NCBI GenBank assembly: GCA_002813105.2
Contig: CP017966.2
Span: 496,001 to 560,000, forward strand
Origin: Methanosarcinales archaeon Met12
GTDB lineage: Archaea > Halobacteriota > UBA148 > JAJOKI01
Direction: 5' to 3'
DNA: 64,000 nucleotides
Numbering within the stretch: the first letter of the stretch is position 1; every line of letters starts with the position of its first letter. A program made the translations under genes and the position numbers. Positions 1 to 64,000 of the stretch are shown here, one piece after another. Under the pieces are notes generated by a model. That model was given only the letters and a program-made list of their open reading frames with translations, made no database searches and was not told the DNA's origin.

Positions 1-215
1 ATGTCCTTTATCTGCTCTTGTCCCTGTCTGGATATGCCGCTCATGAATCCAAATCCTGGCATATCTGTGATGAGTAAATCATCGAGATAGAAGTGATTGG
101 GTTTGAGGGTAACTCCTGGACGGCGGCCAACCCTGACGTTCTTGCCGATCAGTTGACGAAGAAGAGTGGATTTGCCCACATTTGAGCGTCCTACAAATAC
201 GATTTCATATCCCAT
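1..215 (-). CDS. engB: EngB-family GTP-binding protein, 3' part cut by window edge
   Basis: This is a TRAFAC-class GTPase of the EngB/YihA type, a family linked to ribosome assembly. The first 71 residues are visible and the rest lies beyond the left edge. The P-loop GRSNVGKST (residues 9-17) is followed by a switch I region with PGVT (about 37-40) and the G3 motif DMPGFG (about 54-59), all in the spacing expected for the family. The ATG at 215 lies 2 nt after the secG stop on the same strand, so the two genes are probably co-transcribed. The family call is firm. The C-terminal part, and whether it is complete, cannot be judged here. Confidence 0.85.
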
Positions 216-217
216 GG

Positions 218-391
218 TCAGGGCCATAAGCCATAATAAGCATTCAGCGCTAATGTCGTGACCGCTGCTACGATGCCTACGACCATTATCGTTTTTGGAT
301 CGATGGCAATGGCTGACTTATCTGCGTCATAATACCTCATCAAACCTGCGGATGACATAAAGCCACTTTTAGATTTTTTCTTTTTCGCCAT
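218..391 (-). CDS. secG: Protein translocase subunit SecG (Sec61-beta)
   Basis: This 57-residue tail-anchored protein is the small beta subunit of the SecYEG/Sec61 translocon. The basic N-terminus [10 protein letters not shown] leads into the archaeal Sec61-beta signature [12 protein letters not shown] (residues 11-22) and the IDPKT turn (about 30-34). A single C-terminal membrane helix follows (about 35-52). Length and motif order match archaeal homologues of 50-60 residues. The start is fixed by the lysine-rich N-terminus and the stop lies 2 nt before engB. It sits just upstream of that GTPase and divergent from the stress-protein gene at 528. Confidence 0.9.
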
Positions 392-527
392 GTGACTCCT
401 CTATTCTATCTATGTTGGCGTTCCTATTTATCTTTTGTGCCATCAGATACGGGACTCGCATCGAAAACATTTTTAAGAGATGAGGAGAAGTATTTAAGTT
501 CAGCACCATTTAATGGAGTGGAAATAT

Positions 528-965
528 ATGAGTCCGTATAAAAAAATTTTGATCGCAACTGACGGGTCTCTGCAGACAGGAAAAGCAGTGAAACAAGGCA
601 TTGAGCTTGCAAAATTGTTGGATGCGAAATTGTATGTGGTCTTCGTGATTGACACTTCTGCATTCGATTTCTTTTCTGTTGACACAGCAGTGGAGAAGGC
701 GCATGATTTGCTCCGCGAAAAGGGGGAGAAGATAACAGGAGCGGTCGAAGAAATGGCTAAGGAGAATGATGTAGATGTTCGTTCGGAGGTCCTAGTTGGA
801 CAGCCTGCCATCGAAATCGTTAACTTTGCCGAGGAGGGCAACATCGACCTGATCGTGATGGGCACGCTTGGAAAAGCTGGCATCGAACGATTCTTGTTGG
901 GAAGTGTGTCAGAAAAGGTCATAAGAACGTCACCAGTTCCGGTGATGGTCGTGAGGAATAGATAA
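528..965 (+). CDS. Universal stress protein (UspA family)
   Basis: This is a 145-residue single-domain universal stress protein, an ATP-binding Rossmann-like fold usually found as a dimer in the cytoplasm. The N-terminal strand YKKILIATDGS (about 4-14) carries the nucleotide-binding Asp. The C-terminal half shows the G-x2-G-x9-G-S loop in GTLGKAGIERFLLGSVSEK (about 111-129). An ATG at 513 is in frame, but GGAG at 515-518 lies about 9 nt before the ATG at 528, so 528 is the better start. The stop overlaps the next start as TAATG, indicating translational coupling with the CBS-domain gene. The physiological signal cannot be told from sequence. Confidence 0.9.
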   Translation: MSPYKKILIATDGSLQTGKAVKQGIELAKLLDAKLYVVFVIDTSAFDFFSVDTAVEKAHDLLREKGEKITGAVEEMAKENDVDVRSEVLVGQPAIEIVNFAEEGNIDLIVMGTLGKAGIERFLLGSVSEKVIRTSPVPVMVVRNR

Positions 966-1807
966 TGTCAGTAAAAGTCGAAGACATAATGGTAAAAGAC
1001 GTTGTATGCGCAACAGTACCAGGATCAAGGGATGATGTGCTGGCGCTGATGAAGAGGGAGAACATTTCCGGCGTTCCCGTGGTCAAGGGGAAGAAACTAA
1101 TAGGGATAGTAACGCGTAAGGATATTTTCAAGCATCCGGAGGAAGAGCAGATCGCATTGTTAATGTCGAGAAACCCCATTTCGATTTCCCCTGAAGCCAG
1201 CATCGTCGATGCCGCAAAACAAATCCTCAACAACAACATACGGCGGTTGCCTGTGGTGACTGGCCACACGCTTGTCGGCATCATAACCGTTGTCGATTTA
1301 ATGGGCGCCATCGCCAATATGAACCTTACAGAACCCATTGAAGATTACGCCCAGCGTAATCTGCTTGCTATGTGGGATGAGACGCCGCTGCCCGTGGCCC
1401 TGGAGATATTGAGACTGGGTGATGTGGATGCGGCATCTGTGCTCGACGCCAAAAGAGACCTTGTTGGCATAATAAGCCATACTAATTTAATCGTCATAAG
1501 CGATATCGAGGACTCTGTTGAGATGTCAGATATGTCTGCAGGGTCTGATGATAATCCCTGGACTTGGGAAAGCATACGCGATACGATGAGTTTGTACTAT
1601 GGCGTCTCACATGTAAAATTACCAGATGTGCCGGTAAACGAGGTGATGACCAAAGAGGTTATTACCGCTTTCCATCACTCGGAGATCAGCGACTGCGCAC
1701 GAAAGATGTACCGGGCAAGAATTGAACAGATGCCCGTCATCACCGCGGACAATAAGCTGATTGGATTGCTTAGAGACGTGGACCTGCTCAGAGTATTGAT
1801 CGAATAG
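965..1807 (+). CDS. Protein of four CBS domains
   Basis: This 280-residue cytoplasmic protein consists of CBS domains, which bind adenosyl ligands such as AMP, ATP or SAM and act as energy or metabolite sensors. Two clear CBS repeats occupy about residues 8-55 and 70-118, a weaker one about 130-180, and a fourth about 225-278. Typical elements are VEDIMVKDVV, GVPVVKGKKLIGIVTRKDI and RRLPVVTGHTLVGIITVVDL. No catalytic domain is attached, so it is probably a regulatory subunit or sensor. The start shares TAATG with the UspA-family gene upstream. A nucleotide-sensing pair is therefore plausible, but the partner is unknown. Confidence 0.88.
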   Translation: MSVKVEDIMVKDVVCATVPGSRDDVLALMKRENISGVPVVKGKKLIGIVTRKDIFKHPEEEQIALLMSRNPISISPEASIVDAAKQILNNNIRRLPVVTGHTLVGIITVVDLMGAIANMNLTEPIEDYAQRNLLAMWDETPLPVALEILRLGDVDAASVLDAKRDLVGIISHTNLIVISDIEDSVEMSDMSAGSDDNPWTWESIRDTMSLYYGVSHVKLPDVPVNEVMTKEVITAFHHSEISDCARKMYRARIEQMPVITADNKLIGLLRDVDLLRVLIE

Positions 1808-1824
1808 CCTCGTCGGAGGATGAG

Positions 1825-3492
1825 ATGGACAAGTACGAGCGCGTTATCGAGATGGCAAAGCGACGGGGATTTCTTTGGCAATCTTTCGAAATTTATGGTG
1901 CCACTGCCGGCTTTTGGGATTTTGGGCCGCTCGGCACCGTTCTGAAAAGACGAATTGAAAATCTCTGGCGCGAGTTCTATGTGATAAGTGAGGGGTTCTA
2001 CGAGATAGAGGGACCAACAATTGGCATAGAGGACGTGTTCATAGCCTCCGGGCATGTTGGGGGCTTCGTCGACTTGATGGTCGAGTGCAGGAAGTGTGGT
2101 GGGGCGTTTAGAGCTGACCACTTGATTGAAAAACACGATAATGGTTGTCCGGAATGCGGCGGTGTGCTCGGCGACCCTTGCGATTTTAACCTCATGTTTA
2201 AGACCACGATTGGGACCGATTCCAAGCGAATCGGATATCTTAGGCCAGAGACGGCCCAGAACATCTTTACTGCTTTTGGGCGGTTGGTATGGTTTTATAG
2301 AAATAGGCTGCCGTTTGGCGTGGCACAGATTGGAAAGGTGTATCGAAACGAGATTTCGCCAAGACAGGGCGTGATTCGGCTTAGGGAGTTTACTCAGGCC
2401 GAGGCGGAGATATTCGTGCATCCCAAGGAGAAGCGGCATCCACGATTTGAGAGCGTTGCAGATACCGTGGTGCGATTATATCCTAAGGAGGAGCAGGATG
2501 GGGGGAGTGCGGTCGATATCACTGTGGGAGAGGCGGTCGAAAAGGGTATCATAGCACACCAGTTTTTAGGATACCATATCGCATTGGTCCAGTCTTTTTT
2601 AACGGATGTTGGCATCCCTTTGGAGAAACTCAGATTCCGACAACATCGGGTGGATGAAATAGCACATTATGCAATCGATTGTTGGGATGCCGAGACGCTA
2701 ACAGATCGATTTGAGTGGATAGAGATTGTGGGAATCGCAGATAGAACGGATTATGACCTTAAGTCCCACTCCAAACATGCCCATGCCGACATGAGGGTTT
2801 TTGTCCCATATGACTGTCCGAAGACCGTTGAACGGCTTGTCATCAAACCAAATATGGGCGTACTTGGGCCCAAATTCAAGGATATGGCAGCAAAAGTTGC
2901 AGATGAATTAAAGGCGTTGAGCATTGACCAGCTAAGGGGAGAGGAAATCACCATACAGGTAGACAGCGAGATAGTTCGCATTGACCCAAAGTGGATTGAA
3001 TATGAGCACGTCACAGAGGAGGCACAGGGAGAGTATGTCGTGCCGCATATCATCGAGCCTTCATACGGCATCGATCGAATCGTTTACGCGCTACTGGAAC
3101 ATTCGTTTGATGAGGAGTGCGTAGAAGGTGAGGCGCGGGTCGTGCTTCGGTTTCCACCAAACGTCGCACCAATACAAGTTGCAGTTTTCCCGCTGGTCTC
3201 AAAGGATGGCCTGATTGTGTGTGCGAGGGGGGTCGAATCCCTATTAAGGCAAAATAAATTGCTGGTAGATTATGATGAGTCCGGTACGATTGGACGTCGA
3301 TACAGGCGACATGATGAGATAGGAACGCCGCTGGCTGTGACCATCGACCACCAAACGTTGGAAGATAATACGGTCACGATTCGGGACAGGGATTCGATGA
3401 AGCAGGTTCGGGTGAGAACGGATGAGGTGGTGGAAATCGTCTGTGGGTTGTTGTCTGGAGATGATTATATAGGACTATATAGTACTATGTAG
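1825..3492 (+). CDS. glyS: Glycyl-tRNA synthetase, archaeal/eukaryotic alpha2 type
   Basis: This class II aminoacyl-tRNA synthetase attaches glycine to tRNA-Gly. At 555 residues it has the length of the homodimeric archaeal form. An insertion zinc finger has Cys at about 88, 91, 108 and 111. Motif 2 lies at about 174-190 (RNEISPRQGVIRLREFT) and motif 3 (GIDRIVYALLEHSF) at about 413-426. The C-terminal anticodon-binding domain begins near 450 with APIQVAVFPLV. The gene starts 17 nt after the CBS gene with GGAGGATGAG in front, so it may share that transcript. Its last codons overlap a TATATAG-rich element like those near pstS. Confidence 0.95.
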   Translation: MDKYERVIEMAKRRGFLWQSFEIYGATAGFWDFGPLGTVLKRRIENLWREFYVISEGFYEIEGPTIGIEDVFIASGHVGGFVDLMVECRKCGGAFRADHLIEKHDNGCPECGGVLGDPCDFNLMFKTTIGTDSKRIGYLRPETAQNIFTAFGRLVWFYRNRLPFGVAQIGKVYRNEISPRQGVIRLREFTQAEAEIFVHPKEKRHPRFESVADTVVRLYPKEEQDGGSAVDITVGEAVEKGIIAHQFLGYHIALVQSFLTDVGIPLEKLRFRQHRVDEIAHYAIDCWDAETLTDRFEWIEIVGIADRTDYDLKSHSKHAHADMRVFVPYDCPKTVERLVIKPNMGVLGPKFKDMAAKVADELKALSIDQLRGEEITIQVDSEIVRIDPKWIEYEHVTEEAQGEYVVPHIIEPSYGIDRIVYALLEHSFDEECVEGEARVVLRFPPNVAPIQVAVFPLVSKDGLIVCARGVESLLRQNKLLVDYDESGTIGRRYRRHDEIGTPLAVTIDHQTLEDNTVTIRDRDSMKQVRVRTDEVVEIVCGLLSGDDYIGLYSTM

Positions 3493-3565
3493 TATCTATA
3501 GCTAATATATATATTAATATGGCACTTGCACAACATTTATATTGTTATGCCCCAAATATCCATTG

Positions 3566-4432
3566 ATGTCACTATACCATGACGAGAGTGGTGTTGCCGT
3601 TATAGTCGGCACACTGATATTAATTCTGATTACAATAACCGCAGCATCCGGTCTTGCGCTTATAGTCTCAGAGTTACAGGGAGATGAGATGGCGCGAAAA
3701 GAGCGTATAGCCGCTGTAGAAGGTGAGAACCTTCGGGTCGTCTCAATCGACCACGTCCAACATATTGCCACACGCCCCCGATTGGGCCTGATCAATATAA
3801 CCATTCATAATCTCGATATCAGCCCCTCGCGTATAATCGGGATTGCCCTGAACGATGGGCGGGTCATAAACTTCACTGCCAAGGATGAGGCGGGCATTTT
3901 TATAACTACAGGGGGAGCTAACGAGATATTCAATTTCACAAATAGATTATCGATTCCCGGTGGAGGGGCAAGGACGGCGCATATAAATCTGACTTGCCCG
4001 AACAACTTCACAACAGGAACCAAAATCGCCAATAATGAGACTTTTGTGATTGAGGTGATGACCTCGCACATAAATATATTCAGACGGGCTTTCGCGCCGC
4101 CCGTGCCGCTTGCAGAGGTTAGATTCGAGACCGAACGCATAGTGGCTGCCAATGGCAACGTCACCCTCCGCGATTTCCTTATACTGGATGCGTCGAGGTC
4201 GTTTGACCCTGACCATGGTGACTTCATTACGGCATATAGGTGGGCGGTGTGGAATAACACTAATGAACTGATATATGATTACAACCTGACCGGGAGGATG
4301 GTAAGACCTATGAACCTTAACCTGACAACAGCCCAGAATATAAGAATAGACCTTGAAATAGATGATAACACAGGCATGACATCAAAACTCAGCCAGCGAT
4401 CCGGGAATATCACCATTCTGAATCGACCCTGA
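3566..4432 (+). CDS. Archaeal type IV pilin-like protein with an extracellular beta domain
   Basis: This 288-residue protein has a class III (type IV pilin) N-terminus. A short charged segment MSLYHDESG is followed by a hydrophobic helix VAVIVGTLILILITITAAS, as in the archaeal pilin/DUF1628 family cleaved by PibD-type peptidases. The rest is Asn- and Thr-rich, likely extracellular beta structure, and its last 100 residues resemble PKD/Ig-type domains (LDASRSFDPDHGDFITAYRW). The upstream TTG at 3542 is in frame, but the ATG at 3566 gives the usual short pre-sequence. It lies 1.4 kb from the pilin-tagged PstS and could be a co-assembled or structural pilin. That link is inference. Confidence 0.75.
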   Translation: MSLYHDESGVAVIVGTLILILITITAASGLALIVSELQGDEMARKERIAAVEGENLRVVSIDHVQHIATRPRLGLINITIHNLDISPSRIIGIALNDGRVINFTAKDEAGIFITTGGANEIFNFTNRLSIPGGGARTAHINLTCPNNFTTGTKIANNETFVIEVMTSHINIFRRAFAPPVPLAEVRFETERIVAANGNVTLRDFLILDASRSFDPDHGDFITAYRWAVWNNTNELIYDYNLTGRMVRPMNLNLTTAQNIRIDLEIDDNTGMTSKLSQRSGNITILNRP

Positions 4433-4455
4433 AAACAAATTAAAAATGGATTAAC

Positions 4456-4635
4456 ATGACATTATGCAAAGCATGTGGTGGCAGGGGGTTCGTTCTAATC
4501 GAAGAAAATAACTGCGCCAAGATAACAGAAAAGTGCGGGGCGTGCGGCGGTCATGGAGATGTCGAGGAATGCAGAATCTGCGGTTCGTTCGGTGTAGATG
4601 GCGGCATGTGCCGGAAATGTGCAGAGATTTGCTGA
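4456..4635 (+). CDS. Small cysteine-rich zinc-binding protein, DnaJ-finger-like
   Basis: This 59-residue protein carries four CxxC knuckles: CKACGGRG at 4-11, CGACGGHG at 27-34, CRIC at 39-42 and CRKC at 52-55. The first two are CxxCxGxG units like those of the DnaJ central domain. It should bind two zinc ions. No other domain is present and I do not recognise a specific family. It follows the pilin-like gene by 23 nt on the same strand. Comparable small proteins are common in methanogens, and their roles are mostly unknown. Confidence 0.7.
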   Translation: MTLCKACGGRGFVLIEENNCAKITEKCGACGGHGDVEECRICGSFGVDGGMCRKCAEIC

Positions 4636-4645
4636 GCTGATTGAG

Positions 4646-4825
4646 TCAGAATGTCTCGCATCGACTTCTATATAGGACATATACGGTCAGGAAATATGCA
4701 AAGAGAGCTGCGAAGACGAGGGGGATGGCCAGATTGAAGAGCGGGGATGGCGCATACCAGCAAGCAGCGTAGAATGTATACAGCGATAGTATCGTTGCAA
4801 CCAGCATACTGACGATGGCTTTCAT
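4646..4825 (-). CDS. Small membrane protein, two helices
   Basis: This predicted 59-residue protein has two hydrophobic segments: IVSMLVATILSLYTFYAACW (about 4-23) and LAIPLVFAALFAYFLTVYVL (about 32-51). It ends in a short basic tail. Coding support comes from the clean start, the hydrophobic pattern and the fit between neighbouring genes. I do not recognise a family. It lies downstream of the membrane-protein gene at 4900-5358 on the same strand and may belong to its transcript. Confidence 0.5.
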   Translation of the reverse strand: MKAIVSMLVATILSLYTFYAACWYAPSPLFNLAIPLVFAALFAYFLTVYVLYRSRCETF

Positions 4826-4862
4826 GATAATGACTTTATCCTATCCCCTGATAAATCTTGCG

Positions 4863-4888
4863 CATATAGACTATATAGAGATATATAG
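4863..4888. repeat. TATATAG-rich element, related copy
   Basis: CATATAGACTATATAG followed by AGATATATAG resembles the left part of the element at 6862-6900 and the one at 5574-5612. It lies just after the stop of the leftward membrane-protein gene. A looser copy (TATATAGGACTATATAG) sits at 3466-3482 in the tail of glyS, upstream of the pilin-like gene. The clustering in 3.4-6.9 kb suggests a shared regulator or dispersed repeat. Confidence 0.4.
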
Positions 4889-4899
4889 AAACAAGGCGG

Positions 4900-5358
4900 T
4901 CATGCCCGTTTGAGTATCTCATATCCAAAAACTGCAATCGTGAACATGACGGATATCAGTGAGAGTGCAAGCACCATATTCGAGTAGGATGGGGACATGA
5001 CATACCACGACATCCCGCCAAGAACGTGCACAATACTCGTCAACAGGATGACGGCAACGCCGATATAATACATTTCAGAAGCCGTAAGAAGTTTCAGTAC
5101 AATATAGCCGACGGCATAGTAAAAGAACATCGTAAATACCAGATATGGAATCACGATGTCGTGTCGGATGGCGTGTGTCAGGAGTGGGCTATGTTCGTAC
5201 TTAAGTATCATCTCGATGCTGCCGGCAAAGTAGAACGTGAGGGCATAGTCAATGGCGACTGCGGCGCAAAGAACGAGCGGGACGACCTTGTAATTGTGAT
5301 AAATTGATTGCAAGCCATGTGATATTCGCTGCATTGGATTCACCATTATATTTGACAT
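4900..5358 (-). CDS. Integral membrane protein, four helices, unknown function
   Basis: This 152-residue protein has about four membrane segments, near 24-44, 68-90, 95-117 and 126-147. It is rich in Tyr, Val and Leu and has few charges. The pattern, beginning with LVLCAAVAIDYALTFYFAGS, recalls small archaeal membrane proteins of the DUF5658 type, but I cannot assign it firmly. There is no enzymatic motif. The gene is divergent from pstS and separated from it by the repeat array and leader. Its transcript would run left through the small membrane-protein gene at 4646-4825. Confidence 0.7.
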   Translation of the reverse strand: MSNIMVNPMQRISHGLQSIYHNYKVVPLVLCAAVAIDYALTFYFAGSIEMILKYEHSPLLTHAIRHDIVIPYLVFTMFFYYAVGYIVLKLLTASEMYYIGVAVILLTSIVHVLGGMSWYVMSPSYSNMVLALSLISVMFTIAVFGYEILKRA

Positions 5359-5387
5359 GCTCTTCCCAATGGTATATGTTTGTATCC

Positions 5388-5566
5388 AAGCGGTTTATTC
5401 AAACCGCTTTATCCAAACGGTTTATCCAAACCGTTTTATCCAAACGGTTTATCCGAACCGTTTTATCCGAACGGTTTATCCGAACCGTTTTATCCAAGCG
5501 GTTTTGACCAAACCGTTTATTCAAACCGCTTATTCAAACCGTTTATTCAAACGGTTTTATCCAAAA
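5388..5566. repeat. Tandem array of 13-14 bp units with alternating inverted cores
   Basis: About 13 units of 13-14 bp follow each other, of the form AAACGGTTTATCC or AAACCGTTTTATCC with small variants (GAACCG, AAGCGG, TTC for TCC). The cores AAACGGTTT and AAACCGTTT are reverse complements, so many adjacent units can pair into short hairpins or present alternating protein sites. The two unit lengths leave all three rightward frames open, so the ORFs over it are by-products. The array lies between a leftward membrane-protein gene and the pstS promoter. Confidence 0.9.
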
Positions 5567-5582
5567 GCCACATCTATATAGG

Positions 5583-5612
5583 CTATATAGGTCTCAATAG
5601 TATATATAGGTG
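5583..5612. repeat. 30-bp perfect repeat, copy 1 (upstream of pstS)
   Basis: This 30-bp block runs from CTATATAGG through TCTCAATAG to TATATATAGGTG. It recurs without mismatch at 6871-6900, upstream of pstC. It is preceded by a further CTATATAGG at 5574-5582. Two exact copies, each placed before a phosphate-transport gene, suggest an operator for a shared transcription factor. A mobile repeat is the alternative. Confidence 0.75.
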
Positions 5613-5644
5613 CTATAGATGTATCAATATACTATTTGCACAAC

Positions 5645-5777
5645 CTATATATAGGGGCAATCCCAATCATCATTCAGAGTAGTCTAGATTTAGTAGATGC
5701 TATAAGGCTGCTCTGAATGTCAGAGTGTGCATGTCCTACACGATTCTGGACATCTTGAAGACGGTTTGCTCACTCTG
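5645..5777 (+). promoter_or_regulatory. pstS promoter candidate and structured 5' leader
   Basis: A TATA-like element CCTATATATAGG lies at 5645-5656. Downstream are two stem-loops. The first pairs 5671-5682 (CATTCAGAGTAG) with 5708-5719 (CTGCTCTGAATG), 12 bp with one G-U. The second pairs CAGAGTG at 5721-5727 with CACTCTG at 5771-5777, enclosing a smaller GTCC/GGAC stem. If transcription starts about 25 nt after the TATA element, the leader would be some 130 nt. That is long for an archaeon and could be regulatory. I do not recognise a known riboswitch. Confidence 0.45.
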
Positions 5778-5812
5778 GCTAACGGCATAAAAACACAATA
5801 GGTGAATAGAAA

Positions 5813-6751
5813 ATGAGAAACACAATAGAAAAAATAGGAGCAGGAATTAAAAACCTGTTCAATGGATTGATAGAGGACACGCAAGCTGTGTCTCCCGTCA
5901 TGGCAACGCTCGTTCTCATTGTCGTAGCGATCACAGGAGCTGCAGCAGTTGGAACAATGACAGGGGCATTCAGCGATGACGTGGGAAGACAAATAGATGC
6001 AGGCGATGCGGCGATACCAGCAGGAAGACTTATCATCGCAGGCAGCACGACAGTGCAGCCGGTGACGGAGCGGCTCGCAGAGGCATTCATGAGAGAGAAC
6101 CCAGGCGTTAGGGCAACCGTGCAGGGCGGAGGCTCCGGTGCAGGCATAACCTCAACCGCAATGGATGTCGTAGACATCGGTGGGGTATCAAGAAATGTTA
6201 CTCCCGCGGAGTTGGCGAGGCACCCGAACCTCAGAACGGTTCAGATTGGACGAAGCATAGTCGTCGTGATTGCGGGTAGCGGTATTAATCTGACGGATTT
6301 GAACAATATCACTATAGCTGACTTGAGAGATCTGTACCAGAACGGTACCATCCGCCTCAATAGTACTGTCCCTGCAGGCATAACAGCAGCTACAACATTC
6401 AGGAGAGCAGACACATCAGGTACTGAAGACTCCTTTGCTGCGATGCTCGGAATTAGGGCAGACCAAATCAATGGGACTATATCGGGCAGGACAGGCAATG
6501 CGGGCGTACTTGCAGCAGTACAAGCCACACCAATTTCCATAGGCTTCGTTGACATAGGATTCGCTGAAGGCGCTCCAATACGCACCATCACAATATCCAC
6601 AAACGCAACCCTACGGGCGGACCGCCCACTGAACCTCCTCACGAATGGTGCGCCATCCGCACTTGAGCAGGCATTCATTGATTTTGCGAGACTGCCAGGT
6701 TCGATTCAGCACTTCCGTGATGTCGGAATGAGATCAATGTTTTGCAGATAG
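5813..6751 (+). CDS. pstS: Phosphate-binding protein PstS with a type IV pilin N-terminus
   Basis: This 312-residue protein combines two parts. Residues 1-55 are a class III signal: an amphipathic lead, then EDTQAVSPVMATLVL (21-35) and a hydrophobic helix to about 53, as in archaeal pilins. Residues 71-312 are a PstS-type periplasmic-binding domain with GSTTVQPV (77-84), GGGSGAGIT and VDIGGVSR (phosphate loops) and the DTSGTEDSF segment of the second lobe. PstS proteins normally have a lipoprotein or Sec signal. Here the pilin helix would anchor the protein or allow assembly into a filament. It is followed by a terminator hairpin, then pstC, pstA and pilus-type secretion genes. The fusion is seen directly. 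Assembly is inference. Confidence 0.88.
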   Translation: MRNTIEKIGAGIKNLFNGLIEDTQAVSPVMATLVLIVVAITGAAAVGTMTGAFSDDVGRQIDAGDAAIPAGRLIIAGSTTVQPVTERLAEAFMRENPGVRATVQGGGSGAGITSTAMDVVDIGGVSRNVTPAELARHPNLRTVQIGRSIVVVIAGSGINLTDLNNITIADLRDLYQNGTIRLNSTVPAGITAATTFRRADTSGTEDSFAAMLGIRADQINGTISGRTGNAGVLAAVQATPISIGFVDIGFAEGAPIRTITISTNATLRADRPLNLLTNGAPSALEQAFIDFARLPGSIQHFRDVGMRSMFCR

Positions 6752-6789
6752 CCTAGAGACAGCCACACACAAAAACCATAAACTGAATT

Positions 6790-6833
6790 GATTTGTGCCT
6801 TCGGGCACAAATCTACCCCTTTTTTATTTTTTT
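6790..6833 (+). terminator. Hairpin plus T-tract after pstS
   Basis: A perfect 10-bp stem GATTTGTGCC / GGCACAAATC closes a TTCG tetraloop at 6790-6813 and is followed within a few bases by a T-rich run to about 6833. It lies 39 nt after the pstS stop. It probably ends or attenuates the pstS transcript, which would give more PstS than permease. Confidence 0.75.
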
Positions 6834-6870
6834 GACCTTGTTTTGATTGTCAGCCATGTGCATATATAGA

Positions 6871-6900
6871 CTATATAGGTCTCAATAGTATATATAGGTG
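6871..6900. repeat. 30-bp perfect repeat, copy 2 (upstream of pstC)
   Basis: Identical to 5583-5612 over 30 bp and again preceded by a TATATAGACTATATAGG-type stretch (from 6862). It lies about 30 nt upstream of the TATA palindrome of the pstC transcript, where an archaeal activator or repressor could act. Confidence 0.75.
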
Positions 6901-6930
6901 ATAACACATCAATTGCGTAATCTGCCATAA

Positions 6931-6944
6931 AGTTATATATAACT
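6931..6944 (+). promoter_or_regulatory. Palindromic TATA box for the pstC operon
   Basis: AGTTATATATAACT is a perfect 14-bp palindrome with a TATA-box core. It lies about 40 nt before the small ORF at 6975 and about 90 nt before pstC. A start site near 6965-6970 would give a nearly leaderless small ORF. This is assigned by position and sequence only. Confidence 0.5.
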
Positions 6945-6974
6945 AATTACCACATATCCAATGGCAGGGTATTT

Positions 6975-7034
6975 ATGAGAGATAATCTGAAGAAGATTGT
7001 GAAGGACGTGGAGAGGGGGATGATGAGGCGATGA
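6975..7034 (+). CDS. Short 19-codon leader ORF coupled to pstC
   Basis: This ATG-initiated ORF encodes MRDNLKKIVKDVERGMMRR and ends in an ATGA overlap with the pstC start. The product is very basic with no recognisable domain. Its position directly after the TATA box, the stop-start overlap, and AGGGGGATGATGAGG in front of pstC suggest translational coupling rather than a functional peptide. It could also be noncoding leader. Confidence 0.35.
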   Translation: MRDNLKKIVKDVERGMMRR

Positions 7035-8044
7035 AGGGACTCTCTTGGAAATTGCCGGAGAAGATAGGGCATATGATAAGGCATATCAGATTGCCGGAGA
7101 GCATAAGGCATATCAACTTCCAGTCAGGGATTCCGCACCTGTTCTTTCTTGCATCCGTGCTTTTGGTGGCAATTATCACCCTATTCTTCGTCGCATTCAT
7201 ACTCTACACAGCGCTCCCTGTCTTCAAAAGCGAGGGGCTGATAAACTTCATCACTGGCACAAGGTGGTCTTATTACGAGGGAGTCTATGGAATCAGGCTG
7301 TTCATCATCGGAACGCTCATAATGACCTGCGTCACCCTGATGCTTGCCGTCCCTGTGAGCGTCTTCACCGCGATGCTCCTCGCGGAGTTTGCGCCCCCCC
7401 GCGTGGCATCGGCTCTGCGCCCCCTCATCGAACTTTTGGTAGGGATTCCATCGGTGGTATATGGCATCCTCGGGTTCTTCGTGCTCGAAAACGTATTTCG
7501 GCACCATGTCGACCCGTTTTTATGCGCCGCGCTTGGCTCATTCATCCCGTTCTTCCGTGATGTCGATCCAAACAGCGGCTCAGGCATCCTGCTCGCAGCC
7601 ACGGTACTTGCGGTGATGGTCCTTCCGACGATTACCTCGATATCCGAGGATGTTATACGCTCTGTTCCATCAAAATACAGAGAGGCATCGTTTGCGCTCG
7701 GCGCCACCAGATGGGAGACCATGAAGAAGGTGGTGCTTCCCATATCATCAAGCGGCATCCTTACGGCAACCATCATCGGAATGCTGCGTGCGATGGGGGA
7801 GGCGACCGCAGTGGTGATGCTGGTCGGGAATGCCGCGAAGGTTCCGGCCTCGATTACGGATACGGCATATCCGATGACTGCAAAGATTTTAAACGAGATT
7901 TGCTACTATGTCGCGATGGATGAGCCGCGAAGCGCGCTCTTTGGGGTTGCGGCGGTTCTTTTTGCGATGCAGTTCTTCTTCGTATGCGCCATGAGATTGG
8001 TTGGAGGCTGGGACAGGATTCGCCTTAGCACGCGCCCCAATTAA
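7031..8044 (+). CDS. pstC: Phosphate ABC transporter permease PstC
   Basis: This 337-residue inner permease subunit of the high-affinity phosphate importer has a basic N-terminal tail of about 35 residues, followed by six or more membrane helices. The ABC-permease EAA loop is present near residues 225-250, with ALGATRWETMKKVVLP, and is followed by GMLRAMGEATAVVMLVGN, a typical PstC segment. GIPSVVYGILGFFVL near 140-154 also matches the family. It pairs with PstA 19 nt downstream. No pstB ATPase gene is found in this window, so energising the transporter would need one encoded elsewhere. Confidence 0.93.
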   Translation: MKGLSWKLPEKIGHMIRHIRLPESIRHINFQSGIPHLFFLASVLLVAIITLFFVAFILYTALPVFKSEGLINFITGTRWSYYEGVYGIRLFIIGTLIMTCVTLMLAVPVSVFTAMLLAEFAPPRVASALRPLIELLVGIPSVVYGILGFFVLENVFRHHVDPFLCAALGSFIPFFRDVDPNSGSGILLAATVLAVMVLPTITSISEDVIRSVPSKYREASFALGATRWETMKKVVLPISSSGILTATIIGMLRAMGEATAVVMLVGNAAKVPASITDTAYPMTAKILNEICYYVAMDEPRSALFGVAAVLFAMQFFFVCAMRLVGGWDRIRLSTRPN

Positions 8045-8063
8045 GATTTCTTAGAGGATTACC

Positions 8064-8960
8064 ATGAACTATCGAAAACTCGAAGAGCGAATCTGTATAA
8101 TGATATCCTGGGCTGCGGCAGCGGTCGCCTTGCTCGCACTCACCATAATCCTCGGAACGATTACATGGGAGGCGCTGCCAAGTTTGAGCATCTACTTTAT
8201 GGTCACGCCCGAGTCCGATGTGCCTGGCCTCGGCGGCGGAGTTGCAAATGCGATTGCTGGCACATTCCTGCTTGCGGTCCTGTCGACTGCGTTTGCAGCG
8301 CCGCTTGCGTTGGGAACTGCGATATACCTCAAACGCTATACAAAAAGCGGAGCCTTTGTGAACGCCATGAATTTCTTGCTCGATGTGCTCGCAGGCACGC
8401 CCTCAATTGTGCTCGGCGTCTTCGGGCTTTTTTTCCTCGTCTTTTACATGAAGCACATAACCGGGGGGTTCTCGCTGTTTGCGGCAACAATCGCACTTGT
8501 CCTTGTGGTGCTGCCTGTAATCGAGCGCGCGACGGAAACGGCAATAGATTCGGTTCCGGCAGAGATTGAGGAGGGGAGCTATGCACTCGGCGCAACAAAA
8601 TGGGAAACGCTGCGGCATATAACGATTCCATATGCATCCGTCGGAATGATAACAGGCGTAATACTTGGCATCGGAAGAGCTGTCGAACAATCTGCAGTAG
8701 TATTGCTTACTGCGGGCTACACCCAGTTTCTGCCGGAGTTCAAAATACTTCCGTCCGAGGTGCTTATATTTGGCATTGAAATACGCCCATTACAGGATTT
8801 GGTCGCAGCACTTCCAATCACGGTGTTCCGCTCGTTCTCGCAGCCGCACCTCACCCCGGCATCAGACGGATTCGGAGCGGCCTTTGCACTGGTACTCATC
8901 ATGATACTGCTTAATGCAACCATACGGATACTTATTCGATGGAGGGGGCAGGTTGGCTAA
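8064..8960 (+). CDS. pstA: Phosphate ABC transporter permease PstA
   Basis: This 298-residue partner permease of PstC has six predicted membrane helices. Its EAA loop YALGATKWETLRHITIP (about 172-188) is preceded by VPAEIEEG and followed by GIGRAVEQSAVVLLTAGY, the PstA counterpart of the PstC segment. GTPSIVLGVFGLFFLVF (about 112-128) matches the conserved helix. The last codons overlap the likely TTG start of the secretion ATPase (TTGGCTAA), tying the transporter to the pilus-type genes in one operon. In most genomes pstB would follow at this place. Confidence 0.93.
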   Translation: MNYRKLEERICIMISWAAAAVALLALTIILGTITWEALPSLSIYFMVTPESDVPGLGGGVANAIAGTFLLAVLSTAFAAPLALGTAIYLKRYTKSGAFVNAMNFLLDVLAGTPSIVLGVFGLFFLVFYMKHITGGFSLFAATIALVLVVLPVIERATETAIDSVPAEIEEGSYALGATKWETLRHITIPYASVGMITGVILGIGRAVEQSAVVLLTAGYTQFLPEFKILPSEVLIFGIEIRPLQDLVAALPITVFRSFSQPHLTPASDGFGAAFALVLIMILLNATIRILIRWRGQVG

Positions 8961-10749
8961 TTTCAGATTAAAACCAAAGAGGGGGCCTGCCGATCGGACT
9001 GAAGATGACGCTGTGAAACCAGCAAAGTCGGCGGATAGACTCAAATCGATGCTCCGGAAGGTGTCATCACTCCCTATACAAGACCGTATCGAGCGGCATC
9101 TGATGCCGCATCTTAAGGGGGCGGGCAGATTTGAGCTCGGTGGATTCTGTCTGGATGACATACGGAAGCGAATCGAGCAGCATTTAACGCCGGAGAGCAA
9201 ACCCATCGAAGCCCTTGACTTTGGAGTGGGTGAGGTGTCGACTCCGATGCCGGGGGTTCCGCTGCGAGATGTAAATGTCACCTATGCAGTTAGCCCCCCG
9301 TTCCAGTATGTGAACGTTCGTTTTGAGGGAGACGAGCTGGTCTATCATACAGTAGAGCCTTTACTGAGCGATGATGAATTGAAGTGTCTGAAGGTCATCG
9401 AAAACGCATTTGAAAAGATGATTCACTCAAAACTGGTGATAGTTGGGCATAAGGGCCGTGAAGAATACATAAGAGACAGATTTTCGATGATTGTCGATAT
9501 ATATGCGCTTAATTTAGACCATTTTCAGAAGGAAAAACTGTTCTACCACCTCCTGAAGACGTACATCGGATTTGGCAGGGTAGATATCCCGATGAAGGAC
9601 CCCTACCTCGAGGAGATTCACTGCAACGGACCGGGCACCAATATATATGTCTACCACAGGATATATGGCTCGATACGAACCAATATTGTGTTTGGGGAGG
9701 TGGAGCTGAGCAATTTCGTGATGAGGATTGCTCAGACCGCCGGCAGGCACATCTCGGTGCTTCAGCCGATACGGGATGCGACGTTACCGGATGGAAGCCG
9801 TGTTAACATCACCCTCGGGCAAGAGGTTACAAGAAAGGGGTCTACCTTCACAGTCAGGCGTTTCAGGACAAACCCGGTCTCTCCGATCGACCTTATCCAA
9901 TACGGAACCTTTGATTCAAGACAACTTGCATATCTCTGGATTGTCCTTGAATACAAACGGTCGGTGCTGGCGGCTGGCGGGACCGCGTCCGGAAAAACCA
10001 CAACCCTCAACGCCCTCTGCGCCTTCATACGCCCGGAATACAAAATCGTGTCAATCGAGGATACGGCAGAGTTGAACCTGATGCATCCGAACTGGACGCA
10101 ATCGGTCACAAGAACGGGGTTCGGTGGAGGCGCGACCAAAGAGGGAGGCGGTACGGGCAGGGACAAATTGGCAGGCGACGTGGACCTCTATGACCTGCTC
10201 GTGGCTGCGCTCAGACAGCGTCCGGAGTATATTGTGGTCGGCGAGGTGCGGGGGTCAGAGGCTTTCACGCTCTTCCATGCAATTTCGGTGGGACACCCAT
10301 GTCTCGGCACGATTCATGCGGGGTCGATGAAAGAACTTCTCTCGAGGGTCGAGTCGAAACCGATGGACGTTTCCAGAAATTTGTTTTCGAATGTGGACCT
10401 CGTAATCTTCAACTCGCTGATAAAGCAGGGAGAGCATTACATAAGAAGGAGTACACGTATCGTTGAGGTCATTGAGGTCGACCAGGACCGCGGAGACTTA
10501 ATCACAAATCCTGTCTTCAAATGGGACCCGGTTTCTGATGCATTCATACACGGGGGAAGTTACACCCTATTTACAGGTATACGGGACGAGTTCGGGGTAA
10601 AAGAAGAGCAGCTTTTAAATGAATTGAATGACCGGGCAGAACTACTGGACAGGTTGGCTCAAAACAACATTACAGATTACGAGACCGTTGTAAACGCCAT
10701 ACGGAAGTATTCACGAGACAGGGATGCGATGATGGAGGGAGTGGGATGA
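8953..10749 (+). CDS. Type IV pilus/TadA-like secretion ATPase (GspE family)
   Basis: This hexameric motor-type ATPase of archaeal type IV pilus-like systems has about 598 residues. An N-terminal domain of some 250 residues is followed by the RecA-like core. It has a P-loop AAGGTASGKTTTLNAL near residue 340, SIEDTAELNL (Asp box), YIVVGEVRGSEAF (Walker B) and a His-box region HAISVGHPCLGTIHAGS. Codons from an ATG at 8914 are open, but GGAGGGGG at 8940-8947 lies just before TTG 8953 and that start avoids a long pstA overlap. The stop overlaps the next gene by 4 nt. It resembles ArlI and PilT-like motors and is not a PstB-type ABC ATPase. Confidence 0.9.
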   Translation: MANFRLKPKRGPADRTEDDAVKPAKSADRLKSMLRKVSSLPIQDRIERHLMPHLKGAGRFELGGFCLDDIRKRIEQHLTPESKPIEALDFGVGEVSTPMPGVPLRDVNVTYAVSPPFQYVNVRFEGDELVYHTVEPLLSDDELKCLKVIENAFEKMIHSKLVIVGHKGREEYIRDRFSMIVDIYALNLDHFQKEKLFYHLLKTYIGFGRVDIPMKDPYLEEIHCNGPGTNIYVYHRIYGSIRTNIVFGEVELSNFVMRIAQTAGRHISVLQPIRDATLPDGSRVNITLGQEVTRKGSTFTVRRFRTNPVSPIDLIQYGTFDSRQLAYLWIVLEYKRSVLAAGGTASGKTTTLNALCAFIRPEYKIVSIEDTAELNLMHPNWTQSVTRTGFGGGATKEGGGTGRDKLAGDVDLYDLLVAALRQRPEYIVVGEVRGSEAFTLFHAISVGHPCLGTIHAGSMKELLSRVESKPMDVSRNLFSNVDLVIFNSLIKQGEHYIRRSTRIVEVIEVDQDRGDLITNPVFKWDPVSDAFIHGGSYTLFTGIRDEFGVKEEQLLNELNDRAELLDRLAQNNITDYETVVNAIRKYSRDRDAMMEGVG

Positions 10750-11609
10750 AGCGCCTCGAACGTTACAAAGTGTTATGTTACCGTTTTGGGCGATATATCA
10801 ACATATCGCCGCAGGGGGATGTGGCGAAGTCATTGTATCGAGCCGACATCGAGATGGCGCCCGGCATGTTCATCTCGCTTGTATTTGTCACGACGGTTGT
10901 TGCGACGGTCACGATGCTCGTTTTATCGACAATTCTCTTCCGCAACTCACCTAACCCACTCATCTATATCGCGGGGTTGACTTTGCTCACCTTCGGGCTC
11001 GTACTCAGCGCATTCCCGTTCGCACTATACAACAGATCGTCTGAGAAGAAGATGGACATCGAGCGGGAGCTTCCATATGCACTTGGTTATATGTCAGTAC
11101 TTGCAAGTGCAGGGTCGTCACCGCTCGACATTATCAGAAGGATTGCCATCGAGGATTACGGCCATATATCAAAGGAGTTCGGAAAGGTCATCTACCGGGT
11201 CGATATTCTTGGAGAGGATGCCATCACGGCTATGAACGATTTGATACAGAATACGCCGTCCGAGATGTTTCGAGGCGTCTGCATCGATATTGCAAACATC
11301 ATGCACGTGGGCGGCGGACTTATGAGTTACCTTGAGGGGAAATCAAAAGACCTGATGACGATGCGGAGACAGGTCCAGAAGGAGTTCGTCGATTCGCTCT
11401 CGATTTATGGCGAAATATACCTCGGCGGCATTGTGATGAGTATTATAATTGCAATCCTCGGAATCGTGGTTGGGGGTGCGCTTGGCATAGATTTTGGCAT
11501 CTTCCCACCGCGAGACCTCTTTAACATCACCACCTATGGCATGCTGCCGTTTATTAACATATTATTTCTTACCATACTCTGGATGAAGTATTCGGGGAGC
11601 CCGACATGA
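10746..11609 (+). CDS. Type IV pilus assembly membrane protein, TadC/GspF/ArlJ family
   Basis: This 287-residue protein is the polytopic platform that partners a secretion ATPase. Two membrane helices lie near residues 38-60 and 70-93. A cytoplasmic helical domain with the GspF pattern follows, including ELPYALGYMSVLASAGSSP, and two further helices end the protein (about 222-248 and 262-282). The start overlaps the ATPase stop as ATGA, and its own stop overlaps the next gene in the same way. With the larger homologue downstream it probably forms a two-component platform, as in other archaeal pilus loci that carry two GspF-like proteins. Confidence 0.85.
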   Translation: MKRLERYKVLCYRFGRYINISPQGDVAKSLYRADIEMAPGMFISLVFVTTVVATVTMLVLSTILFRNSPNPLIYIAGLTLLTFGLVLSAFPFALYNRSSEKKMDIERELPYALGYMSVLASAGSSPLDIIRRIAIEDYGHISKEFGKVIYRVDILGEDAITAMNDLIQNTPSEMFRGVCIDIANIMHVGGGLMSYLEGKSKDLMTMRRQVQKEFVDSLSIYGEIYLGGIVMSIIIAILGIVVGGALGIDFGIFPPRDLFNITTYGMLPFINILFLTILWMKYSGSPT

Positions 11610-13591
11610 AAATAGAAAAGTTTCGCATGCACGCCGCCAGATACGTGCAGATAATAAGATTGAAATATGACATAAGGCGAGAGTATTTCACTGTGGCGAT
11701 TCCCGTAATCGCTGCGATCGTACTCCTCTGTGTGGCAGTGCTCATTGGCCATACTTTCCCCGCCATAGGAGAAACGAGAGATGAGGTCGATGATGCACGG
11801 CTTGCCGCGTTTGCGGAACTTGTGGCTGAGTTGGGTGAAGTCGAAGATGGTATGGACGTGGAGCAGATTGAAGTGCCCCAGAAGGACGAGGAGATAAAAA
11901 ATAATCTGGACCATATACTTGTATTTGCAGTCTTGGTTGCGATTATCCCGTATTCGGTCGATATGTACATCCAAAAGGGGCTTCTTAAAAAACGTGAAAT
12001 TGCATACAGTGGATTTCTATTCAAGCTGTCTGAACTGATGAGGGGCGGCATAGACCCGATCAGAGGGGTGATTGAACTCTCAAAGACCGGGCTTGGCGCA
12101 ATAACGGGAAGCATTAAGGGGGCGGCATCTGCCATGATTCTCGGGCACTCGTTTGCGGATGCGATGAATAATATGGCAGCCGCACAGAAGAGCGAGATAA
12201 TCAAAAAGTACACAGCCCTGGTGGTTCGGGCATCGTACGCTGGTGGTTCGGTCGCAGATATTGTGTTCAGAACGTCAGAGGATATGCGGACCGTAATCAG
12301 GATAGAGCAAGAAAAAGAGGGGGACCTGAAACAATACACAATTATATTTTATTTTGCGCAGGGAATCATCGTCATGCTGATGTATGTCCTCTCGACCTCG
12401 CTTCTTCCAATGATTGAGGGGGCGGGGATGGAGGTATTGTTAGGAGATGCGGGAGTGGCTGATATAGATTTTAGACTCGGATTCTTCCATATGATCATCA
12501 TGAACGCATTCTTTGGCGGCCTGATCATAGGCCAGATCACAGAGGGGCATATAAAACACGGATTAAAGCATTCCGCAGTCCTTATGATTGTGTGCTATGT
12601 TGCATCCACTGCTTTAATTCTCCCGGTACCGCCGGCAGAGGGCGATATTACGATTGAAGTGCTCTCGGGCGATGGGCAGGAAGGGATAACCGGAGTACCA
12701 CTCGAATATCCTATCGTCTTCATGGTCCGGGACCGGGATGGAGACCCAGCCCAGGATGTCCAGGTTAGTATTAACATATTGCCGGGCGGCAGTGTAGATC
12801 CGGATATCGTGAAGACCGGGCCGGATGGCAGGGCCACTGTAAATATTGTGCCTGGTTTAACAGAGGGCGTCTATGAAATCAAAGCCATATCTGGCATCGT
12901 GGAAGAGACGGCGACCGCCCACGTCAGATTCCCGGAAAGACCGATTATAGTGCCCCCCTTAGACCAGACACTCGAAGCAGGTGCCTTTGGAGTGATTGTA
13001 TGGAATATAACTGATGATAATCCTGATCAGTTCCGGGTATTGAGAGATGGGGAAACGGTCATGGGCCCCGCCCAGCTAATAGATCGGCCCTTGTTGGAGG
13101 GACTGTACTATCAACTCCGCTCCATTATGGGAGTCGCCCACCTTAGTAGTGTGAATATAAGCGTTCCAATAACTATCACAACACCCGGGGTCTGGAACTA
13201 CACAATCATCGCGAGCGATACAACGGGCAATACGACGGGTGATGAAGTGATGATAACAATCATAGATGTTACACCGCCAAAGGTAATTTCCAATCCAATA
13301 GGTTACCCGGGAATAGGTATGTGGGCTAAGAACGGGGATATAATCAGATTAAATGTAACCGTTATAGATGAACATTCTGGCGTCAGGGATGTGATAGTTA
13401 ACGTCTCAAGCATCAACGATACGATCAGGTACCTATCCTTAACACGGGTTGCTGAAACAGACCTATTCACAGCAGATATAATGGTCAATACGGTAGCCCC
13501 CTATAGAATAAGAGAGGCCATCATCATCGCTACAGATAAGGCGAAGAATGTGAACAATACGATGTCGTTCAGCATAGACATTCGATATTGA
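11606..13591 (+). CDS. TadC/GspF-like membrane protein fused to Ig-like domains
   Basis: In this 661-residue protein roughly the first 355 residues are a GspF-type platform. A membrane helix lies near 28-48, an acidic loop near 50-95 and a helix near 103-122. The helical domain includes SGFLFKLSELMRGGIDP, and several more helices run to about 350. Residues from about 357 to 661 form an extracellular-type beta region. Ig-like modules can be seen near 357-445 (PDGRATVNIVPGL), 448-560 (ITTPGVWNYTIIASDTTGN) and 560-661. The attachment would place these domains outside the cell. The fusion is unusual for a pilus platform. The coding frame shows no break at the junction. Confidence 0.82.
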   Translation: MKIEKFRMHAARYVQIIRLKYDIRREYFTVAIPVIAAIVLLCVAVLIGHTFPAIGETRDEVDDARLAAFAELVAELGEVEDGMDVEQIEVPQKDEEIKNNLDHILVFAVLVAIIPYSVDMYIQKGLLKKREIAYSGFLFKLSELMRGGIDPIRGVIELSKTGLGAITGSIKGAASAMILGHSFADAMNNMAAAQKSEIIKKYTALVVRASYAGGSVADIVFRTSEDMRTVIRIEQEKEGDLKQYTIIFYFAQGIIVMLMYVLSTSLLPMIEGAGMEVLLGDAGVADIDFRLGFFHMIIMNAFFGGLIIGQITEGHIKHGLKHSAVLMIVCYVASTALILPVPPAEGDITIEVLSGDGQEGITGVPLEYPIVFMVRDRDGDPAQDVQVSINILPGGSVDPDIVKTGPDGRATVNIVPGLTEGVYEIKAISGIVEETATAHVRFPERPIIVPPLDQTLEAGAFGVIVWNITDDNPDQFRVLRDGETVMGPAQLIDRPLLEGLYYQLRSIMGVAHLSSVNISVPITITTPGVWNYTIIASDTTGNTTGDEVMITIIDVTPPKVISNPIGYPGIGMWAKNGDIIRLNVTVIDEHSGVRDVIVNVSSINDTIRYLSLTRVAETDLFTADIMVNTVAPYRIREAIIIATDKAKNVNNTMSFSIDIRY

Positions 13592-13636
13592 GTTTGGTAC
13601 TAAGTTCAATAAAATGACCGCAATTATTAATTGCAG

Positions 13637-14311
13637 CTATCCAACCCGCTCTCTCGTATCGATGGATATGCCTTCACTTGTCATATGGTAGGGTATCATC
13701 CTTTCCGGGGGCAGAACGCCTTCCAGTTTTGGGATGTTGATGACCTTATTTATTTTATCTCCGGCGTATATGGTTCTGAATTGAATTATGCCGTCCACCA
13801 TCGACCTCATAATCCTTTCAGTCCTCTCAGGAAATACGCCCATATCCGCTGCCAGCAAAAACATTGTATCGCTGTGTCGACTTACATCGATAAAAGAATT
13901 GAGCATATCCACCACCATATGCGTCTCTACATCTATGAAGAGTGATGTGAGGGTGTCCACTATACAGAGGTCCACACCAGAGATGTTCTGCGGCGATGGG
14001 GCGACCAAAGGGTACAATTTCCGGCGTTTCGGAGTATCTTCGTAGCACATATCGAGCAGAGTTGTTCGGTCCTTAAAGTCTCCAAGTATCGTGAACATCT
14101 CCGAATTCCCATCCATTCCAAACGCCGACATCTGAGCGAGAACATCCTCTCTCGACCGCTTTGTTGAGATGTACAACACTGTTTTTCCAAGTTTTATCGA
14201 TTCAAATCCAATCCTTTGGATGAATATGCTCTTTATACTACCTAACTCCTCTTCAATCAATAATACGCCCTTTTGTAGAGTCGCTTCCAATCCAATGCTA
14301 GATAAGTCCAT
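13637..14311 (-). CDS. KaiC/ArlH-like RecA-fold ATPase homologue with degenerate P-loop
   Basis: This 224-residue protein has the KaiC-domain pattern: LIEEELGSIKSIFIQRI where the P-loop should be (about 17-33), then GKTVLYISTKRSREDV, a Walker B-like DLCIVDTLTSLF (about 115-126) and a C-terminal beta region. The expected G-x-x-G-x-G-K-[ST] reads E-E-L-G-S-I-K-S, so two glycines are lost while Lys and Ser stay. ATP hydrolysis is therefore doubtful. ArlH of the archaellum belongs to this fold and binds ArlI, so this could be a regulatory partner of the secretion ATPase encoded convergently. That role is inference. Confidence 0.72.
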   Translation of the reverse strand: MDLSSIGLEATLQKGVLLIEEELGSIKSIFIQRIGFESIKLGKTVLYISTKRSREDVLAQMSAFGMDGNSEMFTILGDFKDRTTLLDMCYEDTPKRRKLYPLVAPSPQNISGVDLCIVDTLTSLFIDVETHMVVDMLNSFIDVSRHSDTMFLLAADMGVFPERTERIMRSMVDGIIQFRTIYAGDKINKVINIPKLEGVLPPERMIPYHMTSEGISIDTRERVG

Positions 14312-14418
14312 AATTACTAGTTAAGGTTCAATGCCATCATTCATAACGTTTTTGTTATACCCATACGTGTTTCTACAGCGATAGCACTTATTTATGGTTA
14401 CACACTATTTCTTAGTAG

Positions 14419-16884
14419 ATGACCAAATATATATCGCATCCGCTGATAAAACCAAACGTAGTTGAAAAACGGTTGTATCAGTCCTCGCTCGCCAACGCCG
14501 CGCTGAACCGATCTTCACTGGTGGTGCTGCCCACTGGCCTGGGTAAAACGATCGTTGCGCTGTTAGTGATGGTCGCCAGACTTGAGAAGTATGGGGGCAG
14601 GGTCCTTGTGCTGGCTCCTACGAAACCCTTAGTAGAGCAACATGCTGCCTTTTTAAAATCTATGCTCAACGTACCAAGCCACAACATCCTGATGTTCACT
14701 GGTGAGACGTCTCCAGCGGAGAGGGCGGAGTTGTGGGCGGGCGGGTCCGTGGTCATTTCAACCCCGCAGGTGATCGAGAACGATTTGATGTGTGGGCGGG
14801 TGTGTTTGGATGACGTCGTTCTCATCGTATTTGACGAGGCTCACAGGGCGGTTGGTAATTATTCATACGTCTATATTGCTGAGAAGCATATGGGACAATC
14901 TCGGAGCCCGCTTGTCCTCGGTATAACTGCATCGCCTGGGGGAGGAGATACACAGATTGAGGAGGTTTGCCGAAATCTAAACATCGGGGGCGTCGAAGTT
15001 AGAACCGAATCTGACCTGGATGTGGTACCATATACGTATAAAAAAGATGTCGAATGGATATATGTCGACCTTCCAGATGAGATTCGGGACATAAGGGAGT
15101 TGGTCGACCACGTACTGCGCGACAGGTTGAATGAGTTGAGGCGGTTGGGCGTCGTCAGCTCAAAGCGTGCAGACCCCTCAAAGAGTGAGTTGCTTCAGTT
15201 GCAGAGTAACCTTCAATATCAATTGAAAAGAGCGCCACGGCCACAAGCATATAGGTCAATATCATTGCTGGCAGAGGTTTTTAAAATTAAACATGCCATG
15301 GACATGATCGAGACGCAAGGCATTTCTGCGCTCAAGAGGTATTTTGAGAGGCTCCAAAATGAGGCGCAATCGAGGGGGGGCAGCAAGGCAGCAAGGCGGC
15401 TGGTGGAGTGCGCCGATATCAAAATGGCAATGGGTTTGGCCAATGGCTGTGATGAGGAAAAACACCCGAAGCTGGATATAGTGAGGCAGATAGTCGAAGA
15501 GCAGATGCGCAGAAATCAAGATAGCAGGATAATCGTGTTTACGAACTTCAGGGATACCGCTGAATTGGTCACCGAATCGCTGGGCGGTTTGAAGGGCGTT
15601 CGACCTATCAAATTTGTCGGGCAGGCAAATAAATATAAAGATTGTGGCCTGAGCCAACGGAAACAGGTCGAGATCCTGCGGAACTTTAAAGATGGTGTGT
15701 ATAACGTGTTGGTCGGGACGTCGGTAGCAGAAGAGGGGTTGGATATACCCTCCACAAACCTTGTGGTGTTCTACGAGCCAGTGCCATCTGAAATTAGGAG
15801 TATTCAGCGACGGGGGAGGACTGGCAGGCGCGGAAGGGGGCGCGTGGTAGTGCTCATAACCAAGGGAACGAGGGACGAGGCATATTACTGGATGAGTAGG
15901 AGGGGGGAGAAGAATATGTATAAAAAAATACGTGGGTTGAAGAGTCGTTTTGAGGGTGTTAATGGTGGTGTTGGTTTTGAGGATGATTGGGGTGGGACCT
16001 TTGGGGGCGTTAAGAATGGGGTCGGTCAAGGTGCTACAGATGTGGATGTTGTGGGTACGTTGGATGCAGGTGCATCAGAGGTGGTGGCACAGAGACGGTT
16101 GAGTAGTTTTGGTGTTGATGGTGGTGCTTCAGGTAGTGCTAATGGTACTGGTACTGGTGCTATTGGTGCTTCAGGTAGTGCTAATGGTACTGGTGCTATT
16201 GGTACTGGTGGTGCTGTTGGTACTGGTAGGGTTGGTGGTGTTCGCGTATTCGTCGACCAACGCGAGATGCGCTCCGCCGTCGTAAAAGAACTGGAACGAT
16301 TGGGCGCTAGTATTGGGATAAAGACGCTGGAGGTTGGAGATTATGTGTTGAGCGATCGTGTTTGTGTTGAGAGGAAGACCGCTGAGGACTTTCTGTCATC
16401 GCTTGTAGATGGGGGGCGTGATCTTTTCGGTCAATTATCTGATTTGCGGAGGTGTTTTGACCGCCCGATATTGGTCATAGAGGGGGGCGAGCTCTACACA
16501 AGGCGCAGAATTCATCCAAATGCGATACGGGGGGCGCTTGGAGCGGTGGTGGTTGGTTTTGGTGTCCCCACCATCACAACAGAGGATGCGGGGGATACTG
16601 CTGCGTTTTTGTATGTCGTCGCAAAACAGGAGCAGGAAGGGGGTGGTCGGGTGCCAACCCTGCATGGTGGAAGGACGCCCCAGACGTTAAAAGAGCAACA
16701 AGAATATTTGGTATCGTCCATATCTAACATCGGACCGGTCATTGCCAGGCGCCTATTGCTCCACTTTGGCTCCGTCCAGAATGTAATGAGTGCATCCCAC
16801 GATGACTTGATGGCGGTTTTTGGCATAGGTCCCAAAACGGCTGCCAGAATACGGGAGGTCGTAGAGTCTGAATATAAGGAGTGA
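14419..16884 (+). CDS. hef: Hef helicase-nuclease (FANCM/XPF-like)
   Basis: Hef processes stalled replication forks by unwinding and cleaving fork structures. This 821-residue protein has a superfamily 2 helicase part with P-loop LPTGLGKTIV (37-46), DEAH box FDEAHRAVGNY (about 137) and helicase motif VI (IQRRGRTGRRGRG, about 463-475). Its XPF nuclease domain from about 610 has VDQRE and the ERK-x3-D motif in VERKTAEDF (about 649). A helix-hairpin-helix tail lies near 767-815 (NIGPVIARRL, FGIGPKTAARI). Residues about 508-608 are a Gly/Thr/Ala-rich low-complexity linker encoded by GGT-rich repeats, longer than I would expect. The gene lies next to a candidate origin. Confidence 0.93.
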   Translation: MTKYISHPLIKPNVVEKRLYQSSLANAALNRSSLVVLPTGLGKTIVALLVMVARLEKYGGRVLVLAPTKPLVEQHAAFLKSMLNVPSHNILMFTGETSPAERAELWAGGSVVISTPQVIENDLMCGRVCLDDVVLIVFDEAHRAVGNYSYVYIAEKHMGQSRSPLVLGITASPGGGDTQIEEVCRNLNIGGVEVRTESDLDVVPYTYKKDVEWIYVDLPDEIRDIRELVDHVLRDRLNELRRLGVVSSKRADPSKSELLQLQSNLQYQLKRAPRPQAYRSISLLAEVFKIKHAMDMIETQGISALKRYFERLQNEAQSRGGSKAARRLVECADIKMAMGLANGCDEEKHPKLDIVRQIVEEQMRRNQDSRIIVFTNFRDTAELVTESLGGLKGVRPIKFVGQANKYKDCGLSQRKQVEILRNFKDGVYNVLVGTSVAEEGLDIPSTNLVVFYEPVPSEIRSIQRRGRTGRRGRGRVVVLITKGTRDEAYYWMSRRGEKNMYKKIRGLKSRFEGVNGGVGFEDDWGGTFGGVKNGVGQGATDVDVVGTLDAGASEVVAQRRLSSFGVDGGASGSANGTGTGAIGASGSANGTGAIGTGGAVGTGRVGGVRVFVDQREMRSAVVKELERLGASIGIKTLEVGDYVLSDRVCVERKTAEDFLSSLVDGGRDLFGQLSDLRRCFDRPILVIEGGELYTRRRIHPNAIRGALGAVVVGFGVPTITTEDAGDTAAFLYVVAKQEQEGGGRVPTLHGGRTPQTLKEQQEYLVSSISNIGPVIARRLLLHFGSVQNVMSASHDDLMAVFGIGPKTAARIREVVESEYKE

Positions 16885-16962
16885 TTCTACTTGTGGGGGT
16901 TGTCTATAAGGGGGTAACCCTGCCAAAACGATGTTAAAATAAATTTGTCGAGATGGATAAAA

Positions 16963-17088
16963 ATGGAAGAAATAGAAAATAAATATATGTGGTGTGATTG
17001 TTATCTGAAAGACGTAACCGTAAAAGAGGACGGGGTACCTTTCTGTTCATATTGTGGTTATCTAATGGAATTTAAATTTGGAAATTGA
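16963..17088 (+). CDS. Small zinc-ribbon-like protein
   Basis: This 41-residue ORF encodes CDC at 11-13 and CSYC at 28-31, an arrangement that could form a mini zinc ribbon with irregular first knuckle. It starts 78 nt after hef on the same strand. It is too short for family assignment and coding support is limited to the cysteine pairs and an intact frame. Confidence 0.4.
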   Translation: MEEIENKYMWCDCYLKDVTVKEDGVPFCSYCGYLMEFKFGN

Positions 17089-17141
17089 TAAAACAACATT
17101 AGTAATTAGGATGTGGTATGTGTAATGTTATGATATATTGT

Positions 17142-17219
17142 GTGCATAGTATATGTGCATAGTATATGTGCATAGTATATGTGCATAGTATATGTGCATA
17201 GTATATGTGCATAGTATAT
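17142..17219. repeat. Six perfect tandem copies of a 13-bp unit
   Basis: GTGCATAGTATAT repeats six times without change and runs into a degenerate seventh (GTGTATACTAA). It lies between the zinc-ribbon ORF and the UPF0147 gene, about 65 nt upstream of the likely start of the latter. It may be slippage-prone spacer or a cluster of binding sites. The units contain no long palindrome and no spacers, so it is not a CRISPR. Confidence 0.9.
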
Positions 17220-17283
17220 GTGTATACTAAGGAGCAGAATAATGTAATATATGGTATGTGGTATATGTGGTTGTGGTGGTATT

Positions 17284-17553
17284 ATGTCGGTTGACTCAGA
17301 AAAAATAATAAAACAATGTATTGGTAGTCTGGAGCACATTGTGGAAGACCGTTCTGTTCCCAGAAACATACGGCGTGCTGCAGAGGGTGTTAAGGCTCGT
17401 TTGTTGGGTGTAGATGAGTCGCCCCCGATCCGGGTTGCATCTGCCATAGCGATGTTGGATGAAATGTGTGCTGATCCCAATATTCCATTATACACGCGGA
17501 CATTGGTCTGGGGCGTCGTCAGTCAGTTAGAGGCCATTTCTGTCGATAGATGA
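17284..17553 (+). CDS. UPF0147 family protein
   Basis: This 89-residue helical protein belongs to the archaeal UPF0147 family, whose function is not established. The family pattern is clear: a lead helix (SEKIIKQCIGSLEHIV), then DRSVPRNIRRAAEGVKARL and a C-terminal half with AIAMLDEMCADPNIP and TLVWGVVSQLE. The frame is open from 17251, but the extra residues are Cys/Gly-rich and unlike the family, so the ATG at 17284 is chosen. It is well conserved in euryarchaea, which supports a real gene despite the repetitive surroundings. Confidence 0.85.
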   Translation: MSVDSEKIIKQCIGSLEHIVEDRSVPRNIRRAAEGVKARLLGVDESPPIRVASAIAMLDEMCADPNIPLYTRTLVWGVVSQLEAISVDR

Positions 17554-17615
17554 TGTAATTGATTCATTAATTATTCGTTAATTATCTTACAATCTGTATG
17601 ATTTATTATTTTATA

Positions 17616-17706
17616 GGTAGTGTTAACTTAAGGACTACCTGAAACGTAAAACAAGTAGGTGCTATGCGTTTTGAAATCGTCATTTCTGCTTAAGTTAACA
17701 GCACTA
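17616..17706. mobile_element. MITE-like element with TGTTAACTTAAG inverted ends
   Basis: The left end GGTAGTGTTAACTTAAG (17616-17632) is matched in inverse by CTTAAGTTAACAGCACTA (17689-17706), allowing a 3-nt indel. The roughly 90-bp interior has no ORF. A short extra hairpin (AGGTAGT/ACTACCT) sits at the left end. The same core TGTTAACTTAA occurs at 18079, at the start of a transposase relic, so this is probably a non-autonomous derivative of that insertion sequence. Confidence 0.55.
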
Positions 17707-18073
17707 GTTTATAGTCCGTATAATTTATATATTTATTTGTATGATTTATTTATATGTTTTGTTTATATGACTCGTTTGTATTATCTCCCTACCCCATTGT
17801 TTCGATTGGAGTGTCTTAATTGGGGGTCGCTTTTAATCAGAGTTGTCCTTTTGTGTTTGGTTTTTATGTTATAGAAGAGGTGGTAGGAAGATGAAGAAGT
17901 ATGAATTTCATCCACCCTATATTATATACTATCCCTCCGCTTATGTGTTCACTTGAGTGTTATGTATGCTATGTGTCATGTTATGTAGGGTATGTTATAG
18001 AGTATGTTATGGATTTGAGTGCTGTTATATAGGGCGTGTAGGGTCTTACTTCAACCTCTCGGTTTGAGATTAA

Positions 18074-18390
18074 GGTACTGTTAACTTAAAGTTTTTATGA
18101 TGGGAAGAATGTCCCTCGGAGGGAGTGGTATTTGCAAATTAATGAACTAAGAGAGATTATTGAGAGATTATTAATAGTTTTTCCCTCGACTTCATCGAAG
18201 GGAGAGAGCGCCTGTGGGCATGATAGACCTAGGAATACTTCTCTATACGAGCGGTCTATCTTTCAGGAGGGCCGCACATGCTTTGTCTTAGATTAGGGGG
18301 AGACAACTCATATCTCTGTCTGGAAATGGGTGCAGAAACACGGAAGCGGTCTCAGGGGAAGATTTTATCTCAATATTATCTCAACCTACT
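18074..18390 (+). pseudogene. Insertion sequence relic with frameshifted transposase N-terminus
   Basis: From the terminal motif GGTACTGTTAACTTAAAG (18074-18091) the sequence leads into a broken transposase. One frame reads IDLGILLYTSGLSFRRAAHA (about 18223-18282) up to a stop. Another frame then reads TTHISVWKWVQKHGSG (about 18303-18350) before stopping. These are the N-terminal helix-turn-helix parts of DDE transposases of the IS6/IS240-like kind. The catalytic domain and the right end are absent. The rest of 17554-18400 is AT-rich, and I see no gene in it. Confidence 0.6.
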
Positions 18391-18496
18391 AACACAACTT
18401 GTGGTTTATGATAACAACATTTATATATTAAAAGGTGCATAAAGATACAACAATATATTTTGATATTCGATAATTTAAGCCATTATATATTTTGAC

Positions 18497-18522
18497 AACT
18501 CCAGTGGAAGTAGTGGGGTAGG
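18497..18522 (+). repeat. Origin recognition box, copy 1
   Basis: ACTCCAGTGGAAGTAGTGGGGTAGG carries the CCAGTGGAA dyad and the downstream G-run of archaeal ORBs, which Orc1/Cdc6 binds through its winged helix and AAA+ domain. It has the same orientation as copy 2. Confidence 0.7.
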
Positions 18523-18644
18523 TGCAACTCTCCAATAGAAACAGAAAATATCAATTAAATCTCGATGATGGTGCACACCAACATGTCCACCAACCAACAC
18601 CAACTGATTATTTGTAGAAACAAAACCATCACATCGGGACGCAC

Positions 18645-18670
18645 GCTCCAGTGGAAATGGTGGGGCGTAG
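18645..18670 (+). repeat. Origin recognition box, copy 2
   Basis: GCTCCAGTGGAAATGGTGGGGCG repeats the layout of copy 1 and lies only 40 nt before the cdc6 ATG, just upstream of a TATA-like element (AATTATTATATGG, 18677-18689). Initiator binding here could also repress its own gene. Confidence 0.7.
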
Positions 18671-18710
18671 ACCAAAAATTATTATATGGTATTCTTCCAT
18701 TGGAAGCATA

Positions 18711-19979
18711 ATGAACATTTCTGGTGGAACGGTCTTGCAGGAAAATTGTCTAAAAAACAAAGCGCTTAATGGTTTTTTTGAGGAGTTGTTAGATGCCAGG
18801 GCAATTTTTACAAACAAAGACGTCCTACGTCCTACGTACGTTCCTGACCACCTGCCGCATCGAAAAGCCCAGATAGACGACATCGCACGAGTCCTCGTTG
18901 CAGCGCTTAGAGGAGAAACGCCGTCAAACATCCTCATCTATGGGAAGACCGGGACGGGCAAGACGGCGGTGGTAAAACACGTGGGAAAGGAGCTTGAGGA
19001 AACGAGTGAGACGAAGGGGATGCCATGCTCGACACTATATATCAACTGCGAGGTGGTCGACACCCAATATCGTGTGCTCTACCATCTGGCAAGGCTTTTT
19101 GGAAAGGACGTTCCGCCAACTGGATGGCCGACTGACCAGGTGTATGATGAATTTAAAAACGGCATCGATACCGAGAACAGAAGCCTCATAATAATACTGG
19201 ATGAGGTAGATAAACTGGTTAAAAAAGGCGACGAGATATTATACAATCTCACAAGGGTCAATTCTGAATTAAATAATGCTAAAGTTAGCATAATCGGCAT
19301 ATCAAACGACCTTAACTTCATAGAATTCCTGGACCCGCGGGTCAGATCTTCTCTGGGAGAGGAGGAGATAATATTTCCACCATATGATGCCAACCAACTC
19401 AGAGATATCCTCGAGCAGAGGTCGAGAATGGCTTTCAAGCACGACGCACTCAAGCCGTCGGTAATCCCCCTTTGTGCTGCCTTTGCAGCGCAGGAGCACG
19501 GCGATGCCAGACGCGCACTCGACCTCCTGCGCACCTCCGGCGAACTGGCAGAGCGCGTGAATGTGGATAAGGTCGAGGAAGAACACGTGAGAAAAGCTAG
19601 GGACAAAATTGAAGGGGACCGCGTCGTGGAAGTTGTGCGCACACTGCCAACACAATCTAAATTAATTCTCTATGGGATGGCCACACTCTACAAAAACAAC
19701 TCCAAGAAATTATGCACCGGGGAAGTCTACAACCACTATAAACGCCTATGTCGCCAGATCGATATGGATATTTTGACACAACGGAGGGTTACTGATATCA
19801 TATCAGAACTTGATATGCTGGGTATAATAAACACAGCAGTGGTCAGCAGGGGCCGATATGGGCGGACAAAAGAAATATCAGTCAACGTTCAGCTGGAGCA
19901 GACAAAAACCATAATCCTTGAAGATTATAGATTAAAACCACTTGGCGGTATCGCATCGGTCGGGCAGACTATGTTGTAA
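18711..19979 (+). CDS. cdc6: Orc1/Cdc6 replication initiator
   Basis: This AAA+ ATPase of about 422 residues binds origin recognition boxes and loads the MCM helicase. It has P-loop YGKTGTGKTAVV (about 75-86), Walker B IIILDEVDKL (about 160-169), sensor 1 IGISNDLNF (about 198) and the IS-type PHLPHRKAQI lead. A winged-helix C-terminal domain starts near residue 300 (TQSKLILYGMATLY). The reading frame stays open to GTG 18651, but that codon lies inside ORB copy 2. The ATG at 18711, about 25 nt after a TATA element, is the sensible start. The gene converges with the signal peptidase gene and overlaps it by 11 nt. Confidence 0.95.
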   Translation: MNISGGTVLQENCLKNKALNGFFEELLDARAIFTNKDVLRPTYVPDHLPHRKAQIDDIARVLVAALRGETPSNILIYGKTGTGKTAVVKHVGKELEETSETKGMPCSTLYINCEVVDTQYRVLYHLARLFGKDVPPTGWPTDQVYDEFKNGIDTENRSLIIILDEVDKLVKKGDEILYNLTRVNSELNNAKVSIIGISNDLNFIEFLDPRVRSSLGEEEIIFPPYDANQLRDILEQRSRMAFKHDALKPSVIPLCAAFAAQEHGDARRALDLLRTSGELAERVNVDKVEEEHVRKARDKIEGDRVVEVVRTLPTQSKLILYGMATLYKNNSKKLCTGEVYNHYKRLCRQIDMDILTQRRVTDIISELDMLGIINTAVVSRGRYGRTKEISVNVQLEQTKTIILEDYRLKPLGGIASVGQTML

Positions 19980-20484
19980 CATTCACGTCGAAAGCCAATC
20001 TAATATGTCCCAGATATGGCAATCTCCCCCACGCAACGCCGACTATCCACTCTGGTTTTACTGGGCTTAGATGGGGTTGGTCGTAACCTGGGTTATTATC
20101 TCCCCTCGTGATATAGCCAGCGTGCTGGGCAACCTCTCCGTTGGGCATTCGGCCACCAGCATACACCCAATACATTACTCTATGGATGATTGGCGTCTCA
20201 TATCGGTCCCCATTTGGCCTGAACACGATCACGTCACCATAGTCCCCAAATATTCTATGCCCTATCTCTCTGCCGCTTTGATATGTCATGATTTCAACGC
20301 GACTTGGACATTGTATGAATACGATATCGCCGATGTGTATGTTTGGCACCATACTGCCGGACTCGACCGCGACCATTGCGGGCCACGTTCCGGCCAAAGC
20401 ATACGCCACCAGCGCTACCATGCCCACGATCGCCACGGCAGAAACCAAATCTTTTATCACTCCGCTCAAAAAAGATCGACCCAT
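19969..20484 (-). CDS. Signal peptidase I, archaeal Sec11 type
   Basis: This membrane-bound serine protease removes Sec signal peptides. From ATG 20484 it has 171 residues with one N-terminal membrane helix (about 11-31). The nucleophile is Ser44 in VESGSMVP. His101 in TPIIHRVMY replaces the bacterial lysine as in eukaryotic Sec11, and Asp129 in TRGDNNPG completes the set. A longer frame to 20598 would overlap the divergent DP1 gene and lacks a signature, so it is rejected. The position between cdc6 and DP1 is probably incidental to replication. Confidence 0.9.
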   Translation of the reverse strand: MGRSFLSGVIKDLVSAVAIVGMVALVAYALAGTWPAMVAVESGSMVPNIHIGDIVFIQCPSRVEIMTYQSGREIGHRIFGDYGDVIVFRPNGDRYETPIIHRVMYWVYAGGRMPNGEVAQHAGYITRGDNNPGYDQPHLSPVKPEWIVGVAWGRLPYLGHIRLAFDVNVTT

Positions 20485-20541
20485 CTTTTTACCTCTATCG
20501 CATAATTTATACACACTTAGTATAATATATCTACTGGTCCT

Positions 20542-22014
20542 ATGGGCACAACGGACGAAATTATCCAAAAATTCGCCGAAACTGGATATCAAATACATCC
20601 AGATGCGGTTAAGATGATCGAGCAGTACAATGGGTTCTCAAAAAGTATGGTACAGGACATACTCGCATCATTAGACGAATCGGTGCTGGTAATCGCCCCA
20701 GAGCACATCAGAAACGTGCAACAAGGATTGCAACTAGGCATTATCGCGCCAGATAAACAACAAATCATAACAACTGCACCAGAGGTCAGGATTTTAAGCG
20801 ACGTCACGGACGATTCAACATGCATTGGTAATTATGATGAGTTCGTCAAATATTTTCGTGACCGTTATGCCAGGTCGGGAGAAATAATCCGAAAACGGGT
20901 TAGCGCCAGACCTATCGAGATCGTTAACAAGGGCACGCAGATAAACGGACGAGAGGACATCACCATAATAGGGATGATATCCAGCACCAGGGTCACCCCA
21001 AACGGGCACAGATTGGTGGAAATAGAGGACCCAACTGGGACGATGTCCGTACTTTTTCTTAAAGACAAGGACGCATTTGAGAAATCTCAACAGATTATTT
21101 TGGATGAGGTCATCGGCATCACAGGCTCGCTTACAAATGATGGCGGGCTGTTGATCGCAAACAATATCATATGGCCCGAAGCACCTGCAAAGAACAACAA
21201 GCACCAGAAAACAGGAGAACCGACTTACGCCGTCCTGATTTCAGATGTGCACATAGGCAGCAATATGTTTTTAGAGGAGACGTGGTCCAGGTTCATAAGC
21301 TGGATAAACGGCGATGTCGGCAATGACCAACAACAAACGCTTGCAGAGCGCGTTAAATACCTGGTGATTGCCGGTGATCTGGTGGACGGCATTGGCATCT
21401 ATCCAAATCAAGAGAGGGAGCTCGCCATCCTGGATATTTATGAGCAGTACCGACTCGCCGCCGAACATCTAGCGGGCGTGCCATCGCGTATCAGGGTCAT
21501 CATCGCTCCAGGAAATCACGATGCGGTCCGCCAGGCAGAGCCGCAGCCAGCACTTCCTAAACAAATAACGTCTATGTTTAAATCCTCCAATACGACCTTC
21601 GTGGGCAACCCCTCGCTAATCGAATTGAATGGCACCCGCATCCTCGTCTATCACGGACGCGCCCTGGACGATTTTGTTGCAACGCTGCCAGGGCTATCAT
21701 ACAAGGCGCCAGAGGTGGCCATGGTTGAAATGCTCAAAAGGAGACATCTATCTCCGATATATGGTGGTCGCGTCTCCATAGCCCCTGAGAAGCGAGACCA
21801 TTTTGTGATCGACATCGTACCAGACGTGCTGCACTGCGGACATGTGCACACCATGGGACTGTCGAAATATCGGGGCGTCACGTTGGTAAACTCTGGCACA
21901 TGGCAAGCACAGACCGAGTTCCAGAAGCGCATGAATTTAGAGCCAGTTCCAGGATGCGCACCCATTGTCAATTTGAATACGCTGGAGACGTCTGTTTTGA
22001 AGTTTTATACGTAG
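20542..22014 (+). CDS. polB: DNA polymerase D small subunit DP1
   Basis: DP1 supplies the 3'-5' proofreading nuclease and structural support for the archaeal replicative polymerase PolD. This 490-residue protein has an N-terminal helical region and an OB fold near 135-215 (INGREDITIIGMISS). The calcineurin-like phosphoesterase domain from about 228 contains SDVHIGS, AGDLVDG, APGNHDA and GHVHTMG metal sites. All expected catalytic residues are present. It is divergent from the signal peptidase gene, with a TATA-like AGTATAATATATC in the 57-nt gap. DP2 lies 1.3 kb downstream, separated by a toxin-antitoxin insertion. Confidence 0.95.
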   Translation: MGTTDEIIQKFAETGYQIHPDAVKMIEQYNGFSKSMVQDILASLDESVLVIAPEHIRNVQQGLQLGIIAPDKQQIITTAPEVRILSDVTDDSTCIGNYDEFVKYFRDRYARSGEIIRKRVSARPIEIVNKGTQINGREDITIIGMISSTRVTPNGHRLVEIEDPTGTMSVLFLKDKDAFEKSQQIILDEVIGITGSLTNDGGLLIANNIIWPEAPAKNNKHQKTGEPTYAVLISDVHIGSNMFLEETWSRFISWINGDVGNDQQQTLAERVKYLVIAGDLVDGIGIYPNQERELAILDIYEQYRLAAEHLAGVPSRIRVIIAPGNHDAVRQAEPQPALPKQITSMFKSSNTTFVGNPSLIELNGTRILVYHGRALDDFVATLPGLSYKAPEVAMVEMLKRRHLSPIYGGRVSIAPEKRDHFVIDIVPDVLHCGHVHTMGLSKYRGVTLVNSGTWQAQTEFQKRMNLEPVPGCAPIVNLNTLETSVLKFYT

Positions 22015-22139
22015 ACCACAGCATCATCGAATAGGCCGTTTAGTCACGCGCAGATCTTTATGAGATCGGCTACCAATCACAGCAAATCTTATCTGGCATG
22101 ATTGAGTCGTTAAATTTAAATAACAAGCGTTAATTAAAA

Positions 22140-22153
22140 TTAACACGTGTTAA
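22140..22153. promoter_or_regulatory. Perfect palindrome over the MNT gene start
   Basis: TTAACACGTGTTAA is a 14-bp perfect palindrome centred on the GTG start of the gene at 22147. Related half-sites (AACAAGCGTTAA upstream, AATAACACTTGG downstream) flank it. The adjacent protein begins with a winged helix, so an autoregulatory operator is likely. Confidence 0.55.
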
Positions 22154-22671
22154 GAAAAAATAACACTTGGAAGATCCTGGAGTTGTTCCTCCAAAATCCT
22201 GAGAAGAGATTCCACATCAGAGAAATTGCCAGGTTGGTGCCCCTGTCACCACCCTCGGTATCGAAAATAGTTGCAGAGCTAAAGAAAGATGGACTGCTGG
22301 AATCAAAAAAGGAAAAAATGGTTGAAGACGTGTCGGCTTCTAAGACGGAGAACTTTGTCTGGCTTAAGAGAACTTACAATCTTCACTCCCTCTATGAAAG
22401 TGGCCTGGTCGATTTCCTGAGAAAAGAATACCAAGAGCCAGAGACGATCATACTTTTCGGTAGCTACTCTATGGGAGAGGATACGAGCAAAAGTGATATC
22501 GATATAGGAATCGTGACAGATGAAGCCAAGGAGCTCGATCTCCAAAAGTTTGAACGCATTCTGAGAAGAAAAATAAACGTCCATGAGATTCAACTGAAAA
22601 AATGCGAGAAGGAATTTTTGAATAACATCGTAAACGGAATAGTCCTCTACGGGTGCTTGAAGGTGTTCTGA
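22147..22671 (+). CDS. Winged-helix plus minimal nucleotidyltransferase (MNT) antitoxin-like protein
   Basis: This 174-residue protein has an N-terminal winged helix (about 5-60, with FHIREIARLVPLSPPSVSKI). It is joined to an MNT domain carrying the G-S-x9-D-x-D motif in FGSYSMGEDTSKSDIDIGIV (about 100-119). MNT proteins pair with HEPN RNases as toxin-antitoxin modules, where the MNT can modify the HEPN partner. The GTG start lies inside a palindrome, and the stop overlaps the HEPN start (TGATG). The pair separates DP1 from DP2 and looks like an insertion into the replication cluster. Confidence 0.8.
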   Translation: MLRKNNTWKILELFLQNPEKRFHIREIARLVPLSPPSVSKIVAELKKDGLLESKKEKMVEDVSASKTENFVWLKRTYNLHSLYESGLVDFLRKEYQEPETIILFGSYSMGEDTSKSDIDIGIVTDEAKELDLQKFERILRRKINVHEIQLKKCEKEFLNNIVNGIVLYGCLKVF

Positions 22672-23103
22672 TGCTGCAAGAGTTTCAATATTACCTAAAC
22701 GAAAATCTAGTAGCCAAAAAGCATCCTAATAAAGAAGAAGCCAAGTCACTGATGAATAAAGCGATACAACGCTTGAGATATGTGAAAGAACAGGAAATTA
22801 CCGAGCTCAATGCCATCATTTATCTTTGAGGATATCTACGAGTCCCTAAGAGAGGCATCCCAAGCTCTGATGTCCCTGAGAGGCTACAAACCATACTCCC
22901 ATGAGGCACTGATAGCTTTTCTGAAAAAGTTCTATAACTTTCCTGAAGCAGACACATCCTCTTTTGATAGATATAGGAAGCTAAGGAACAGATGTGTATA
23001 CGGTGCCTTCTTCATTTCTATATCTAAATGTAGAGAGGCATTGGTGTTTTTGGAAAGATTCTTGCCTAAAATTAGGGAGAAGTTTGAAAGAGAGAGCGTA
23101 TAG
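22671..23103 (+). pseudogene. HEPN-domain protein, frameshifted
   Basis: Two frames together encode one HEPN protein of about 144 residues. Frame one (22671-22829, 52 residues, starting MLQEFQYYLN) ends QEITELNAIIYL. Frame two is in step from before 22810 and continues SFIFEDIYESLREASQALMS to 23103. The change falls near 22810-22820, where homologues run on without a break. The catalytic-type element RNRCVYG (Arg near the second helix pair) is in the second part. An alternative is that the ATG at 22810 starts a separate short protein lacking the N-terminal helix. The partner is the MNT gene upstream. Confidence 0.65.
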
Positions 23104-23329
23104 GAAACATCTCACTCTAACAATCACCAACTTGATTGATAGAATTATCTTAATCACTATGGAGACAAGAGCAACTTAGTTTTTGCAGTAGATTTTATAC
23201 TGGGTTTTTGGATTTTGAGTAAATCAGTAACCTCACCTTAAGAAAGTATACCAACCATCTGTTTACACTATTTTAGCATCGCAACCCAATCACAACATAT
23301 TTCAAATCAGCCAACCAATACTAAAGAGC

Positions 23330-26300
23330 ATGAACGTAAGCACAAGTGAGCGCATCGCATCTTATTTTAGCTCACTGGAAAGCGGGCTGGAGCAGGCGAT
23401 GTGGATAGCTCAGAGGGCCAGAGAGGCGGGCGCAGACCCAGCGCCGCATCCAGAGATTCCTCCAGCCAAAGACCTGGCGGACCGGGTTGAGGCCCTGGTT
23501 GAGATATCGGGCGTAGCGCAGAGGATCAGGGAACTGGAGCCAAAAATGTCCAGAGAAGAGGCCGCATTTCAGATTGGTCTGGACTTTGTGAACGGGCGCA
23601 TCGGCACGTTCAAATCAAAAATTGATGTGGCGGAGGGCGCAATCAGAACTGCGGTTGCAATACTTACTGAGGGAGTGGTAGCAGCGCCCATCGAGGGAAT
23701 CGCTCGAGTGGGGCTGGGCAAAAATGATGATGGCACGGATTATGTGAGGATATACTATGCAGGACCGATTAGGAGCGCAGGAGGGACCGCTCAAACGATA
23801 TCGGTTCTTGTCGCCGATTACGTGAGACGAAAAATGGGTATCGGCGCCTACAAACCACGAAAGGACGAGGTCGAGCGCTATGTTGAAGAGGTTTTGCTTT
23901 ACGAAAAAGTGGCAAATCTTCAGTACACCCCCGCCGAGAAGGAGATTCGGCTAATCGTCGAAAACTGTCCCATTTGTATAGACGGCGAACCCACGGAGGA
24001 AGCGGAAGTCTCAGGATATAGAGACCTGGACCGAATTGAGACCAACAGGGTCAGGGGCGGAATGGCACTGGTGCTCGCCGAAGGTCTCGCATTAAAGGCG
24101 CCAAAGATCAAGAAGTACGTGTCCCAATTGGGTCTTGATGGCTGGGAATGGTTGGATGATCTTACAAAAAGCATAAAAAGTACTGAGACCGGGGAACGGA
24201 AAGACGAAACAATGAAGCCGAAGGGGCGGTTTCTGGACGATATCATAGCAGGGAGGCCCGTGTTTTCACACCCCTCTCGGCCAGGTGGATTTCGATTACG
24301 ATACGGACGATCGCGTAATTCCGGTTTTGCCACAGCAGGCATACATCCAGCCACGATGATATTATTTGATGACTTCATCGCCACCGGCACACAGATGAAG
24401 ATTGAGGGACCTGGAAAGGCAGCAGGCATGTTGCCAGTAGACTCTATAGAGGGGCCGACGGTTCGATTGATCAACGGGGACGTTCTGCAAATCAATTCAG
24501 TGGAGCAGGCACATGAACTCCGCCCAAACGTTTCAAAGATAATAGATGTGGGGGAGATATTGATCAATTATGGAGATTTTTTGGAGAACGGCCGCCCCCT
24601 CGTTCCGGCATCATATTGTTATGAGTGGTGGATACAAGAACTCGGGGCAAAAACCACCACGCCGGAAGATTTGAGGGACATGTCCCCGGAAACAGCGTTC
24701 GAGTTATCGGAAAAATTTGGCATACCACTGCATCCCAAATACACATATCTCTGGCACGACGTCTCCATCCAAGAACTGGAATTGCTGGTGAGCTATATCT
24801 CAGAGAAAGGAAGACACGACGGGGCTCTCACAATCCCCCAGGATGCGAAGATAAAGGAACTTCTGGAAACGCTGTTAATTCCGCACAAAGTTCGTGAAGG
24901 TAATATAATAATCGAGCAGCCATATCCACTCATCAAATGTCTCGGTCTGACGCCCGAGCTGAACAGGTTGCACCCATCGCCACTGGACGCAAAAACGACT
25001 GTAAATGCAGTTTCAATACTGAGCGGCGTGCAGATTATGGAGCGCGCACCGTTCAGAATCGGCGGTAGAATGGGCCGTCCGGAGAAGTCAAAAAGACGGG
25101 AAATGCGCCCCTCGGTACACGTCTTATTCCCAATAGGCCATGCTGGGGGCAGAATTCGGTCGCTCCAGGATGCGGCAAACCATTCAAAATCACTTAACGA
25201 CAAAATCGGCGAGATTGAGGTAGAATTAGGGGTCAGAAAATGCCACAATTGTAACAAAACCACGTTCAAGACCAGATGTGAGTGTGGGGAATTTACACAA
25301 CCAACTATGTTTTGTCCACGTTGCAACATATCTACTGGAGACGGAGAAACATGCCCGCGCTGCAATAAAGACACTACCAGCATTCGATTGCAGACAATCG
25401 ACCTCAAAACACTTTATTCTCAATCATTGAAACGATTGGGCGAACGTGACAATCCCAACGTATTCAAAGGCGTGCTCGGGTTGATATCCAAGAATAAGAC
25501 GCCAGAGCCATTGGAAAAGGGCATACTCAGGGCAAAACACGACGTATCCGTATTCAAGGATGGGACCGTTAGATATGACCTGACAGACCTCCCCCTCACC
25601 CACTTTAAACCAAGGGAGATTGGCGTGCCCATAGAAAAGCTCAAAGAGCTTGGATATGACGTCGACCGCCATGGTAGCCCCCTCATCGATGAAAACCAGA
25701 TGATAGAACTCAAACCACAAGACCTAATACTCTCCAAGGATGCTGCCAGGTATTTACTGCGCGCCGCCAACTTCGTGGACGACCTACTGGTAAAATATTA
25801 TGGGGCGGGGCCATATTATCGCGCCAGCTCAACAGAGGACCTGGTCGGACACCTCGTCATAGGGCTTGCCCCACATACCAGTGCAGGAGTGCTTGGCAGA
25901 ATGCTCGGATTTAGCGATGCATCTGCCGGGTATGCGCACCCATTCTTCCATGCAGCGAAGCGCCGTAACTGCGATGGCGACGAGGACTGCGTTATGCTGC
26001 TCATGGACGGGTTGCTCAACTTTTCCCGTTCATACTTGCCTGACAAGCGCGGCGGCAAGATGGACGCGCCGCTCGTGCTCACGACGAGGATAGACCCCAA
26101 CGAGATCGATAGCGAGGCACATAACATCGATGTGGTTGGCCAATATCCATTGGAATTTTACGAAGCGACCCGCAAATACGCAGACCCAAAGGACATGGCA
26201 TCCAAGATGGATTTAATCGGCGCAAGACTCGGCACACCAGCACAGTATGAGGGATTCGACTTCACACACGATACGTCCAACATAGCGGCCGGTCCAGCCA

Positions 26301-26722
26301 ACAGTGCCTACAAGACCCTTGACACGATGGGGGATAAACTGGAGGCACAACTAATCCTGGCAAAAAAAATCAGGGCGGTGGATGCCAGAGATGTGGCAGA
26401 ACGCGTCATCAGCTCGCACTTTCTACCGGATTTGATAGGTAACCTACGCGCATTCTCGAAACAAAAAGTGCGATGCGTCAAATGCAATAAAAAATTCAGG
26501 CGCCCCCCGCTCAGTGGTACCTGCTCGAAATGCGGTGGACGGATAATTCTGACGGTGCACGAAGGGGCGGTTAAAAAATATCTGGACGTCTCGCATAAAA
26601 TCGCGATGGAGTATGACGTCTCAGATTATACAAAGCAACGATTGAAGTTAATCGATCTCGAAATCCAATCCCTCTTCAAAAGCGACAAGTCAAAGCAAAT
26701 GGGCATAGTGGATTTTATGTAA
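23330..26722 (+). CDS. polC: DNA polymerase D large subunit DP2
   Basis: This is the catalytic subunit of archaeal PolD, 1,130 residues, within the normal range and without an intein. The N-terminal part includes [15 protein letters not shown] (about 144-158). The catalytic acidic loop [11 protein letters not shown] lies near 880-890. Two zinc modules are visible, CHNCNK...CPRC...CPRC near 640-685 and CVKCNKKF...CSKCGGR near 1,045-1,065. The C-terminus ends KQMGIVDFM; a PCNA-binding tail of the usual PIP type is not obvious. Its own promoter probably lies in the 226-nt gap upstream, where I see nothing else. Confidence 0.96.
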
Positions 26723-26965
26723 TCATTTGCTTAGGCCGATCGCCTCTTTTATCGACCCCGTCTTCTTGTAATCAAGGCGGATCGCGTATAGGAGGGACAA
26801 TGCTCCAAGTACAATCAGGAACAGTCCAACGCCCATTATCATCATCGTGACCATCGACTGGCTCACAAAGAACACAATGCCACACAACACTCCGACCGAC
26901 CCAAGCGCCAGCGCCAGATAGTAGAGTTTTAGCTCATCTTCGATATCAAATCCCATGATTTTCAT
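26723..26965 (-). CDS. Small membrane protein, two helices
   Basis: This 80-residue protein has two membrane helices at about 14-35 and 39-62 in a hairpin, with an acidic N-terminus (GFDIEDELKLYY) and a basic C-terminus (RLDYKKTGSIKEA). It directly abuts the DP2 stop from the opposite strand. I do not recognise a family. The hydrophobic layout and start with a downstream AT-rich promoter region support coding. Confidence 0.6.
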   Translation of the reverse strand: MKIMGFDIEDELKLYYLALALGSVGVLCGIVFFVSQSMVTMMIMGVGLFLIVLGALSLLYAIRLDYKKTGSIKEAIGLSK

Positions 26966-27089
26966 TAGACCACCTAAAAGATTATCTGATTGTTCTGTTA
27001 TATGTCTTTTTCTTATTTATCGGCTTTGTACATAAAGTCCCTTTTTCGAAGGACTTATTGTGCAGATGTTGGACTTTTTGTGCAACATA

Positions 27090-27614
27090 TTATGTACGTA
27101 CCCTCTCCATCAAATCCTTGTCCAATAGAATAAAATCGTCACAGACATCTTGAAGGTGACGAGATTTTCCAGTTGCAAAGTACGCATGCTCAATATGTTT
27201 ACCAAAAGTTGATTTTGCAAACTCAACTGCCGGGGCAAAATCACCATCTCCAGACACTAAAATGCCAACATCATATACATTGTTAACAGCGAATCTTGCC
27301 ATATCAACGGCGATTTGGATGTCAACACCTTTTTCGATAAAGGTGTTTCCACGTGGTACTAATCGACCCAATTTCAATTCAGTGTATGGTGTCCTTTTCA
27401 CTGCATTAAAAAATCTTTGTTGATCTTTGTAACGCTTGCTACTATCTTGTTTATGTGGGGCGTTATAATAGTAAACTCTTATTAACTCACGTTTTGGTTT
27501 TAATTTTGCAAGTTTTAAACCGAATTTGTAAAAATCAATATCAGTAAAACCCACATTATGTTTCAATCCATGATAGAAATTGTTACCATCTACGAAAACA
27601 TATACCCGCTTCAT
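27090..27614 (-). CDS. NYN-domain (LabA/DUF88) ribonuclease-like protein
   Basis: This protein of about 174 residues has the NYN fold, a PIN-like nuclease domain acting on RNA. It starts KRVYVFVDGNNFYHG, in which the first Asp and Asn are conserved. GVDIQIAVDMARFA (about 95-108) and VGILVSGDGDFAPAVEFA (about 115-132) provide the other acidic residues. The frame is open from 27629, but the ATG at 27614 aligns the first strand with the family. An upstream hairpin (27653-27678) lies about 40 nt before it. The gene is isolated between DP2 and hypF and its RNA target is unknown. Confidence 0.85.
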   Translation of the reverse strand: MKRVYVFVDGNNFYHGLKHNVGFTDIDFYKFGLKLAKLKPKRELIRVYYYNAPHKQDSSKRYKDQQRFFNAVKRTPYTELKLGRLVPRGNTFIEKGVDIQIAVDMARFAVNNVYDVGILVSGDGDFAPAVEFAKSTFGKHIEHAYFATGKSRHLQDVCDDFILLDKDLMERVRT

Positions 27615-27652
27615 CCAATACTCACACATCCGACAATATAAATTAAGAGTAC

Positions 27653-27678
27653 GGAGGGTTAATAATTTTTAACCCTCC
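27653..27678. other. 10-bp inverted repeat between hypF and the NYN gene
   Basis: GGAGGGTTAA and TTAACCCTCC flank a 6-nt loop. On the leftward strand it lies 70 nt after the hypF stop and about 40 nt before the NYN start. It could end hypF transcription, although the T-tract is poor, or act as a leader element. The TTAACCCTCC half is continued by CGGTGTTAA on the right. Confidence 0.45.
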
Positions 27679-27747
27679 GGTGTTAATATACCTATCCTTA
27701 TTAGATAAGAATAGGGAGTTTATACGCAAATAACCTATATGTCTTAA

Positions 27748-30066
27748 CTATATAAATATTTTCCATAGGAAATGGCTTTGCACATGCTTCCGCAAACTCG
27801 CGACGATCGCCTGTCCGAGGGAAATCCCCCCATCACCATTCGGTATCCTGTCGTGCATGATAAATCCGAAACCACGTTCTTCTACCAGCTCCCATATCCT
27901 TCTGGTAATATGTGCATTATATGAAACGCCGCCGCTGATTCCGACCGTCTCTATGTTTTGCTTTTTGGCGACGTCTATGGCGAGCTCGGCAAGACCGGTT
28001 GCAATGGCGTCTTCTGTGGAAAATGCGAGGTCTGATTTTGAGTAAGTGCCCAGGCCATCATATACACTCAATAGGACCTGCGTTGTATCTAACACCCTTC
28101 TGCTATCTTCTGTTTTGAACCTTATCGGGATATCGAGCACGTCCTTTCCACCTCTGGCAGCACTCTCCAGTTTCATCGCCGGCTCACCTTCGTAACTCCT
28201 GTAATATGTTATGCCCAGGAGCGCGGAGACCGCATCTAAGACACGCCCCGTGCTCGTCGTGCGCATGACGTTGACATCCTGCCTCAACTGCTCGATGATG
28301 ATCTGTTTTTCTTTTTCATGTTTGAATCGCAGTTTTACCTTTGCGAGCTCATCGTCGCTCAGGACCTTGTTGAGTATTCCCAGAGCCATGCGTGATGGAT
28401 AATGTGCGGCGAGGTCGCCGCCAGGCATTGGCTGGGTTTCAAGGCTCGCACATCGCGTAAAATCACCGTAGCCTGCCACTATTATCTCCCCTCCCCAGAT
28501 GGTGCCATCTGGACCATAGCCAACACCGTCGACGGCGATGCCCACGATTTCGGAGTCTATGGACAATCCATTATCTATCATAAGTGAGACGAGATGTGCG
28601 TGATGATGCTGCACTTTTACGCTCTTTGCATTCTCCATGGCATAACGGGTCGTATTGAACAGGGGATGAAGGTCGCAACCATATATGTCTGGCGATATGC
28701 GAGTCAATCGTTTTAGGTGCTCCACCACCTCGTTGTGGTATTGAAGCGTCTCTATCTCTCTCGTGTTTCCGACGTACTGGGACAGGTATGCCCAATCGTC
28801 ATGTACGATGCTTATGGTGACATCCCACTCTGCGCCAACGCCAAGCGCATCCTTCTCCAGGACGAAGGGCAGAACGATTGGTTCCGGGACATAGCCGCGT
28901 GACCTTCTGATGAATTTTGTTCTGCCACAGACGACCCTCGCGACAGTGTCATCGGCCCGATTCGCTATCCTTCTGTTGTGGAGCAGATAATAATCCACGA
29001 TTCCGTTCAGCTTCTCAAAAGCCACTGCATTGTCCTTTACCATCGGTCTTCTTGGCAGGTTTGCGCTGGTCATCACACACGTCGGCTCTTTGAGTGCTCT
29101 GAACAACAGATGATGTAAGCCAGTATAAGGCAACATCACGCCGATGTTGTGCAGTCCAGGCGCGACGAGTTCTGAAAAATAATATTCACCGCTCTTATCC
29201 AATACGACCATCGGCCGTCTGTAACTGGTCAGAACCTGCTCTTCGGTCTGGTTGACCAGGGCAAACCCCTTTGCCGTGTGCAAATCCCTCGCCATCACTG
29301 CGAATGGTTGTTCATCTCTTCCCAATCTCTTTCGCAATCTTAACAGGGGGGCATCATCGGTGACCTTTACTGCTATGTGGATTCCGCCAACTCCTTTGAT
29401 AGCGATGACCCCCCCTTCATCGAGAAGCTCTGCCGTTCTGACGATCGCATCACTCCTGTCGCTTTCTATGACCAACGCCCCTGCATCATCGTACAACATC
29501 GTTTTCGGTCCGCAATCGCTACAGCAAGTCGGTTGCGCATGATACCTTCTATCCATCGGCGAGGCATATTCTTCGCTGCACAATTTACAAAGCGGAAAGT
29601 CCACCATAGTCGTATTCTGCCTGTCATAGGGCAGATGGGAGACCATCGTGTACCTGGGGCCACAGTTGGTACAGACCGTGAATGGATGGTGGTATCTGCG
29701 GTCATTCAAATCTAACATCTCACCGAGACACTCATCGCAGATGTGGACATCTGGAGGAATTATCGAGGACTCGATTCTATTGCTCTTTTCACTCTCTCTT
29801 ATCGTAAAATCGCTAAAATTTATTTTGGGCGCAGTTTTAATCTCAATCCTATCTATTCTGGAAAGTGGCGGCTTTTTCGTTTTCAGGTCGTGTAGGAATA
29901 TCTCCATTTGCTCCTCATCTCCCTCTATAAGGACCTCGACACCATTTCCGAAATTGAGAACATATCCTTTCAATCCGCATTCGTGAGCGAGTCGGTATAC
30001 AAATGGACGAAATCCGACGCCCTGGACGATTCCATAAATGTGGAGCCTTTTACATCCCATATCCAT
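27748..30066 (-). CDS. hypF: Carbamoyltransferase HypF, hydrogenase maturation
   Basis: HypF makes the carbamoyl group that becomes the cyanide ligand of [NiFe]-hydrogenase by transferring it from carbamoyl phosphate to HypE. The 772-residue protein has an acylphosphatase domain (GIVQGVGFRPFVYRL, about 12-26). Two zinc fingers follow, CDEC...CTNCGPRYT near 112-145 and CKLC...CSDCGP near 162-190. A YrdC-like domain (VIAIKGVGGIHIAV) and a Kae1-like carbamoyltransferase domain with HHHAHLVSLM complete it. It is divergent from hypCDABE across an 79-nt gap. The set is complete, so the cell probably makes a [NiFe] enzyme, although no structural gene is in the window. Confidence 0.95.
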   Translation of the reverse strand: MDMGCKRLHIYGIVQGVGFRPFVYRLAHECGLKGYVLNFGNGVEVLIEGDEEQMEIFLHDLKTKKPPLSRIDRIEIKTAPKINFSDFTIRESEKSNRIESSIIPPDVHICDECLGEMLDLNDRRYHHPFTVCTNCGPRYTMVSHLPYDRQNTTMVDFPLCKLCSEEYASPMDRRYHAQPTCCSDCGPKTMLYDDAGALVIESDRSDAIVRTAELLDEGGVIAIKGVGGIHIAVKVTDDAPLLRLRKRLGRDEQPFAVMARDLHTAKGFALVNQTEEQVLTSYRRPMVVLDKSGEYYFSELVAPGLHNIGVMLPYTGLHHLLFRALKEPTCVMTSANLPRRPMVKDNAVAFEKLNGIVDYYLLHNRRIANRADDTVARVVCGRTKFIRRSRGYVPEPIVLPFVLEKDALGVGAEWDVTISIVHDDWAYLSQYVGNTREIETLQYHNEVVEHLKRLTRISPDIYGCDLHPLFNTTRYAMENAKSVKVQHHHAHLVSLMIDNGLSIDSEIVGIAVDGVGYGPDGTIWGGEIIVAGYGDFTRCASLETQPMPGGDLAAHYPSRMALGILNKVLSDDELAKVKLRFKHEKEKQIIIEQLRQDVNVMRTTSTGRVLDAVSALLGITYYRSYEGEPAMKLESAARGGKDVLDIPIRFKTEDSRRVLDTTQVLLSVYDGLGTYSKSDLAFSTEDAIATGLAELAIDVAKKQNIETVGISGGVSYNAHITRRIWELVEERGFGFIMHDRIPNGDGGISLGQAIVASLRKHVQSHFLWKIFI

Positions 30067-30145
30067 CGACCATATTATTTTATAAGTAATAAGCCAATAT
30101 GTTGATAAATTGGCAGGAAATAAACCTGCTGGGTGAGGTTATGCG

Positions 30146-30406
30146 ATGTGTATTGCAATACCTGGTAAAATAATAGAGATAGGTGCCGACAAAAAAGTAG
30201 CTACCGTCGACTTCGGCGGAGTTAAGCAAGAGGTGCGATTGGACCTTCTTGGTGAGCTGGACGGCGACCATATCGGTAACTATGTGCTGGTGCACGTCGG
30301 ATATGCCATTCAACTCATGACTCAACAGGAAGCGGAGGAAACCCTGAAGGTATTCTACGAATATGCAGATGCGATGGAAAAAGAGCTTCGGGGGAAGTCA
30401 ACATGA
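30146..30406 (+). CDS. hypC: Hydrogenase maturation chaperone HypC
   Basis: This 86-residue OB-fold chaperone carries the iron with its cyanide/CO ligands between HypD and the hydrogenase large subunit. The essential N-terminal Cys is in MCIAIPGKI and the GDYVLVHVGYAI-type strand appears as GNYVLVHVGYAIQLM (about 47-61). GGTGAGG about 8 nt upstream supports the ATG at 30146 rather than the ATG five bases earlier. The stop overlaps hypD by 4 nt, and the two products act as a complex. Confidence 0.95.
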   Translation: MCIAIPGKIIEIGADKKVATVDFGGVKQEVRLDLLGELDGDHIGNYVLVHVGYAIQLMTQQEAEETLKVFYEYADAMEKELRGKST

Positions 30407-31479
30407 GCCTGGAATTTAGGGATAGGGCTCTTGGAAAAAAGGTCGTCAGGTTGATTCATTCGTTGATGTTAGATGAAGCCGTAAGAATAATGCATGTTTG
30501 CGGGACGCACGAGCAAACGATCACAAAGCACGGGCTGCGGGCACTTCTCCCCCCCAACTTGGAATTATTGAGCGGACCGGGATGTCCTGTCTGCGTCACC
30601 TCTGCAAAGGACATCGATGAGGCGATTTTTCTCGCAAAAAGCGGTGCAACATTGGTCACCTATGGCGACATGATGCGCGTCCCAGGCTCCGACATGAGTC
30701 TGGCAGAGGCAAAAGCCGATGGCGCAGATGTAAAGGTTGCATACAGCGTAAACGATGCGGTGCGGATGGCATCCAACACGAAGAACGACGTCGTCTTTTT
30801 TGGGATCGGATTTGAGACCACTGCGCCGTCGAATGCCGCTACCATCTTTAATAAGCCGCCGGAAAACTTTAGCATCTTGAGCTCTCACAAACTGGTCCCG
30901 CCTGCCATGGATGCGCTTGTAGGCGATGGCGATGTGAATTTTGATGGAGTCATAGCTCCGGGGCATGTCTCGACGATCATCGGAACCAGACCATATGAGC
31001 GATTTGCCGAAATGGGAATGCCTGTCATAGTTACGGGATTCGAACCATTGGACATCCTTTTTGCCATTTTGATGACGTTGAAACAGATGAGAAAAGGGCA
31101 GTCAAAGGTGGAAAACGAATATGCGCGGGTGGTGACCGAGCAAGGAAATCTAAGGGCTCAGAAGCTCATGAACAGGGTGTTTGACGTGACGGATGCATAC
31201 TGGCGTGGCATAGGGGAAATCGCAAATTCTGGGCTGGCAATAAAATCGGAGTTCTGCCAGTTTGATGCGAGGGAGAAATACGACATCGACGTTGGCGAGG
31301 TGCAGGATTTGCCTCCTGGCTGTAGTTGCGGACTTATATTGACTGCCAAGGCCACACCAGAGGAATGCGAGTTATTCGGAAAGGCGTGCACCCCAGAGAA
31401 GCCATATGGGCCATGCATGGTGGGGATAGAGGGAACCTGTCATAATTGGTGGAAATACGGACGTTACGGTGTGGAGTAA
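30403..31479 (+). CDS. hypD: Hydrogenase maturation scaffold HypD
   Basis: HypD is the [4Fe-4S] protein that, with HypC, builds the Fe(CN)2CO unit. The 358-residue sequence keeps the three motif regions: CGTHEQT (about 27-33), SGPGCPVCVT (about 55-64) and GFETTAPSNA (about 131-140). A C-terminal cluster region has LPPGCSCG and further Cys in CELFGKACTPEKPYGPCMVG. It overlaps hypC by 4 nt and is followed 2 nt later by hypA. Length and motifs are complete, so it is expected to work. Confidence 0.95.
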   Translation: MSLEFRDRALGKKVVRLIHSLMLDEAVRIMHVCGTHEQTITKHGLRALLPPNLELLSGPGCPVCVTSAKDIDEAIFLAKSGATLVTYGDMMRVPGSDMSLAEAKADGADVKVAYSVNDAVRMASNTKNDVVFFGIGFETTAPSNAATIFNKPPENFSILSSHKLVPPAMDALVGDGDVNFDGVIAPGHVSTIIGTRPYERFAEMGMPVIVTGFEPLDILFAILMTLKQMRKGQSKVENEYARVVTEQGNLRAQKLMNRVFDVTDAYWRGIGEIANSGLAIKSEFCQFDAREKYDIDVGEVQDLPPGCSCGLILTAKATPEECELFGKACTPEKPYGPCMVGIEGTCHNWWKYGRYGVE

Positions 31480-31481
31480 GA

Positions 31482-31892
31482 ATGCACGAATATGGTGTGG
31501 CAATGGAAGTATACAAAGCCGTGATGGATGCGGCATCGAAGAACGATGCCATCAGAGTGATATCAATATACTTGGAGTTGGGTGAACTGACCCACATAAA
31601 TTCAGAGCAGTTGAGTTTTTGTTTTGAAATTATCGCCAAGGAGAGTCTGGCAGAGGGTGCGGACTTAAATATCATGCAAATCCCCCCAACGATAAAATGC
31701 AAGTGCGGATATGAAGGCGTTTTAGATTCTCACAATTCTTCGAACTGTGACGATACAAAACAATACCGCGCGCTATCTGACTTAGCGCTAAGCATAGTCT
31801 GTCCAGAATGCGAGAACTCCCTGCCGGGGTTGATATCTGGCAGAGAGATAAACGTTAGAGACATCAAAATAGAGGTGGGGGAAAATGCATGA
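31482..31892 (+). CDS. hypA: Nickel insertion protein HypA
   Basis: HypA delivers nickel to the hydrogenase active site with HypB. From ATG 31482 it has 136 residues. The N-terminal nickel ligand motif is MHEYGVA. The zinc domain shows CKCGYEG (about 78-84) and CPECEN (about 107-112), a CxC/CxxC arrangement. Thirty or so residues between the cysteine pairs, rich in Ser, Asn and Asp, make that loop longer than in E. coli HypA. An in-frame ATG at 31446 overlaps hypD and would bury the essential N-terminus, so it is rejected. The stop overlaps hypB by 8 nt. Confidence 0.9.
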   Translation: MHEYGVAMEVYKAVMDAASKNDAIRVISIYLELGELTHINSEQLSFCFEIIAKESLAEGADLNIMQIPPTIKCKCGYEGVLDSHNSSNCDDTKQYRALSDLALSIVCPECENSLPGLISGREINVRDIKIEVGENA

Positions 31893-32547
31893 CATTCGCG
31901 TAGAAGTTGGATATGATGTCTTGCAGGCAAATGAGGCGCTTGCGGAGAAAAATCGCAGATTATTGGATGGTTTCGGCGTCACTGGCTTTAACATCATGGG
32001 TGCGATTGGCTCTGGCAAGACGACGCTGATAGAATTGGCGATTGAGAGTCTTGGCGATAAATATGGAATAGGGGCGATAGCAGGGGACATCGTCGCAGAC
32101 ATCGACGCCGACCGCTTTAAGTCGCATGGCACTCCCACAGTCTCCCTGAACACGGGGAAGGAATGTCATCTGGATGCCAATCTGGTCGAACATGCCATTG
32201 GACAGCTGCCATTGGATGACATGGATATTTTGTTCATCGAAAACGTCGGAAATCTGGTGTGCCCAACGGATTATTCGCTTGGAGAACATCACCGTGTCGT
32301 CGTCGTCAGCGTCAGCGAGGGCGATGACATAGTGGAGAAACATCCGATGATATTCAGGACATGTGGCCTGGCGATTGTAAACAAAGTGGACATCGCAGAG
32401 GCAGTGGATGCCGATGCAGGTAAGATGATCGATGATGCACTCAGGAACAATCCGCGGATTAAGGCACTGAAGACGAGCAAGACCACGGGCGAAGGCATTG
32501 ACGATTGGATCAAATTCATTGAGGTGAACGTGAATGCCCGCAGGTAA
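31885..32547 (+). CDS. hypB: Nickel-insertion GTPase HypB
   Basis: HypB is a SIMIBI GTPase that powers nickel transfer in hydrogenase maturation. This 220-residue form has P-loop GAIGSGKTTLIE (about 37-48), ENVGNLVCPTDYSLGEH (about 116-132) and the base-recognition motif NKVDIAEA (about 167-174). Conserved Cys and His residues that bind metal at the dimer interface appear in GKECHLDANLV. It lacks a His-rich N-terminal nickel-storage tail. It overlaps hypA upstream and hypE downstream (14 nt), in line with a tightly coupled operon. Confidence 0.94.
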   Translation: MHDIRVEVGYDVLQANEALAEKNRRLLDGFGVTGFNIMGAIGSGKTTLIELAIESLGDKYGIGAIAGDIVADIDADRFKSHGTPTVSLNTGKECHLDANLVEHAIGQLPLDDMDILFIENVGNLVCPTDYSLGEHHRVVVVSVSEGDDIVEKHPMIFRTCGLAIVNKVDIAEAVDADAGKMIDDALRNNPRIKALKTSKTTGEGIDDWIKFIEVNVNARR

Positions 32548-33565
32548 AGCAACCGAAAAAAACGTAACTCTCGCGCACGGTGCCGGCGGAGAACTCATGC
32601 AAAAGTTAATTAGCGAAATTATCGTCAAGAACGTGTCCAACAACCGCGCCGGCAGCGTCGGCCTGCTCGACCTTGATGACGGCGCGACGATATCGATTGG
32701 AGGCTCCGAGATCGTATTTACTACCGATAGTTATGTTATCAAGCCGCTGTTTTTTCCTGGCGGAAACATCGGAAAAGTTGCTGCCGCAGGGACCATAAAC
32801 GATTTAGCGGTCATGGGCGCCCGCCCCATCGCATTGTCAAGCAGCATCATCATGGAAGAGGGGTTTCCGCTTGACGACCTGGAAAAGATAGTTAAGTCCA
32901 TGGATGAAGTGGTCGGAGAGGTCGGAGCAGCAATAATCACTGGTGACACCAAGGTGATGGAAAGGGGGGCGTTGGACGGCCTGGTAATCAACACAGCAGG
33001 TATCGGCGTTGCAAACGAGTTGATACGCGACTCTGGTTTGAATGTCGGTGACAAAATCATCGTCACAGGAACGATAGGAGACCATGGCACATCGCTTTTA
33101 TCGTTCAGGGAGGGATTCAGTTTTGAGACCGAGCTCGAATCCGATACCGCGCCATTGTGGGATGTGATCAAGGCGGCACTGGATGTGGGCGGAATTACCG
33201 CGATGAAGGACCCCACCAGGGGCGGGCTGACATCCGCGCTAAACGAAATGGCAAGAAAAAGCGGCGTTGGAATATCTATCGAAGAAGAGCAAGTCCCTCT
33301 GAAGGAAGGGGTCAAAGCAGCGTCAGAGATGCTCGGGATCGACCCGCTGGAGGTGGCAAATGAGGGCAAGGCGATCATTTGCGTGCGGCCAGAGAGTGCC
33401 AAAGCAGTTCTTGTTGCCATACGTGGGACGGCATATGGGAAGGATGCGCAGATAATTGGAGAAGCAATCGAAGGGCACAAGGGAAAAGTCGTTTTAGAAA
33501 CCGCACTTGGGGGAAAGAGGTATATTGAAACGCCTTTAGGGGACCCAGTTCCGAGGGTGTGTTGA
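32534..33565 (+). CDS. hypE: Carbamoyl dehydratase HypE
   Basis: HypE dehydrates the carbamoyl group placed on its C-terminal Cys by HypF to a thiocyanate and passes cyanide to HypCD. This 343-residue AIR-synthase-like protein starts with the LAHGAGGELMQKLI region (about 13-26) and includes DSYVIKPLFFPGGNIGKVA (about 65-83), TGDTKVMERG and KDPTRGGLTSALNEMA. The required C-terminus PRVC is intact. It is the last full gene of hypCDABE. A short remnant of a hydrogenase maturation protease follows 9 nt later. Confidence 0.95.
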   Translation: MPAGKATEKNVTLAHGAGGELMQKLISEIIVKNVSNNRAGSVGLLDLDDGATISIGGSEIVFTTDSYVIKPLFFPGGNIGKVAAAGTINDLAVMGARPIALSSSIIMEEGFPLDDLEKIVKSMDEVVGEVGAAIITGDTKVMERGALDGLVINTAGIGVANELIRDSGLNVGDKIIVTGTIGDHGTSLLSFREGFSFETELESDTAPLWDVIKAALDVGGITAMKDPTRGGLTSALNEMARKSGVGISIEEEQVPLKEGVKAASEMLGIDPLEVANEGKAIICVRPESAKAVLVAIRGTAYGKDAQIIGEAIEGHKGKVVLETALGGKRYIETPLGDPVPRVC

Positions 33566-33574
33566 GGTGTTTTT

Positions 33575-33688
33575 TTGAGGGTCGTCGTTTTGTGCTGTGG
33601 AAATATCTTGGCTGCCGACGACGGTTTTGGCATCCATGTTTTAGAGGAACTAGAGGTCGGTCCAGAGTTTAGCCTGGATTACAAATAA
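33575..33688 (+). pseudogene. Truncated hydrogenase maturation protease (HycI/FrhD-like)
   Basis: From a TTG at 33575 the frame encodes 37 residues: RVVVLCCGNILAADDGFGIH then VLEELEVGPEF and a stop. This is the N-terminal nickel-sensing part of the endopeptidases that trim the [NiFe]-hydrogenase large subunit, where GNxLxxDDGFG is the signature. Full proteins have about 150 residues, so some three quarters are missing. It sits directly after hypE in the maturation operon, as an intact protease gene might. It could be a decayed gene or a deletion product. A functional short peptide is unlikely. Confidence 0.65.
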
Positions 33689-33706
33689 CCCCACAAGCCC
33701 CCCTAT

Positions 33707-34816
33707 TTATTTTTTTGGGGGTTTAACTTTTCTCTCCATCACAAGCGTCAGAACATCTTCGTCTCTCAGGGTATGCTCAAGGCCAACCCTCTGCCCCCTG
33801 TGTTTCACGGATCTGCCCCATACTTGCGCATATCTAAACTTTCTCTTAAAATCTCTGTGAACGCGATCGCAGACATCACTGACACTTGACCCCTTCATGA
33901 GTATCATGGGCGCTTGATTCACGCCCTCGCCCCGTGGCTTCATATAGATGCGGATAAACCCTAACTTCTCAAAAATAGCATCCTTGAGGTCATCAAGACC
34001 CGACCCATGTTCTGCAGAGATCAAAATCGCATCATTTGGTATCGGCAAGTCTTCAAGGGCATTATCCCCAAATGAAATCAAGTCCAGCTTGTTCAACACC
34101 TGCAGAGCAGGCACATATTTTCTGGTGCCAAGAATTATATCGATGAATTGATCTATCGTTATGTTTTCACGGATAAGCACATCTGCATTATGAATTTTAA
34201 AATCATTCAAGATCGAGCGCATCGCCATCTCATCGATTTCGCATTCGGTCGTTCTATTAATGATAATGCCGCCTGTGGCTTTTCTACGAATCGTAACATT
34301 GGGGGGCAATTCGTTGATGCGCACCCCAGCGCCAAATAATTCTTTTTTAAGCACGTTTAGGTGCTCCAGGTGGAATATATCGGTCATCAGCAATAGGAGG
34401 TCTGCACTTCGTATGACAGACAGCACCTCTTTTCCGTGCCCTTTACCCGCAGCAGCACCCTCTATTAAACCAGGGACGTCGAGCAATTGTATATGTGCTC
34501 CCCTATGAACGAGAGAGCCTGGGATGACACCTATAGTGGTAAAATCATAGTCGGCAACTTGAGACTGCGCACTGGTGAGTTTATTGAGCAGTGTGGATTT
34601 TCCGACAGAAGGAAAACCGACCAGGATGACGGTTGCATCGCCAGATTTCTTAACCGAATATCCCCCTCCACCCCTCCGTTTCCTGGTGGATTGAACGTCT
34701 TCTTTCAACCTGGCCAATTTCGCCTTCAGTCTGCCGATATGGACCTGGGTCGCCTTATTGTAAGGGGTTCTCCGAATCTCGTCCTCTATGGCTTTGATGT
34801 CATCTTCAATGCCCAT
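33707..34816 (-). CDS. DRG/Rbg-family GTPase (Obg-HflX superfamily)
   Basis: This translation-associated GTPase of about 369 residues is related to eukaryotic DRG. After an N-terminal helical part it has G1 GFPSVGKSTLLNKL (about 67-80), G2 in FTTIGVIPG, G3 DVPGLIEGAA (about 110-119) and G4 NKLDLI (about 261-266). The C-terminal TGS domain begins near 292 (FIRIYMKPRGE) and ends with DEDVLTLVMERK. The frame continues to 34840, but ATG 34816 (MGIEDDIKAIEDE) matches family N-termini. It lies last in a leftward run of genes starting at the Sm-like protein. Confidence 0.9.
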   Translation of the reverse strand: MGIEDDIKAIEDEIRRTPYNKATQVHIGRLKAKLARLKEDVQSTRKRRGGGGYSVKKSGDATVILVGFPSVGKSTLLNKLTSAQSQVADYDFTTIGVIPGSLVHRGAHIQLLDVPGLIEGAAAGKGHGKEVLSVIRSADLLLLMTDIFHLEHLNVLKKELFGAGVRINELPPNVTIRRKATGGIIINRTTECEIDEMAMRSILNDFKIHNADVLIRENITIDQFIDIILGTRKYVPALQVLNKLDLISFGDNALEDLPIPNDAILISAEHGSGLDDLKDAIFEKLGFIRIYMKPRGEGVNQAPMILMKGSSVSDVCDRVHRDFKRKFRYAQVWGRSVKHRGQRVGLEHTLRDEDVLTLVMERKVKPPKK

Positions 34817-34845
34817 GTACATCCACCATCTTTGGCCCAACCCGT

Positions 34846-35349
34846 TTAGCCTTGTTGTCTGACGCCGGTATTGATGAGGATGCGCTTCCTTGTATTGCTT
34901 TTTTTATTCCATACTTCAACTAGATATATGTCAGGATATTTGGACACGATATGCTCCATCCAGACATTAAAAAGCGCGTTATGTTCAGGTAGATGGTCCG
35001 ACCCTCTTTGAACCCTCAGTTTGTTGATGTGGTGCATTAAATCGACCATGGACATGCGTGCAACTCTTGATTTGTGCCCGATATTATCGTTCCACCACCC
35101 AGGCAATTCCTTTTCCATGGCGTCGATAAACCCCCCAGGGGGCAATTTTCTTTTAAAGTCATCAACAACGTAGAAATGACAATCGTCTTCATTTTCCTCG
35201 TCGATACCAAAGTAGCATTTCGCTGCAAATAACGCCAAATCACGGTCGCTCATATCATTCATATTTGTTATAATTAAAGGATTTCTTGATACATAAAAGT
35301 ATAAGTGCGTCCCCTTTAAAATAACGTTCACACCAATGCTTGAATCCAT
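34846..35349 (-). CDS. Hypothetical protein, unknown family
   Basis: This protein of up to 167 residues has mixed helix and strand character and no cysteine cluster or P-loop. Recognisable features are an acidic stretch (FGIDEENEDDCHFYVVDDF, about 47-65), a Trp-rich turn (LPGWWNDNIG) and a basic C-terminus (NKKSNTRKRIL). The frame start at 35349 overlaps the upstream gene by 22 nt. The ATG at 35262 (MNDMSDRDLALF) is a good alternative, giving 138 residues. It may be co-transcribed with the Myb-like gene and the DRG GTPase. I do not recognise it. Confidence 0.6.
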   Translation of the reverse strand: MDSSIGVNVILKGTHLYFYVSRNPLIITNMNDMSDRDLALFAAKCYFGIDEENEDDCHFYVVDDFKRKLPPGGFIDAMEKELPGWWNDNIGHKSRVARMSMVDLMHHINKLRVQRGSDHLPEHNALFNVWMEHIVSKYPDIYLVEVWNKKSNTRKRILINTGVRQQG

Positions 35350-35729
35350 TCGTTAAGCAGGGCACAGTATTCAGGTCGACATTCCTCGGTACAGCCACAG
35401 CACGGTGTAATCATGCCTCCTGCCATCAGCAACTCGAATTTTGCATCTTGAGGTCTCCTGAAATCCTTTACCGACCTGCCACCTGCCTGGACGATTCTCT
35501 CAATAGTTATCGGGCTAAGTCCCCTCTCCTCCGCCAACTCTTCTATTGACCTGTCCTTAAGCAAATCAAAAGAAAACCACTTCGGGATTTTTCTGGCTTT
35601 CATGACCCTCGATATTTTTTTCCTGATGCTTGCCCACGACCTATTTTGGAACAATTTTAGTAATTCGTCTTTTGATGATGAAATATGCTTTCTAAGCAGG
35701 TTGATTTCATCATCAGTCCAGCATTTCAT
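35328..35729 (-). CDS. Myb/SANT-like helical protein with C-terminal cysteine cluster
   Basis: This 133-residue protein begins with a Myb/SANT-like tri-helix: WTDDEINLLRKHISSSKDEL (about 4-23) then FQNRSWASIRKKISRVM. Its middle carries a second helix-turn-helix pattern (SIEELAEERGLSPITIERIV, about 64-83). The end contains CCGCTEECRPEYC (about 109-121), which could bind zinc or an Fe-S cluster. The pieces suggest a DNA-binding protein with a metal site, perhaps a redox-sensing regulator, but that is inference. It lies 6 nt after the Sm-like gene and overlaps the next gene. Confidence 0.65.
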   Translation of the reverse strand: MKCWTDDEINLLRKHISSSKDELLKLFQNRSWASIRKKISRVMKARKIPKWFSFDLLKDRSIEELAEERGLSPITIERIVQAGGRSVKDFRRPQDAKFELLMAGGMITPCCGCTEECRPEYCALLNEWIQALV

Positions 35730-35735
35730 ATCATC

Positions 35736-35960
35736 TCACTCGTTGATAGGGTTTATGAAAATTATATTATTTCCACGTATAATCACCGAACCCAGCGCCC
35801 TTGATTTTTCGCCATCGAGTAATTCGACTGTATTCACCACGTGAAGGTTCAAATAATCGTCCGCGCTCTTCAGCATGCCCTCGAGAACGTATTTTTTGCC
35901 CTTCATCTCGATCCGAATTTTGGAACCGACCAACTCTTGAACCTTCTTATTTGGAAACAA
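35736..35960 (-). CDS. Sm-like (Lsm) RNA-binding protein
   Basis: This 74-residue archaeal Sm-like protein forms ring-shaped oligomers that bind U-rich RNA. The Sm1 motif runs through VGSKIRIEMKGKKYVLEGML with the conserved G and a DDYLNLHV segment (about 34-41). The Sm2 motif appears as LGSVIIRGNNIIFI (about 56-69). Length is typical. Many archaea place lsm next to ribosomal protein L37e, but here a Myb-like protein follows instead. Confidence 0.9.
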   Translation of the reverse strand: MFPNKKVQELVGSKIRIEMKGKKYVLEGMLKSADDYLNLHVVNTVELLDGEKSRALGSVIIRGNNIIFINPINE

Positions 35961-36065
35961 AGTAAAACTCCCTCTTCTTTTATGCGCCCTCTGTATCTAT
36001 AATTTGCCATCTTGATAATCTAACTTCTTCTCCATATTATATCATATTTCGAACATTGCTTCAGA

Positions 36066-36365
36066 TAGCCCAGCACGGATTCGAACCGTGGTCACAAGGT
36101 GTCTCCCACAACCTGTAAACAGGTTGATCATTTGACCCGTTTCCGCTTTCGCTTCAACGGGTCGATATGTTCCAACTGCAAAGGGTTGCTCATTTTGACG
36201 ACCTACCTTTCTATTTCATTGCATTCGATAGGTCATGGTCTTTTTATGTAATTTGATGGTGCTACTGAGCTCGCAAAGCGAGCGAATGTAGCACATTTTT
36301 GATCAAACTTTTATGTAAAAGTTTGGTCCAGAGCCTTGTATGATTGACCGCTACACCACCGGGCT
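36066..36365 (-). tRNA. tRNA-Gln (CTG) with a 227-nt intron
   Basis: The two exons (36328-36365 and 36066-36100) fold into a complete 73-nt tRNA. The acceptor is AGCCCGG/CTGGGCT with A73, the D stem lies in the GTGT region, and the anticodon stem is CAAGG/CCTTG. The loop is CTCTGGA with anticodon CTG and the T arm is CACGG-TTCGAAT-CCGTG. The intron (36101-36327) sits after position 37, the canonical archaeal place. It is about 227 nt and dense in hairpins: CAAACTTTTA/TAAAAGTTTG, GTGCTAC...GTAGCAC with an inner GCTCGC/GCGAGC, GACCCGTT/AACGGGTC and CAACCTG/CAGGTTG. CCA is not encoded. It lies 4 nt after cofE on the same strand. Confidence 0.88.
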
Positions 36366-36369
36366 AATA

Positions 36370-37125
36370 TCATCTATACCGAAAGGTACTCATATATATA
36401 CATTCTTCTGGCGATAAATCCATCTTTTGTGATGGCTTCTCGGTCAATTTGATCGGAGCACCCCGTATTAGCACCATGGGAACCTGTTCGTCAGCTTCCC
36501 CCATCAAGAGCTGCGCCGCAGAAGCCAAATCATCAGCTATCGCCCTGAACGTCATCTGCAATCTCCTCCCGAATATGTCTTTCTTTCCCCTGAGGTCCTC
36601 TACCGCCTCCATCCCAGCGGTTGCCAGTGCAACTCCAATAACACCTTTTTTAAGTGGAATAGTTCTGCTGTCGGCAATTATCGTGCCAACTCTCTTACCG
36701 GTCCTTTTCTTGATACTCCTCCTGATACGTTCCGCCTCTCTGAAAGGATGCACAGGCAGCAGGACGACATGACCCTCTGGGGCGTTGGAGACATCCACGC
36801 CCGCATTGACGGTAAACCACCCATCCTTGACCGTCAGCAATATCTTTTCCATGCCTCCACATATCTCATCTGCTTCCTGAAGAATGACCTCGACGACGGC
36901 CGGGTCCATCTTATAAATCTCTGCCATCCCCATCGCAGCATTGGAGGGGGAAATCTGGTCCAACCTCTGCAGCCTGCCCTGGGCAGTGGCGACCACCGAC
37001 TCCGCAATGACCAGGACATCTCCGTCCTCGATGTCCAGCTTTTCCCTTGTCAGCACGCTCATCAATATCTCGACGAGATCGTGTCCAGGTTCAATCAAAG
37101 GCGTTTTAATGGGATATAAAATCAT
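36370..37125 (-). CDS. cofE: Coenzyme F420-0:L-glutamate ligase CofE
   Basis: CofE adds the glutamate residues to F420-0 using GTP, completing coenzyme F420. This 251-residue protein has the family layout: an N-terminal strand ILYPIKTPLIEPGHDLVEIL (1-20 region), GDVLVIAESVVATAQGR (about 35-51), GTIIADSRTIPLKKGVIGVA (about 147-166) and MEAVEDLRGKKDIFGR. Its length matches the archaeal single-domain form. It lies 18 nt after folP and just before the intron-bearing tRNA-Gln, in one leftward cofactor operon. It indicates an F420-dependent metabolism. Confidence 0.93.
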   Translation of the reverse strand: MILYPIKTPLIEPGHDLVEILMSVLTREKLDIEDGDVLVIAESVVATAQGRLQRLDQISPSNAAMGMAEIYKMDPAVVEVILQEADEICGGMEKILLTVKDGWFTVNAGVDVSNAPEGHVVLLPVHPFREAERIRRSIKKRTGKRVGTIIADSRTIPLKKGVIGVALATAGMEAVEDLRGKKDIFGRRLQMTFRAIADDLASAAQLLMGEADEQVPMVLIRGAPIKLTEKPSQKMDLSPEECIYMSTFRYR

Positions 37126-37143
37126 TTTCTGTCCCAGGAGCTA

Positions 37144-38361
37144 TCACCTATTATCGTTCTTTTGCAATGCCAAAGCATCTTGAATCAACTCTCCGATCAT
37201 GGGTAAATTAAGCGACTGCATTCTCAGCTTGTGGACCAAACTTTTGATCTGCGCCACCGTGCCGAGAAGCAACACGTCTGCCACTTCTATCTCGCCAGAT
37301 ATCGCCCCCCTGTGAATGGCAGCGTCCCCCCCTCTTGCGAGCATTTCCTGTTTAATAACAAGAGCCTCCGGCGCTGTCACGTTTTTGATGAACATGGACA
37401 TGGAGACCGTCTTGTCCTTCATTATTTTTATACCAGTATCGGTCACGTTGATGGACTTCATCAAATCTATCGAATCTTCTGGCTTCTTTATGCAATCGAT
37501 TATGATAACTTGGCGACCATCTTTTTCCACTGTGATAGGTCTGCTCCGCACCGTCTCTGCCATCTTAATAGTATCTATCGTTTCTTTTACGTCGTGCGTC
37601 CGAACTATATGTGCACCTTTATATACGGCAATGGCAGTGCATGTTAGGGTACCCGCCAACCGATCAGATGGGCTTGGCTTACCTAAAACACCACCGATAA
37701 AGGATTTACGCGACACTGCTACCAAAACGGGTCTGCCAAGGACTTTAAATCGTTCAAAATTATCTAACAGCGCCAGGTCACATTCATGCGTCTTCTCGGG
37801 GACCCACCTGCCTATGCCCGGGTCGATGACGATATCAGTTATTCCGCCGTTCTCTGCCATACAGATGCTCTCGACCAACGCGGCCTTGGTTTCTGAGAAC
37901 GTGAGACAGTCACCTGGCACCTTTTTGGTCGCCATTAGTATTACCGGCGCATCGAAGTCTGACGCCGTCTTCACCATATCCTGGTCGTTTTTTAGTCCAC
38001 TGATGTCGTTGATGACATTGGCGCCCATACTCAGGGATTTTTTTGCGATGCTTGCATACTGCGTATCGATCGAGATGGGCACATCGACTACGTCTAAAAC
38101 GCTTTTTAGCGCTGGCAACAGGCGCCCCACCTCTTCTTGCACAGAAATCGGTTTCACGCCAGGGGCGGTGGACCTCGCCCCGATGTCAAGTATGTCAGCA
38201 CCCTCTTCGACCATCATGGATGCCCTCTCTGCAACTTGATTTCCACTGACTATGGAGCCCTTGTAAAACGACTCCTCGCTGAGGTTTATCACACCCATGA
38301 CCCTCGTCGGATGAAGGTCGCCAACCTTCATGCCTACTATTTCAGCATCAATTAACGTCAT
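37144..38361 (-). CDS. folP: Archaeal dihydropteroate synthase
   Basis: This DHPS-like TIM barrel joins a pterin diphosphate to an aryl amine in folate or methanopterin synthesis. The 405 residues divide into the barrel (about 1-280) and an archaeal C-terminal extension. Barrel motifs include RVMGVINLSEESF (about 19-31), ILDIGARSTAPG (about 57-68), SIDTQYASIAKKSL, NDISGL and VSRKSFIGGVLG (about 217-228). The extension (about 285-405) has no clear enzymatic motif. It sits between the AICAR transformylase gene and cofE, placing pterin, purine and F420 synthesis in one operon. Whether the product is folate or a methanopterin is not decided by sequence. Confidence 0.88.
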   Translation of the reverse strand: MTLIDAEIVGMKVGDLHPTRVMGVINLSEESFYKGSIVSGNQVAERASMMVEEGADILDIGARSTAPGVKPISVQEEVGRLLPALKSVLDVVDVPISIDTQYASIAKKSLSMGANVINDISGLKNDQDMVKTASDFDAPVILMATKKVPGDCLTFSETKAALVESICMAENGGITDIVIDPGIGRWVPEKTHECDLALLDNFERFKVLGRPVLVAVSRKSFIGGVLGKPSPSDRLAGTLTCTAIAVYKGAHIVRTHDVKETIDTIKMAETVRSRPITVEKDGRQVIIIDCIKKPEDSIDLMKSINVTDTGIKIMKDKTVSMSMFIKNVTAPEALVIKQEMLARGGDAAIHRGAISGEIEVADVLLLGTVAQIKSLVHKLRMQSLNLPMIGELIQDALALQKNDNR

Positions 38362-38367
38362 ATCGCC

Positions 38368-39303
38368 TCAGTGCTTAAAGTGCCTTATTCCAGTAAATAC
38401 CATCGCCATGTCGTGCTCATTTGCCGCCGCGATGACCTCCTCATCTCTGATGGAGCCACCGGGCTGTATGATCGCCGTAACACCTGCCTTTGCCGCTGCG
38501 TCTATTCCATCTCTAAATGGGAAAAATGCGTCTGAAGCCAGAACACATCCCTTTTCTCCTGCCTTTTTCACCGCCATCTCGACGGAGTCCACCCTGCTCA
38601 TCTGCCCTGCGCCGATGCCAGCAGTCCGCTCGTCCTTGATGAGTACTATTGCATTGGATTTTACGTGTTTGGCAACCCTCCATGCAAACGACAAAGACAC
38701 CATCTCCTCATCAGTGGGCGACCGCTCGGTCACGACTTTCAACACGTCGACGTCCGCCACGTCCATATCCTGCACAAGCAGTCCGCCTACAACCTTTTTC
38801 ATATCTTTTCCCGCGGTCTTGGTAAGCGCCCCCACCCTCAACAGTCTCAGGTCCTTCTTCTGCTTCAGTATTTTTAGCGATTTTTCATCGTAATCTGAGA
38901 CGATAACTGCTTCCTTGAAGACCGATGCAATTTCTTTCGCGGTCTCAGCATCGCATTCTCTGTTCAACGCAACTATGCCGCCAAACGCCGACATCGGATC
39001 GCACGCATGCGCCTTTTGATATGCCTCTAAAATCGTTTCGCCACATGCGACGCCACATGGATTGGTGTGCTTGACTATCACGGCCGCCGGTTTCTCGAAT
39101 TCTTTCACCATTTCAAGTGCAGCATCCAGATCAACGATATTGTTGAACGACAACTCTTTTCCATGTAACTGTGTTGCATTGGCTACGCAGGCCCCCTTGA
39201 ATCCCAAGTCTCTGTAGAATGTCGCCTTTTGATGTGGATTCTCTCCATATCTCAGGTCCTGAACCTTCTCGAAACTCAGATTTAAACGTTCTTTCTCTCT
39301 CAT
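38368..39303 (-). CDS. purH: AICAR transformylase (PurH C-terminal domain only)
   Basis: This enzyme formylates AICAR with 10-formyl-tetrahydrofolate in step nine of purine synthesis. The 311-residue protein corresponds to the transformylase domain alone: it starts [14 protein letters not shown] (about 17-30) and has [14 protein letters not shown] (about 75-88), the catalytic Lys-His pair. [14 protein letters not shown] and the C-terminal [15 protein letters not shown] complete it. The IMP cyclohydrolase domain that normally precedes it is absent, so another enzyme such as PurO must close the ring. It implies folate-type one-carbon carriers, consistent with purN, folD and glyA in this window. 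It lies 4 nt after thiC. Confidence 0.93.
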
Positions 39304-39307
39304 ACAA

Positions 39308-40528
39308 TCAACTCCCGAGGTACTTATCCATTATTTCCAGCGCACAATATTCTCCGCACATCGTGCATCCTTCCTGAGAATGTATCTCTCGCGCCCTCTC
39401 CTCATCCAATGCGAACTTGAACTGCCCTTCCCAATTGCGACCTCGCCGCATCATGGCTAATTTCAAGTCCCTGTCAGAGAGGCCATATTTTATCGTGTCA
39501 CCGATATGGGCGGCTATGCGAAAGGCGATCACGCCCTCTCTGACGTGTTCCAGGTCTGGCAAGGCCAAATGTTCGGATGGTGTCACGGCGCATAGATAGT
39601 CTGCACCCGCTCCACTGGCGAGGCTCGCTCCAACGCATGCGGCGATATGGTCATAGCCCACCGCGACATCGATGGGCAACGGCCCTGCCACGAAAAGCGG
39701 TCGATTTCTGGTAACCTCTTTATGGTATTTCACATATTTCTCTATATCCCTTGCCCAAATATGTCCTCCCATTCCTTCGATGATGACCTGGATGCCCGCG
39801 TCGTTGGCGCGATCTGCAAGTTCTGTATTTGCCTTTATTTCCTGTAGTTGCGGACCATCCTGCATATCGTGAACGCATCCGCTTCGCATCGCATTTCCAA
39901 GCGATAGGACCACGTCATTATCATGTACGATGTCAAGTATGTCGTCAAATCCCTCTTGAAAGGGGTTTTCACTATTATGCTCGAGCATCCAGGCTGCTGT
40001 GAACGCCCCCCCTTTGGAGACCATGCCCATCGTGCGCTCTTTTAGCAGCGGCAATGTCTCCAGTACAAATCCTGCATGTATGACAATCGAGCTGACTCCA
40101 TCCATAACTTGTTTTCGGATCGTTTCGATGATATCCTTCTGTGCCATCTTCTGGAAAGAGCACCTAACAACGGCCTGGTAGATTGGTACCGTCGTAATGG
40201 GGACGGAGACTGCTTGTAAGATTTCTCGACGAATGCCATCTATGTCGCCGCCCATCGAAAGATCAGATACGGTGTCTGCCCCGCATTTCACTGCGACCTT
40301 CGCCTTCTCAACCTCAAGTGCTGGATCAACTGCCACAGAGGATGTACCGATATTCGCATTGATCTTGGTGCGCAATCCCTTACCGATCCCAACGGAGCGC
40401 ATGATCACAATCTCGCCATTCGCCACGCGCTCCCGTACAACCTCCTCATCGATACCCTCTGCGAGAGCGACCCTTTTCATCTCTTCTGTAATTCTGCCCT
40501 GTGTAGCGCTTTCGATCTGCGTCATCAT
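39308..40528 (-). CDS. thiC: Phosphomethylpyrimidine synthase ThiC
   Basis: ThiC is the radical SAM enzyme that turns aminoimidazole ribotide into hydroxymethylpyrimidine phosphate for thiamine. The 406 residues lack the long N-terminal domain of bacterial ThiC, as usual in archaea. Matching segments are [20 protein letters not shown] (about 84-103), [12 protein letters not shown] (about 251-262) and [19 protein letters not shown]. The C-terminal cluster motif reads CTMCGEYC, that is CxxCx3C, one residue shorter than the bacterial CxxCx4C. The enzyme shares AIR with purine synthesis, in keeping with the purH neighbour. ATG 40528 or 40525 are both possible. Confidence 0.93.
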
Positions 40529-40631
40529 CGTATTATTCCTTCTTATGGTATGCTATATCTCATATAAATTTGGGATACCACAAACGTTTTTAGCAATAAG
40601 ATTAAAATAGGTAAATGTAGGTTGATTTATT

Positions 40632-40802
40632 ATGCTGCCAGAATTAGAATTCACTTTTGGAATAATGCCACAACATATTCACCCGATAATCCAGATAATA
40701 ATTGGCGTTATACTTATCACGATAGGGGCAAACATAACCAAATGGATAGTCAGGGTGTTTGGGATTATCCTGATCATCCTCGGGATTGTGGCTCTGCTAT
40801 AA
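40632..40802 (+). CDS. Small membrane protein
   Basis: This 56-residue ORF encodes two hydrophobic helices: PIIQIIIGVILITIGANI (about 18-35) and FGIILIILGIVALL (about 43-56), joined by a short basic turn TKWIVR. It lies between thiC and the accessory island and has its own start. I do not recognise a family. Confidence 0.5.
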   Translation: MLPELEFTFGIMPQHIHPIIQIIIGVILITIGANITKWIVRVFGIILIILGIVALL

Positions 40803-40867
40803 GGTATTGCAGGTCATAAGGATTTGCAGATGGTCCCATAGTCAATAACCTATGTTGTAATATTCTT

Positions 40868-40949
40868 ACTCTTGGGCAATCAGGAGGAAGTTGTAGTTCT
40901 TGCCGAACCACGATTCACGGGTAGATTTCGTCTTCCATTGGAGTATTGA
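40868..40949 (-). pseudogene. DNA methyltransferase tail relic, copy 1 (short)
   Basis: On the leftward strand one frame reads LQWKTKSTRESWFGKNYNF then LLIAQE and a stop. It aligns with the relics at 42202 and 42922. The FLLI...HEHLYVFRKP end seen there is typical of the C-terminus of DNA modification methylases. Only about 26 codons remain and the stop is premature. It lies directly upstream of the MNT gene. Confidence 0.5.
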
Positions 40950-41560
40950 TGCAAGTCTTTAAATATTTTGAAAACTACTATTCAAATGTGAAAACTACTA
41001 TTCAAAAGCTGACCAAATATCCAGCCGTGCTAAGATTGTTCCTTGGATACCCTAACAGGAATTTCACGCCCCTGGAGATTTCCAGGATAACGAAGATATC
41101 TTACACTACCACTTGGAGGTTTATTCACGACTTAGAAAGGGCGGGCATGATTACCATAGAAAAAATAGGCGGGTACAATGTGTGTAGATTAAATCAGAAA
41201 TCGCCTATCATAGATGAATTGAGGGACTTTGTGGAGTTGGAGCTATCACCTCACGGGTTGGCTATATCCAAGTTTGTCGACCGAGTTAAAAAACTGAAGC
41301 ATGTGAAAAAAGTCATTCTATTTGGAAGTGTAGCAAAAGGCAAGGAAAAGCTTACGAGTGATGTTGATGTAGCTCTACTCGTAGGCGAGAAGTACCGACT
41401 GGAAAAGAAGATCGTAGAGGTAGCCGATGAGATCTTGGGGGAAACAAAAATGAAAATCATACCCATAGTATTGACCCAGAGAGAATTGAAAGAAAACGAG
41501 CAATTTGCCTCAGAATTAGCGGAAGGAGTGGTATTGTATGAGGGAGCTAAAAGAGGCTGA
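40949..41560 (+). CDS. Winged-helix plus MNT nucleotidyltransferase protein
   Basis: This protein of about 203 residues has a winged helix (about 25-75; FTPLEISRITKISYTTTWRF) and an MNT domain. The MNT domain carries G-S-x9-D-x-D in FGSVAKGKEKLTSDVDVALL (about 127-146). It is built like the MNT protein at 22147 but is clearly a different sequence. It overlaps the HEPN gene at 41538 by 23 nt, so the two are translated together as a likely MNT-HEPN toxin-antitoxin module. The start is taken at ATG 40949; a TTG one codon upstream is possible. Confidence 0.82.
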   Translation: MQVFKYFENYYSNVKTTIQKLTKYPAVLRLFLGYPNRNFTPLEISRITKISYTTTWRFIHDLERAGMITIEKIGGYNVCRLNQKSPIIDELRDFVELELSPHGLAISKFVDRVKKLKHVKKVILFGSVAKGKEKLTSDVDVALLVGEKYRLEKKIVEVADEILGETKMKIIPIVLTQRELKENEQFASELAEGVVLYEGAKRG

Positions 41561-41924
41561 ATTTTGGCTGGAGAGTGCTAAAAATCTGATGGAATCTGCA
41601 AGCCCGGACAGGGAGAGGTACACGGTTGCAGTCGCTCAAGCCATTCACTCGATAATTAGAGCAAATGATGCCCTAACGCTCAAGTTCTTGAAAAGGCGGG
41701 CTATGAGACATGACGATGCTGTAAGGCTGTTTCGGGATCTTATCGGTCTTAATAAAATTCCATCTAAATTTGCCGATTTGGGAAGTACGGTCATAATCCC
41801 TGCAGTGCAGACAAAATCAAAGGCAGACTATAAAGGGATAGAGGTCAGCAAGGCAGAAGCCGAGAGATGGATTAGAAAAGCCCAGAAGTTTATAGAATGC
41901 GCCAAAGAATGCTTGAAGGCGTGA
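41538..41924 (+). CDS. HEPN-domain protein, partner of the MNT protein
   Basis: This 128-residue all-helical HEPN protein has an N-terminal helix FWLESAKNLMESA (about 9-21), AVAQAIHSIIRANDALTLKF (about 31-50), a basic turn KRRAMRHDDAVRLF (about 52-65) and a C-terminal helix ending ECAKECLKA. HEPN proteins of this sort are RNases or substrates of MNT partners. The RHDD element may stand for the R-x4-6-H motif but is not canonical, so RNase activity is uncertain. It overlaps the MNT gene and, unlike the copy at 22671, is intact. Confidence 0.78.
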   Translation: MRELKEAEFWLESAKNLMESASPDRERYTVAVAQAIHSIIRANDALTLKFLKRRAMRHDDAVRLFRDLIGLNKIPSKFADLGSTVIIPAVQTKSKADYKGIEVSKAEAERWIRKAQKFIECAKECLKA

Positions 41925-41973
41925 TTATGCCTATTATTTATGTCACTGACAGAATTAAGAAGGGGAATGTGAT

Positions 41974-42201
41974 ATGGAAGAAAAGCTGAAATTCTTCTTG
42001 GATGAAGAAGGTGACGTATTAGATGTTACGATAGGTGAACCTCAGCCAGCGATAAGCGAAGAGATAGGCGATGACGTCATAATTCACAAAAACGACCAAG
42101 GCGAAATTGTTGGCTTTACGATACTCAATTTCATAAAAAGATTCAAAAAATTGGGTGTTAGCAGAGAAGTGCCTGTAACTGCTAGATTTGTAACGGCATA
42201 A
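41974..42201 (+). CDS. DUF2283 family protein
   Basis: This 75-residue protein matches the DUF2283 pattern: FFLDEEGDVLDVTIGEPQPA (about 7-26), EIGDDVIIHKNDQGEIVGFT and ILNFIKRF. Family members are often found with toxin-like genes and are suspected antitoxins. No toxin gene is directly attached here: the next element is a methylase relic on the other strand. AGGGGAATGTG precedes the ATG. Confidence 0.75.
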   Translation: MEEKLKFFLDEEGDVLDVTIGEPQPAISEEIGDDVIIHKNDQGEIVGFTILNFIKRFKKLGVSREVPVTARFVTA

Positions 42202-42389
42202 TTACCACCACTTTACACTTTCCTTGAACTTCGTCATTCTCTCATCCTTTTCCGGCTTTCTGAAGACGTAGAGATGCTCGTGCACAATCAAAAGAAAATC
42301 GTAGTTCCTACCGCGCCATCTTTCGCGCGTGGATTTCGTCTTCCATTGGAGTTTGATGATGTCTTCTCAAGATGAAGTTTGTGCGAAAT
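42202..42389 (-). pseudogene. DNA methyltransferase tail relic, copy 2 (direct repeat)
   Basis: Leftward, one frame from about 42367 reads EDIIKLQWKTKSTRERWRGR, NYDFLLIVHEHLYVFRKPEK and a tail ending KESVKWW and a stop at 42202-42204. This is the C-terminal end of an N4/N6-type DNA modification methylase. Upstream is an in-frame stop within a stretch shared with copy 3. About 110 bp are identical to 42922-43107, and the repeat as a whole spans about 185 bp. It ends 32 nt before hicA. Confidence 0.65.
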
Positions 42390-42421
42390 GATTTATATAA
42401 ATACTATATTGAGTAAACATC

Positions 42422-42649
42422 ATGCCATCAAAACTACCTGTAGTTATGCCGAAAAAGGCGGTAAAGGTGTTCTCTAAAGTAGGATGGCATGTTGCAAGAC
42501 AAAAAGGAAGTCATATCCACTTGATAAAGCCTGGAGAGAAGGCGATTCTCACAATACCTTGTCACAAAAAACCATTAAAAAGGGGCGTGTTGAGAACCTT
42601 AATAAAAAAAGCAGGATTGACGATAGAAGAATTCGTAGAATTACTTTAA
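42422..42649 (+). CDS. hicA: HicA toxin
   Basis: This 75-residue double-stranded RNA-binding-fold toxin cleaves mRNA. It has the HicA layout: PVVMPKKAVKVFSKVGWHVA (about 6-25), then RQKGSHIHLIKP with the catalytic His (about 32), TIPCHKKPLKRGVLRTLIKK and EEFVELL. A TATA-like AATGATTTATATAAATAC lies about 30 nt before the ATG. The antitoxin hicB lies downstream on the opposite strand and ends exactly where hicA ends. Confidence 0.9.
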   Translation: MPSKLPVVMPKKAVKVFSKVGWHVARQKGSHIHLIKPGEKAILTIPCHKKPLKRGVLRTLIKKAGLTIEEFVELL

Positions 42650-42865
42650 TCACGCTTCTACTTCGATCTCTCTTGCAGATGAGATTTTCGTTTCGGTTTT
42701 CCCTCTTTCAGCTGCAACCTCTAACCAGCCTTGAATCGCATCTTTTATATTTTCCAAGACCTCCTCTATTGTATCGCCCTGAGAAACACACCCAGGGAGA
42801 GCAGGACATTCTATAACGTATCCTTCATCTTCCTCATCTTCCCAGACGATGACCTTGAACTTCAT
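42650..42865 (-). CDS. hicB: HicB antitoxin
   Basis: This 71-residue protein has the partial RNase H fold of HicB: KFKVIVWEDEEDEGYVIECP (about 2-21), then ALPGCVSQGDTIEEVLENIK and DAIQGWLEVAAERG. It lacks an additional C-terminal DNA-binding domain, as in short archaeal versions. The gene is convergent with hicA and abuts it without a gap. Most hicAB pairs run in one direction, so toxin and antitoxin would here be made from separate promoters. Confidence 0.88.
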   Translation of the reverse strand: MKFKVIVWEDEEDEGYVIECPALPGCVSQGDTIEEVLENIKDAIQGWLEVAAERGKTETKISSAREIEVEA

Positions 42866-42921
42866 TTTTTCACCTTGTATTGCCCACTCTCAATGTTAGT
42901 GTTAATAAATATAAACCTTTC

Positions 42922-43107
42922 ACCACCACCTCATACTCTCCTTGAATTTTGTGATTTTTTCGTCCTGAGCAGGCTTCCTGAAGACGTAGAGATGTTCGTG
43001 GGCAATCAAAAGGAAATCGTAGTTCCTACCGCGCCATCTTTCGCGCGTGGATTTCGTCTTCCATTGGAGTTTGATGATGTCTTCTCAAGATGAAGTTTGT
43101 GCGAAAT
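42922..43107 (-). pseudogene. DNA methyltransferase tail relic, copy 3 (direct repeat)
   Basis: Leftward it encodes QWKTKSTRERWRGRNYDF, LLIAHEHLYVFRKPAQDEK and a tail ending KESMRWW and a stop. It is the partner of copy 2 in the same orientation, identical over roughly the right 110 bp and diverged in the left 75 bp. Both copies share the same truncated upstream boundary, so the segment was duplicated after the methylase had been cut. Together the copies bracket hicA/hicB. Confidence 0.65.
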
Positions 43108-43119
43108 TATAAGCATTTC

Positions 43120-43263
43120 CTATGACTTTTTGCTGATCCAGAGCATAATCGCCTCCTCAATCGCCTTGCTCATGTTACCTTTCTTCATGCCCATACGTTT
43201 AAAGACCTCTTCTTTAAAGTCCTGTTCCAAATCATCAGGCAAGACTATGTTAAGCCTTTTCAT
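43120..43263 (-). CDS. Ribbon-helix-helix-like small protein
   Basis: This 47-residue ORF reads KRLNIVLPDDLEQDFKEEVF (2-21) then a basic turn RMGMKKGNMSKAIEEAIMLW. That is the strand-helix-helix pattern of RHH antitoxins and repressors. No toxin gene lies directly beside it. It is divergent from the HExxH protein at 43357. It may be an orphan antitoxin or a regulator. Confidence 0.6.
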   Translation of the reverse strand: MKRLNIVLPDDLEQDFKEEVFKRMGMKKGNMSKAIEEAIMLWISKKS

Positions 43264-43356
43264 ATAAGACAGACATGCACGTATGCATATAACTACTTTT
43301 CGCTATATGCGTAAAATTTATATATGGTGGGTGTATATGTGTATATGTTGATAAGT

Positions 43357-43677
43357 ATGAAAGTTAGAAAAGAGATAGAAAAATTATTTGAGGAGAAGAA
43401 GAGAAAACTCGGAGTCGAAGCCGAGCTTGAATTGAGTTTTCTAGAAAATACACCAGTTGTAGGGTATAATGTGTACGGGGAAGCATTCCCACCGGAGAAG
43501 AAAGTGGTTTTAGAAGTTTTTGCCCCCGATGCTACAACAGAGGAAATCGAAGAAATCATCTGTCATGAACTAGTTCATTTAAAGTATCCTGAATTAGATG
43601 AGGATAGTAAAGAACTTGAGGAGAATGTTTTAAACTGCCTCGATTCAGCCAGAAAAGTTCTGAGGTATACAAAATGA
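43357..43677 (+). CDS. Small HExxH zinc metallopeptidase-like protein
   Basis: This protein of about 106 residues carries a zincin motif HELVHLKYPELDEDS (His near 76 and 80). It also has a preceding helix EEIEEIICHE, and DEDSKELEENVLNC may supply the third ligand. The N-terminal half has strands around VVGYNVYGEAFPPEKKVV. It resembles minimal SprT/WLM-like or DUF45-type domains, but I cannot name the family. The frame opens at 43324; ATG 43345 or 43357 fits better behind the TATA element (TTTATATATGG, 43317-43327). The stop overlaps the methylase start by 4 nt, so the two are coupled. Confidence 0.65.
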   Translation: MKVRKEIEKLFEEKKRKLGVEAELELSFLENTPVVGYNVYGEAFPPEKKVVLEVFAPDATTEEIEEIICHELVHLKYPELDEDSKELEENVLNCLDSARKVLRYTK

Positions 43678-44519
43678 ACAAAGAAGCAAGACCCTTTGTA
43701 AAATGGGCGGGTGGTAAAGGAAGTCTTTTAAATGAGCTTACAAAGAACCTCCCCGAGTTTAAAAATTATCACGAACCATTCGTTGGAGGTGGGGCTTTAT
43801 TTTTTCGATTATACAGCATGGGCAAAATAAGAAAAGCATATCTTAACGATTTAAACGAAGAATTGATGAATGCATATCAGGTAATCAAAAGTGATGTGGA
43901 TAGCTTAATAAATGAACTCCAATCTGGAAACTATCAAAATACAAAAGAAATTTATTACAAAATCAGAGCTGAAGAACTCAAAGATAAAGTAAAGAGAGTT
44001 GCTAGGTTTATCTACTTAAACAAAACAGCCTATAATGGGCTTTATCGGGTAAATAAAAAAGGAAAATTCAATGTCCCATTTGGGGGATATGTGAATCCTA
44101 CAATTTGCGATGAAAAAAATTTGAAGCTCGTAAGCCAAGCTCTTCAAAAAGTTGAATTAGTTAGTGAGGATTTTTCAATGGTTCTGAAACACGCCCAAAA
44201 GGTAGATTTGGTTTATTTCGATCCCCCCTATTTCCCGTTGTCAGAAACATCTAATTTTACGAGTTACACCTCGGAAGGATTTACCAAAGAAGACCAAGAT
44301 AGACTATACGAAGTTTATAAGCACCTCGATTCTGGTGGACGTTTCGTAATGCTAAGTAACTCATATCACCCATATACACAAAAATTATATCAAGAATTTG
44401 ATCTAGAAATAGTATTTGCTGGAAGGGCGATAAGTTGTAAAGCAGATGGGCGGGGAAAAATAAGAGAATTAATTATCAGAAATTGGAAACCTATCGTCTC
44501 CCACCAAAACCAGCTTTAG
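43674..44519 (+). CDS. dam: DNA adenine methyltransferase, Dam/D12 class
   Basis: This 281-residue N6-adenine methyltransferase has the alpha-class order. The SAM site is FVKWAGGKGSLL (about 8-19), followed by EPFVGGGALFFRL (about 34-46) and LNDLNEELMNAY. The catalytic DPPYFPLSETSNFTSYT begins near residue 182. The target-recognition part lies between, as in Dam, whose usual site is GATC. The specificity of this copy is not shown by sequence. It overlaps the HExxH gene at its start. Its 3' end overlaps the convergent gene at 44491 by 29 nt. An R-M function with that neighbour is plausible. Confidence 0.9.
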   Translation: MNKEARPFVKWAGGKGSLLNELTKNLPEFKNYHEPFVGGGALFFRLYSMGKIRKAYLNDLNEELMNAYQVIKSDVDSLINELQSGNYQNTKEIYYKIRAEELKDKVKRVARFIYLNKTAYNGLYRVNKKGKFNVPFGGYVNPTICDEKNLKLVSQALQKVELVSEDFSMVLKHAQKVDLVYFDPPYFPLSETSNFTSYTSEGFTKEDQDRLYEVYKHLDSGGRFVMLSNSYHPYTQKLYQEFDLEIVFAGRAISCKADGRGKIRELIIRNWKPIVSHQNQL

Positions 44520-45042
44520 ATAATATTGAGTACAAATCATTTGAGTTTAAAAGTTTATCTACTACTCCTATAAACATAAAAGCATTAGGATTATTAGTCT
44601 TTTCTTGTAACATAAGTAACTCCATTAAGTGTGTAAGAAATTCAATATCAAAAAATCCGTGATTATTAAGGTCTTGATAATGTGTAATAAACTGATTATC
44701 TCGTGATTTTACCAGATTATTACGTATAGTTTGCATTGTTCTATCTGGTAGAGGAGTTATTTGTTCCCATCGAGCTATCATATTATTCAAAAATTCATTA
44801 GTAAGGTTTGAATCACCAAATTTTTTAATTAGAATATCAACCGTCCAATGAATATGTTTTGGCGTTCTTATTTGTGAACGTGGAGTGTTAAAATTCCTAA
44901 ATTTTATCCATATATCATTTGGGCTTAATTGACCAGGAAAAACGTAAATTTGTAAACCATTTTCAAAATCAATTTCAAGGATGGAAATTATTGGATTTCC
45001 ATCTCTTGTTATTTGTGTTCTTCCTTGATTATAATTTGGCAA
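44491..45042 (-). CDS. Unknown protein convergent with Dam, possible restriction enzyme
   Basis: This 183-residue protein is AT-rich in codon use, with many Asn and Ile, unlike the cofactor genes nearby. It has strands ISILEIDFENGLQIYVFPG (about 19-37), a segment TPKHIHWTVDILIKKF and helices ending MLQEKTNNPNAF. No certain PD-(D/E)xK motif is visible, although IDFENG and IHWTVDIL offer acidic residues. The tail-to-tail overlap with a Dam-type methylase suggests a restriction endonuclease or a modification-dependent partner. This is context, not homology. Confidence 0.6.
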   Translation of the reverse strand: MPNYNQGRTQITRDGNPIISILEIDFENGLQIYVFPGQLSPNDIWIKFRNFNTPRSQIRTPKHIHWTVDILIKKFGDSNLTNEFLNNMIARWEQITPLPDRTMQTIRNNLVKSRDNQFITHYQDLNNHGFFDIEFLTHLMELLMLQEKTNNPNAFMFIGVVDKLLNSNDLYSILSKAGFGGRR

Positions 45043-45313
45043 GAATTAACCTCCGATTTTTAAACTTCATCCCTTTGATTGATCCTCTGCGGGCTTATTT
45101 AAGCATTTTGATCCGAAAGAGCGCTCTTTTCTCAAAAATCGCCGCGCAGATTGCTTTAAATCGATAAAATCAAAATGCTCTTAACTTCTACCATGGTGGG
45201 ATTACGGCGGCATTATCAACAAATTGGTAACAACTTTTATGTATATGTGGCGCCACCTGTTCATATAGGCAGCCTGGCAACATACTTAGGAAGTGGGGGT
45301 GAGCTAAGTTACA
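45043..45313. other. Intergenic stretch with an 11-bp inverted repeat
   Basis: The 271-nt gap between the possible restriction gene and the acylphosphatase-like gene holds AGCATTTTGAT at 45102-45112 and its exact complement ATCAAAATGCT at 45169-45179. The 56-nt loop is GC-richer than its surroundings (GCGCTC, CGCCGCGC). An ORF at 45175-45372 overlaps the next gene and looks unreal. Confidence 0.4.
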
Positions 45314-45748
45314 ATGGAGAGAAAAGCACTTTTTTACATAGAGGGCAAAGAAGTCCAACATGTTGGTTGTAGGCTTACAGTCACGAGAGAATTAATCTGT
45401 GCTGGGTTCACCAAAGGAGGCGCATTTAATTTACCAGATGGTAGGGTAGAAGTTGTGTTGGAAGGAGATGAAAATAAGATTAAGTACATACATAAAGAAA
45501 TCCGAGAAAACTTAATCGAGTGGCTAAAGCAAAGAGCTATGGATAAGGAAGAGTTCAAAAGACGAATGGGCAATCCTCATCCAAGTCTTACTGTCACTGA
45601 TTTAGAATTTAAAGAAGATTTGTTGGTTTTGGATGTCGGTCTGTTCAGTCATTCTCTGACTTTTGATCAAATTTACAAAGGTGTTGATGTTTATAAGGAA
45701 TTGATTGGGGCCATAAAAAATCTTAATGAGACCCTAAAAGAGAAATAA
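45314..45748 (+). CDS. Acylphosphatase-like domain protein with C-terminal extension
   Basis: This 144-residue protein has an acylphosphatase-type fold in its first 75 residues: EGKEVQHVGCRLTVTRELI (about 10-28), where homologues have G-x-V-Q-G-V-G-F-R, and FNLPDGRVEVVLEGDENKI (about 38-56). The catalytic Arg is kept in GCR. The catalytic Asn is probably N39, but the surrounding GxVRN is altered to GAFN. The C-terminal 70 residues add an unfamiliar helical and strand region. Free-standing acylphosphatases are about 90 residues, so this is longer. A role beside a methylase island is unknown. Confidence 0.65.
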   Translation: MERKALFYIEGKEVQHVGCRLTVTRELICAGFTKGGAFNLPDGRVEVVLEGDENKIKYIHKEIRENLIEWLKQRAMDKEEFKRRMGNPHPSLTVTDLEFKEDLLVLDVGLFSHSLTFDQIYKGVDVYKELIGAIKNLNETLKEK

Positions 45749-45858
45749 GAAGGATTCGATTTGACGGTATCCATCACGCCAATTCTCTGGCTAACCATCA
45801 CTTTTAGACACAAAACGTTTACATGTGCTAGAAACAAACTACGGCAGAGGAAACCAAA

Positions 45859-46257
45859 ATGCTGCCCACACTAATACTAATCTTTATCCTGACGCCCATC
45901 ATAGAGCTATTTTTATTAATCGAACTTGGCAAGCTGATTGGTACGTGGAATATAATCATCATCGTCGTGGTCACAGGGGTTTTGGGCGCCATGCTCGCAA
46001 AATCCCAGGGCCTGTCCGTTCTCAGAGACATGCAGATGGACCTGATGCGCGGCATCCTGCCAACAGACAGATTGTTCGATGGCGCACTCGTGCTGATAGG
46101 CGGGGTTCTGCTCATCACGCCGGGAGTGCTCACGGATTTACTGGGCTTTGCCCTGCTCATTCCATTGACGCGCAAGTGGATAAAGAAGATACTGAAGGGG
46201 TGGCTCAAGCGAAAGATCAGGTATGGCGAGGTACAAATGCACAGATATGAGTGGTAA
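45859..46257 (+). CDS. fxsA: FxsA family membrane protein
   Basis: This 132-residue inner membrane protein belongs to the FxsA/phage T7 exclusion suppressor family, whose molecular role is unclear. The family pattern includes the N-terminal helix LILIFILTPIIELFLLIELG (about 4-23), IVVVTGVLGAMLAKSQG (about 34-50) and GALVLIGGVLLITPGVLTDL (about 75-94). The tail is basic (RKWIKKILKGWLKRK). It stands alone on this strand. It returns to the base composition of the core genes after the AT-rich island. Confidence 0.9.
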   Translation: MLPTLILIFILTPIIELFLLIELGKLIGTWNIIIIVVVTGVLGAMLAKSQGLSVLRDMQMDLMRGILPTDRLFDGALVLIGGVLLITPGVLTDLLGFALLIPLTRKWIKKILKGWLKRKIRYGEVQMHRYEW

Positions 46258-46334
46258 ATTGTTCAAAACTCATATCTCCAGCACATCGTTAGGAAACCTT
46301 AAAGTCACAGAACGAACTATATTTAGTGATAAAC

Positions 46335-46523
46335 ATGCCTGAAGTTGTGACCATTCCCAGGGCGGAATATGAGTTTTTGAAGAAATGCGAGAAGGTACTC
46401 TATGAGGAGTTTAACGAGGAGTTTATAAAAAAGGTAAGCAAAGCGCAGATGCAACTCGAAAAAGGCAAAGGAATTCTGTGCAAAAGTAAGGTAGAAAGAA
46501 GCAGATATTTTGAATCTCTCTGA
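46335..46523 (+). CDS. RelB-like antitoxin
   Basis: This 62-residue acidic-to-basic helical protein (PEVVTIPRAEYEFLKKCEKV, 2-21, then a helical tail) lies 5 nt before a RelE-like toxin. The VTIPRAEYE start and the long helix recall small archaeal antitoxins that wrap the toxin. The frame opens at 46326, but the ATG at 46335 gives the natural N-terminus. Assignment rests mainly on position. Confidence 0.7.
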   Translation: MPEVVTIPRAEYEFLKKCEKVLYEEFNEEFIKKVSKAQMQLEKGKGILCKSKVERSRYFESL

Positions 46524-46528
46524 TTTGG

Positions 46529-46789
46529 ATGACATATAACTGCAGATTTTCTCCCGAATTCGAAAAAGACCTCCAGAAGATCAAGAAGAAAGACAAGGTT
46601 TTGTTTGAGAGAATTTGTAAGAAGATCGAGGAAATTTTAGAAAGTCCAGAAGGTTACAAGCCATTGAGATACAAACTTAAAGGATTGAGAAGGGTTCATA
46701 TAGGGAGCATTGTAATCATTTTCCAGATAACAGGAGATGTTGTGGAATTTCTTGTTGCTGAACACCACGATAGAGCTTATAAGAGATAG
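46529..46789 (+). CDS. RelE/ParE-superfamily toxin
   Basis: This 86-residue protein has the RelE fold: CRFSPEFEKDLQKIKKKDKV (about 5-24), KPLRYKLKGLRRVHIGSIVI (about 44-63) and a C-terminal EFLVAEHHDRAYKR. The basic residues in the centre and the HHDRAY end match mRNA-cleaving members that have an R/H catalytic pair. It follows the antitoxin gene by 5 nt and lacks signs of decay. Confidence 0.85.
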   Translation: MTYNCRFSPEFEKDLQKIKKKDKVLFERICKKIEEILESPEGYKPLRYKLKGLRRVHIGSIVIIFQITGDVVEFLVAEHHDRAYKR

Positions 46790-46829
46790 TTTGGGCAAGC
46801 ACATAATCTCTTCAGTTTGCTCACATGGC

Positions 46830-47438
46830 TCACGCAGATTCCTTTATTATAACCCGCCGCCCCTCTATCGTTAATCGCCCTTCTGCAAAGAGCTGGACCG
46901 CTTCTGGATAGAGTCTTCTCTCCTCAACGAGAATCCGCTCCTTCAGCGTCTCGACGGTGTCATCCCCCATGACTGGAACCGCGCTCTGCAGGATTATCGG
47001 TCCGTTATCCACACTCTCGTCCACGAAATGTATGGTGCATCCAGAAACCTTGGCGCCGTGGTCAAGCACCTGCTTCCACGCATTCTTGCCAGGAAAAGCG
47101 GGCAAGAGCGATGGGTGGACGTTCATGACCCTGTACGCATTCACGATGGCTGGGCTGAGTATTCGCCTGTAGCCGTCGAGCACGATCAGGTCCACGTCAT
47201 GCTTCTTGAGATGCTGCATGATCTCCTTCTCGTGCTCCTCTCTGGTCCTGGAGTCCACTGGAATGCACACGTTCTCAAGCCCATGCTCTCTCGCCCATTT
47301 TAAGACTGGCGCATCTGGATTTTCAGTGACCAGTATCGAGATACGGGCGTCCAGCGCACCCTTTTTGACCAGTTCCCAAAGGCATTTCAGGTTCCCTCCC
47401 CTGTTAGAGGCCAGTACTGCTACGCTTAATTTCTTCAT
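46830..47438 (-). CDS. purN: Phosphoribosylglycinamide formyltransferase PurN
   Basis: PurN formylates GAR with 10-formyl-tetrahydrofolate in the third step of purine synthesis. The 202-residue protein shows LSVAVLASNRGGNLKCL (about 3-19) and the active-site segment VMNVHPSLLPAFPGKNAW (about 103-120), with the catalytic His. FVDESVDNGPIILQ (about 138-151) carries the catalytic Asp. Its start overlaps the folD stop by 4 nt, so it receives formyl-folate from the enzyme encoded just before. Many archaea use formate-dependent PurT instead. Confidence 0.95.
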   Translation of the reverse strand: MKKLSVAVLASNRGGNLKCLWELVKKGALDARISILVTENPDAPVLKWAREHGLENVCIPVDSRTREEHEKEIMQHLKKHDVDLIVLDGYRRILSPAIVNAYRVMNVHPSLLPAFPGKNAWKQVLDHGAKVSGCTIHFVDESVDNGPIILQSAVPVMGDDTVETLKERILVEERRLYPEAVQLFAEGRLTIEGRRVIIKESA

Positions 47439-48286
47439 GACAACGCACTCTTTGCTGCAGTTATGGTGTTGCGCATGAGCATCGCAATGGTCATCGGGCC
47501 CACTCCCCCTGGGACTGGCGTGATCGCCGATACCTTTCTCTTGACAGCCTCAAAATCGACATCTCCACAGAGTTTGCCATCGATTCGGTTGATGCCAACA
47601 TCGATGACCACCGCGCCCTCCTTCACCATATCCTCGGTGATAAGCTTCGCCTTACCAGTCGCCGCCACCAGTATGTCCGCCTGTCTGGTGTACTCGCTGA
47701 GATTCCTCGTCTTCGAATGACATATGGTGACGGTTGCATGTTTGGCAAGCAGCATCAAAGCTACTGGCTTGCCGACGATGTCGCTCCGCCCCACGATCAC
47801 GGCATGTTTCCCCTCAATAGATACTCCTGCCTCTTCCAATAATGTCATAATTCCTGCAGGGGTGCATGGAACAAGCGTTCCCATATCGACACCGATCATC
47901 AGGTTGCCCATGTTGGTTGGATGGAAGCCGTCCACATCTTTTTTTGGGAATATCGTCTTCAAAATTTTCCGTTCGTTTAGGTGTGACGGGAGGGGGAGTT
48001 GCACCAGAATGCCATGAATCTTTGAGGCATCATTCAATTGACGGATAAGTTGAATGACTTCATCCTCTCCGACATCTTCTGGAAACGCATGCTCCTCGTG
48101 ATAGATTCCTATGCTCTCGCACGCCTTTTTCTTCATAGAGACGTAAATCCGAGACGCCAGTTCGTTTCCTGCCAATATCGTTGCAAGCCCAGGAATTATG
48201 TTCTGCTCGCTCTTTAATTGCTCAATCTCACGTTTCATCTCGGCTTGCAATTCTGTTGCGACTTTGCGTCCGTCAATCAGATTCAA
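47435..48286 (-). CDS. folD: Methylene-THF dehydrogenase/cyclohydrolase FolD
   Basis: This bifunctional enzyme interconverts methylene-, methenyl- and formyl-tetrahydrofolate. The 283 residues include the catalytic YVSMKKKACESIG (about 49-61, with Tyr and Lys), and VDGFHPTNMGNL (about 118-129). The NADP site is GRSDIVGKPVALMLLAKHA (about 164-182) and PVPGGVGPMTIAML lies near the C-terminus. The start codon is TTG. It lies between glyA (46 nt upstream) and purN (4-nt overlap) as an evident one-carbon operon: serine to methylene-THF to formyl-THF to purine. Confidence 0.95.
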   Translation of the reverse strand: MNLIDGRKVATELQAEMKREIEQLKSEQNIIPGLATILAGNELASRIYVSMKKKACESIGIYHEEHAFPEDVGEDEVIQLIRQLNDASKIHGILVQLPLPSHLNERKILKTIFPKKDVDGFHPTNMGNLMIGVDMGTLVPCTPAGIMTLLEEAGVSIEGKHAVIVGRSDIVGKPVALMLLAKHATVTICHSKTRNLSEYTRQADILVAATGKAKLITEDMVKEGAVVIDVGINRIDGKLCGDVDFEAVKRKVSAITPVPGGVGPMTIAMLMRNTITAAKSALS

Positions 48287-48332
48287 GATGTATCCTCTCA
48301 GTGGTCTCTCAATCTATGATTCAGATATCCAT

Positions 48333-49562
48333 TCAATACAGTGGAAACCGATTGCACAACCCCTTGACCTCTCTTTTAACCGCATCCTTCTTTGTTTTGT
48401 CTCCAATATCTGAAAGAACTCTGCTGACCATATTTGCTATCTTTCTCATCTCCGATTCCTTCATGCCCCTTGTGGTTATAGTCGGTGTACCGATCCGAAT
48501 TCCGCTGGTGACAAAAGGACTCTGGGTGTCGAATGGGACGGTGTTCTTGTTCACGGTGATGCCCGCTTCACCCAGCGCCGCCTCCGCATCCTTTCCGGTG
48601 ATACCCTTATTAGTAAGGTCCACCAGCACCAGGTGGCTGTCGGTCCCGCCAGATACTATGGCAAATCCATTGTTTGATAGTGTATCTGCTATCGCCTTTG
48701 CATTCTTGACGGTCTGCTTCTGATAATCCACGAATTCCTTTGTCATCGCCAGTTTAAATGTCACCGCTTTGGCGGCGATGACGTGCATAAGGGGACCGCC
48801 CTGTATCCCCGGGAATACTATTTTGTCGATAGCTGTGGCAAACTCGCCCTTACAGATGATGAAACCCCCCCTTGCACCGCGCAACGTTTTATGAGTGGTA
48901 CTCGTCACGAAATGCGCATGCGGTACTGGATTTTGGTGCAGACCTGCCGCAATCAAGCCGGCGATGTGCGCCATATCGACCATCAAATATGCTCCAACTT
49001 CATCGGCAATTTCCCTGAACCTGGCAAAATCTATCTCTCTCGGATAGGCGCTCGCCCCTGCCACGATCATGGCTGGCTTGTGTTTTTTAGCCAACTCCTC
49101 TACCATGTCGTAGTTTATCCTCTGCGTCTCCCTCTCCACCCCATAGAAAACGCTCTTAAAAAATTTTCCTGAAAAATTGACAGGGCTACCGTGCGTCAGA
49201 TGTCCACCATGGGAGAGCATCATGCCCATGATGGTGTCACCGACGTTCAACATCGCGAAATAAACTGCCATATTTGCCTGCGATCCCGAATGTGGCTGGA
49301 CGTTGACATGTTCGGCGCCAAAAAGCTTCTTGGCCCGCTCGATCGCCAAGTTCTCCACCACGTCCATGTACTCGCATCCACCGTAGTATCGTCTGCCAGG
49401 ATATCCTTCAGCGTACTTGTTCGTCATGACCGAGCCTTGTGCCTCTAAAATCGCCTCGTCGACGCAATTTTCAGAGGCAATCAGTTCAAGCCCGGATCGT
49501 TCTCTCTCGATTTCCTGTTCAATAACCCTTGCTACCTCTGGGTCCGCCTCAACTAATCTCAT
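48333..49562 (-). CDS. glyA: Serine hydroxymethyltransferase GlyA
   Basis: This PLP enzyme converts serine and tetrahydropterin into glycine and the methylene carrier. From ATG 49562 it has 409 residues. Motifs are [19 protein letters not shown] (about 30-48), [16 protein letters not shown] (about 53-68) and the PLP-lysine segment [14 protein letters not shown] (about 222-235). A TTG one codon upstream is an alternative start. It is the first gene of glyA-folD-purN. Archaeal SHMTs may use tetrahydromethanopterin. The folD and purN neighbours favour a folate here. Confidence 0.95.
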
Positions 49563-49647
49563 CAAATCTCCTACACTTCTTGTATATTTATATTACGAGG
49601 ATTTAAATTGCATGACATCTATCAATCCTACTTAAAAAACATTTTCG

Positions 49648-50181
49648 GTGTTGATATATGTGCTGGAAACCATAATAACTGCGGTCTGGTTGATGATGCC
49701 TGCATATATATCTAATATATGTGCGGTATTATGTGGGGGCGGAACCCCAATCGATTTGGAGCGAAAATTTAGAGACGGAAAAAGGATATTGGGGGATGGA
49801 AAGACCTACAGGGGATTTATTGGAGGAGTATTCGGAGGAATTGTTATGGGAGTGGGACAAAACACCATCGCTCCTGAGGGTTTGCCCTTGTTTACCATTC
49901 CTGCGCTCATCTGCCTGCCCATGGGTGCGATGACAGGAGATATCACAAAGAGTTTTTTTAAAAGGCGTATAGGACTTGATAGTGGGGCGCCGCTTCCATT
50001 GATAGACCAACTGGATTTCGTCTTTGGCGCACTGATATTCACAGCAATTTTCAGCTATGACTGGGTCATCGCAAATTTCACGCCGTGGACCATCATAACG
50101 ATACTCGTGTTGACTCCGGTTTTACATATACTTTTTAACATCATCGGGTATAAAATAGGAAAAAAAGATGTGCCGTGGTGA
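49648..50181 (+). CDS. carS: CDP-archaeol synthase CarS
   Basis: CarS activates unsaturated archaetidic acid with CTP in archaeal ether-lipid synthesis. The 177-residue membrane protein has five helices and the family motifs FRDGKRILGDGKTYRGF (about 40-56), GAMTGDITKSFFKRRIGLD (about 93-111) and LPLIDQLDFVFGAL (about 116-129). The frame starts at GTG 49648, and a GTG at 49660 would also serve. It lies divergent from glyA and 22-28 nt before pyrE on the same strand. Confidence 0.92.
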   Translation: MLIYVLETIITAVWLMMPAYISNICAVLCGGGTPIDLERKFRDGKRILGDGKTYRGFIGGVFGGIVMGVGQNTIAPEGLPLFTIPALICLPMGAMTGDITKSFFKRRIGLDSGAPLPLIDQLDFVFGALIFTAIFSYDWVIANFTPWTIITILVLTPVLHILFNIIGYKIGKKDVPW

Positions 50182-50209
50182 CCAGTAATATGAAAGGGAG
50201 GATGTGTTG

Positions 50210-50719
50210 ATGAAAGAGTTGATAAAAGCGCTTAAAAAAGCGGTCAAATTTGGTGATTTTACACTGTCTTCGGGCAAGAAGAGCAATTATTACATTGACA
50301 AATATGTTTTCGAGACAAACCCGGAGTGTTTGATGACATTGGGCAAACAAATGTCAAAACTGATACCACCAGGCACGCAAAGACTTGCAGGAATCGAGCT
50401 CGGGTCGGTTCCGCTGGCGGCGGTGATAAGCATCTGCAGTCGTTTGCCATATGTTATAGTCAGAAAAGAAAAGAAAGAATACGGAACGGGCAAGAAAGTC
50501 GAGGGCGAATTTGCAGCAGGCGAGCGCATCCTTCTGATAGAGGATGTCACCACGACCGGTTCAGGTGCAGTCATGGCGGCCAAGACGCTGCGCGAGCTTG
50601 GATTGGTCGTCGATTGCGCCATCGTAGCAGTTGACCGAGAAGAGGGCGCAAAAGAGAATTTAGATAAAATTGGAGTTTCACTCATACCGCTTATTAAAGC
50701 AAAGGAATTGTTGAAATGA
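50210..50719 (+). CDS. pyrE: Orotate phosphoribosyltransferase PyrE
   Basis: PyrE joins orotate to PRPP to make OMP in pyrimidine synthesis. The product has 169 residues from ATG 50210, chosen because GGGAGG lies 8-9 nt before it. Family segments are [18 protein letters not shown] (about 17-34), the [11 protein letters not shown] loop and the PRPP-binding [19 protein letters not shown] (about 105-123). Its stop overlaps purD by 4 nt. The pairing of pyrimidine and purine genes makes a compact nucleotide operon pyrE-purD-argF. Confidence 0.94.
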
Positions 50720-52014
50720 AACTCTTAATTGTCGGTTCTGGCGGCAGGGAACATGCCATCGCCGAGACTCTGGCACGAAGCAGACGCCACCCAGCCATGT
50801 ACGCCGTGATGAAAAATCACAATCCTGGTATAGCGCGCTTATGCGAAGGCATATTGATCGCCGAAGAGACCGACATTTCAAAAGTTACAGGTTATGCGGA
50901 CAAGATTAAAACCGACTTAGCGATAATCGGACCCGAGGCACCGCTTGCCGCAGGCATCGTGGACGCGCTTGAAGAAATTGACGTTCCTGCAGTCGGTCCA
51001 AAAAAAACAGTTGCGAGAATCGAATCGGATAAGGTATGGGCACGTCAGCTGATGAGGAAACATGGCATCAAGGGCTGTCCTGTTTTCAGGGTGTTCGGCG
51101 ATGCAGACGATGCATGCGAATTTATAGACGGATTTGAAAAAGGCGCGGTCGTCAAACCCGCAGGTCTCACGGGCGGAAAGGGCGTAAAGGTGGTCGGGGA
51201 CCAGGTAGACAAGGATGGTGCCAAAGAATACGTCAAAGGTCTTCTGGAAAAAGGACAGGTGGTGATAGAAGAACGTCTTGTGGGGGAGGAATTCACGGTC
51301 CAGGCATTTGTGGACGGAAAGGCGCTGGCGTCAAGTCCAGCAGTGCAAGACCATAAAAGAGCATATGAAGGAGATAGGGGGCCAAACACTGGTGGCATGG
51401 GGTCATATAGCGATGCCGGAGACATTTTGCCGTTCATGGCTGAACAGGACTATGTGGATGGGATAAAGATAATGAAGCAAACGGTCGCTGCACTGAAAAA
51501 GGAGACTGGAGTGGAGTATAAGGGGATTCTGTACGGACAATTTATGCTGACCGCCGACGGTCTAAAAGTTATCGAGTTCAACTGCAGATTTGGAGACCCA
51601 GAGGCGATGAATGTGCTCCCTCTTCTAAATACCGATCTGGTGGAGATAGCATACGATATATTGAATGGGTCGCTTTCAGACGTTGAATTCATGCGCAAGG
51701 CTACCGTATGTAAGTACGCCGTGCCAAAAGGCTATCCCGCCAAGCCCATCATCGGAGCGAAATTATCGATAGAGCCGATTGAGGACGCTCTCCTGTTTTA
51801 TGCAAGCGTGAACGAGGTCGACGGAGAGATTTACACTACTTCGTCGCGTTCGCTTGCCGTCGTGGGAATTGCCGATACAATTTCCGAAGCAGAGAAAAAA
51901 GCAGAAAATGCACTGTCCAGAATAAAAGGACACATACAGTGCAGGCACGATATTGGAAAAAAGTTTTTAATCCAGAAACGAATTGACCATATAAAATCGT
52001 TGAGAGGGTTGTGA
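50716..52014 (+). CDS. purD: Phosphoribosylamine-glycine ligase PurD
   Basis: PurD is the ATP-grasp enzyme of the second purine step, forming GAR. The 432 residues include [20 protein letters not shown] (about 3-22), the ATP-binding [14 protein letters not shown] (about 147-160), and the metal region [20 protein letters not shown] (about 286-305). It overlaps pyrE by 4 nt and argF by 4 nt. Its product feeds PurN, encoded 3.3 kb away in the folate operon. Confidence 0.95.
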
Positions 52015-52916
52015 TGAATTTCATTTCGATGGCGGACCTGACATATGATGATATCACCGATATACTCGACATGGCAGAGGAGCTAAAGGAAAAACGAGCG
52101 CGTGGGGAGATATCTGACCATCTAAAAAACAAGAGCCTTGCGATGATATTTGAAAAGCCATCCACCAGAACGCGCGTTTCATTCGAAACTGCCATGGCAG
52201 ACCTGGGCGGACATGCACTGTATCTCAACTGGCAGGACATTCAACTCGGAAGGGGGGAGACGATAGAAGACAGTGCTCAGGCGATATCTCGCTATGTGCA
52301 CGGAGTGATGGTCAGGGCGAACGCTCATAAAACGGTAGTACAATTCGCAAAGCACTCGAAGGTGCCTGTAATCAATGGATTGACCGATATCGAGCACCCA
52401 TGCCAATCCCTCGCGGACTTATTGACCATCTACGAATCAAAGGGAAAGTTCGCCGATATTAAATTTGGCTGGATTGGAGATGGCAACAATGTATGTAACT
52501 CATCGATACTGGCCGGTGCGCTCACAGGGATGGATGTCGTTGTGGCATGTCCAAAGGGATACGAACCTAACGAGGCGGTCGTGAAAAAGGCGGAAGAGAT
52601 TGGAGGCGATATAAAAATCACGCACGACCCAGAAGGTGCGGCCAGGGATGCAGACGTGCTCTACACGGATGTGTGGGTCTCGATGGGGGACGAGAGCAAG
52701 AAGAAGATAAAAATGCGCGATTTTCAGGGATTCCGGATTGATGAGAAGGTAGTAGAGATGGCAAAAGATGACGTCATCGTCATGCACTGCCTGCCAGCCA
52801 ACAGGGGCGAGGAAATAACGGCAGACATCATCGATGGTCCGCATTCTGTAATCTTTGAGCAGGCTGAAAACAGGTTGCACGCTCAGAAGGCGCTGTTGGT
52901 GAAGCTATTGGGTTGA
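52011..52916 (+). CDS. argF: Ornithine carbamoyltransferase ArgF
   Basis: ArgF makes citrulline from ornithine and carbamoyl phosphate. This 301-residue protein has the carbamoyl-phosphate motif [20 protein letters not shown] (about 47-66), [17 protein letters not shown] (about 126-142), [13 protein letters not shown] and the ornithine-binding [12 protein letters not shown] (about 261-272), in which Cys is in the active site. It overlaps purD by 4 nt. It is the last gene before tRNA-Arg on the other strand. Confidence 0.95.
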
Positions 52917-52935
52917 GATACTTTTTAAAGTTTGA

Positions 52936-53040
52936 CGGACGTGGCGGGATTTGAACCCGCGACCTACAGCTTAGGAGGCATGCGGACAATTGAAAACGTC
53001 TCAAGTGCTTGCCGCCCTATCCAAACTAGGCCACACGCCC
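52936..53040 (-). tRNA. tRNA-Arg (CCT) with a 30-nt intron in the anticodon stem
   Basis: Exons at 53010-53040 and 52936-52979 give a 75-nt tRNA. The acceptor is GGGCGTG/CACGTCC with G73, the D stem GCCT/GGGC, the anticodon stem GCAGC/GCTGT and the loop CTCCTAA with anticodon CCT. The T arm is GCGGG-TTCAAAT-CCCGC. The anticodon stem only forms if about 30 nt (52980-53009) are removed after position 29. This is a non-canonical site, since archaeal introns usually follow position 37. Around it GGCA and TGCC can pair into the central helix of a bulge-helix-bulge. CCA is not encoded. Confidence 0.88.
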
Positions 53041-53190
53041 TTAGCATACGAACACCCTCAAATTTTATATTTGTTTTCATTTTCTATTTCTCGGATTAAA
53101 TAGATAGGCTTATAATGATAAGTCAATATCTGTTTGTAACGAATTATGGGGTATACTTATAAATAGTTGGAGAGAATAGAATAAAAAAAC

Positions 53191-53943
53191 ATGTCGACCA
53201 AAAAACGCGTGCTTCAACGGGTGCCAACCGGAATAAAAGGATTCGATGAATTATGCGAAGGGGGCCCTATTGGAGGTAGAACATATCTACTCGTTGGCAC
53301 ATACGGCAGCGGCAAAACCATCTTTAGCCTGCAGTATCTCTATGGTGGAATTACCAAATACGATGAAGCTGGCATTTTTATAGCTACAGAGGAGCAGCCA
53401 GAACAAATTCGGCAAAATGCGTCAAATTTTAGCTGGGACTTGGATGCACTTGAAGCTGAAAATAAACTGGCAATAGTGGATGCATGTGCTGCCAAGGTCG
53501 GACTCCCTTCCACCGAAAAATACGTGGACGTTAGACCACTCGACATGCGTTCTATGCTGGACCAGGTCATCAAGATACAAGAAGAAATCGGTGCAAAAAG
53601 GGCAGTAGTTGACTCCTCGACTTCAATAGGTTTTTATCTTCAAATGGATCCAATTAAACTACGGATAGAGTTGCTTAGATTAAGCAATATACTGAACACC
53701 CTGGGTCTAACGTCACTGCTGACCTGCGAGGTCATTGATGACACGAAAACAAATAGATTCGGAGTGGAAAACTTTGTTACTGATGGGACTATCATACTGT
53801 ATTATAGGAAACCGAATGATGTGCGAGTTCGCGGCATAGAGATATATAAAATGAGAGGGACCAAACACAGTGAGAAAGTCCATCCATTCGATATGATGTC
53901 TAAGGGCATAGTCGTATATCCGGATAAAACTATCTCTTTCTAA
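53191..53943 (+). CDS. KaiC/RadA-family ATPase
   Basis: This 250-residue single KaiC domain has a RecA-type core with P-loop GTYGSGKTIFSLQYL (about 31-45), ATEEQPEQIRQNASNF (about 66-81) and Walker B-like AKRAVVDSSTSIGFYL (about 134-149). The C-terminal part FVTDGTIILYYRKPNDVRVR is typical of archaeal KaiC-like proteins. Such proteins act in signalling or, as ArlH, with motor ATPases. Its P-loop is intact, in contrast to the degenerate homologue at 13637. It is convergent with the PIN-ATPase gene. A TATA-like TATACTTATAAATAG precedes the ATG by about 30 nt. Confidence 0.87.
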   Translation: MSTKKRVLQRVPTGIKGFDELCEGGPIGGRTYLLVGTYGSGKTIFSLQYLYGGITKYDEAGIFIATEEQPEQIRQNASNFSWDLDALEAENKLAIVDACAAKVGLPSTEKYVDVRPLDMRSMLDQVIKIQEEIGAKRAVVDSSTSIGFYLQMDPIKLRIELLRLSNILNTLGLTSLLTCEVIDDTKTNRFGVENFVTDGTIILYYRKPNDVRVRGIEIYKMRGTKHSEKVHPFDMMSKGIVVYPDKTISF

Positions 53944-53959
53944 TTTAATACTGCAGTCA

Positions 53960-55531
53960 TCATTTTTCCTCATGCGAACGAACATCGATATTGATGCCAA
54001 GTTCCCTTTCAATCTTATCGATGATTTTGCCGCCCCGTCCGATAACTCTGGGGATGTCTCGCTGCTCAAGATAAACGATAACCCCCGAATCCGACCCCAT
54101 TGACACATCCACATGTCCACGCACGTATTTGCCAATCTCCCTGTAAACCTCCTTTTCTGCAAGCCGCCATGCAGGCTTAACCTGCGCCTCGACGGGCATT
54201 ACCACGACCTGGTCACCATACGTGTAAATTTCGTATTCCACTTCTTCCGTCTCAAAATCCAGCACCTCGATGACAGGGCGCGCCAAATCCTCTTCGAGCA
54301 TCCCAGCAGGGACTTTAACGGTAAATTTTATCTCATATACTTTGGAGACCACTCCCTTGTCGATGAACACTATCATATCGACGATTTGTGGAATGATGCC
54401 CAGTTCAACCCTTCCTATGAGCCGCTGGATGGCATCTATGGCCCCGGCGGAATGAACCACGCCGACCATTCCAACGCCAGCCAATCGCATATCTGTGAAT
54501 ACCTCGAAATCGGATGTCTTGCGCATCTCATCGTAAATCGTATAATCAGGTCTGACCAGCAGAAGAATATTCGCGGTATTCGCCATGTTGCCATCGAGGG
54601 GAGCATACTGGGTGATCTCGTCCGATACGGGCAGGTCGCGCGGGGATTCCATGGTTTTTACTATGTGCTCATGCGTTTGCAGGAACTCTGCCATGCTGGC
54701 GGCAAAGGTGGACTTTCCTGCACCAGGTGGACCCGCAATCAATACTCCCCTGTGCTTTTCAATCAATTTTGCTTTAAGTTCGTCACTTAGCCTATAGTCG
54801 TCCAGCCCGACCTTCGCAATAGGGCGCACTGCCGTGATTTCGATTCCGTCGGAAAATGGCGGGCGCGCTATCGCAATCCTCATCGAACCGAGCTGAATCA
54901 CAGTCGCTCCTTTTCTATCAAACTCGATAAAGCCATCCGGGTCCATCTTTGCCCTCTCGATGAGCTCACGCACCATATCACGCAATCCCTTTTCAGTGCA
55001 TGGCTCGTTTCCTATTTTCACCAGGCGCATTTTGCCGACAGTGCCCCTCTTTGCCATGGGGAGGACGCGATCCTTTAAATGCACTGACATTGTGTCATCC
55101 GTGAAAAAAGATTCGATTTGCAGCGGACCCATCTCTCTCTTTTCAGGATAAAGATAAATGACTTCCAGTCCCTTTGCCCTTGCAACATCCGATTGAACTA
55201 TATCGCTTGATATAAATACCGCATCATTTTGAATTGCCACAGCCCTGATTATAGAGTCGATCTCCCCTCCTGAGGATAGTTTAATCTGATCTAGCGTAGG
55301 GCGCTCACCCACATATTTTAATACGATTTTTTTCTTTTTCGCCAGTTCATTCAACTTTTTGAGTTCCTGCAGACCGTTAAAACCTATGTTCTTGCCCTGG
55401 TTTGCATGCGCCTCAAGTTCTGAGACCACCGCCTCCGGTATGATTACTTCGGCACCCTCAAACTCTCCGCTCTCTATTTTGGCGGTGATTCTGCCATCGA
55501 TGATTACGCTTGTATCTGGAACGAGTTTCAT
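53960..55531 (-). CDS. PIN-domain ATPase with KH domain (PINA type)
   Basis: This 523-residue protein has an N-terminal PIN nuclease domain with acidic residues in PDTSVIIDGR (5-14), GGEIDSIIRAVA and SSDIVQSDVA. A GspE/VirB11-like ATPase follows, with P-loop AGPPGAGKSTFAASMAEF (about 266-283) and RPDYTIYDEMRKTSDFEVF for Walker B. It ends with a KH RNA-binding motif PRVIGRGGKIIDKIER (about 496-511). The order PIN-ATPase-KH matches archaeal PINA proteins, for which branch-migration activity has been described. It starts alone from a leftward promoter and converges with the KaiC-like gene. Confidence 0.92.
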   Translation of the reverse strand: MKLVPDTSVIIDGRITAKIESGEFEGAEVIIPEAVVSELEAHANQGKNIGFNGLQELKKLNELAKKKKIVLKYVGERPTLDQIKLSSGGEIDSIIRAVAIQNDAVFISSDIVQSDVARAKGLEVIYLYPEKREMGPLQIESFFTDDTMSVHLKDRVLPMAKRGTVGKMRLVKIGNEPCTEKGLRDMVRELIERAKMDPDGFIEFDRKGATVIQLGSMRIAIARPPFSDGIEITAVRPIAKVGLDDYRLSDELKAKLIEKHRGVLIAGPPGAGKSTFAASMAEFLQTHEHIVKTMESPRDLPVSDEITQYAPLDGNMANTANILLLVRPDYTIYDEMRKTSDFEVFTDMRLAGVGMVGVVHSAGAIDAIQRLIGRVELGIIPQIVDMIVFIDKGVVSKVYEIKFTVKVPAGMLEEDLARPVIEVLDFETEEVEYEIYTYGDQVVVMPVEAQVKPAWRLAEKEVYREIGKYVRGHVDVSMGSDSGVIVYLEQRDIPRVIGRGGKIIDKIERELGINIDVRSHEEK

Positions 55532-55735
55532 GTTTGCTGTTTATTGTCATGATATGGTATATATCTGTGGGGTTCTAAGCAGAAATGATGATTTCAAAAC
55601 AGTTAATATCTGTGTTGGTATTTGTAGCCACGATTTTATATGGTGGTCGTTGGTAAGTAGTTAGATGAAATCGCGTTTTTGTGTAGGAAAGGATATATAT
55701 AAATGTCGTATTAATATGGTATTGGGGTGATATCA

Positions 55736-55972
55736 ATGGTGCAAGCACTAATTAATATATCTGACCATACTAACAGAATATTAAACATTATCAAAGCGAA
55801 GTATAGTCTGAGGGATAAATCTGAGGCCATCGATGTGATGGCCCAACACTATGAGGAGGAAATACTAGACCCCGAGTTGGGGCCTGAGTACATAGAAAAA
55901 GCGTTAAAAATCCAAAAACAAAAACCCATTGGGGTAGGAGGCATTGAGGAACTTAGAAAGAGGTATGAGTAA
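55736..55972 (+). CDS. DUF2683-type antitoxin
   Basis: This 78-residue protein matches small archaeal DUF2683 antitoxins: VQALINISDHTNRILNIIKA (about 2-21), then KYSLRDKSEAIDVMAQHYEE, a ribbon-helix-helix like start, and a C-terminal tail that binds toxin. The frame opens at 55727, but ATG 55736 is the usual first residue (MVQALINIS). A TATA-like GGATATATATAAATG lies 40 nt upstream. Its stop abuts the toxin ATG without a gap. Confidence 0.82.
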   Translation: MVQALINISDHTNRILNIIKAKYSLRDKSEAIDVMAQHYEEEILDPELGPEYIEKALKIQKQKPIGVGGIEELRKRYE

Positions 55973-56239
55973 ATGTATTCCTTGGCAATAAAACCAGAGT
56001 TGGACAAGGTACTAAAGAAGTTGGTGAAGAAAAACAGAAAACAGTACGAAATCGTTATGAAAAAAGCCGAGGAAATCATTAGAAACCCTCACCGATATAA
56101 AAATTTGAGACGTCCTTTGCAAAATTGGAAAAGAACACATGTCGGTAAACATTTTGTACTAACGTTCTCTATCGAGGAAGATACAAAAACAGTAACACTA
56201 GAGGATTTTGATCACCATGACAACATTTACAGGCATTAA
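55973..56239 (+). CDS. RelE/YafQ-like toxin
   Basis: This 88-residue RelE-superfamily toxin has SLAIKPELDKVLKKLVKKNR (about 3-22), NPHRYKNLRRPLQNWKRTHV (about 38-57) and an ending ITLE-type strand TVTLEDFDHHDNIYRH with the family His pair. The toxin probably cleaves ribosome-bound mRNA. It follows the antitoxin gene directly. Both genes look intact, unlike the remnants found 200 nt further on. Confidence 0.82.
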   Translation: MYSLAIKPELDKVLKKLVKKNRKQYEIVMKKAEEIIRNPHRYKNLRRPLQNWKRTHVGKHFVLTFSIEEDTKTVTLEDFDHHDNIYRH

Positions 56240-56452
56240 TAACACCAAAACGCAACTCTGCGGAAACTTTTGGTCTCCTTACATCGCCTTGCCCCTCGGT
56301 CATATAACACAGCATATACACTTCGGACTTCGTCCTCGCCCTTTGGGACATTTTACTATCGCAAAACGTCGTATATGTTAGAACCATTAGACGAAATTGA
56401 GCCCAACTTAAGAAAACGTTTAGCAGGCGAACCTAGTTGAACTTGGAACATT

Positions 56453-56641
56453 TTACCTGCCAAACTCTTTTTCAGAATCATCTAAACGAGTTGTTTCCCC
56501 TTCCTTATATTCTTTTAGACTTTCTTCAAGTCTTTTTCTTCTTCTGTGGTTAAAATAGTAATTCCACATCTACCATATGCTTTTTAATGTAATTGTTTTT
56601 AGTTCTTCTACGATTTCTTTAGGAATAGTTGTTTGCATCAT
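56453..56641 (-). pseudogene. Broken antitoxin-like gene
   Basis: Leftward from ATG 56641, MQTTIPKEIVEELKTITLKS leads to a stop at 56570-56572. After a frame change the sequence reads RRRKRLEESLKEYKEGETTR then LDDSEKEFGR and stops at 56453. Together these resemble a complete small antitoxin of some 60 residues with a dimerising start and a toxin-binding tail. The remaining 213 nt to the RelE-like gene (56240-56452) show no gene I can support. Confidence 0.5.
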
Positions 56642-56682
56642 ATTTACAGGTGATCGAGAGACATACTTAAATGTTATTGTGG

Positions 56683-57117
56683 TCAAGGGCCATTCTCATC
56701 TCGAACCTTTTCCGGCTCGAATACCTTTTCAGCGAGGACATTTCCGTCCACATCCCTGTAAAAACAAGACATGTATCCCATATGGCATGCTCCCCCGACC
56801 TGGTCCACCTTCAGGAGAACGGCATCGCCATCACAATCAACACGAATTTCATGCACGATCTGCTCGTTGCCCGATTCCTCGCCCTTTCTCCAAATCCGGT
56901 TTCTGCTTCTGCTCCAGTAATGCGCCCGCTTGGTCTCAATGGTCCTCCTCAGCGCATCCTCGTTCATATGGGCGAGCATCAGCACTTCGCCGGTCTGACG
57001 ATGCTGTGCGATCGCGTGAATCATGCCATTCTTGAAGTTAAACCTCTGGAGCATCATTCCTCTAATTATGACTAAAGCATTAAAAATGTTTGTAACTCTC
57101 TGGTCCTCCATCATCAT
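56683..57117 (-). CDS. hisI: Phosphoribosyl-AMP cyclohydrolase HisI
   Basis: HisI opens the purine ring of phosphoribosyl-AMP in the third step of histidine synthesis. Motifs are [20 protein letters not shown] (about 35-54), [20 protein letters not shown] (about 64-83) and the zinc region [20 protein letters not shown] with later Cys in MGYMSC (about 93-118). The frame begins at ATG 57117, sharing ATGA with the aglJ stop, which gives an N-terminal extension of 21 residues over the core. ATG 57054 is an alternative start. Lacking HisE, it is the single-domain form. The pairing with a glycosyltransferase gene is probably chance. Confidence 0.92.
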
Positions 57118-58013
57118 CGCTTCTTTACCTCTCGCATCACTTCTTTATGGAATAACGCCAGAAGGTCACTCAGAAGGCCGAAGACGAATATCTGAACGCC
57201 CATCATGATCAGCAGAGTGGCAAAAATCGTCATTGGAATGCGGGTTATTCCTCTAAGCCACTCCAGTGTCACGTAGATTCCAAGACCGATACCCGCTATT
57301 ATGAAAATAGCTCCAAATATGCCGAAATATAGCAAGGGATTGTGTGTTTTAGTAAGTTGATATATCGTATATCCGATCTTGATACCATCTCTAAGGGGGT
57401 TGAGCTTGGTGACAGCTCCTTTGTGTCTGGAGCAATATGTTATCGGCACCTCTATTATTTTCTGATTCTTTTTTACTGCCTCTATGGTGGTCTCAACTTC
57501 TATCTCAAATCCAGTCTTGTTCAGCTCCAATTCTTTTATGGATTTTTTGTTAAATGCCCTGTACCCGGACAGAATATCAGTGATCCATGCGCCGTATGCA
57601 AGGCTAAATAATTTGTTTAGAATTCGATTGCCAAAGAGATTCAACCTTGTGAATGCTCCTTTTTGCGGTGATGCAAACCTGTTGCCGATGACCTGATCTG
57701 CGCCGCCGTCCCTTATCGCCTCCAGCAACCTGTCCACTTCTTCTGGAAGATACGTCCCATCGCCATCGATCATCACGGTGACCTCTTCGTCGATCATGTC
57801 AAATGCTTGCTGAAGCGCCCGTCCCTTGCCTTTCCCCTTTTGAGTTACGACTTTGGCACCAGCATCCTCCGCTATTTTGACCGTACCGTCGGTGCTGTGC
57901 CCATCGATGACCAGGATGTTCGAAAATCCCATGGATTTGAACTTGTGAACTATCTCGCCTATTGTGTGCGCTTCATTGAGCGTTGGAATCAGAATGCAGA
58001 CGTCTTCTTTCAT
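57114..58013 (-). CDS. aglJ: Dolichyl-phosphate glycosyltransferase, AglJ-like (GT2)
   Basis: This family 2 glycosyltransferase loads the first sugar onto dolichyl phosphate for N-glycosylation, as AglJ does in Haloferax. The 299 residues start [20 protein letters not shown] (about 5-24), with [10 protein letters not shown] (about 35-44), the metal motif [14 protein letters not shown] (about 81-94) and [13 protein letters not shown] (about 145-157). Two C-terminal membrane helices lie near 228-250 and 262-286. It sits 1.4 kb from the aglB oligosaccharyltransferase on the same strand. The sugar donor is not determined by the sequence. Confidence 0.87.
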
Positions 58014-58024
58014 TTGATGTTCAC

Positions 58025-58420
58025 CTAAAATGTCTCCAGTCTTAGCCCAGATATTCGCGAGAAATGTTTTACGTTATTGGTCACTAAAATCTCTCCATGA
58101 GTTATGACAATGCAAGCGATCAGAACATCCACTTCGCCTACATCATCCCCTTTGTCTCGCAGGCTGTTTATTATTTTCCCAAACACCTCACAGGATGGGA
58201 TCGAAAAATCCAGTATGTCTAAGTGCGATAGTAGTTCTCTCACTTTTTTCGTCTCTTCAATTTGTTTGCCTGTCCTGTAGGCTCCTTTGAACAACTCACA
58301 TGCATTTAACGGCGTTGTGGTCAGTGTTTCTCCCCTCAAGGTCAGCTCCTCAAGTTTCTTTTCTGCCCTGCTGTTTCTCCTTAACAATTCCACCAAAAAA
58401 TTGGTGTCAAGGCAGGCCAT
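58025..58420 (-). CDS. vapC: VapC toxin, PIN domain
   Basis: This 131-residue PIN ribonuclease has the acidic set Asp5 in CLDTNFLVELL, Glu43 in NACELFKGAYR, Asp98 in GEVDVLIACI and a terminal TNNVKHF in which Asn replaces the common Asp. VapC toxins cut tRNA or rRNA and are inhibited by VapB. The start shares one base with the vapB stop. It appears intact and is placed between aglJ and vapB on the leftward strand. Confidence 0.9.
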   Translation of the reverse strand: MACLDTNFLVELLRRNSRAEKKLEELTLRGETLTTTPLNACELFKGAYRTGKQIEETKKVRELLSHLDILDFSIPSCEVFGKIINSLRDKGDDVGEVDVLIACIVITHGEILVTNNVKHFSRISGLRLETF

Positions 58421-58650
58421 TAAAGACGCACATCCCCTAATTTCTGTTTTCTTGTCTCCGTCATCGCTTCTTCAATGCTATTTGCCAGCTCCTCATCTGG
58501 CTTAAGTGATCTGATATACCTTAGAAGATCCTTCTTTCCCGTCAGTTTGAGTATGGTGTTGGTAAAACTCTCATCTCTCTCTTTTTCACTTACCAGTCGA
58601 TTGTATGCCTCTTCTGTTATAGAAATCGTTTTGGTCGCCATGTTCATCAC
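58420..58650 (-). CDS. vapB: VapB antitoxin (DUF217 type)
   Basis: This 76-residue antitoxin begins TKTISITEEAYNRLVSEKER (about 6-25), the archaeal VapB pattern with a ribbon-helix-helix start. A middle segment SFTNTILKLTGKKDL follows and the toxin-binding tail ends QKLGDVRL. It overlaps vapC by one base and would be translated first. The ATG is preceded by an AT-rich promoter-like region with TATACACATAC (about 58670-58660). Confidence 0.88.
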   Translation of the reverse strand: MMNMATKTISITEEAYNRLVSEKERDESFTNTILKLTGKKDLLRYIRSLKPDEELANSIEEAMTETRKQKLGDVRL

Positions 58651-58719
58651 ACTGTGTATGTGTATGTATGTGTATATAAGATTTTTGTCTTATACCTTTT
58701 CCGCCATACTGCCATTCAT

Positions 58720-58990
58720 TCAACGTTCTCTTGGGAGATATTTTTCAATAGTCTTAAAGATTTCATCTTTTCGTTTTGGATTAAGAGAGACTTCTAAGCC
58801 ATATGATGTCGGCTTTGAAAGCAATAATCCAGATTTAATCAAATCATGCCCCACTTCTTTTGCCTCTCCCCTCAAATGTTCTGGGTATTCCTGTAGATAG
58901 TTTATCAAAACTTGTATGAGCTTTGCCCCATTTACCACGCCTTTTCAATTTCTTTAATATAGTTGCCTTCAACAGTGACTTAGTGTCCAT
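58720..58990 (-). pseudogene. Small archaeal protein gene broken by a one-base insertion
   Basis: Leftward from ATG 58990 one frame reads MDTKSLLKATILKKLKRRGK then WGKAHTSFDKLSTGIP, after which it goes out of frame. The other frame continues EHLRGEAKEVGHDLIKSGLL then LSKPTSYGLEVSLNPKRKDE and ends at 58720. Joined, they give a protein of about 89 residues with a continuous helix-strand pattern. The shift falls at about 58881-58884, where one extra base would explain it. The lone frame at 58720-58938 (72 codons) starts out of phase with the natural N-terminus. Function is unknown. Confidence 0.6.
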
Positions 58991-59045
58991 ATTTTTATAC
59001 ATTGATAATAAGTTATATAAACATACTCTTCCTTATTGAGTATGC

Positions 59046-59390
59046 ATGGAAGATAAAACATTATTCTTAGAATTTTTCGGAACTGAAACCCCGATATTGA
59101 AGGTCATAGACTTCTTGATGGACAATGAGGCATTCGATCACTCGAAAACAGACATAACGAAGGGTGCAGGCATTAGCAGAGCGACTCTTTTCAACATATG
59201 GGGCATCCTAAAGGGAAACCACATCGTGACCAAGACCAGAGAGATTGGAAGGGCCGAGATGTATAAATTGAACACGTCAAATCCAATCATAAAGAAGCTG
59301 ATGGATTTGGATGATGCAATATCCAACTACTATGCAGAGCAATCACTCATGAGTAAAAGGATCATGCCAATAAAAGTACAGCAGATATAA
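59046..59390 (+). CDS. Winged-helix transcriptional regulator-like protein
   Basis: This 114-residue protein has a winged helix from about 12 to 80: TPILKVIDFLMDNEAFDHSK (about 15-34), then the recognition part DITKGAGISRATLFNIWGIL and a wing around VTKTREIGRAEMYKL. The C-terminal tail (about 82-114) is helical and may dimerise. It is close to small archaeal HTH proteins that sit with toxin genes. An AT-rich promoter (TTATACATTGATAATAAGTT) lies upstream. It faces the end of aglB. Confidence 0.75.
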   Translation: MEDKTLFLEFFGTETPILKVIDFLMDNEAFDHSKTDITKGAGISRATLFNIWGILKGNHIVTKTREIGRAEMYKLNTSNPIIKKLMDLDDAISNYYAEQSLMSKRIMPIKVQQI

Positions 59391-59451
59391 TCATAACTGT
59401 TACATTTGCTTACGAGGATTCCCATTTTGCCATAGAATAGGAGACATTGCG

Positions 59452-62055
59452 TTAAGGAACATATTCAAATATCTTCACCTGTCTGATCTCTCTGCCTTCT
59501 ATCATGCCAACCATCGTGGGCGATTCATAAACAAGTCGATAATGCTCAAGCCCCTCCAACGGCACAGGACTGATGAACGGAGATGCCCCAACTATCCTAT
59601 AGTTCGGAAGGTCTTGTGCAGCTATAAATTCTCTTGCCGCAGTATATGTGGGGAACAACTGGCTTGATGTAACCACTCTAAATGTCACCCTTCCATCTGT
59701 CCTCTCCTCGTATGAGATAACCCAAGTTGAATTATCAGGAATAACTTCCTCTCCTCTGAAAATATGTAATCTCGTTACCATTGAACGATAGAAATCAGGG
59801 TAGTATAAGAATGGATCGCCTGGCTTTACTGGTCGCAGCACCACACCTTCCGGGGTAATCTCCTCGATAAAATACTCTCCAAAGAATCGCGATGTGTCTC
59901 CTTCTGCAAACGTAGCCATCGCCCAGAACTTACCGGTCGCCATCGAGATATCTGTGATCACGTATCTTGTGCCAAGTTCATCAAGTATCCAATTAGCAGT
60001 GGACTCGTTCGTGGCGGTGAAGAACGTGGATGCACCTGGAATGATAGTCCCATTCGGTCCAGGACCGCCTATGCCTGCCTGAAATGGATTTGCATTCGGG
60101 ATGCGGCGGGCATAATATGTGATGATGTGCCCATAGTCCCACCAGCTCATCACGCTGTATGCTCCTTCAGGATATGAAAATCGCTCTCCAGGCAGCGGCG
60201 CCTCATAGATGCCATAGTAATCAACGCCAGGGTCAGGCGTATTATATCTCATCCACACCAGGGCAGAGTACCAGTCCCAGTCCACCCCAGGGCCATGTCT
60301 TGCTGCCTGCACGGTAATACCAAGATTCGGATATATCAAGAGCAACGCGACCAATACCACGACGAGCACATGACCGAGCTTGACATATCTCGAGATGAAT
60401 CTGCTCAGGTCGCTCGAATCACTTACTCTTTTCTTAAAGTTCTCATATAGTGCACCCAATCCGCCAAATTCCAGGAGTTTTATGCCAAAGTATCCAGAGA
60501 GAATCGCGAGGTTCACCGCTAAGTAGTATCCGAATCGGTTCTGGGAGAACGTGGCAAGAAGCGTGGCTATACTCCATACAAGGAGAAGGGTTTCTGGTGC
60601 TCTCCACTCCCTCATGACTCTATAGCCGAGCATCACCATGGCGATGAGTCCGATGTATAGGGTAGTCGTGAAATTGAACCATGCAAGCATAAGTGTAAAC
60701 TCCCCGCCCCTGAAAAACATCGGCTGAACCTCTGCTATGGTCAGCGCACCGCCCACTGGCATGAATATTCCAAATGCCCCGAACAGCGAGCCGAACAGAG
60801 CAGGGCTGAACAAGTACATGCTTCCCAGGCCCACGGTGCCGATTCCCATCAACACAAAGGGATAATGGCTTCGACTGATGTTTTGGCGCTCCATTATCCT
60901 TGGGACGATACTCAGCACTAAAAACACCAGGATTCCCAGAATAAACGACAATATGTGCATCCTACCGTATTGGCCAACGCCCTCCAGAATGATATGTGCA
61001 GCCATCACTGGCGGAAACACGAACGTGGTCATGCCAACAATGCAGAGTCCATCGGATGATATGTTTTTCATATGATTGGCAGCGAATTGAGCCACGGCAT
61101 ATACGACGATGATAAACGCGAACATCGGAGCCCCTGGCCAGGATAACAGGAAAAAACCCAGCATAAGTCCAGCCAGTGCAGAATACATCAGTGGAGTTTT
61201 CAAGACATTCCAGTCTCTATTCAACACATGCTCAAATCTCAATTCCTCTGCCCTTTTGATGGCCATTATGAAGAAAAGAATCGTTGTGGTGCCGAAAAGT
61301 ATTTCGAGAACGTGATGGTCTGCGAACCCCAATATCGTTCGTGATAGGAATTGACCAGGCATGACTGCCAATATAAGTGCCGACAACAAACCAATTCGCC
61401 TGTCGTCAAATATCTCTTTGGCAACGAAATACGTCGCGAGAACGACCAGCGTTCCGCCAACTGCTGGAAGGAAGGCGCCCACAAGTTCTATCGTGCGTCT
61501 GGTCGGTATCCCTCCGCCCCCTATAATTGCCTCAACGACAAATGCAATGATTGCAACTATCCAGGTGAACAACGGCCCAAAGTGGAGGGGGGCGCCATAG
61601 GGAAAGTGCGTGAAAGGGTCAAAGAAGATTCTGTGCGGAAAGTTATGAACAGTGTTTTCCACAAGGCGCATATGATATACTGCATCGTCAGCAGCTACTC
61701 GTATCAGGTCGCCGACGAATATGCTGTCCCATGGTAAGACTACCCTGATGTAGAATGCGAGCGCAACTATGGCGACCAGCAGCACATTGTAAATCGATAT
61801 GCGACTCAAAACAGTTGGTTGCTCTGTTTTCTCGATTTTTTCCTCGTATTCTGCCTTCAATCGCTCATATATCGCCTCGGTAATTTTGCCCTGCTTATAT
61901 TCTCTTTCCAAGTTTTCTATCGATGAGCGGAGCCTAGCAATGGGGGTAGTTCTAAAAAGATTGCCACTCTGGCTGGCTTCTTTGCCCGATAATTTCAGTT
62001 CCGGTTGCTTTGGCTTATGTCGCGCCTTGAACTTCTTTTTTCTTTTCCTGCCCAT
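59452..62055 (-). CDS. aglB: Oligosaccharyltransferase AglB (STT3 family)
   Basis: AglB transfers the lipid-linked glycan to Asn of extracytoplasmic proteins. The 867 residues have a basic N-terminus, about twelve or thirteen membrane helices up to about residue 555, and a soluble C-terminal domain. The first loop has the catalytic acidic residue in WDSIFVGDLIRVAADDAVYH. The peptide-binding motif WWDYGH appears in VMSWWDYGHIITY (about 630). Unusual is a N-terminal extension of about 85 residues rich in Lys and Glu before the first helix. AglJ and a GT4 glycosyltransferase nearby suggest a dispersed glycosylation cluster that would act on the pilin and PstS domains, which are Asn-rich. Confidence 0.94.
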   Translation of the reverse strand: MGRKRKKKFKARHKPKQPELKLSGKEASQSGNLFRTTPIARLRSSIENLEREYKQGKITEAIYERLKAEYEEKIEKTEQPTVLSRISIYNVLLVAIVALAFYIRVVLPWDSIFVGDLIRVAADDAVYHMRLVENTVHNFPHRIFFDPFTHFPYGAPLHFGPLFTWIVAIIAFVVEAIIGGGGIPTRRTIELVGAFLPAVGGTLVVLATYFVAKEIFDDRRIGLLSALILAVMPGQFLSRTILGFADHHVLEILFGTTTILFFIMAIKRAEELRFEHVLNRDWNVLKTPLMYSALAGLMLGFFLLSWPGAPMFAFIIVVYAVAQFAANHMKNISSDGLCIVGMTTFVFPPVMAAHIILEGVGQYGRMHILSFILGILVFLVLSIVPRIMERQNISRSHYPFVLMGIGTVGLGSMYLFSPALFGSLFGAFGIFMPVGGALTIAEVQPMFFRGGEFTLMLAWFNFTTTLYIGLIAMVMLGYRVMREWRAPETLLLVWSIATLLATFSQNRFGYYLAVNLAILSGYFGIKLLEFGGLGALYENFKKRVSDSSDLSRFISRYVKLGHVLVVVLVALLLIYPNLGITVQAARHGPGVDWDWYSALVWMRYNTPDPGVDYYGIYEAPLPGERFSYPEGAYSVMSWWDYGHIITYYARRIPNANPFQAGIGGPGPNGTIIPGASTFFTATNESTANWILDELGTRYVITDISMATGKFWAMATFAEGDTSRFFGEYFIEEITPEGVVLRPVKPGDPFLYYPDFYRSMVTRLHIFRGEEVIPDNSTWVISYEERTDGRVTFRVVTSSQLFPTYTAAREFIAAQDLPNYRIVGASPFISPVPLEGLEHYRLVYESPTMVGMIEGREIRQVKIFEYVP

Positions 62056-62067
62056 ATCATATCCTTA

Positions 62068-62265
62068 TCATACAGATTTGATAATTGTCATTATGATCAA
62101 CCACATCACCAGGAATATTAAGTACAATGGTATTATAAGTATCAATGTTGCCAAGTTCTGCCAGAATGTAGTTGGGCCCAGCCATAGTAATATATAGATG
62201 GTTGGAACTAAGGGGACTCCCACTATAAGAACGAAACCTGCTACAGATCTTAAAAAGCCCATCAT
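62068..62265 (-). CDS. Small membrane protein upstream of aglB
   Basis: This 65-residue protein has two membrane helices (VAGFVLIVGVPLVPTIYILL, about 8-27, and LATLILIIPLYLIFLVMWLI, about 38-57). It starts 12 nt before aglB on the same strand. I do not recognise a family. It may be a small accessory of the membrane glycosylation machinery, by position only. Confidence 0.6.
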   Translation of the reverse strand: MMGFLRSVAGFVLIVGVPLVPTIYILLWLGPTTFWQNLATLILIIPLYLIFLVMWLIIMTIIKSV

Positions 62266-62334
62266 CTTCTTTTTATATCCTTTAATCTATTAAAGGCTTG
62301 TTGCTAAATGATATCACCAACTGTTTTGAAGATG

Positions 62335-63492
62335 CTATTTGTTGCCGATTCTGTTTATTACATCGCAGTACTTAGATGCAACCGTATCCCAGCCGAGGTC
62401 TGCTAAATTACATTTGACCTCTATTGGGCGTTCATAACATTTAATGAGTGCCCTTGCAATCGCATCTGCATCCCCGGGTGGGATGAAGAGAGTCCCCTCG
62501 TATTTGGACATGGACTCCTCCAGTCCGCCAACATTGGAAACGATGATGGGTTTTTTGTAGCACATTGCTATGTGGGCTGCGCCGCTCTGTGACGCCCTTG
62601 TGTATGGAAAGACGATTACGTCGGCGGCTGAAAAATATAGCGGAATATCTTTATCGGAAACATATTTTGGCATCAATGTTATCTGGTCCCTGCGTTTTGA
62701 TGCCGCAACTCGCTCAACCACTTCATCTCCACCTTCCCAGAGCTCTCCGACGATGAGCAGTCTTGCATTCTTCGCTACTTCTTCTGGCAATCGTTCGAAT
62801 GCGTCAATGAGATATGGAATTCCTTTATATCTCCTGATCAACCCAAAACTCAAAATGACGAACTTTTCCTTAATTTTCAGCGCAGACCTGGCTTTTTTCC
62901 TGTCGATTTGTTTGTAATGGTCGTAGAGCCCGAGTGGAATGGTGTGTATTTTTTCTTCATCGAGGCGATATTTCGATGCGATCAATTCCTTATCAAAGTT
63001 GGAGTGTGTGACGTATGCATCTGCCTTATGGGTCAATAGGCGGCCAGCTATACGTGAATATAACCTGATCGGCAAGATTGCCTCCTCTAACGGATCGACA
63101 ACCTCGTGAAACTCGATGATGAGTTTTGATTTCAGAGATAGAATATTTAACATCTTCAAGACAAGGTGCATGTGTGCCACAGAAGACGTCCACCATTGTA
63201 GTATAATCACATCAGGATTCTGCTTTTTGATAAAGTGAAATGCCCTAATCCAGCTCAATGGCGAATTGTAATCCATGCCATCATAAACCGTGACGTTAGG
63301 CAAGAATTCAAGGTCTGATATCTTTTTTCCAACGTGCTCTCGCCCCGGAAACAAAAATTGGGGCAATAATTTTCTTAAACAGACCACTGACACGTTATTT
63401 GATGTTGATAGTGCATTAGCGAGGCGGATTGTATAATAGCTCAACCCGCTGAGGAACTGCTTAGATGGACCAACGATGCATATGTTTCTCAT
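62335..63492 (-). CDS. Glycosyltransferase family 4
   Basis: This 385-residue GT-B fold retaining glycosyltransferase has an acceptor-side N-terminal domain (ICIVGPSKQFLSGLSYYTIR, about 4-23) and HSNFDKELIASKYRLDEEKI. The donor domain has ILSFGLIRRYKGIPYLIDAF (about 214-233) and the E-x7-E-type end EGTLFIPPGDADAIARAL. It lies upstream of aglB on the same strand, 69 nt from the small membrane-protein gene. It probably adds a sugar to the dolichol-linked or surface glycan. Substrate cannot be read from the sequence. Confidence 0.88.
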   Translation of the reverse strand: MRNICIVGPSKQFLSGLSYYTIRLANALSTSNNVSVVCLRKLLPQFLFPGREHVGKKISDLEFLPNVTVYDGMDYNSPLSWIRAFHFIKKQNPDVIILQWWTSSVAHMHLVLKMLNILSLKSKLIIEFHEVVDPLEEAILPIRLYSRIAGRLLTHKADAYVTHSNFDKELIASKYRLDEEKIHTIPLGLYDHYKQIDRKKARSALKIKEKFVILSFGLIRRYKGIPYLIDAFERLPEEVAKNARLLIVGELWEGGDEVVERVAASKRRDQITLMPKYVSDKDIPLYFSAADVIVFPYTRASQSGAAHIAMCYKKPIIVSNVGGLEESMSKYEGTLFIPPGDADAIARALIKCYERPIEVKCNLADLGWDTVASKYCDVINRIGNK

Positions 63493-63570
63493 CGTAACTT
63501 TAACACTAATGAAGCGGTGAGGATTTATAAGTAGCTCTTAGGAGTTAGTCGATTAAAAATAAACATAATA

Positions 63571-63988
63571 TCACTCAGAATTTAATAATAGTTCTTTTAT
63601 CGTTTTTTCGAACTCCTTTAATGCTCCCAAGTCGTTTTGGAGTACATTGTATATCTCATCAAGGTCTAATCTCCAGTAGATATGGACCAGCACGTTTCTG
63701 AGACCTGCCAGGTCGGACACGGACTCACATAGTTGGCGGGTAAGATGTCTGACTCGCGGAGTATTTCAAAAGTTAAGTCGCCGGCTTTCTCAATTTTTTC
63801 TTGACTATCAAGTGATTAGCTATATCGATGATGGACTGGATCGATACCAGCATGGCATGGAGCACCCCGTCCCTCTTGTCCCCGTCCCATTTCAAATCAC
63901 CAAGGCTTATCGACCTGTACCTGCCCCAATCTTTTAAAGTAGCATCAAGCTCCCTGAGGTGCCACATTGCTCCTTTTCTACCCAGCAT
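63571..63988 (-). pseudogene. HepT-like (DUF86) toxin gene with two frameshifts
   Basis: Leftward, the first frame (63988-63773) reads from MLGRKG through TLKDWGRYRSISLGDLKWDG and SIQSIIDIANHLIVKKKLRK to PAT and a stop. A second frame continues DLTFEILRESDILPANYV. A third carries on RHLTRQLCESVSDLAGLRNV and LVHIYWRLDLDEIYNVLQND to a stop at 63571. Joined, they form a HepT HEPN RNase with the R-x4-6-H motif RNVLVH-x-Y. Two one-base changes near 63770 and 63735 break the gene. Its MNT partner would lie past the right edge. Confidence 0.7.
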
Positions 63989-64000
63989 TACCTACGCCTC

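Follow-up and report, generated by a model that had tools for sequence, protein, structure and literature searches.

Why does a phosphate-binding protein of Methanosarcinales archaeon Met12 begin like a type IV pilin, and why do pilus assembly genes occupy the place of pstB beside its permease genes? We addressed this question in a window of 64,000 nucleotides, the whole stretch of DNA analysed (contig CP017966.2, positions 496,001 to 560,000), whose features are collected in Table 1. The reading that we consider probable on the sequence evidence is that PstS is displayed in a bindosome-like assembly that feeds PstCA, while a different locus provides PstB.

Profile matches bore out the gene order proposed in the initial annotation: pstS is followed downstream by pstC, pstA, a GspE/TadA ATPase gene and two TadC/GspF genes, and pstB is missing. 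PstC and PstA both score above the cut-offs of their equivalog models, and the EAA coupling loop is kept in each (REASFALGATRWETMKKVVLP in PstC and EEGSYALGATKWETLRHITIP in PstA). Overlaps of a few bases had been claimed throughout. This holds from pstA onward, with 8 bases shared by pstA and gspE (longest ORF from 8914, probable TTG start at 8953) and ATGA overlaps at the joins of both tadC genes, but not for pstS, pstC and pstA. The pstS gene forms a separate unit with 279 bp between it and pstC, and a gap of 19 bp separates pstC from pstA. The hairpin proper 3' of pstS spans 6790-6813, with the T run after it, and is also present in the sister species. The conserved module is broader than was first described, extending from about 3566 to 14311.

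Table 1. Features of the cluster, in window positions. G001 is the sister species, represented by a fragmented MAG.
Feature	Position	Strand	Remarks
Second pilin ('pilinX')	3566..4432	+	Class III N-terminus and beta-sandwich domains
Small membrane protein, 59 aa	4646..4825	-	Operator 38 bp upstream
Operator-like inverted repeat, copy 1	4863..4878	.	CATATAGACTATATAG; kept in G001 (L022:5524)
Membrane protein, 152 aa	4900..5358	-	Most clusters hold a homologue, e.g. L106:6869-7306
Operator-like inverted repeat, copy 2	5574..5612	+	Upstream of pstS; kept in G001
Pilin-tagged phosphate-binding protein PstS	5813..6751	+	Pilin N-terminus and PBP_like_2 domain
PstS pilin helix, residues 26-55	5888..5977	+	Predicted prepilin-peptidase site A25/V26
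Terminator-like hairpin and T run	6790..6831	+	3' of pstS; RNA fold z-score -5.3
Operator-like inverted repeat, copy 3	6862..6900	+	Upstream of pstC; kept in G001 (L023:5871)
pstC permease	7031..8044	+	TIGR02138 280.8 bits, cut-off 196
pstA permease	8064..8960	+	TIGR00974 226.6 bits, cut-off 193
GspE/FlaI-family assembly ATPase	8953..10749	+	T2SSE E 2.2e-34; Walker motifs intact; pst-linked tree branch
TadC/FlaJ-like membrane platform 1	10746..11609	+	T2SSF E 7e-14
TadC/FlaJ-like membrane platform 2	11606..13591	+	C-terminal Ig-like extension; T2SSF E 6.8e-11, weak Big_1 match
ArlH/FlaH-like KaiC-family protein	13637..14311	-	Degenerate P-loop

The archaeal type IV pilin N-terminus previously noticed on PstS was confirmed: the protein reads MRNTIEKIGAGIKNLFNGLIEDTQA before and VSPVMATLVLIVVAITGAAAVGTMTGAFS... 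after the processing site, which is predicted from the VSP motif to fall between QA and VSP. The NCBIfam archaellin/type IV pilin N-terminal model TIGR02537 matches residues 24-53 at 17.4 bits, just below its cut-off of 20, and also matches 9 of 22 aligned relatives at E<=0.01; a prepilin peptidase (PF01478) is encoded in the genome. After the pilin segment comes a PBP_like_2 domain of the PstS type (E 2.6e-21), which shares with PstSCAB systems both the PstS fold and the phosphate-ligand motifs, the latter being nearly invariant. Its closest relatives in fold and sequence are PstS proteins, and it scores 94.1 bits on TIGR02136, below the cut-off of 206.6. We draw no conclusion from residues 22-66, where the AlphaFold model is weak. 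The domain has about 250 residues, a large size for a subunit of a filament, which counts against assembly.

Within PstS, conservation peaks in the pilin helix, whose mean pairwise identity is 84-85% compared with 48.5% for the binding domain; no window in PstC, PstA, TadC1, TadC2 or the binding domain is as conserved. Because of this, packing between subunits is a better fit than a plain anchor. Were the helix only a replacement for a lipid anchor, PstS would remain monomeric in the membrane beside PstCA, with GspE and TadC merely placing or extracting it. The ordinary PstS proteins of the same lineages are lipoproteins and an anchor is therefore needed, and a class III protein left unassembled would remain membrane-bound through its helix. 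However, the helix reaches 84% identity, where the best transmembrane windows of PstC and PstA reach 80% at most. This is far beyond what an anchor needs and, with a dedicated assembly machine tied to the tagged pstS gene, makes the anchor explanation rather unlikely.

The initial annotation had made its case depend on whether the linkage of these genes occurs in relatives. A search of other genomes recovered tagged PstS beside GspE/TadC, and linkage of PstS, PstCA, GspE and TadC is kept across five family-level groups; the module recurs in dozens of genomes. The pst-linked GspE proteins form one side of a tree branch (SH-aLRT 98, in a tree that left out Sulfolobus BasE and UpsE) and adjoin pstA/pstC in 25 of 25 genomes, drawn from Methanosarcinaceae, Methanomicrobiaceae, Methanoregulaceae, ANME-1 and this genus; there are also paralogous GspE loci without pst genes. 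Counted from PstS, GspE is present at 19 of 21 tagged loci in named assemblies, the other two (L101 and L121) having no GspE within 10 kb. The linkage persists through rearrangement in Methanomicrobiales, and its conservation rules out a chance neighbourhood. That the pilus-tagged PstS gene stays beside its own pilus machine in many species suggests that the cells build phosphate-harvesting surface structures.

Several other genes accompany GspE even where gene order has been shuffled, namely those for pilinX, the ArlH-like protein and the small membrane proteins. Nearly all relatives have a pilinX homologue in the cluster, mostly 3' of tadC2, and the sister species has one at the equivalent position. 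The predicted fold of pilinX, a single helix (7-53) with beta domains, resembles an archaeal type IV pilus and archaella, and by this fold it is a genuine pilin. It could be the sole real filament subunit, which counts against our main reading. Homologues of the 59-aa protein adjoin the 152-aa membrane protein in 8 relatives; the latter has no match in Pfam or NCBIfam. In most clusters the ArlH-like homologues lie on the opposite strand 3' of tadC2, and the protein itself scores 57.9 bits on the ArlH model, below the cut-off of 215. As in archaeal type IV pilus systems, an assembly ATPase, a TadC platform, a pilin and a prepilin peptidase are encoded. Given a genuine pilin, GspE and TadC might build adhesion pili from pilinX or other pilins at phosphate scarcity, with PstS co-regulated and outside the assembly; adhesion in bacteria is often controlled by phosphate status. 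We hold this to be improbable, as it leaves unexplained both the strongly conserved helix on PstS and an ATPase branch tied to pstSCA, not to other pilin sets.

The pstB gene, whose location elsewhere in the genome the initial annotation had left to be found, is at C1:605338, about 100 kb away, and relatives also carry pstB outside the tagged operon. The lipoprotein pstS of the ordinary pst operon is broken in this genome. The sister species lacks pstC and pstA as well at its ordinary pst locus, yet it retains pstB and phoU; the tagged cluster holds the only PstSCA detected there. No Pit (PHO4) phosphate transporter was found in this genome. Taken as sequence evidence, the link of the cluster to phosphate is strong. 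Because the EAA loops are intact and a local pstB is absent, PstCA would couple to PstB of the ordinary locus; intact loops and retention of pstB elsewhere rule out GspE as a stand-in for PstB. The absence of a local pstB is also compatible with PstS, PstC and PstA sensing phosphate without transport and gating the pilus motor or AbrB-PhoU regulators. Genes for such regulators flank the Methanolobus cluster, and PstSCAB-PhoU has a sensor role in bacteria as well. With coupling loops preserved in both permeases, the sister species' sole detected PstSCA in the cluster alongside retained pstB and phoU, and no PHO4 transporter found here, we give a sensor very little credence. As a candidate for a further intact PstS, a third PBP_like_2 protein was rejected: its only match is TupA (tungstate), at a score under the cut-off of that model, and it is adjoined by a permease and an ATPase.

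The two pst loci may also share regulation. Only 4 copies of a 16-bp inverted repeat are present in the 1.07-Mb genome, 3 in the tagged cluster and 1 before the ordinary pst operon, and copies 2 and 3 share a 39-bp element (0 expected by chance). The exact motif was not found at the distant clusters checked (Methanolobus, M. acetivorans-like and ANME loci), and the operator evidence therefore applies at the level of the genus. An AbrB-PhoU regulator probably reads the operator TATATAGNCTATATAG common to both loci.

In the bindosome-like reading that we favour, PstS would be inserted via its class III signal and presumably trimmed by a PibD/FlaK-type peptidase. Its conserved, hydrophobic helix would pack with other helices, perhaps those of pilinX, to give an extramembrane assembly that GspE would build on the two TadC platforms, possibly tuned by the ArlH-like protein. 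The displayed PstS domains would capture phosphate and pass it to PstCA, coupled to PstB from the ordinary pst locus. Either a filament, a pseudopilus of short length or an array attached to the S-layer may result.

In Saccharolobus (Sulfolobus) solfataricus, the binding proteins of ABC transporters that belong to the bindosome (Bas) system carry class III signals, and their function at the surface requires a membrane platform and an ATPase of the T4P type (reviews PMC4187195 and PMC2910488). The present cluster likewise has a class III signal on its binding protein, in the form of a VSP-type pilin N-terminus, and T4P-type ATPase and platform genes. Bas serves sugars, whereas this cluster points to phosphate; Bas has one platform (BasF), three small pilins (BasABC) and binding proteins described as separate, whereas here there are two TadC proteins, one large pilin (3566-4432), an ArlH-like protein and pstS-pstCA within the cluster. 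The earlier interpretation is supported in part, by the phosphate role, the common operators, the reliance on a distant pstB and the packing-like conservation of the helix. On the BasE model NF053672, whose cut-off is 1000, the ATPase reaches 202 bits, and orthology with BasE was rejected. The machine is thus distinct from Bas in sequence and may be bindosome-like in its working.

Euryarchaeal type IV pilus systems (PMC4858521) also combine an ATPase with two TadC proteins, often with pilins nearby, and one prepilin peptidase, but here the ATPase branches separately and is linked to pstCA; phosphate, PstS and ABC transporters are not mentioned in the text of the census. The ATPase and KaiC-like protein score best on the archaellum models FlaI and FlaH/ArlH, although FlaI orthology was rejected (402 bits against a cut-off of 550 on NF058587), and unlike the archaellum (FlaI/ArlI, FlaJ/ArlJ and FlaH/ArlH) the cluster has two separate TadC proteins, a binding protein and permeases. 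PstS, PstC and PstA resemble those of PstSCAB-PhoU transporters by family and motifs, with PhoU-domain regulators nearby, but a pilin helix replaces the lipobox and pilus assembly genes stand at the place of pstB. Pseudomonas aeruginosa bears PstS on surface appendages under phosphate limitation, according to Zaborina 2008 as cited in PMC3195088. A phosphate-binding protein at the surface would be common to both cases, but those appendages are bacterial. We know of no pilin helix on the PstS of these appendages and of no dedicated T4P machine linked to it.

The initial annotation knew of no phosphate bindosome, and we found none in the open-access literature; the bindosome appendage itself has not been observed on cells (PMC4187195). 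The bindosome is an almost singular case, studied in S. solfataricus and there for sugar uptake alone. If our reading is true, the cluster would add a second case, conserved and apparently independent, from a different phylum and serving an inorganic nutrient. It would then point to binding proteins in pilus-like assemblies as a recurring archaeal uptake strategy, and would assign a function to one branch of archaeal pilus ATPases. It also bears on how methane-cycling archaea cope with phosphate scarcity. The proposal is directly testable because the cluster is present in cultured Methanolobus species and in G383 (5,751,492 bp), which we take to be Methanosarcina acetivorans C2A, a genetically tractable methanogen. 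More tentatively, and with less confidence than in an assembly as such, these sequences raise the possibility that in methanogens and ANME archaea PstS serves as the principal subunit of a filament made under phosphate starvation, a 'phosphate pilus', within a wider class of binding-protein pili. In ANME-1-like genomes, a sister GspE branch lies next to further proteins with pilin tags, of which one is PstS-like (L174 and L175).

The initial annotation described a phosphate-binding protein with a pilin-type N-terminus (tagged PstS), followed by pstC, pstA, a secretion ATPase and two platform proteins, and this observation was confirmed and enlarged on the single 1,067,436-bp contig of the Met12 genome, of which positions 496001-560000 form the window (Table). 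The PstS N-terminal segment matched the NCBIfam archaellin/pilin N-terminal model just under its cut-off in Met12 and at E<=0.01 in 9/22 aligned proteins. PstC and PstA both passed equivalog cut-offs, and the GspE ATPase, whose Walker motifs are intact, is followed by two T2SSF proteins (TadC1 and TadC2). The gspE start is most likely the TTG at 8953; starts in relatives read LAK or LAD. The module is broader than first described, with four further genes accompanying the cluster (those for pilinX, the ArlH/FlaH-like protein and the membrane proteins of 59 and 152 aa), and the predicted fold of the second pilin, pilinX, resembles an archaeal pilus and archaella. Clusters of Methanolobus are additionally bordered by genes encoding MazE/AbrB-like and PhoU domains.

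Table. Features of the tagged pst cluster and related loci (plain coordinates, window; L, extracted loci)
Feature	Position	Strand	Remarks
pilinX	3566-4432		Predicted fold: single long helix and beta domains
Cysteine-rich ORF, 59 aa	4456-4635		Zinc-ribbon-like, CxxC repeats; between pilinX and membrane-protein genes
Membrane protein, 59 aa	4646-4825	minus	
Membrane protein, 152 aa	4900-5358	minus	
Repeat array	5378-5565		27-bp unit repeated about seven times (AAACCGTTTTATCC-type), immediately ahead of pstS operator; absent at corresponding place in sister species
PstS	5813-6751		Short charged segment, TQA/VSPVMATLVLIVVAITGAAAVGTMTGAFS, phosphate-binding domain
ArlH/FlaH-like KaiC-family protein	13637-14311	minus	P-loop degenerate
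Tandem repeats	16122-16239		Low-complexity Gly/Thr/Ser/Ala linker within Hef-like helicase/nuclease ORF
Stand-alone PilT/VirB11-like ATPase ORF	53960-55531	minus	Separate weak T2SSE match, 33 bits
Broken lipoprotein pstS, Met12	L018:5233-6044 (contig about 602232-603043)		
Truncated pstS, sister species	L024:2017-2346		
Transposase-like insertion, Methanolobus-type G375	L173:11485-12314		Separates pstA from gspE
Very long PstA ORFs (507-948 aa), Methanoregulaceae-type clusters	L057:8783-11515, L059:8193-11039, L087:12676-14199		
ORF of 767 aa, Thermoplasmata MAG	L141:2423-4726		Matches PstA, flanked by pstS and pstB; probable PstC-PstA fusion
Second tagged PstS-like paralogue, Methanolobus-type genomes	L082:14856-15944, L085:2433-3608, L117:5781-6905, L073:9784-10920, L072:4750-5868		Helix nearly identical, domain divergent; beside AbrB-PhoU gene
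Further pilin-tagged proteins, ANME-1-like genomes	L174:1205-2428, L175:1-778, L075:3688-4479		Some PstS-like

The association of tagged PstS with GspE recurs in other genomes. When 394 genomes of the phylum were searched with PstS, several families proved to carry a tagged PstS gene ahead of pstC and pstA, and GspE was present at 19/21 tagged loci in named assemblies with at least 7 kb of downstream sequence, including those of Methanolobus, Methanomethylovorans, Methanosarcinales MAGs, ANME-1 GoMg1, Methanofollis, Methanoculleus, Methanolinea and Methanoregula. Gene order is altered in several Methanomicrobiales clusters, which have the tadC pair upstream of pstS, and linkage is retained. 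GspE search scores were gapped: 25 genomes scored 579-1018 bits (58-100% identity), two scored 490 and 473, and the others <=423. GspE adjoins pstA/pstC in all 25 high-scoring genomes, and tagged PstS was detected in 24; the contig of G375 stops right after pstC. In a tree built by a quick method, a branch with SH-aLRT 98 separates the 32 pst-linked ATPases from further ATPases encoded in these genomes; pst genes occurred at 0/20 loci of ATPases outside the pst-linked branch.

The closest solved relatives of tagged PstS, by both sequence and fold, are phosphate-binding proteins, and the motifs GST, GSGAG, DIG and RxxxSGT, which form phosphate contacts in PstS structures, are nearly invariant. 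The inverted repeat TATATAGNCTATATAG (<=1 mismatch) has four sites in the whole genome, three in the cluster (upstream of the 59-aa membrane-protein gene, pstS and pstC) and one at a distance of 100 kb, between the ordinary pst operon and an AbrB-PhoU gene; its reversed control pattern has zero genome-wide. The sister species, a member of the same genus, keeps all four. In Met12 a 39-bp form is near-identical upstream of pstS and of pstC. pstS has a terminator-like hairpin of its own, in the sister species too, so PstS output could exceed that of the permease and the motor, as would be required of a structural subunit.

The nearest concept is the bindosome, comprising class III sugar-binding proteins, BasEF and BasABC (PMC4187195, PMC2910488), with phosphate replacing sugar here. 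The annotation's phosphate bindosome is partly supported: phosphate motifs, linkage and shared operators favour it, but the ATPase falls below the model cut-offs for BasE and also FlaI. The general idea is not new because many class III binding proteins are already reported in euryarchaeotes (PMC4187195). Phosphate and ABC transporters are absent from the text of a 2016 census of archaeal pili (PMC4858521); PstS-bearing appendages are reported for Pseudomonas aeruginosa (cited in PMC3195088), and phosphate starvation induces ordinary pst genes in M. mazei (PMC6864096). The phosphate, fixed PstCA linkage, separate ATPase branch and shared operators are new, and an earlier account may exist beyond the open-access library that was searched.

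In Met12 pstB lies elsewhere, in the ordinary pst locus, which retains pstC, pstA, pstB and phoU. The lipoprotein pstS at this locus is missing about 45 codons, including the stretch holding two ligand motifs, and has a frame change. At the sister species' locus pstS is truncated, pstC and pstA are missing, and pstB and phoU are kept. Both species thus appear to depend on tagged PstS, with the caveat that the sister's genome is a fragmented 76%-complete MAG. The search for other kinds of phosphate carrier covered the PHO4 family and found no member in the Met12 genome. The sole further PBP_like_2 protein, considered as an additional PstS, matched TupA alone, under that model's cut-off. Other cluster-bearing genomes have above-cut-off pstB outside the tagged operon, mostly in single copy.

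Beyond the observed gene content, we propose that PstS would most likely be processed by the single PF01478 peptidase detected in Met12 and its helix built in by GspE and both TadC proteins, together with pilinX and the ArlH-like protein, giving a filament, short pseudopilus or S-layer-bound array. This array would pass phosphate to PstCA, driven by PstB produced from another locus. Such phosphate capture is readily testable.

Among 21 full-length tagged PstS, mean pairwise identity is 85% for helix residues 26-55 and 48.5% for the binding domain (best 30-residue window 70%). Across 29 genomes, the best 30-residue windows reach 73% in PstC, 80% in PstA, 83% in TadC1 and 81% in TadC2, and the GspE core (92%) is the only compared protein stretch to match the 84% of the PstS helix. 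This strong conservation suggests, without proving, constraint from helix packing. Two of the ANME-1-like pilin-tagged proteins are encoded beside GspE/TadC machines of a sister branch, and at L174 an ABC transporter and a lipoprotein-like binding protein lie near the pilin-tagged gene.
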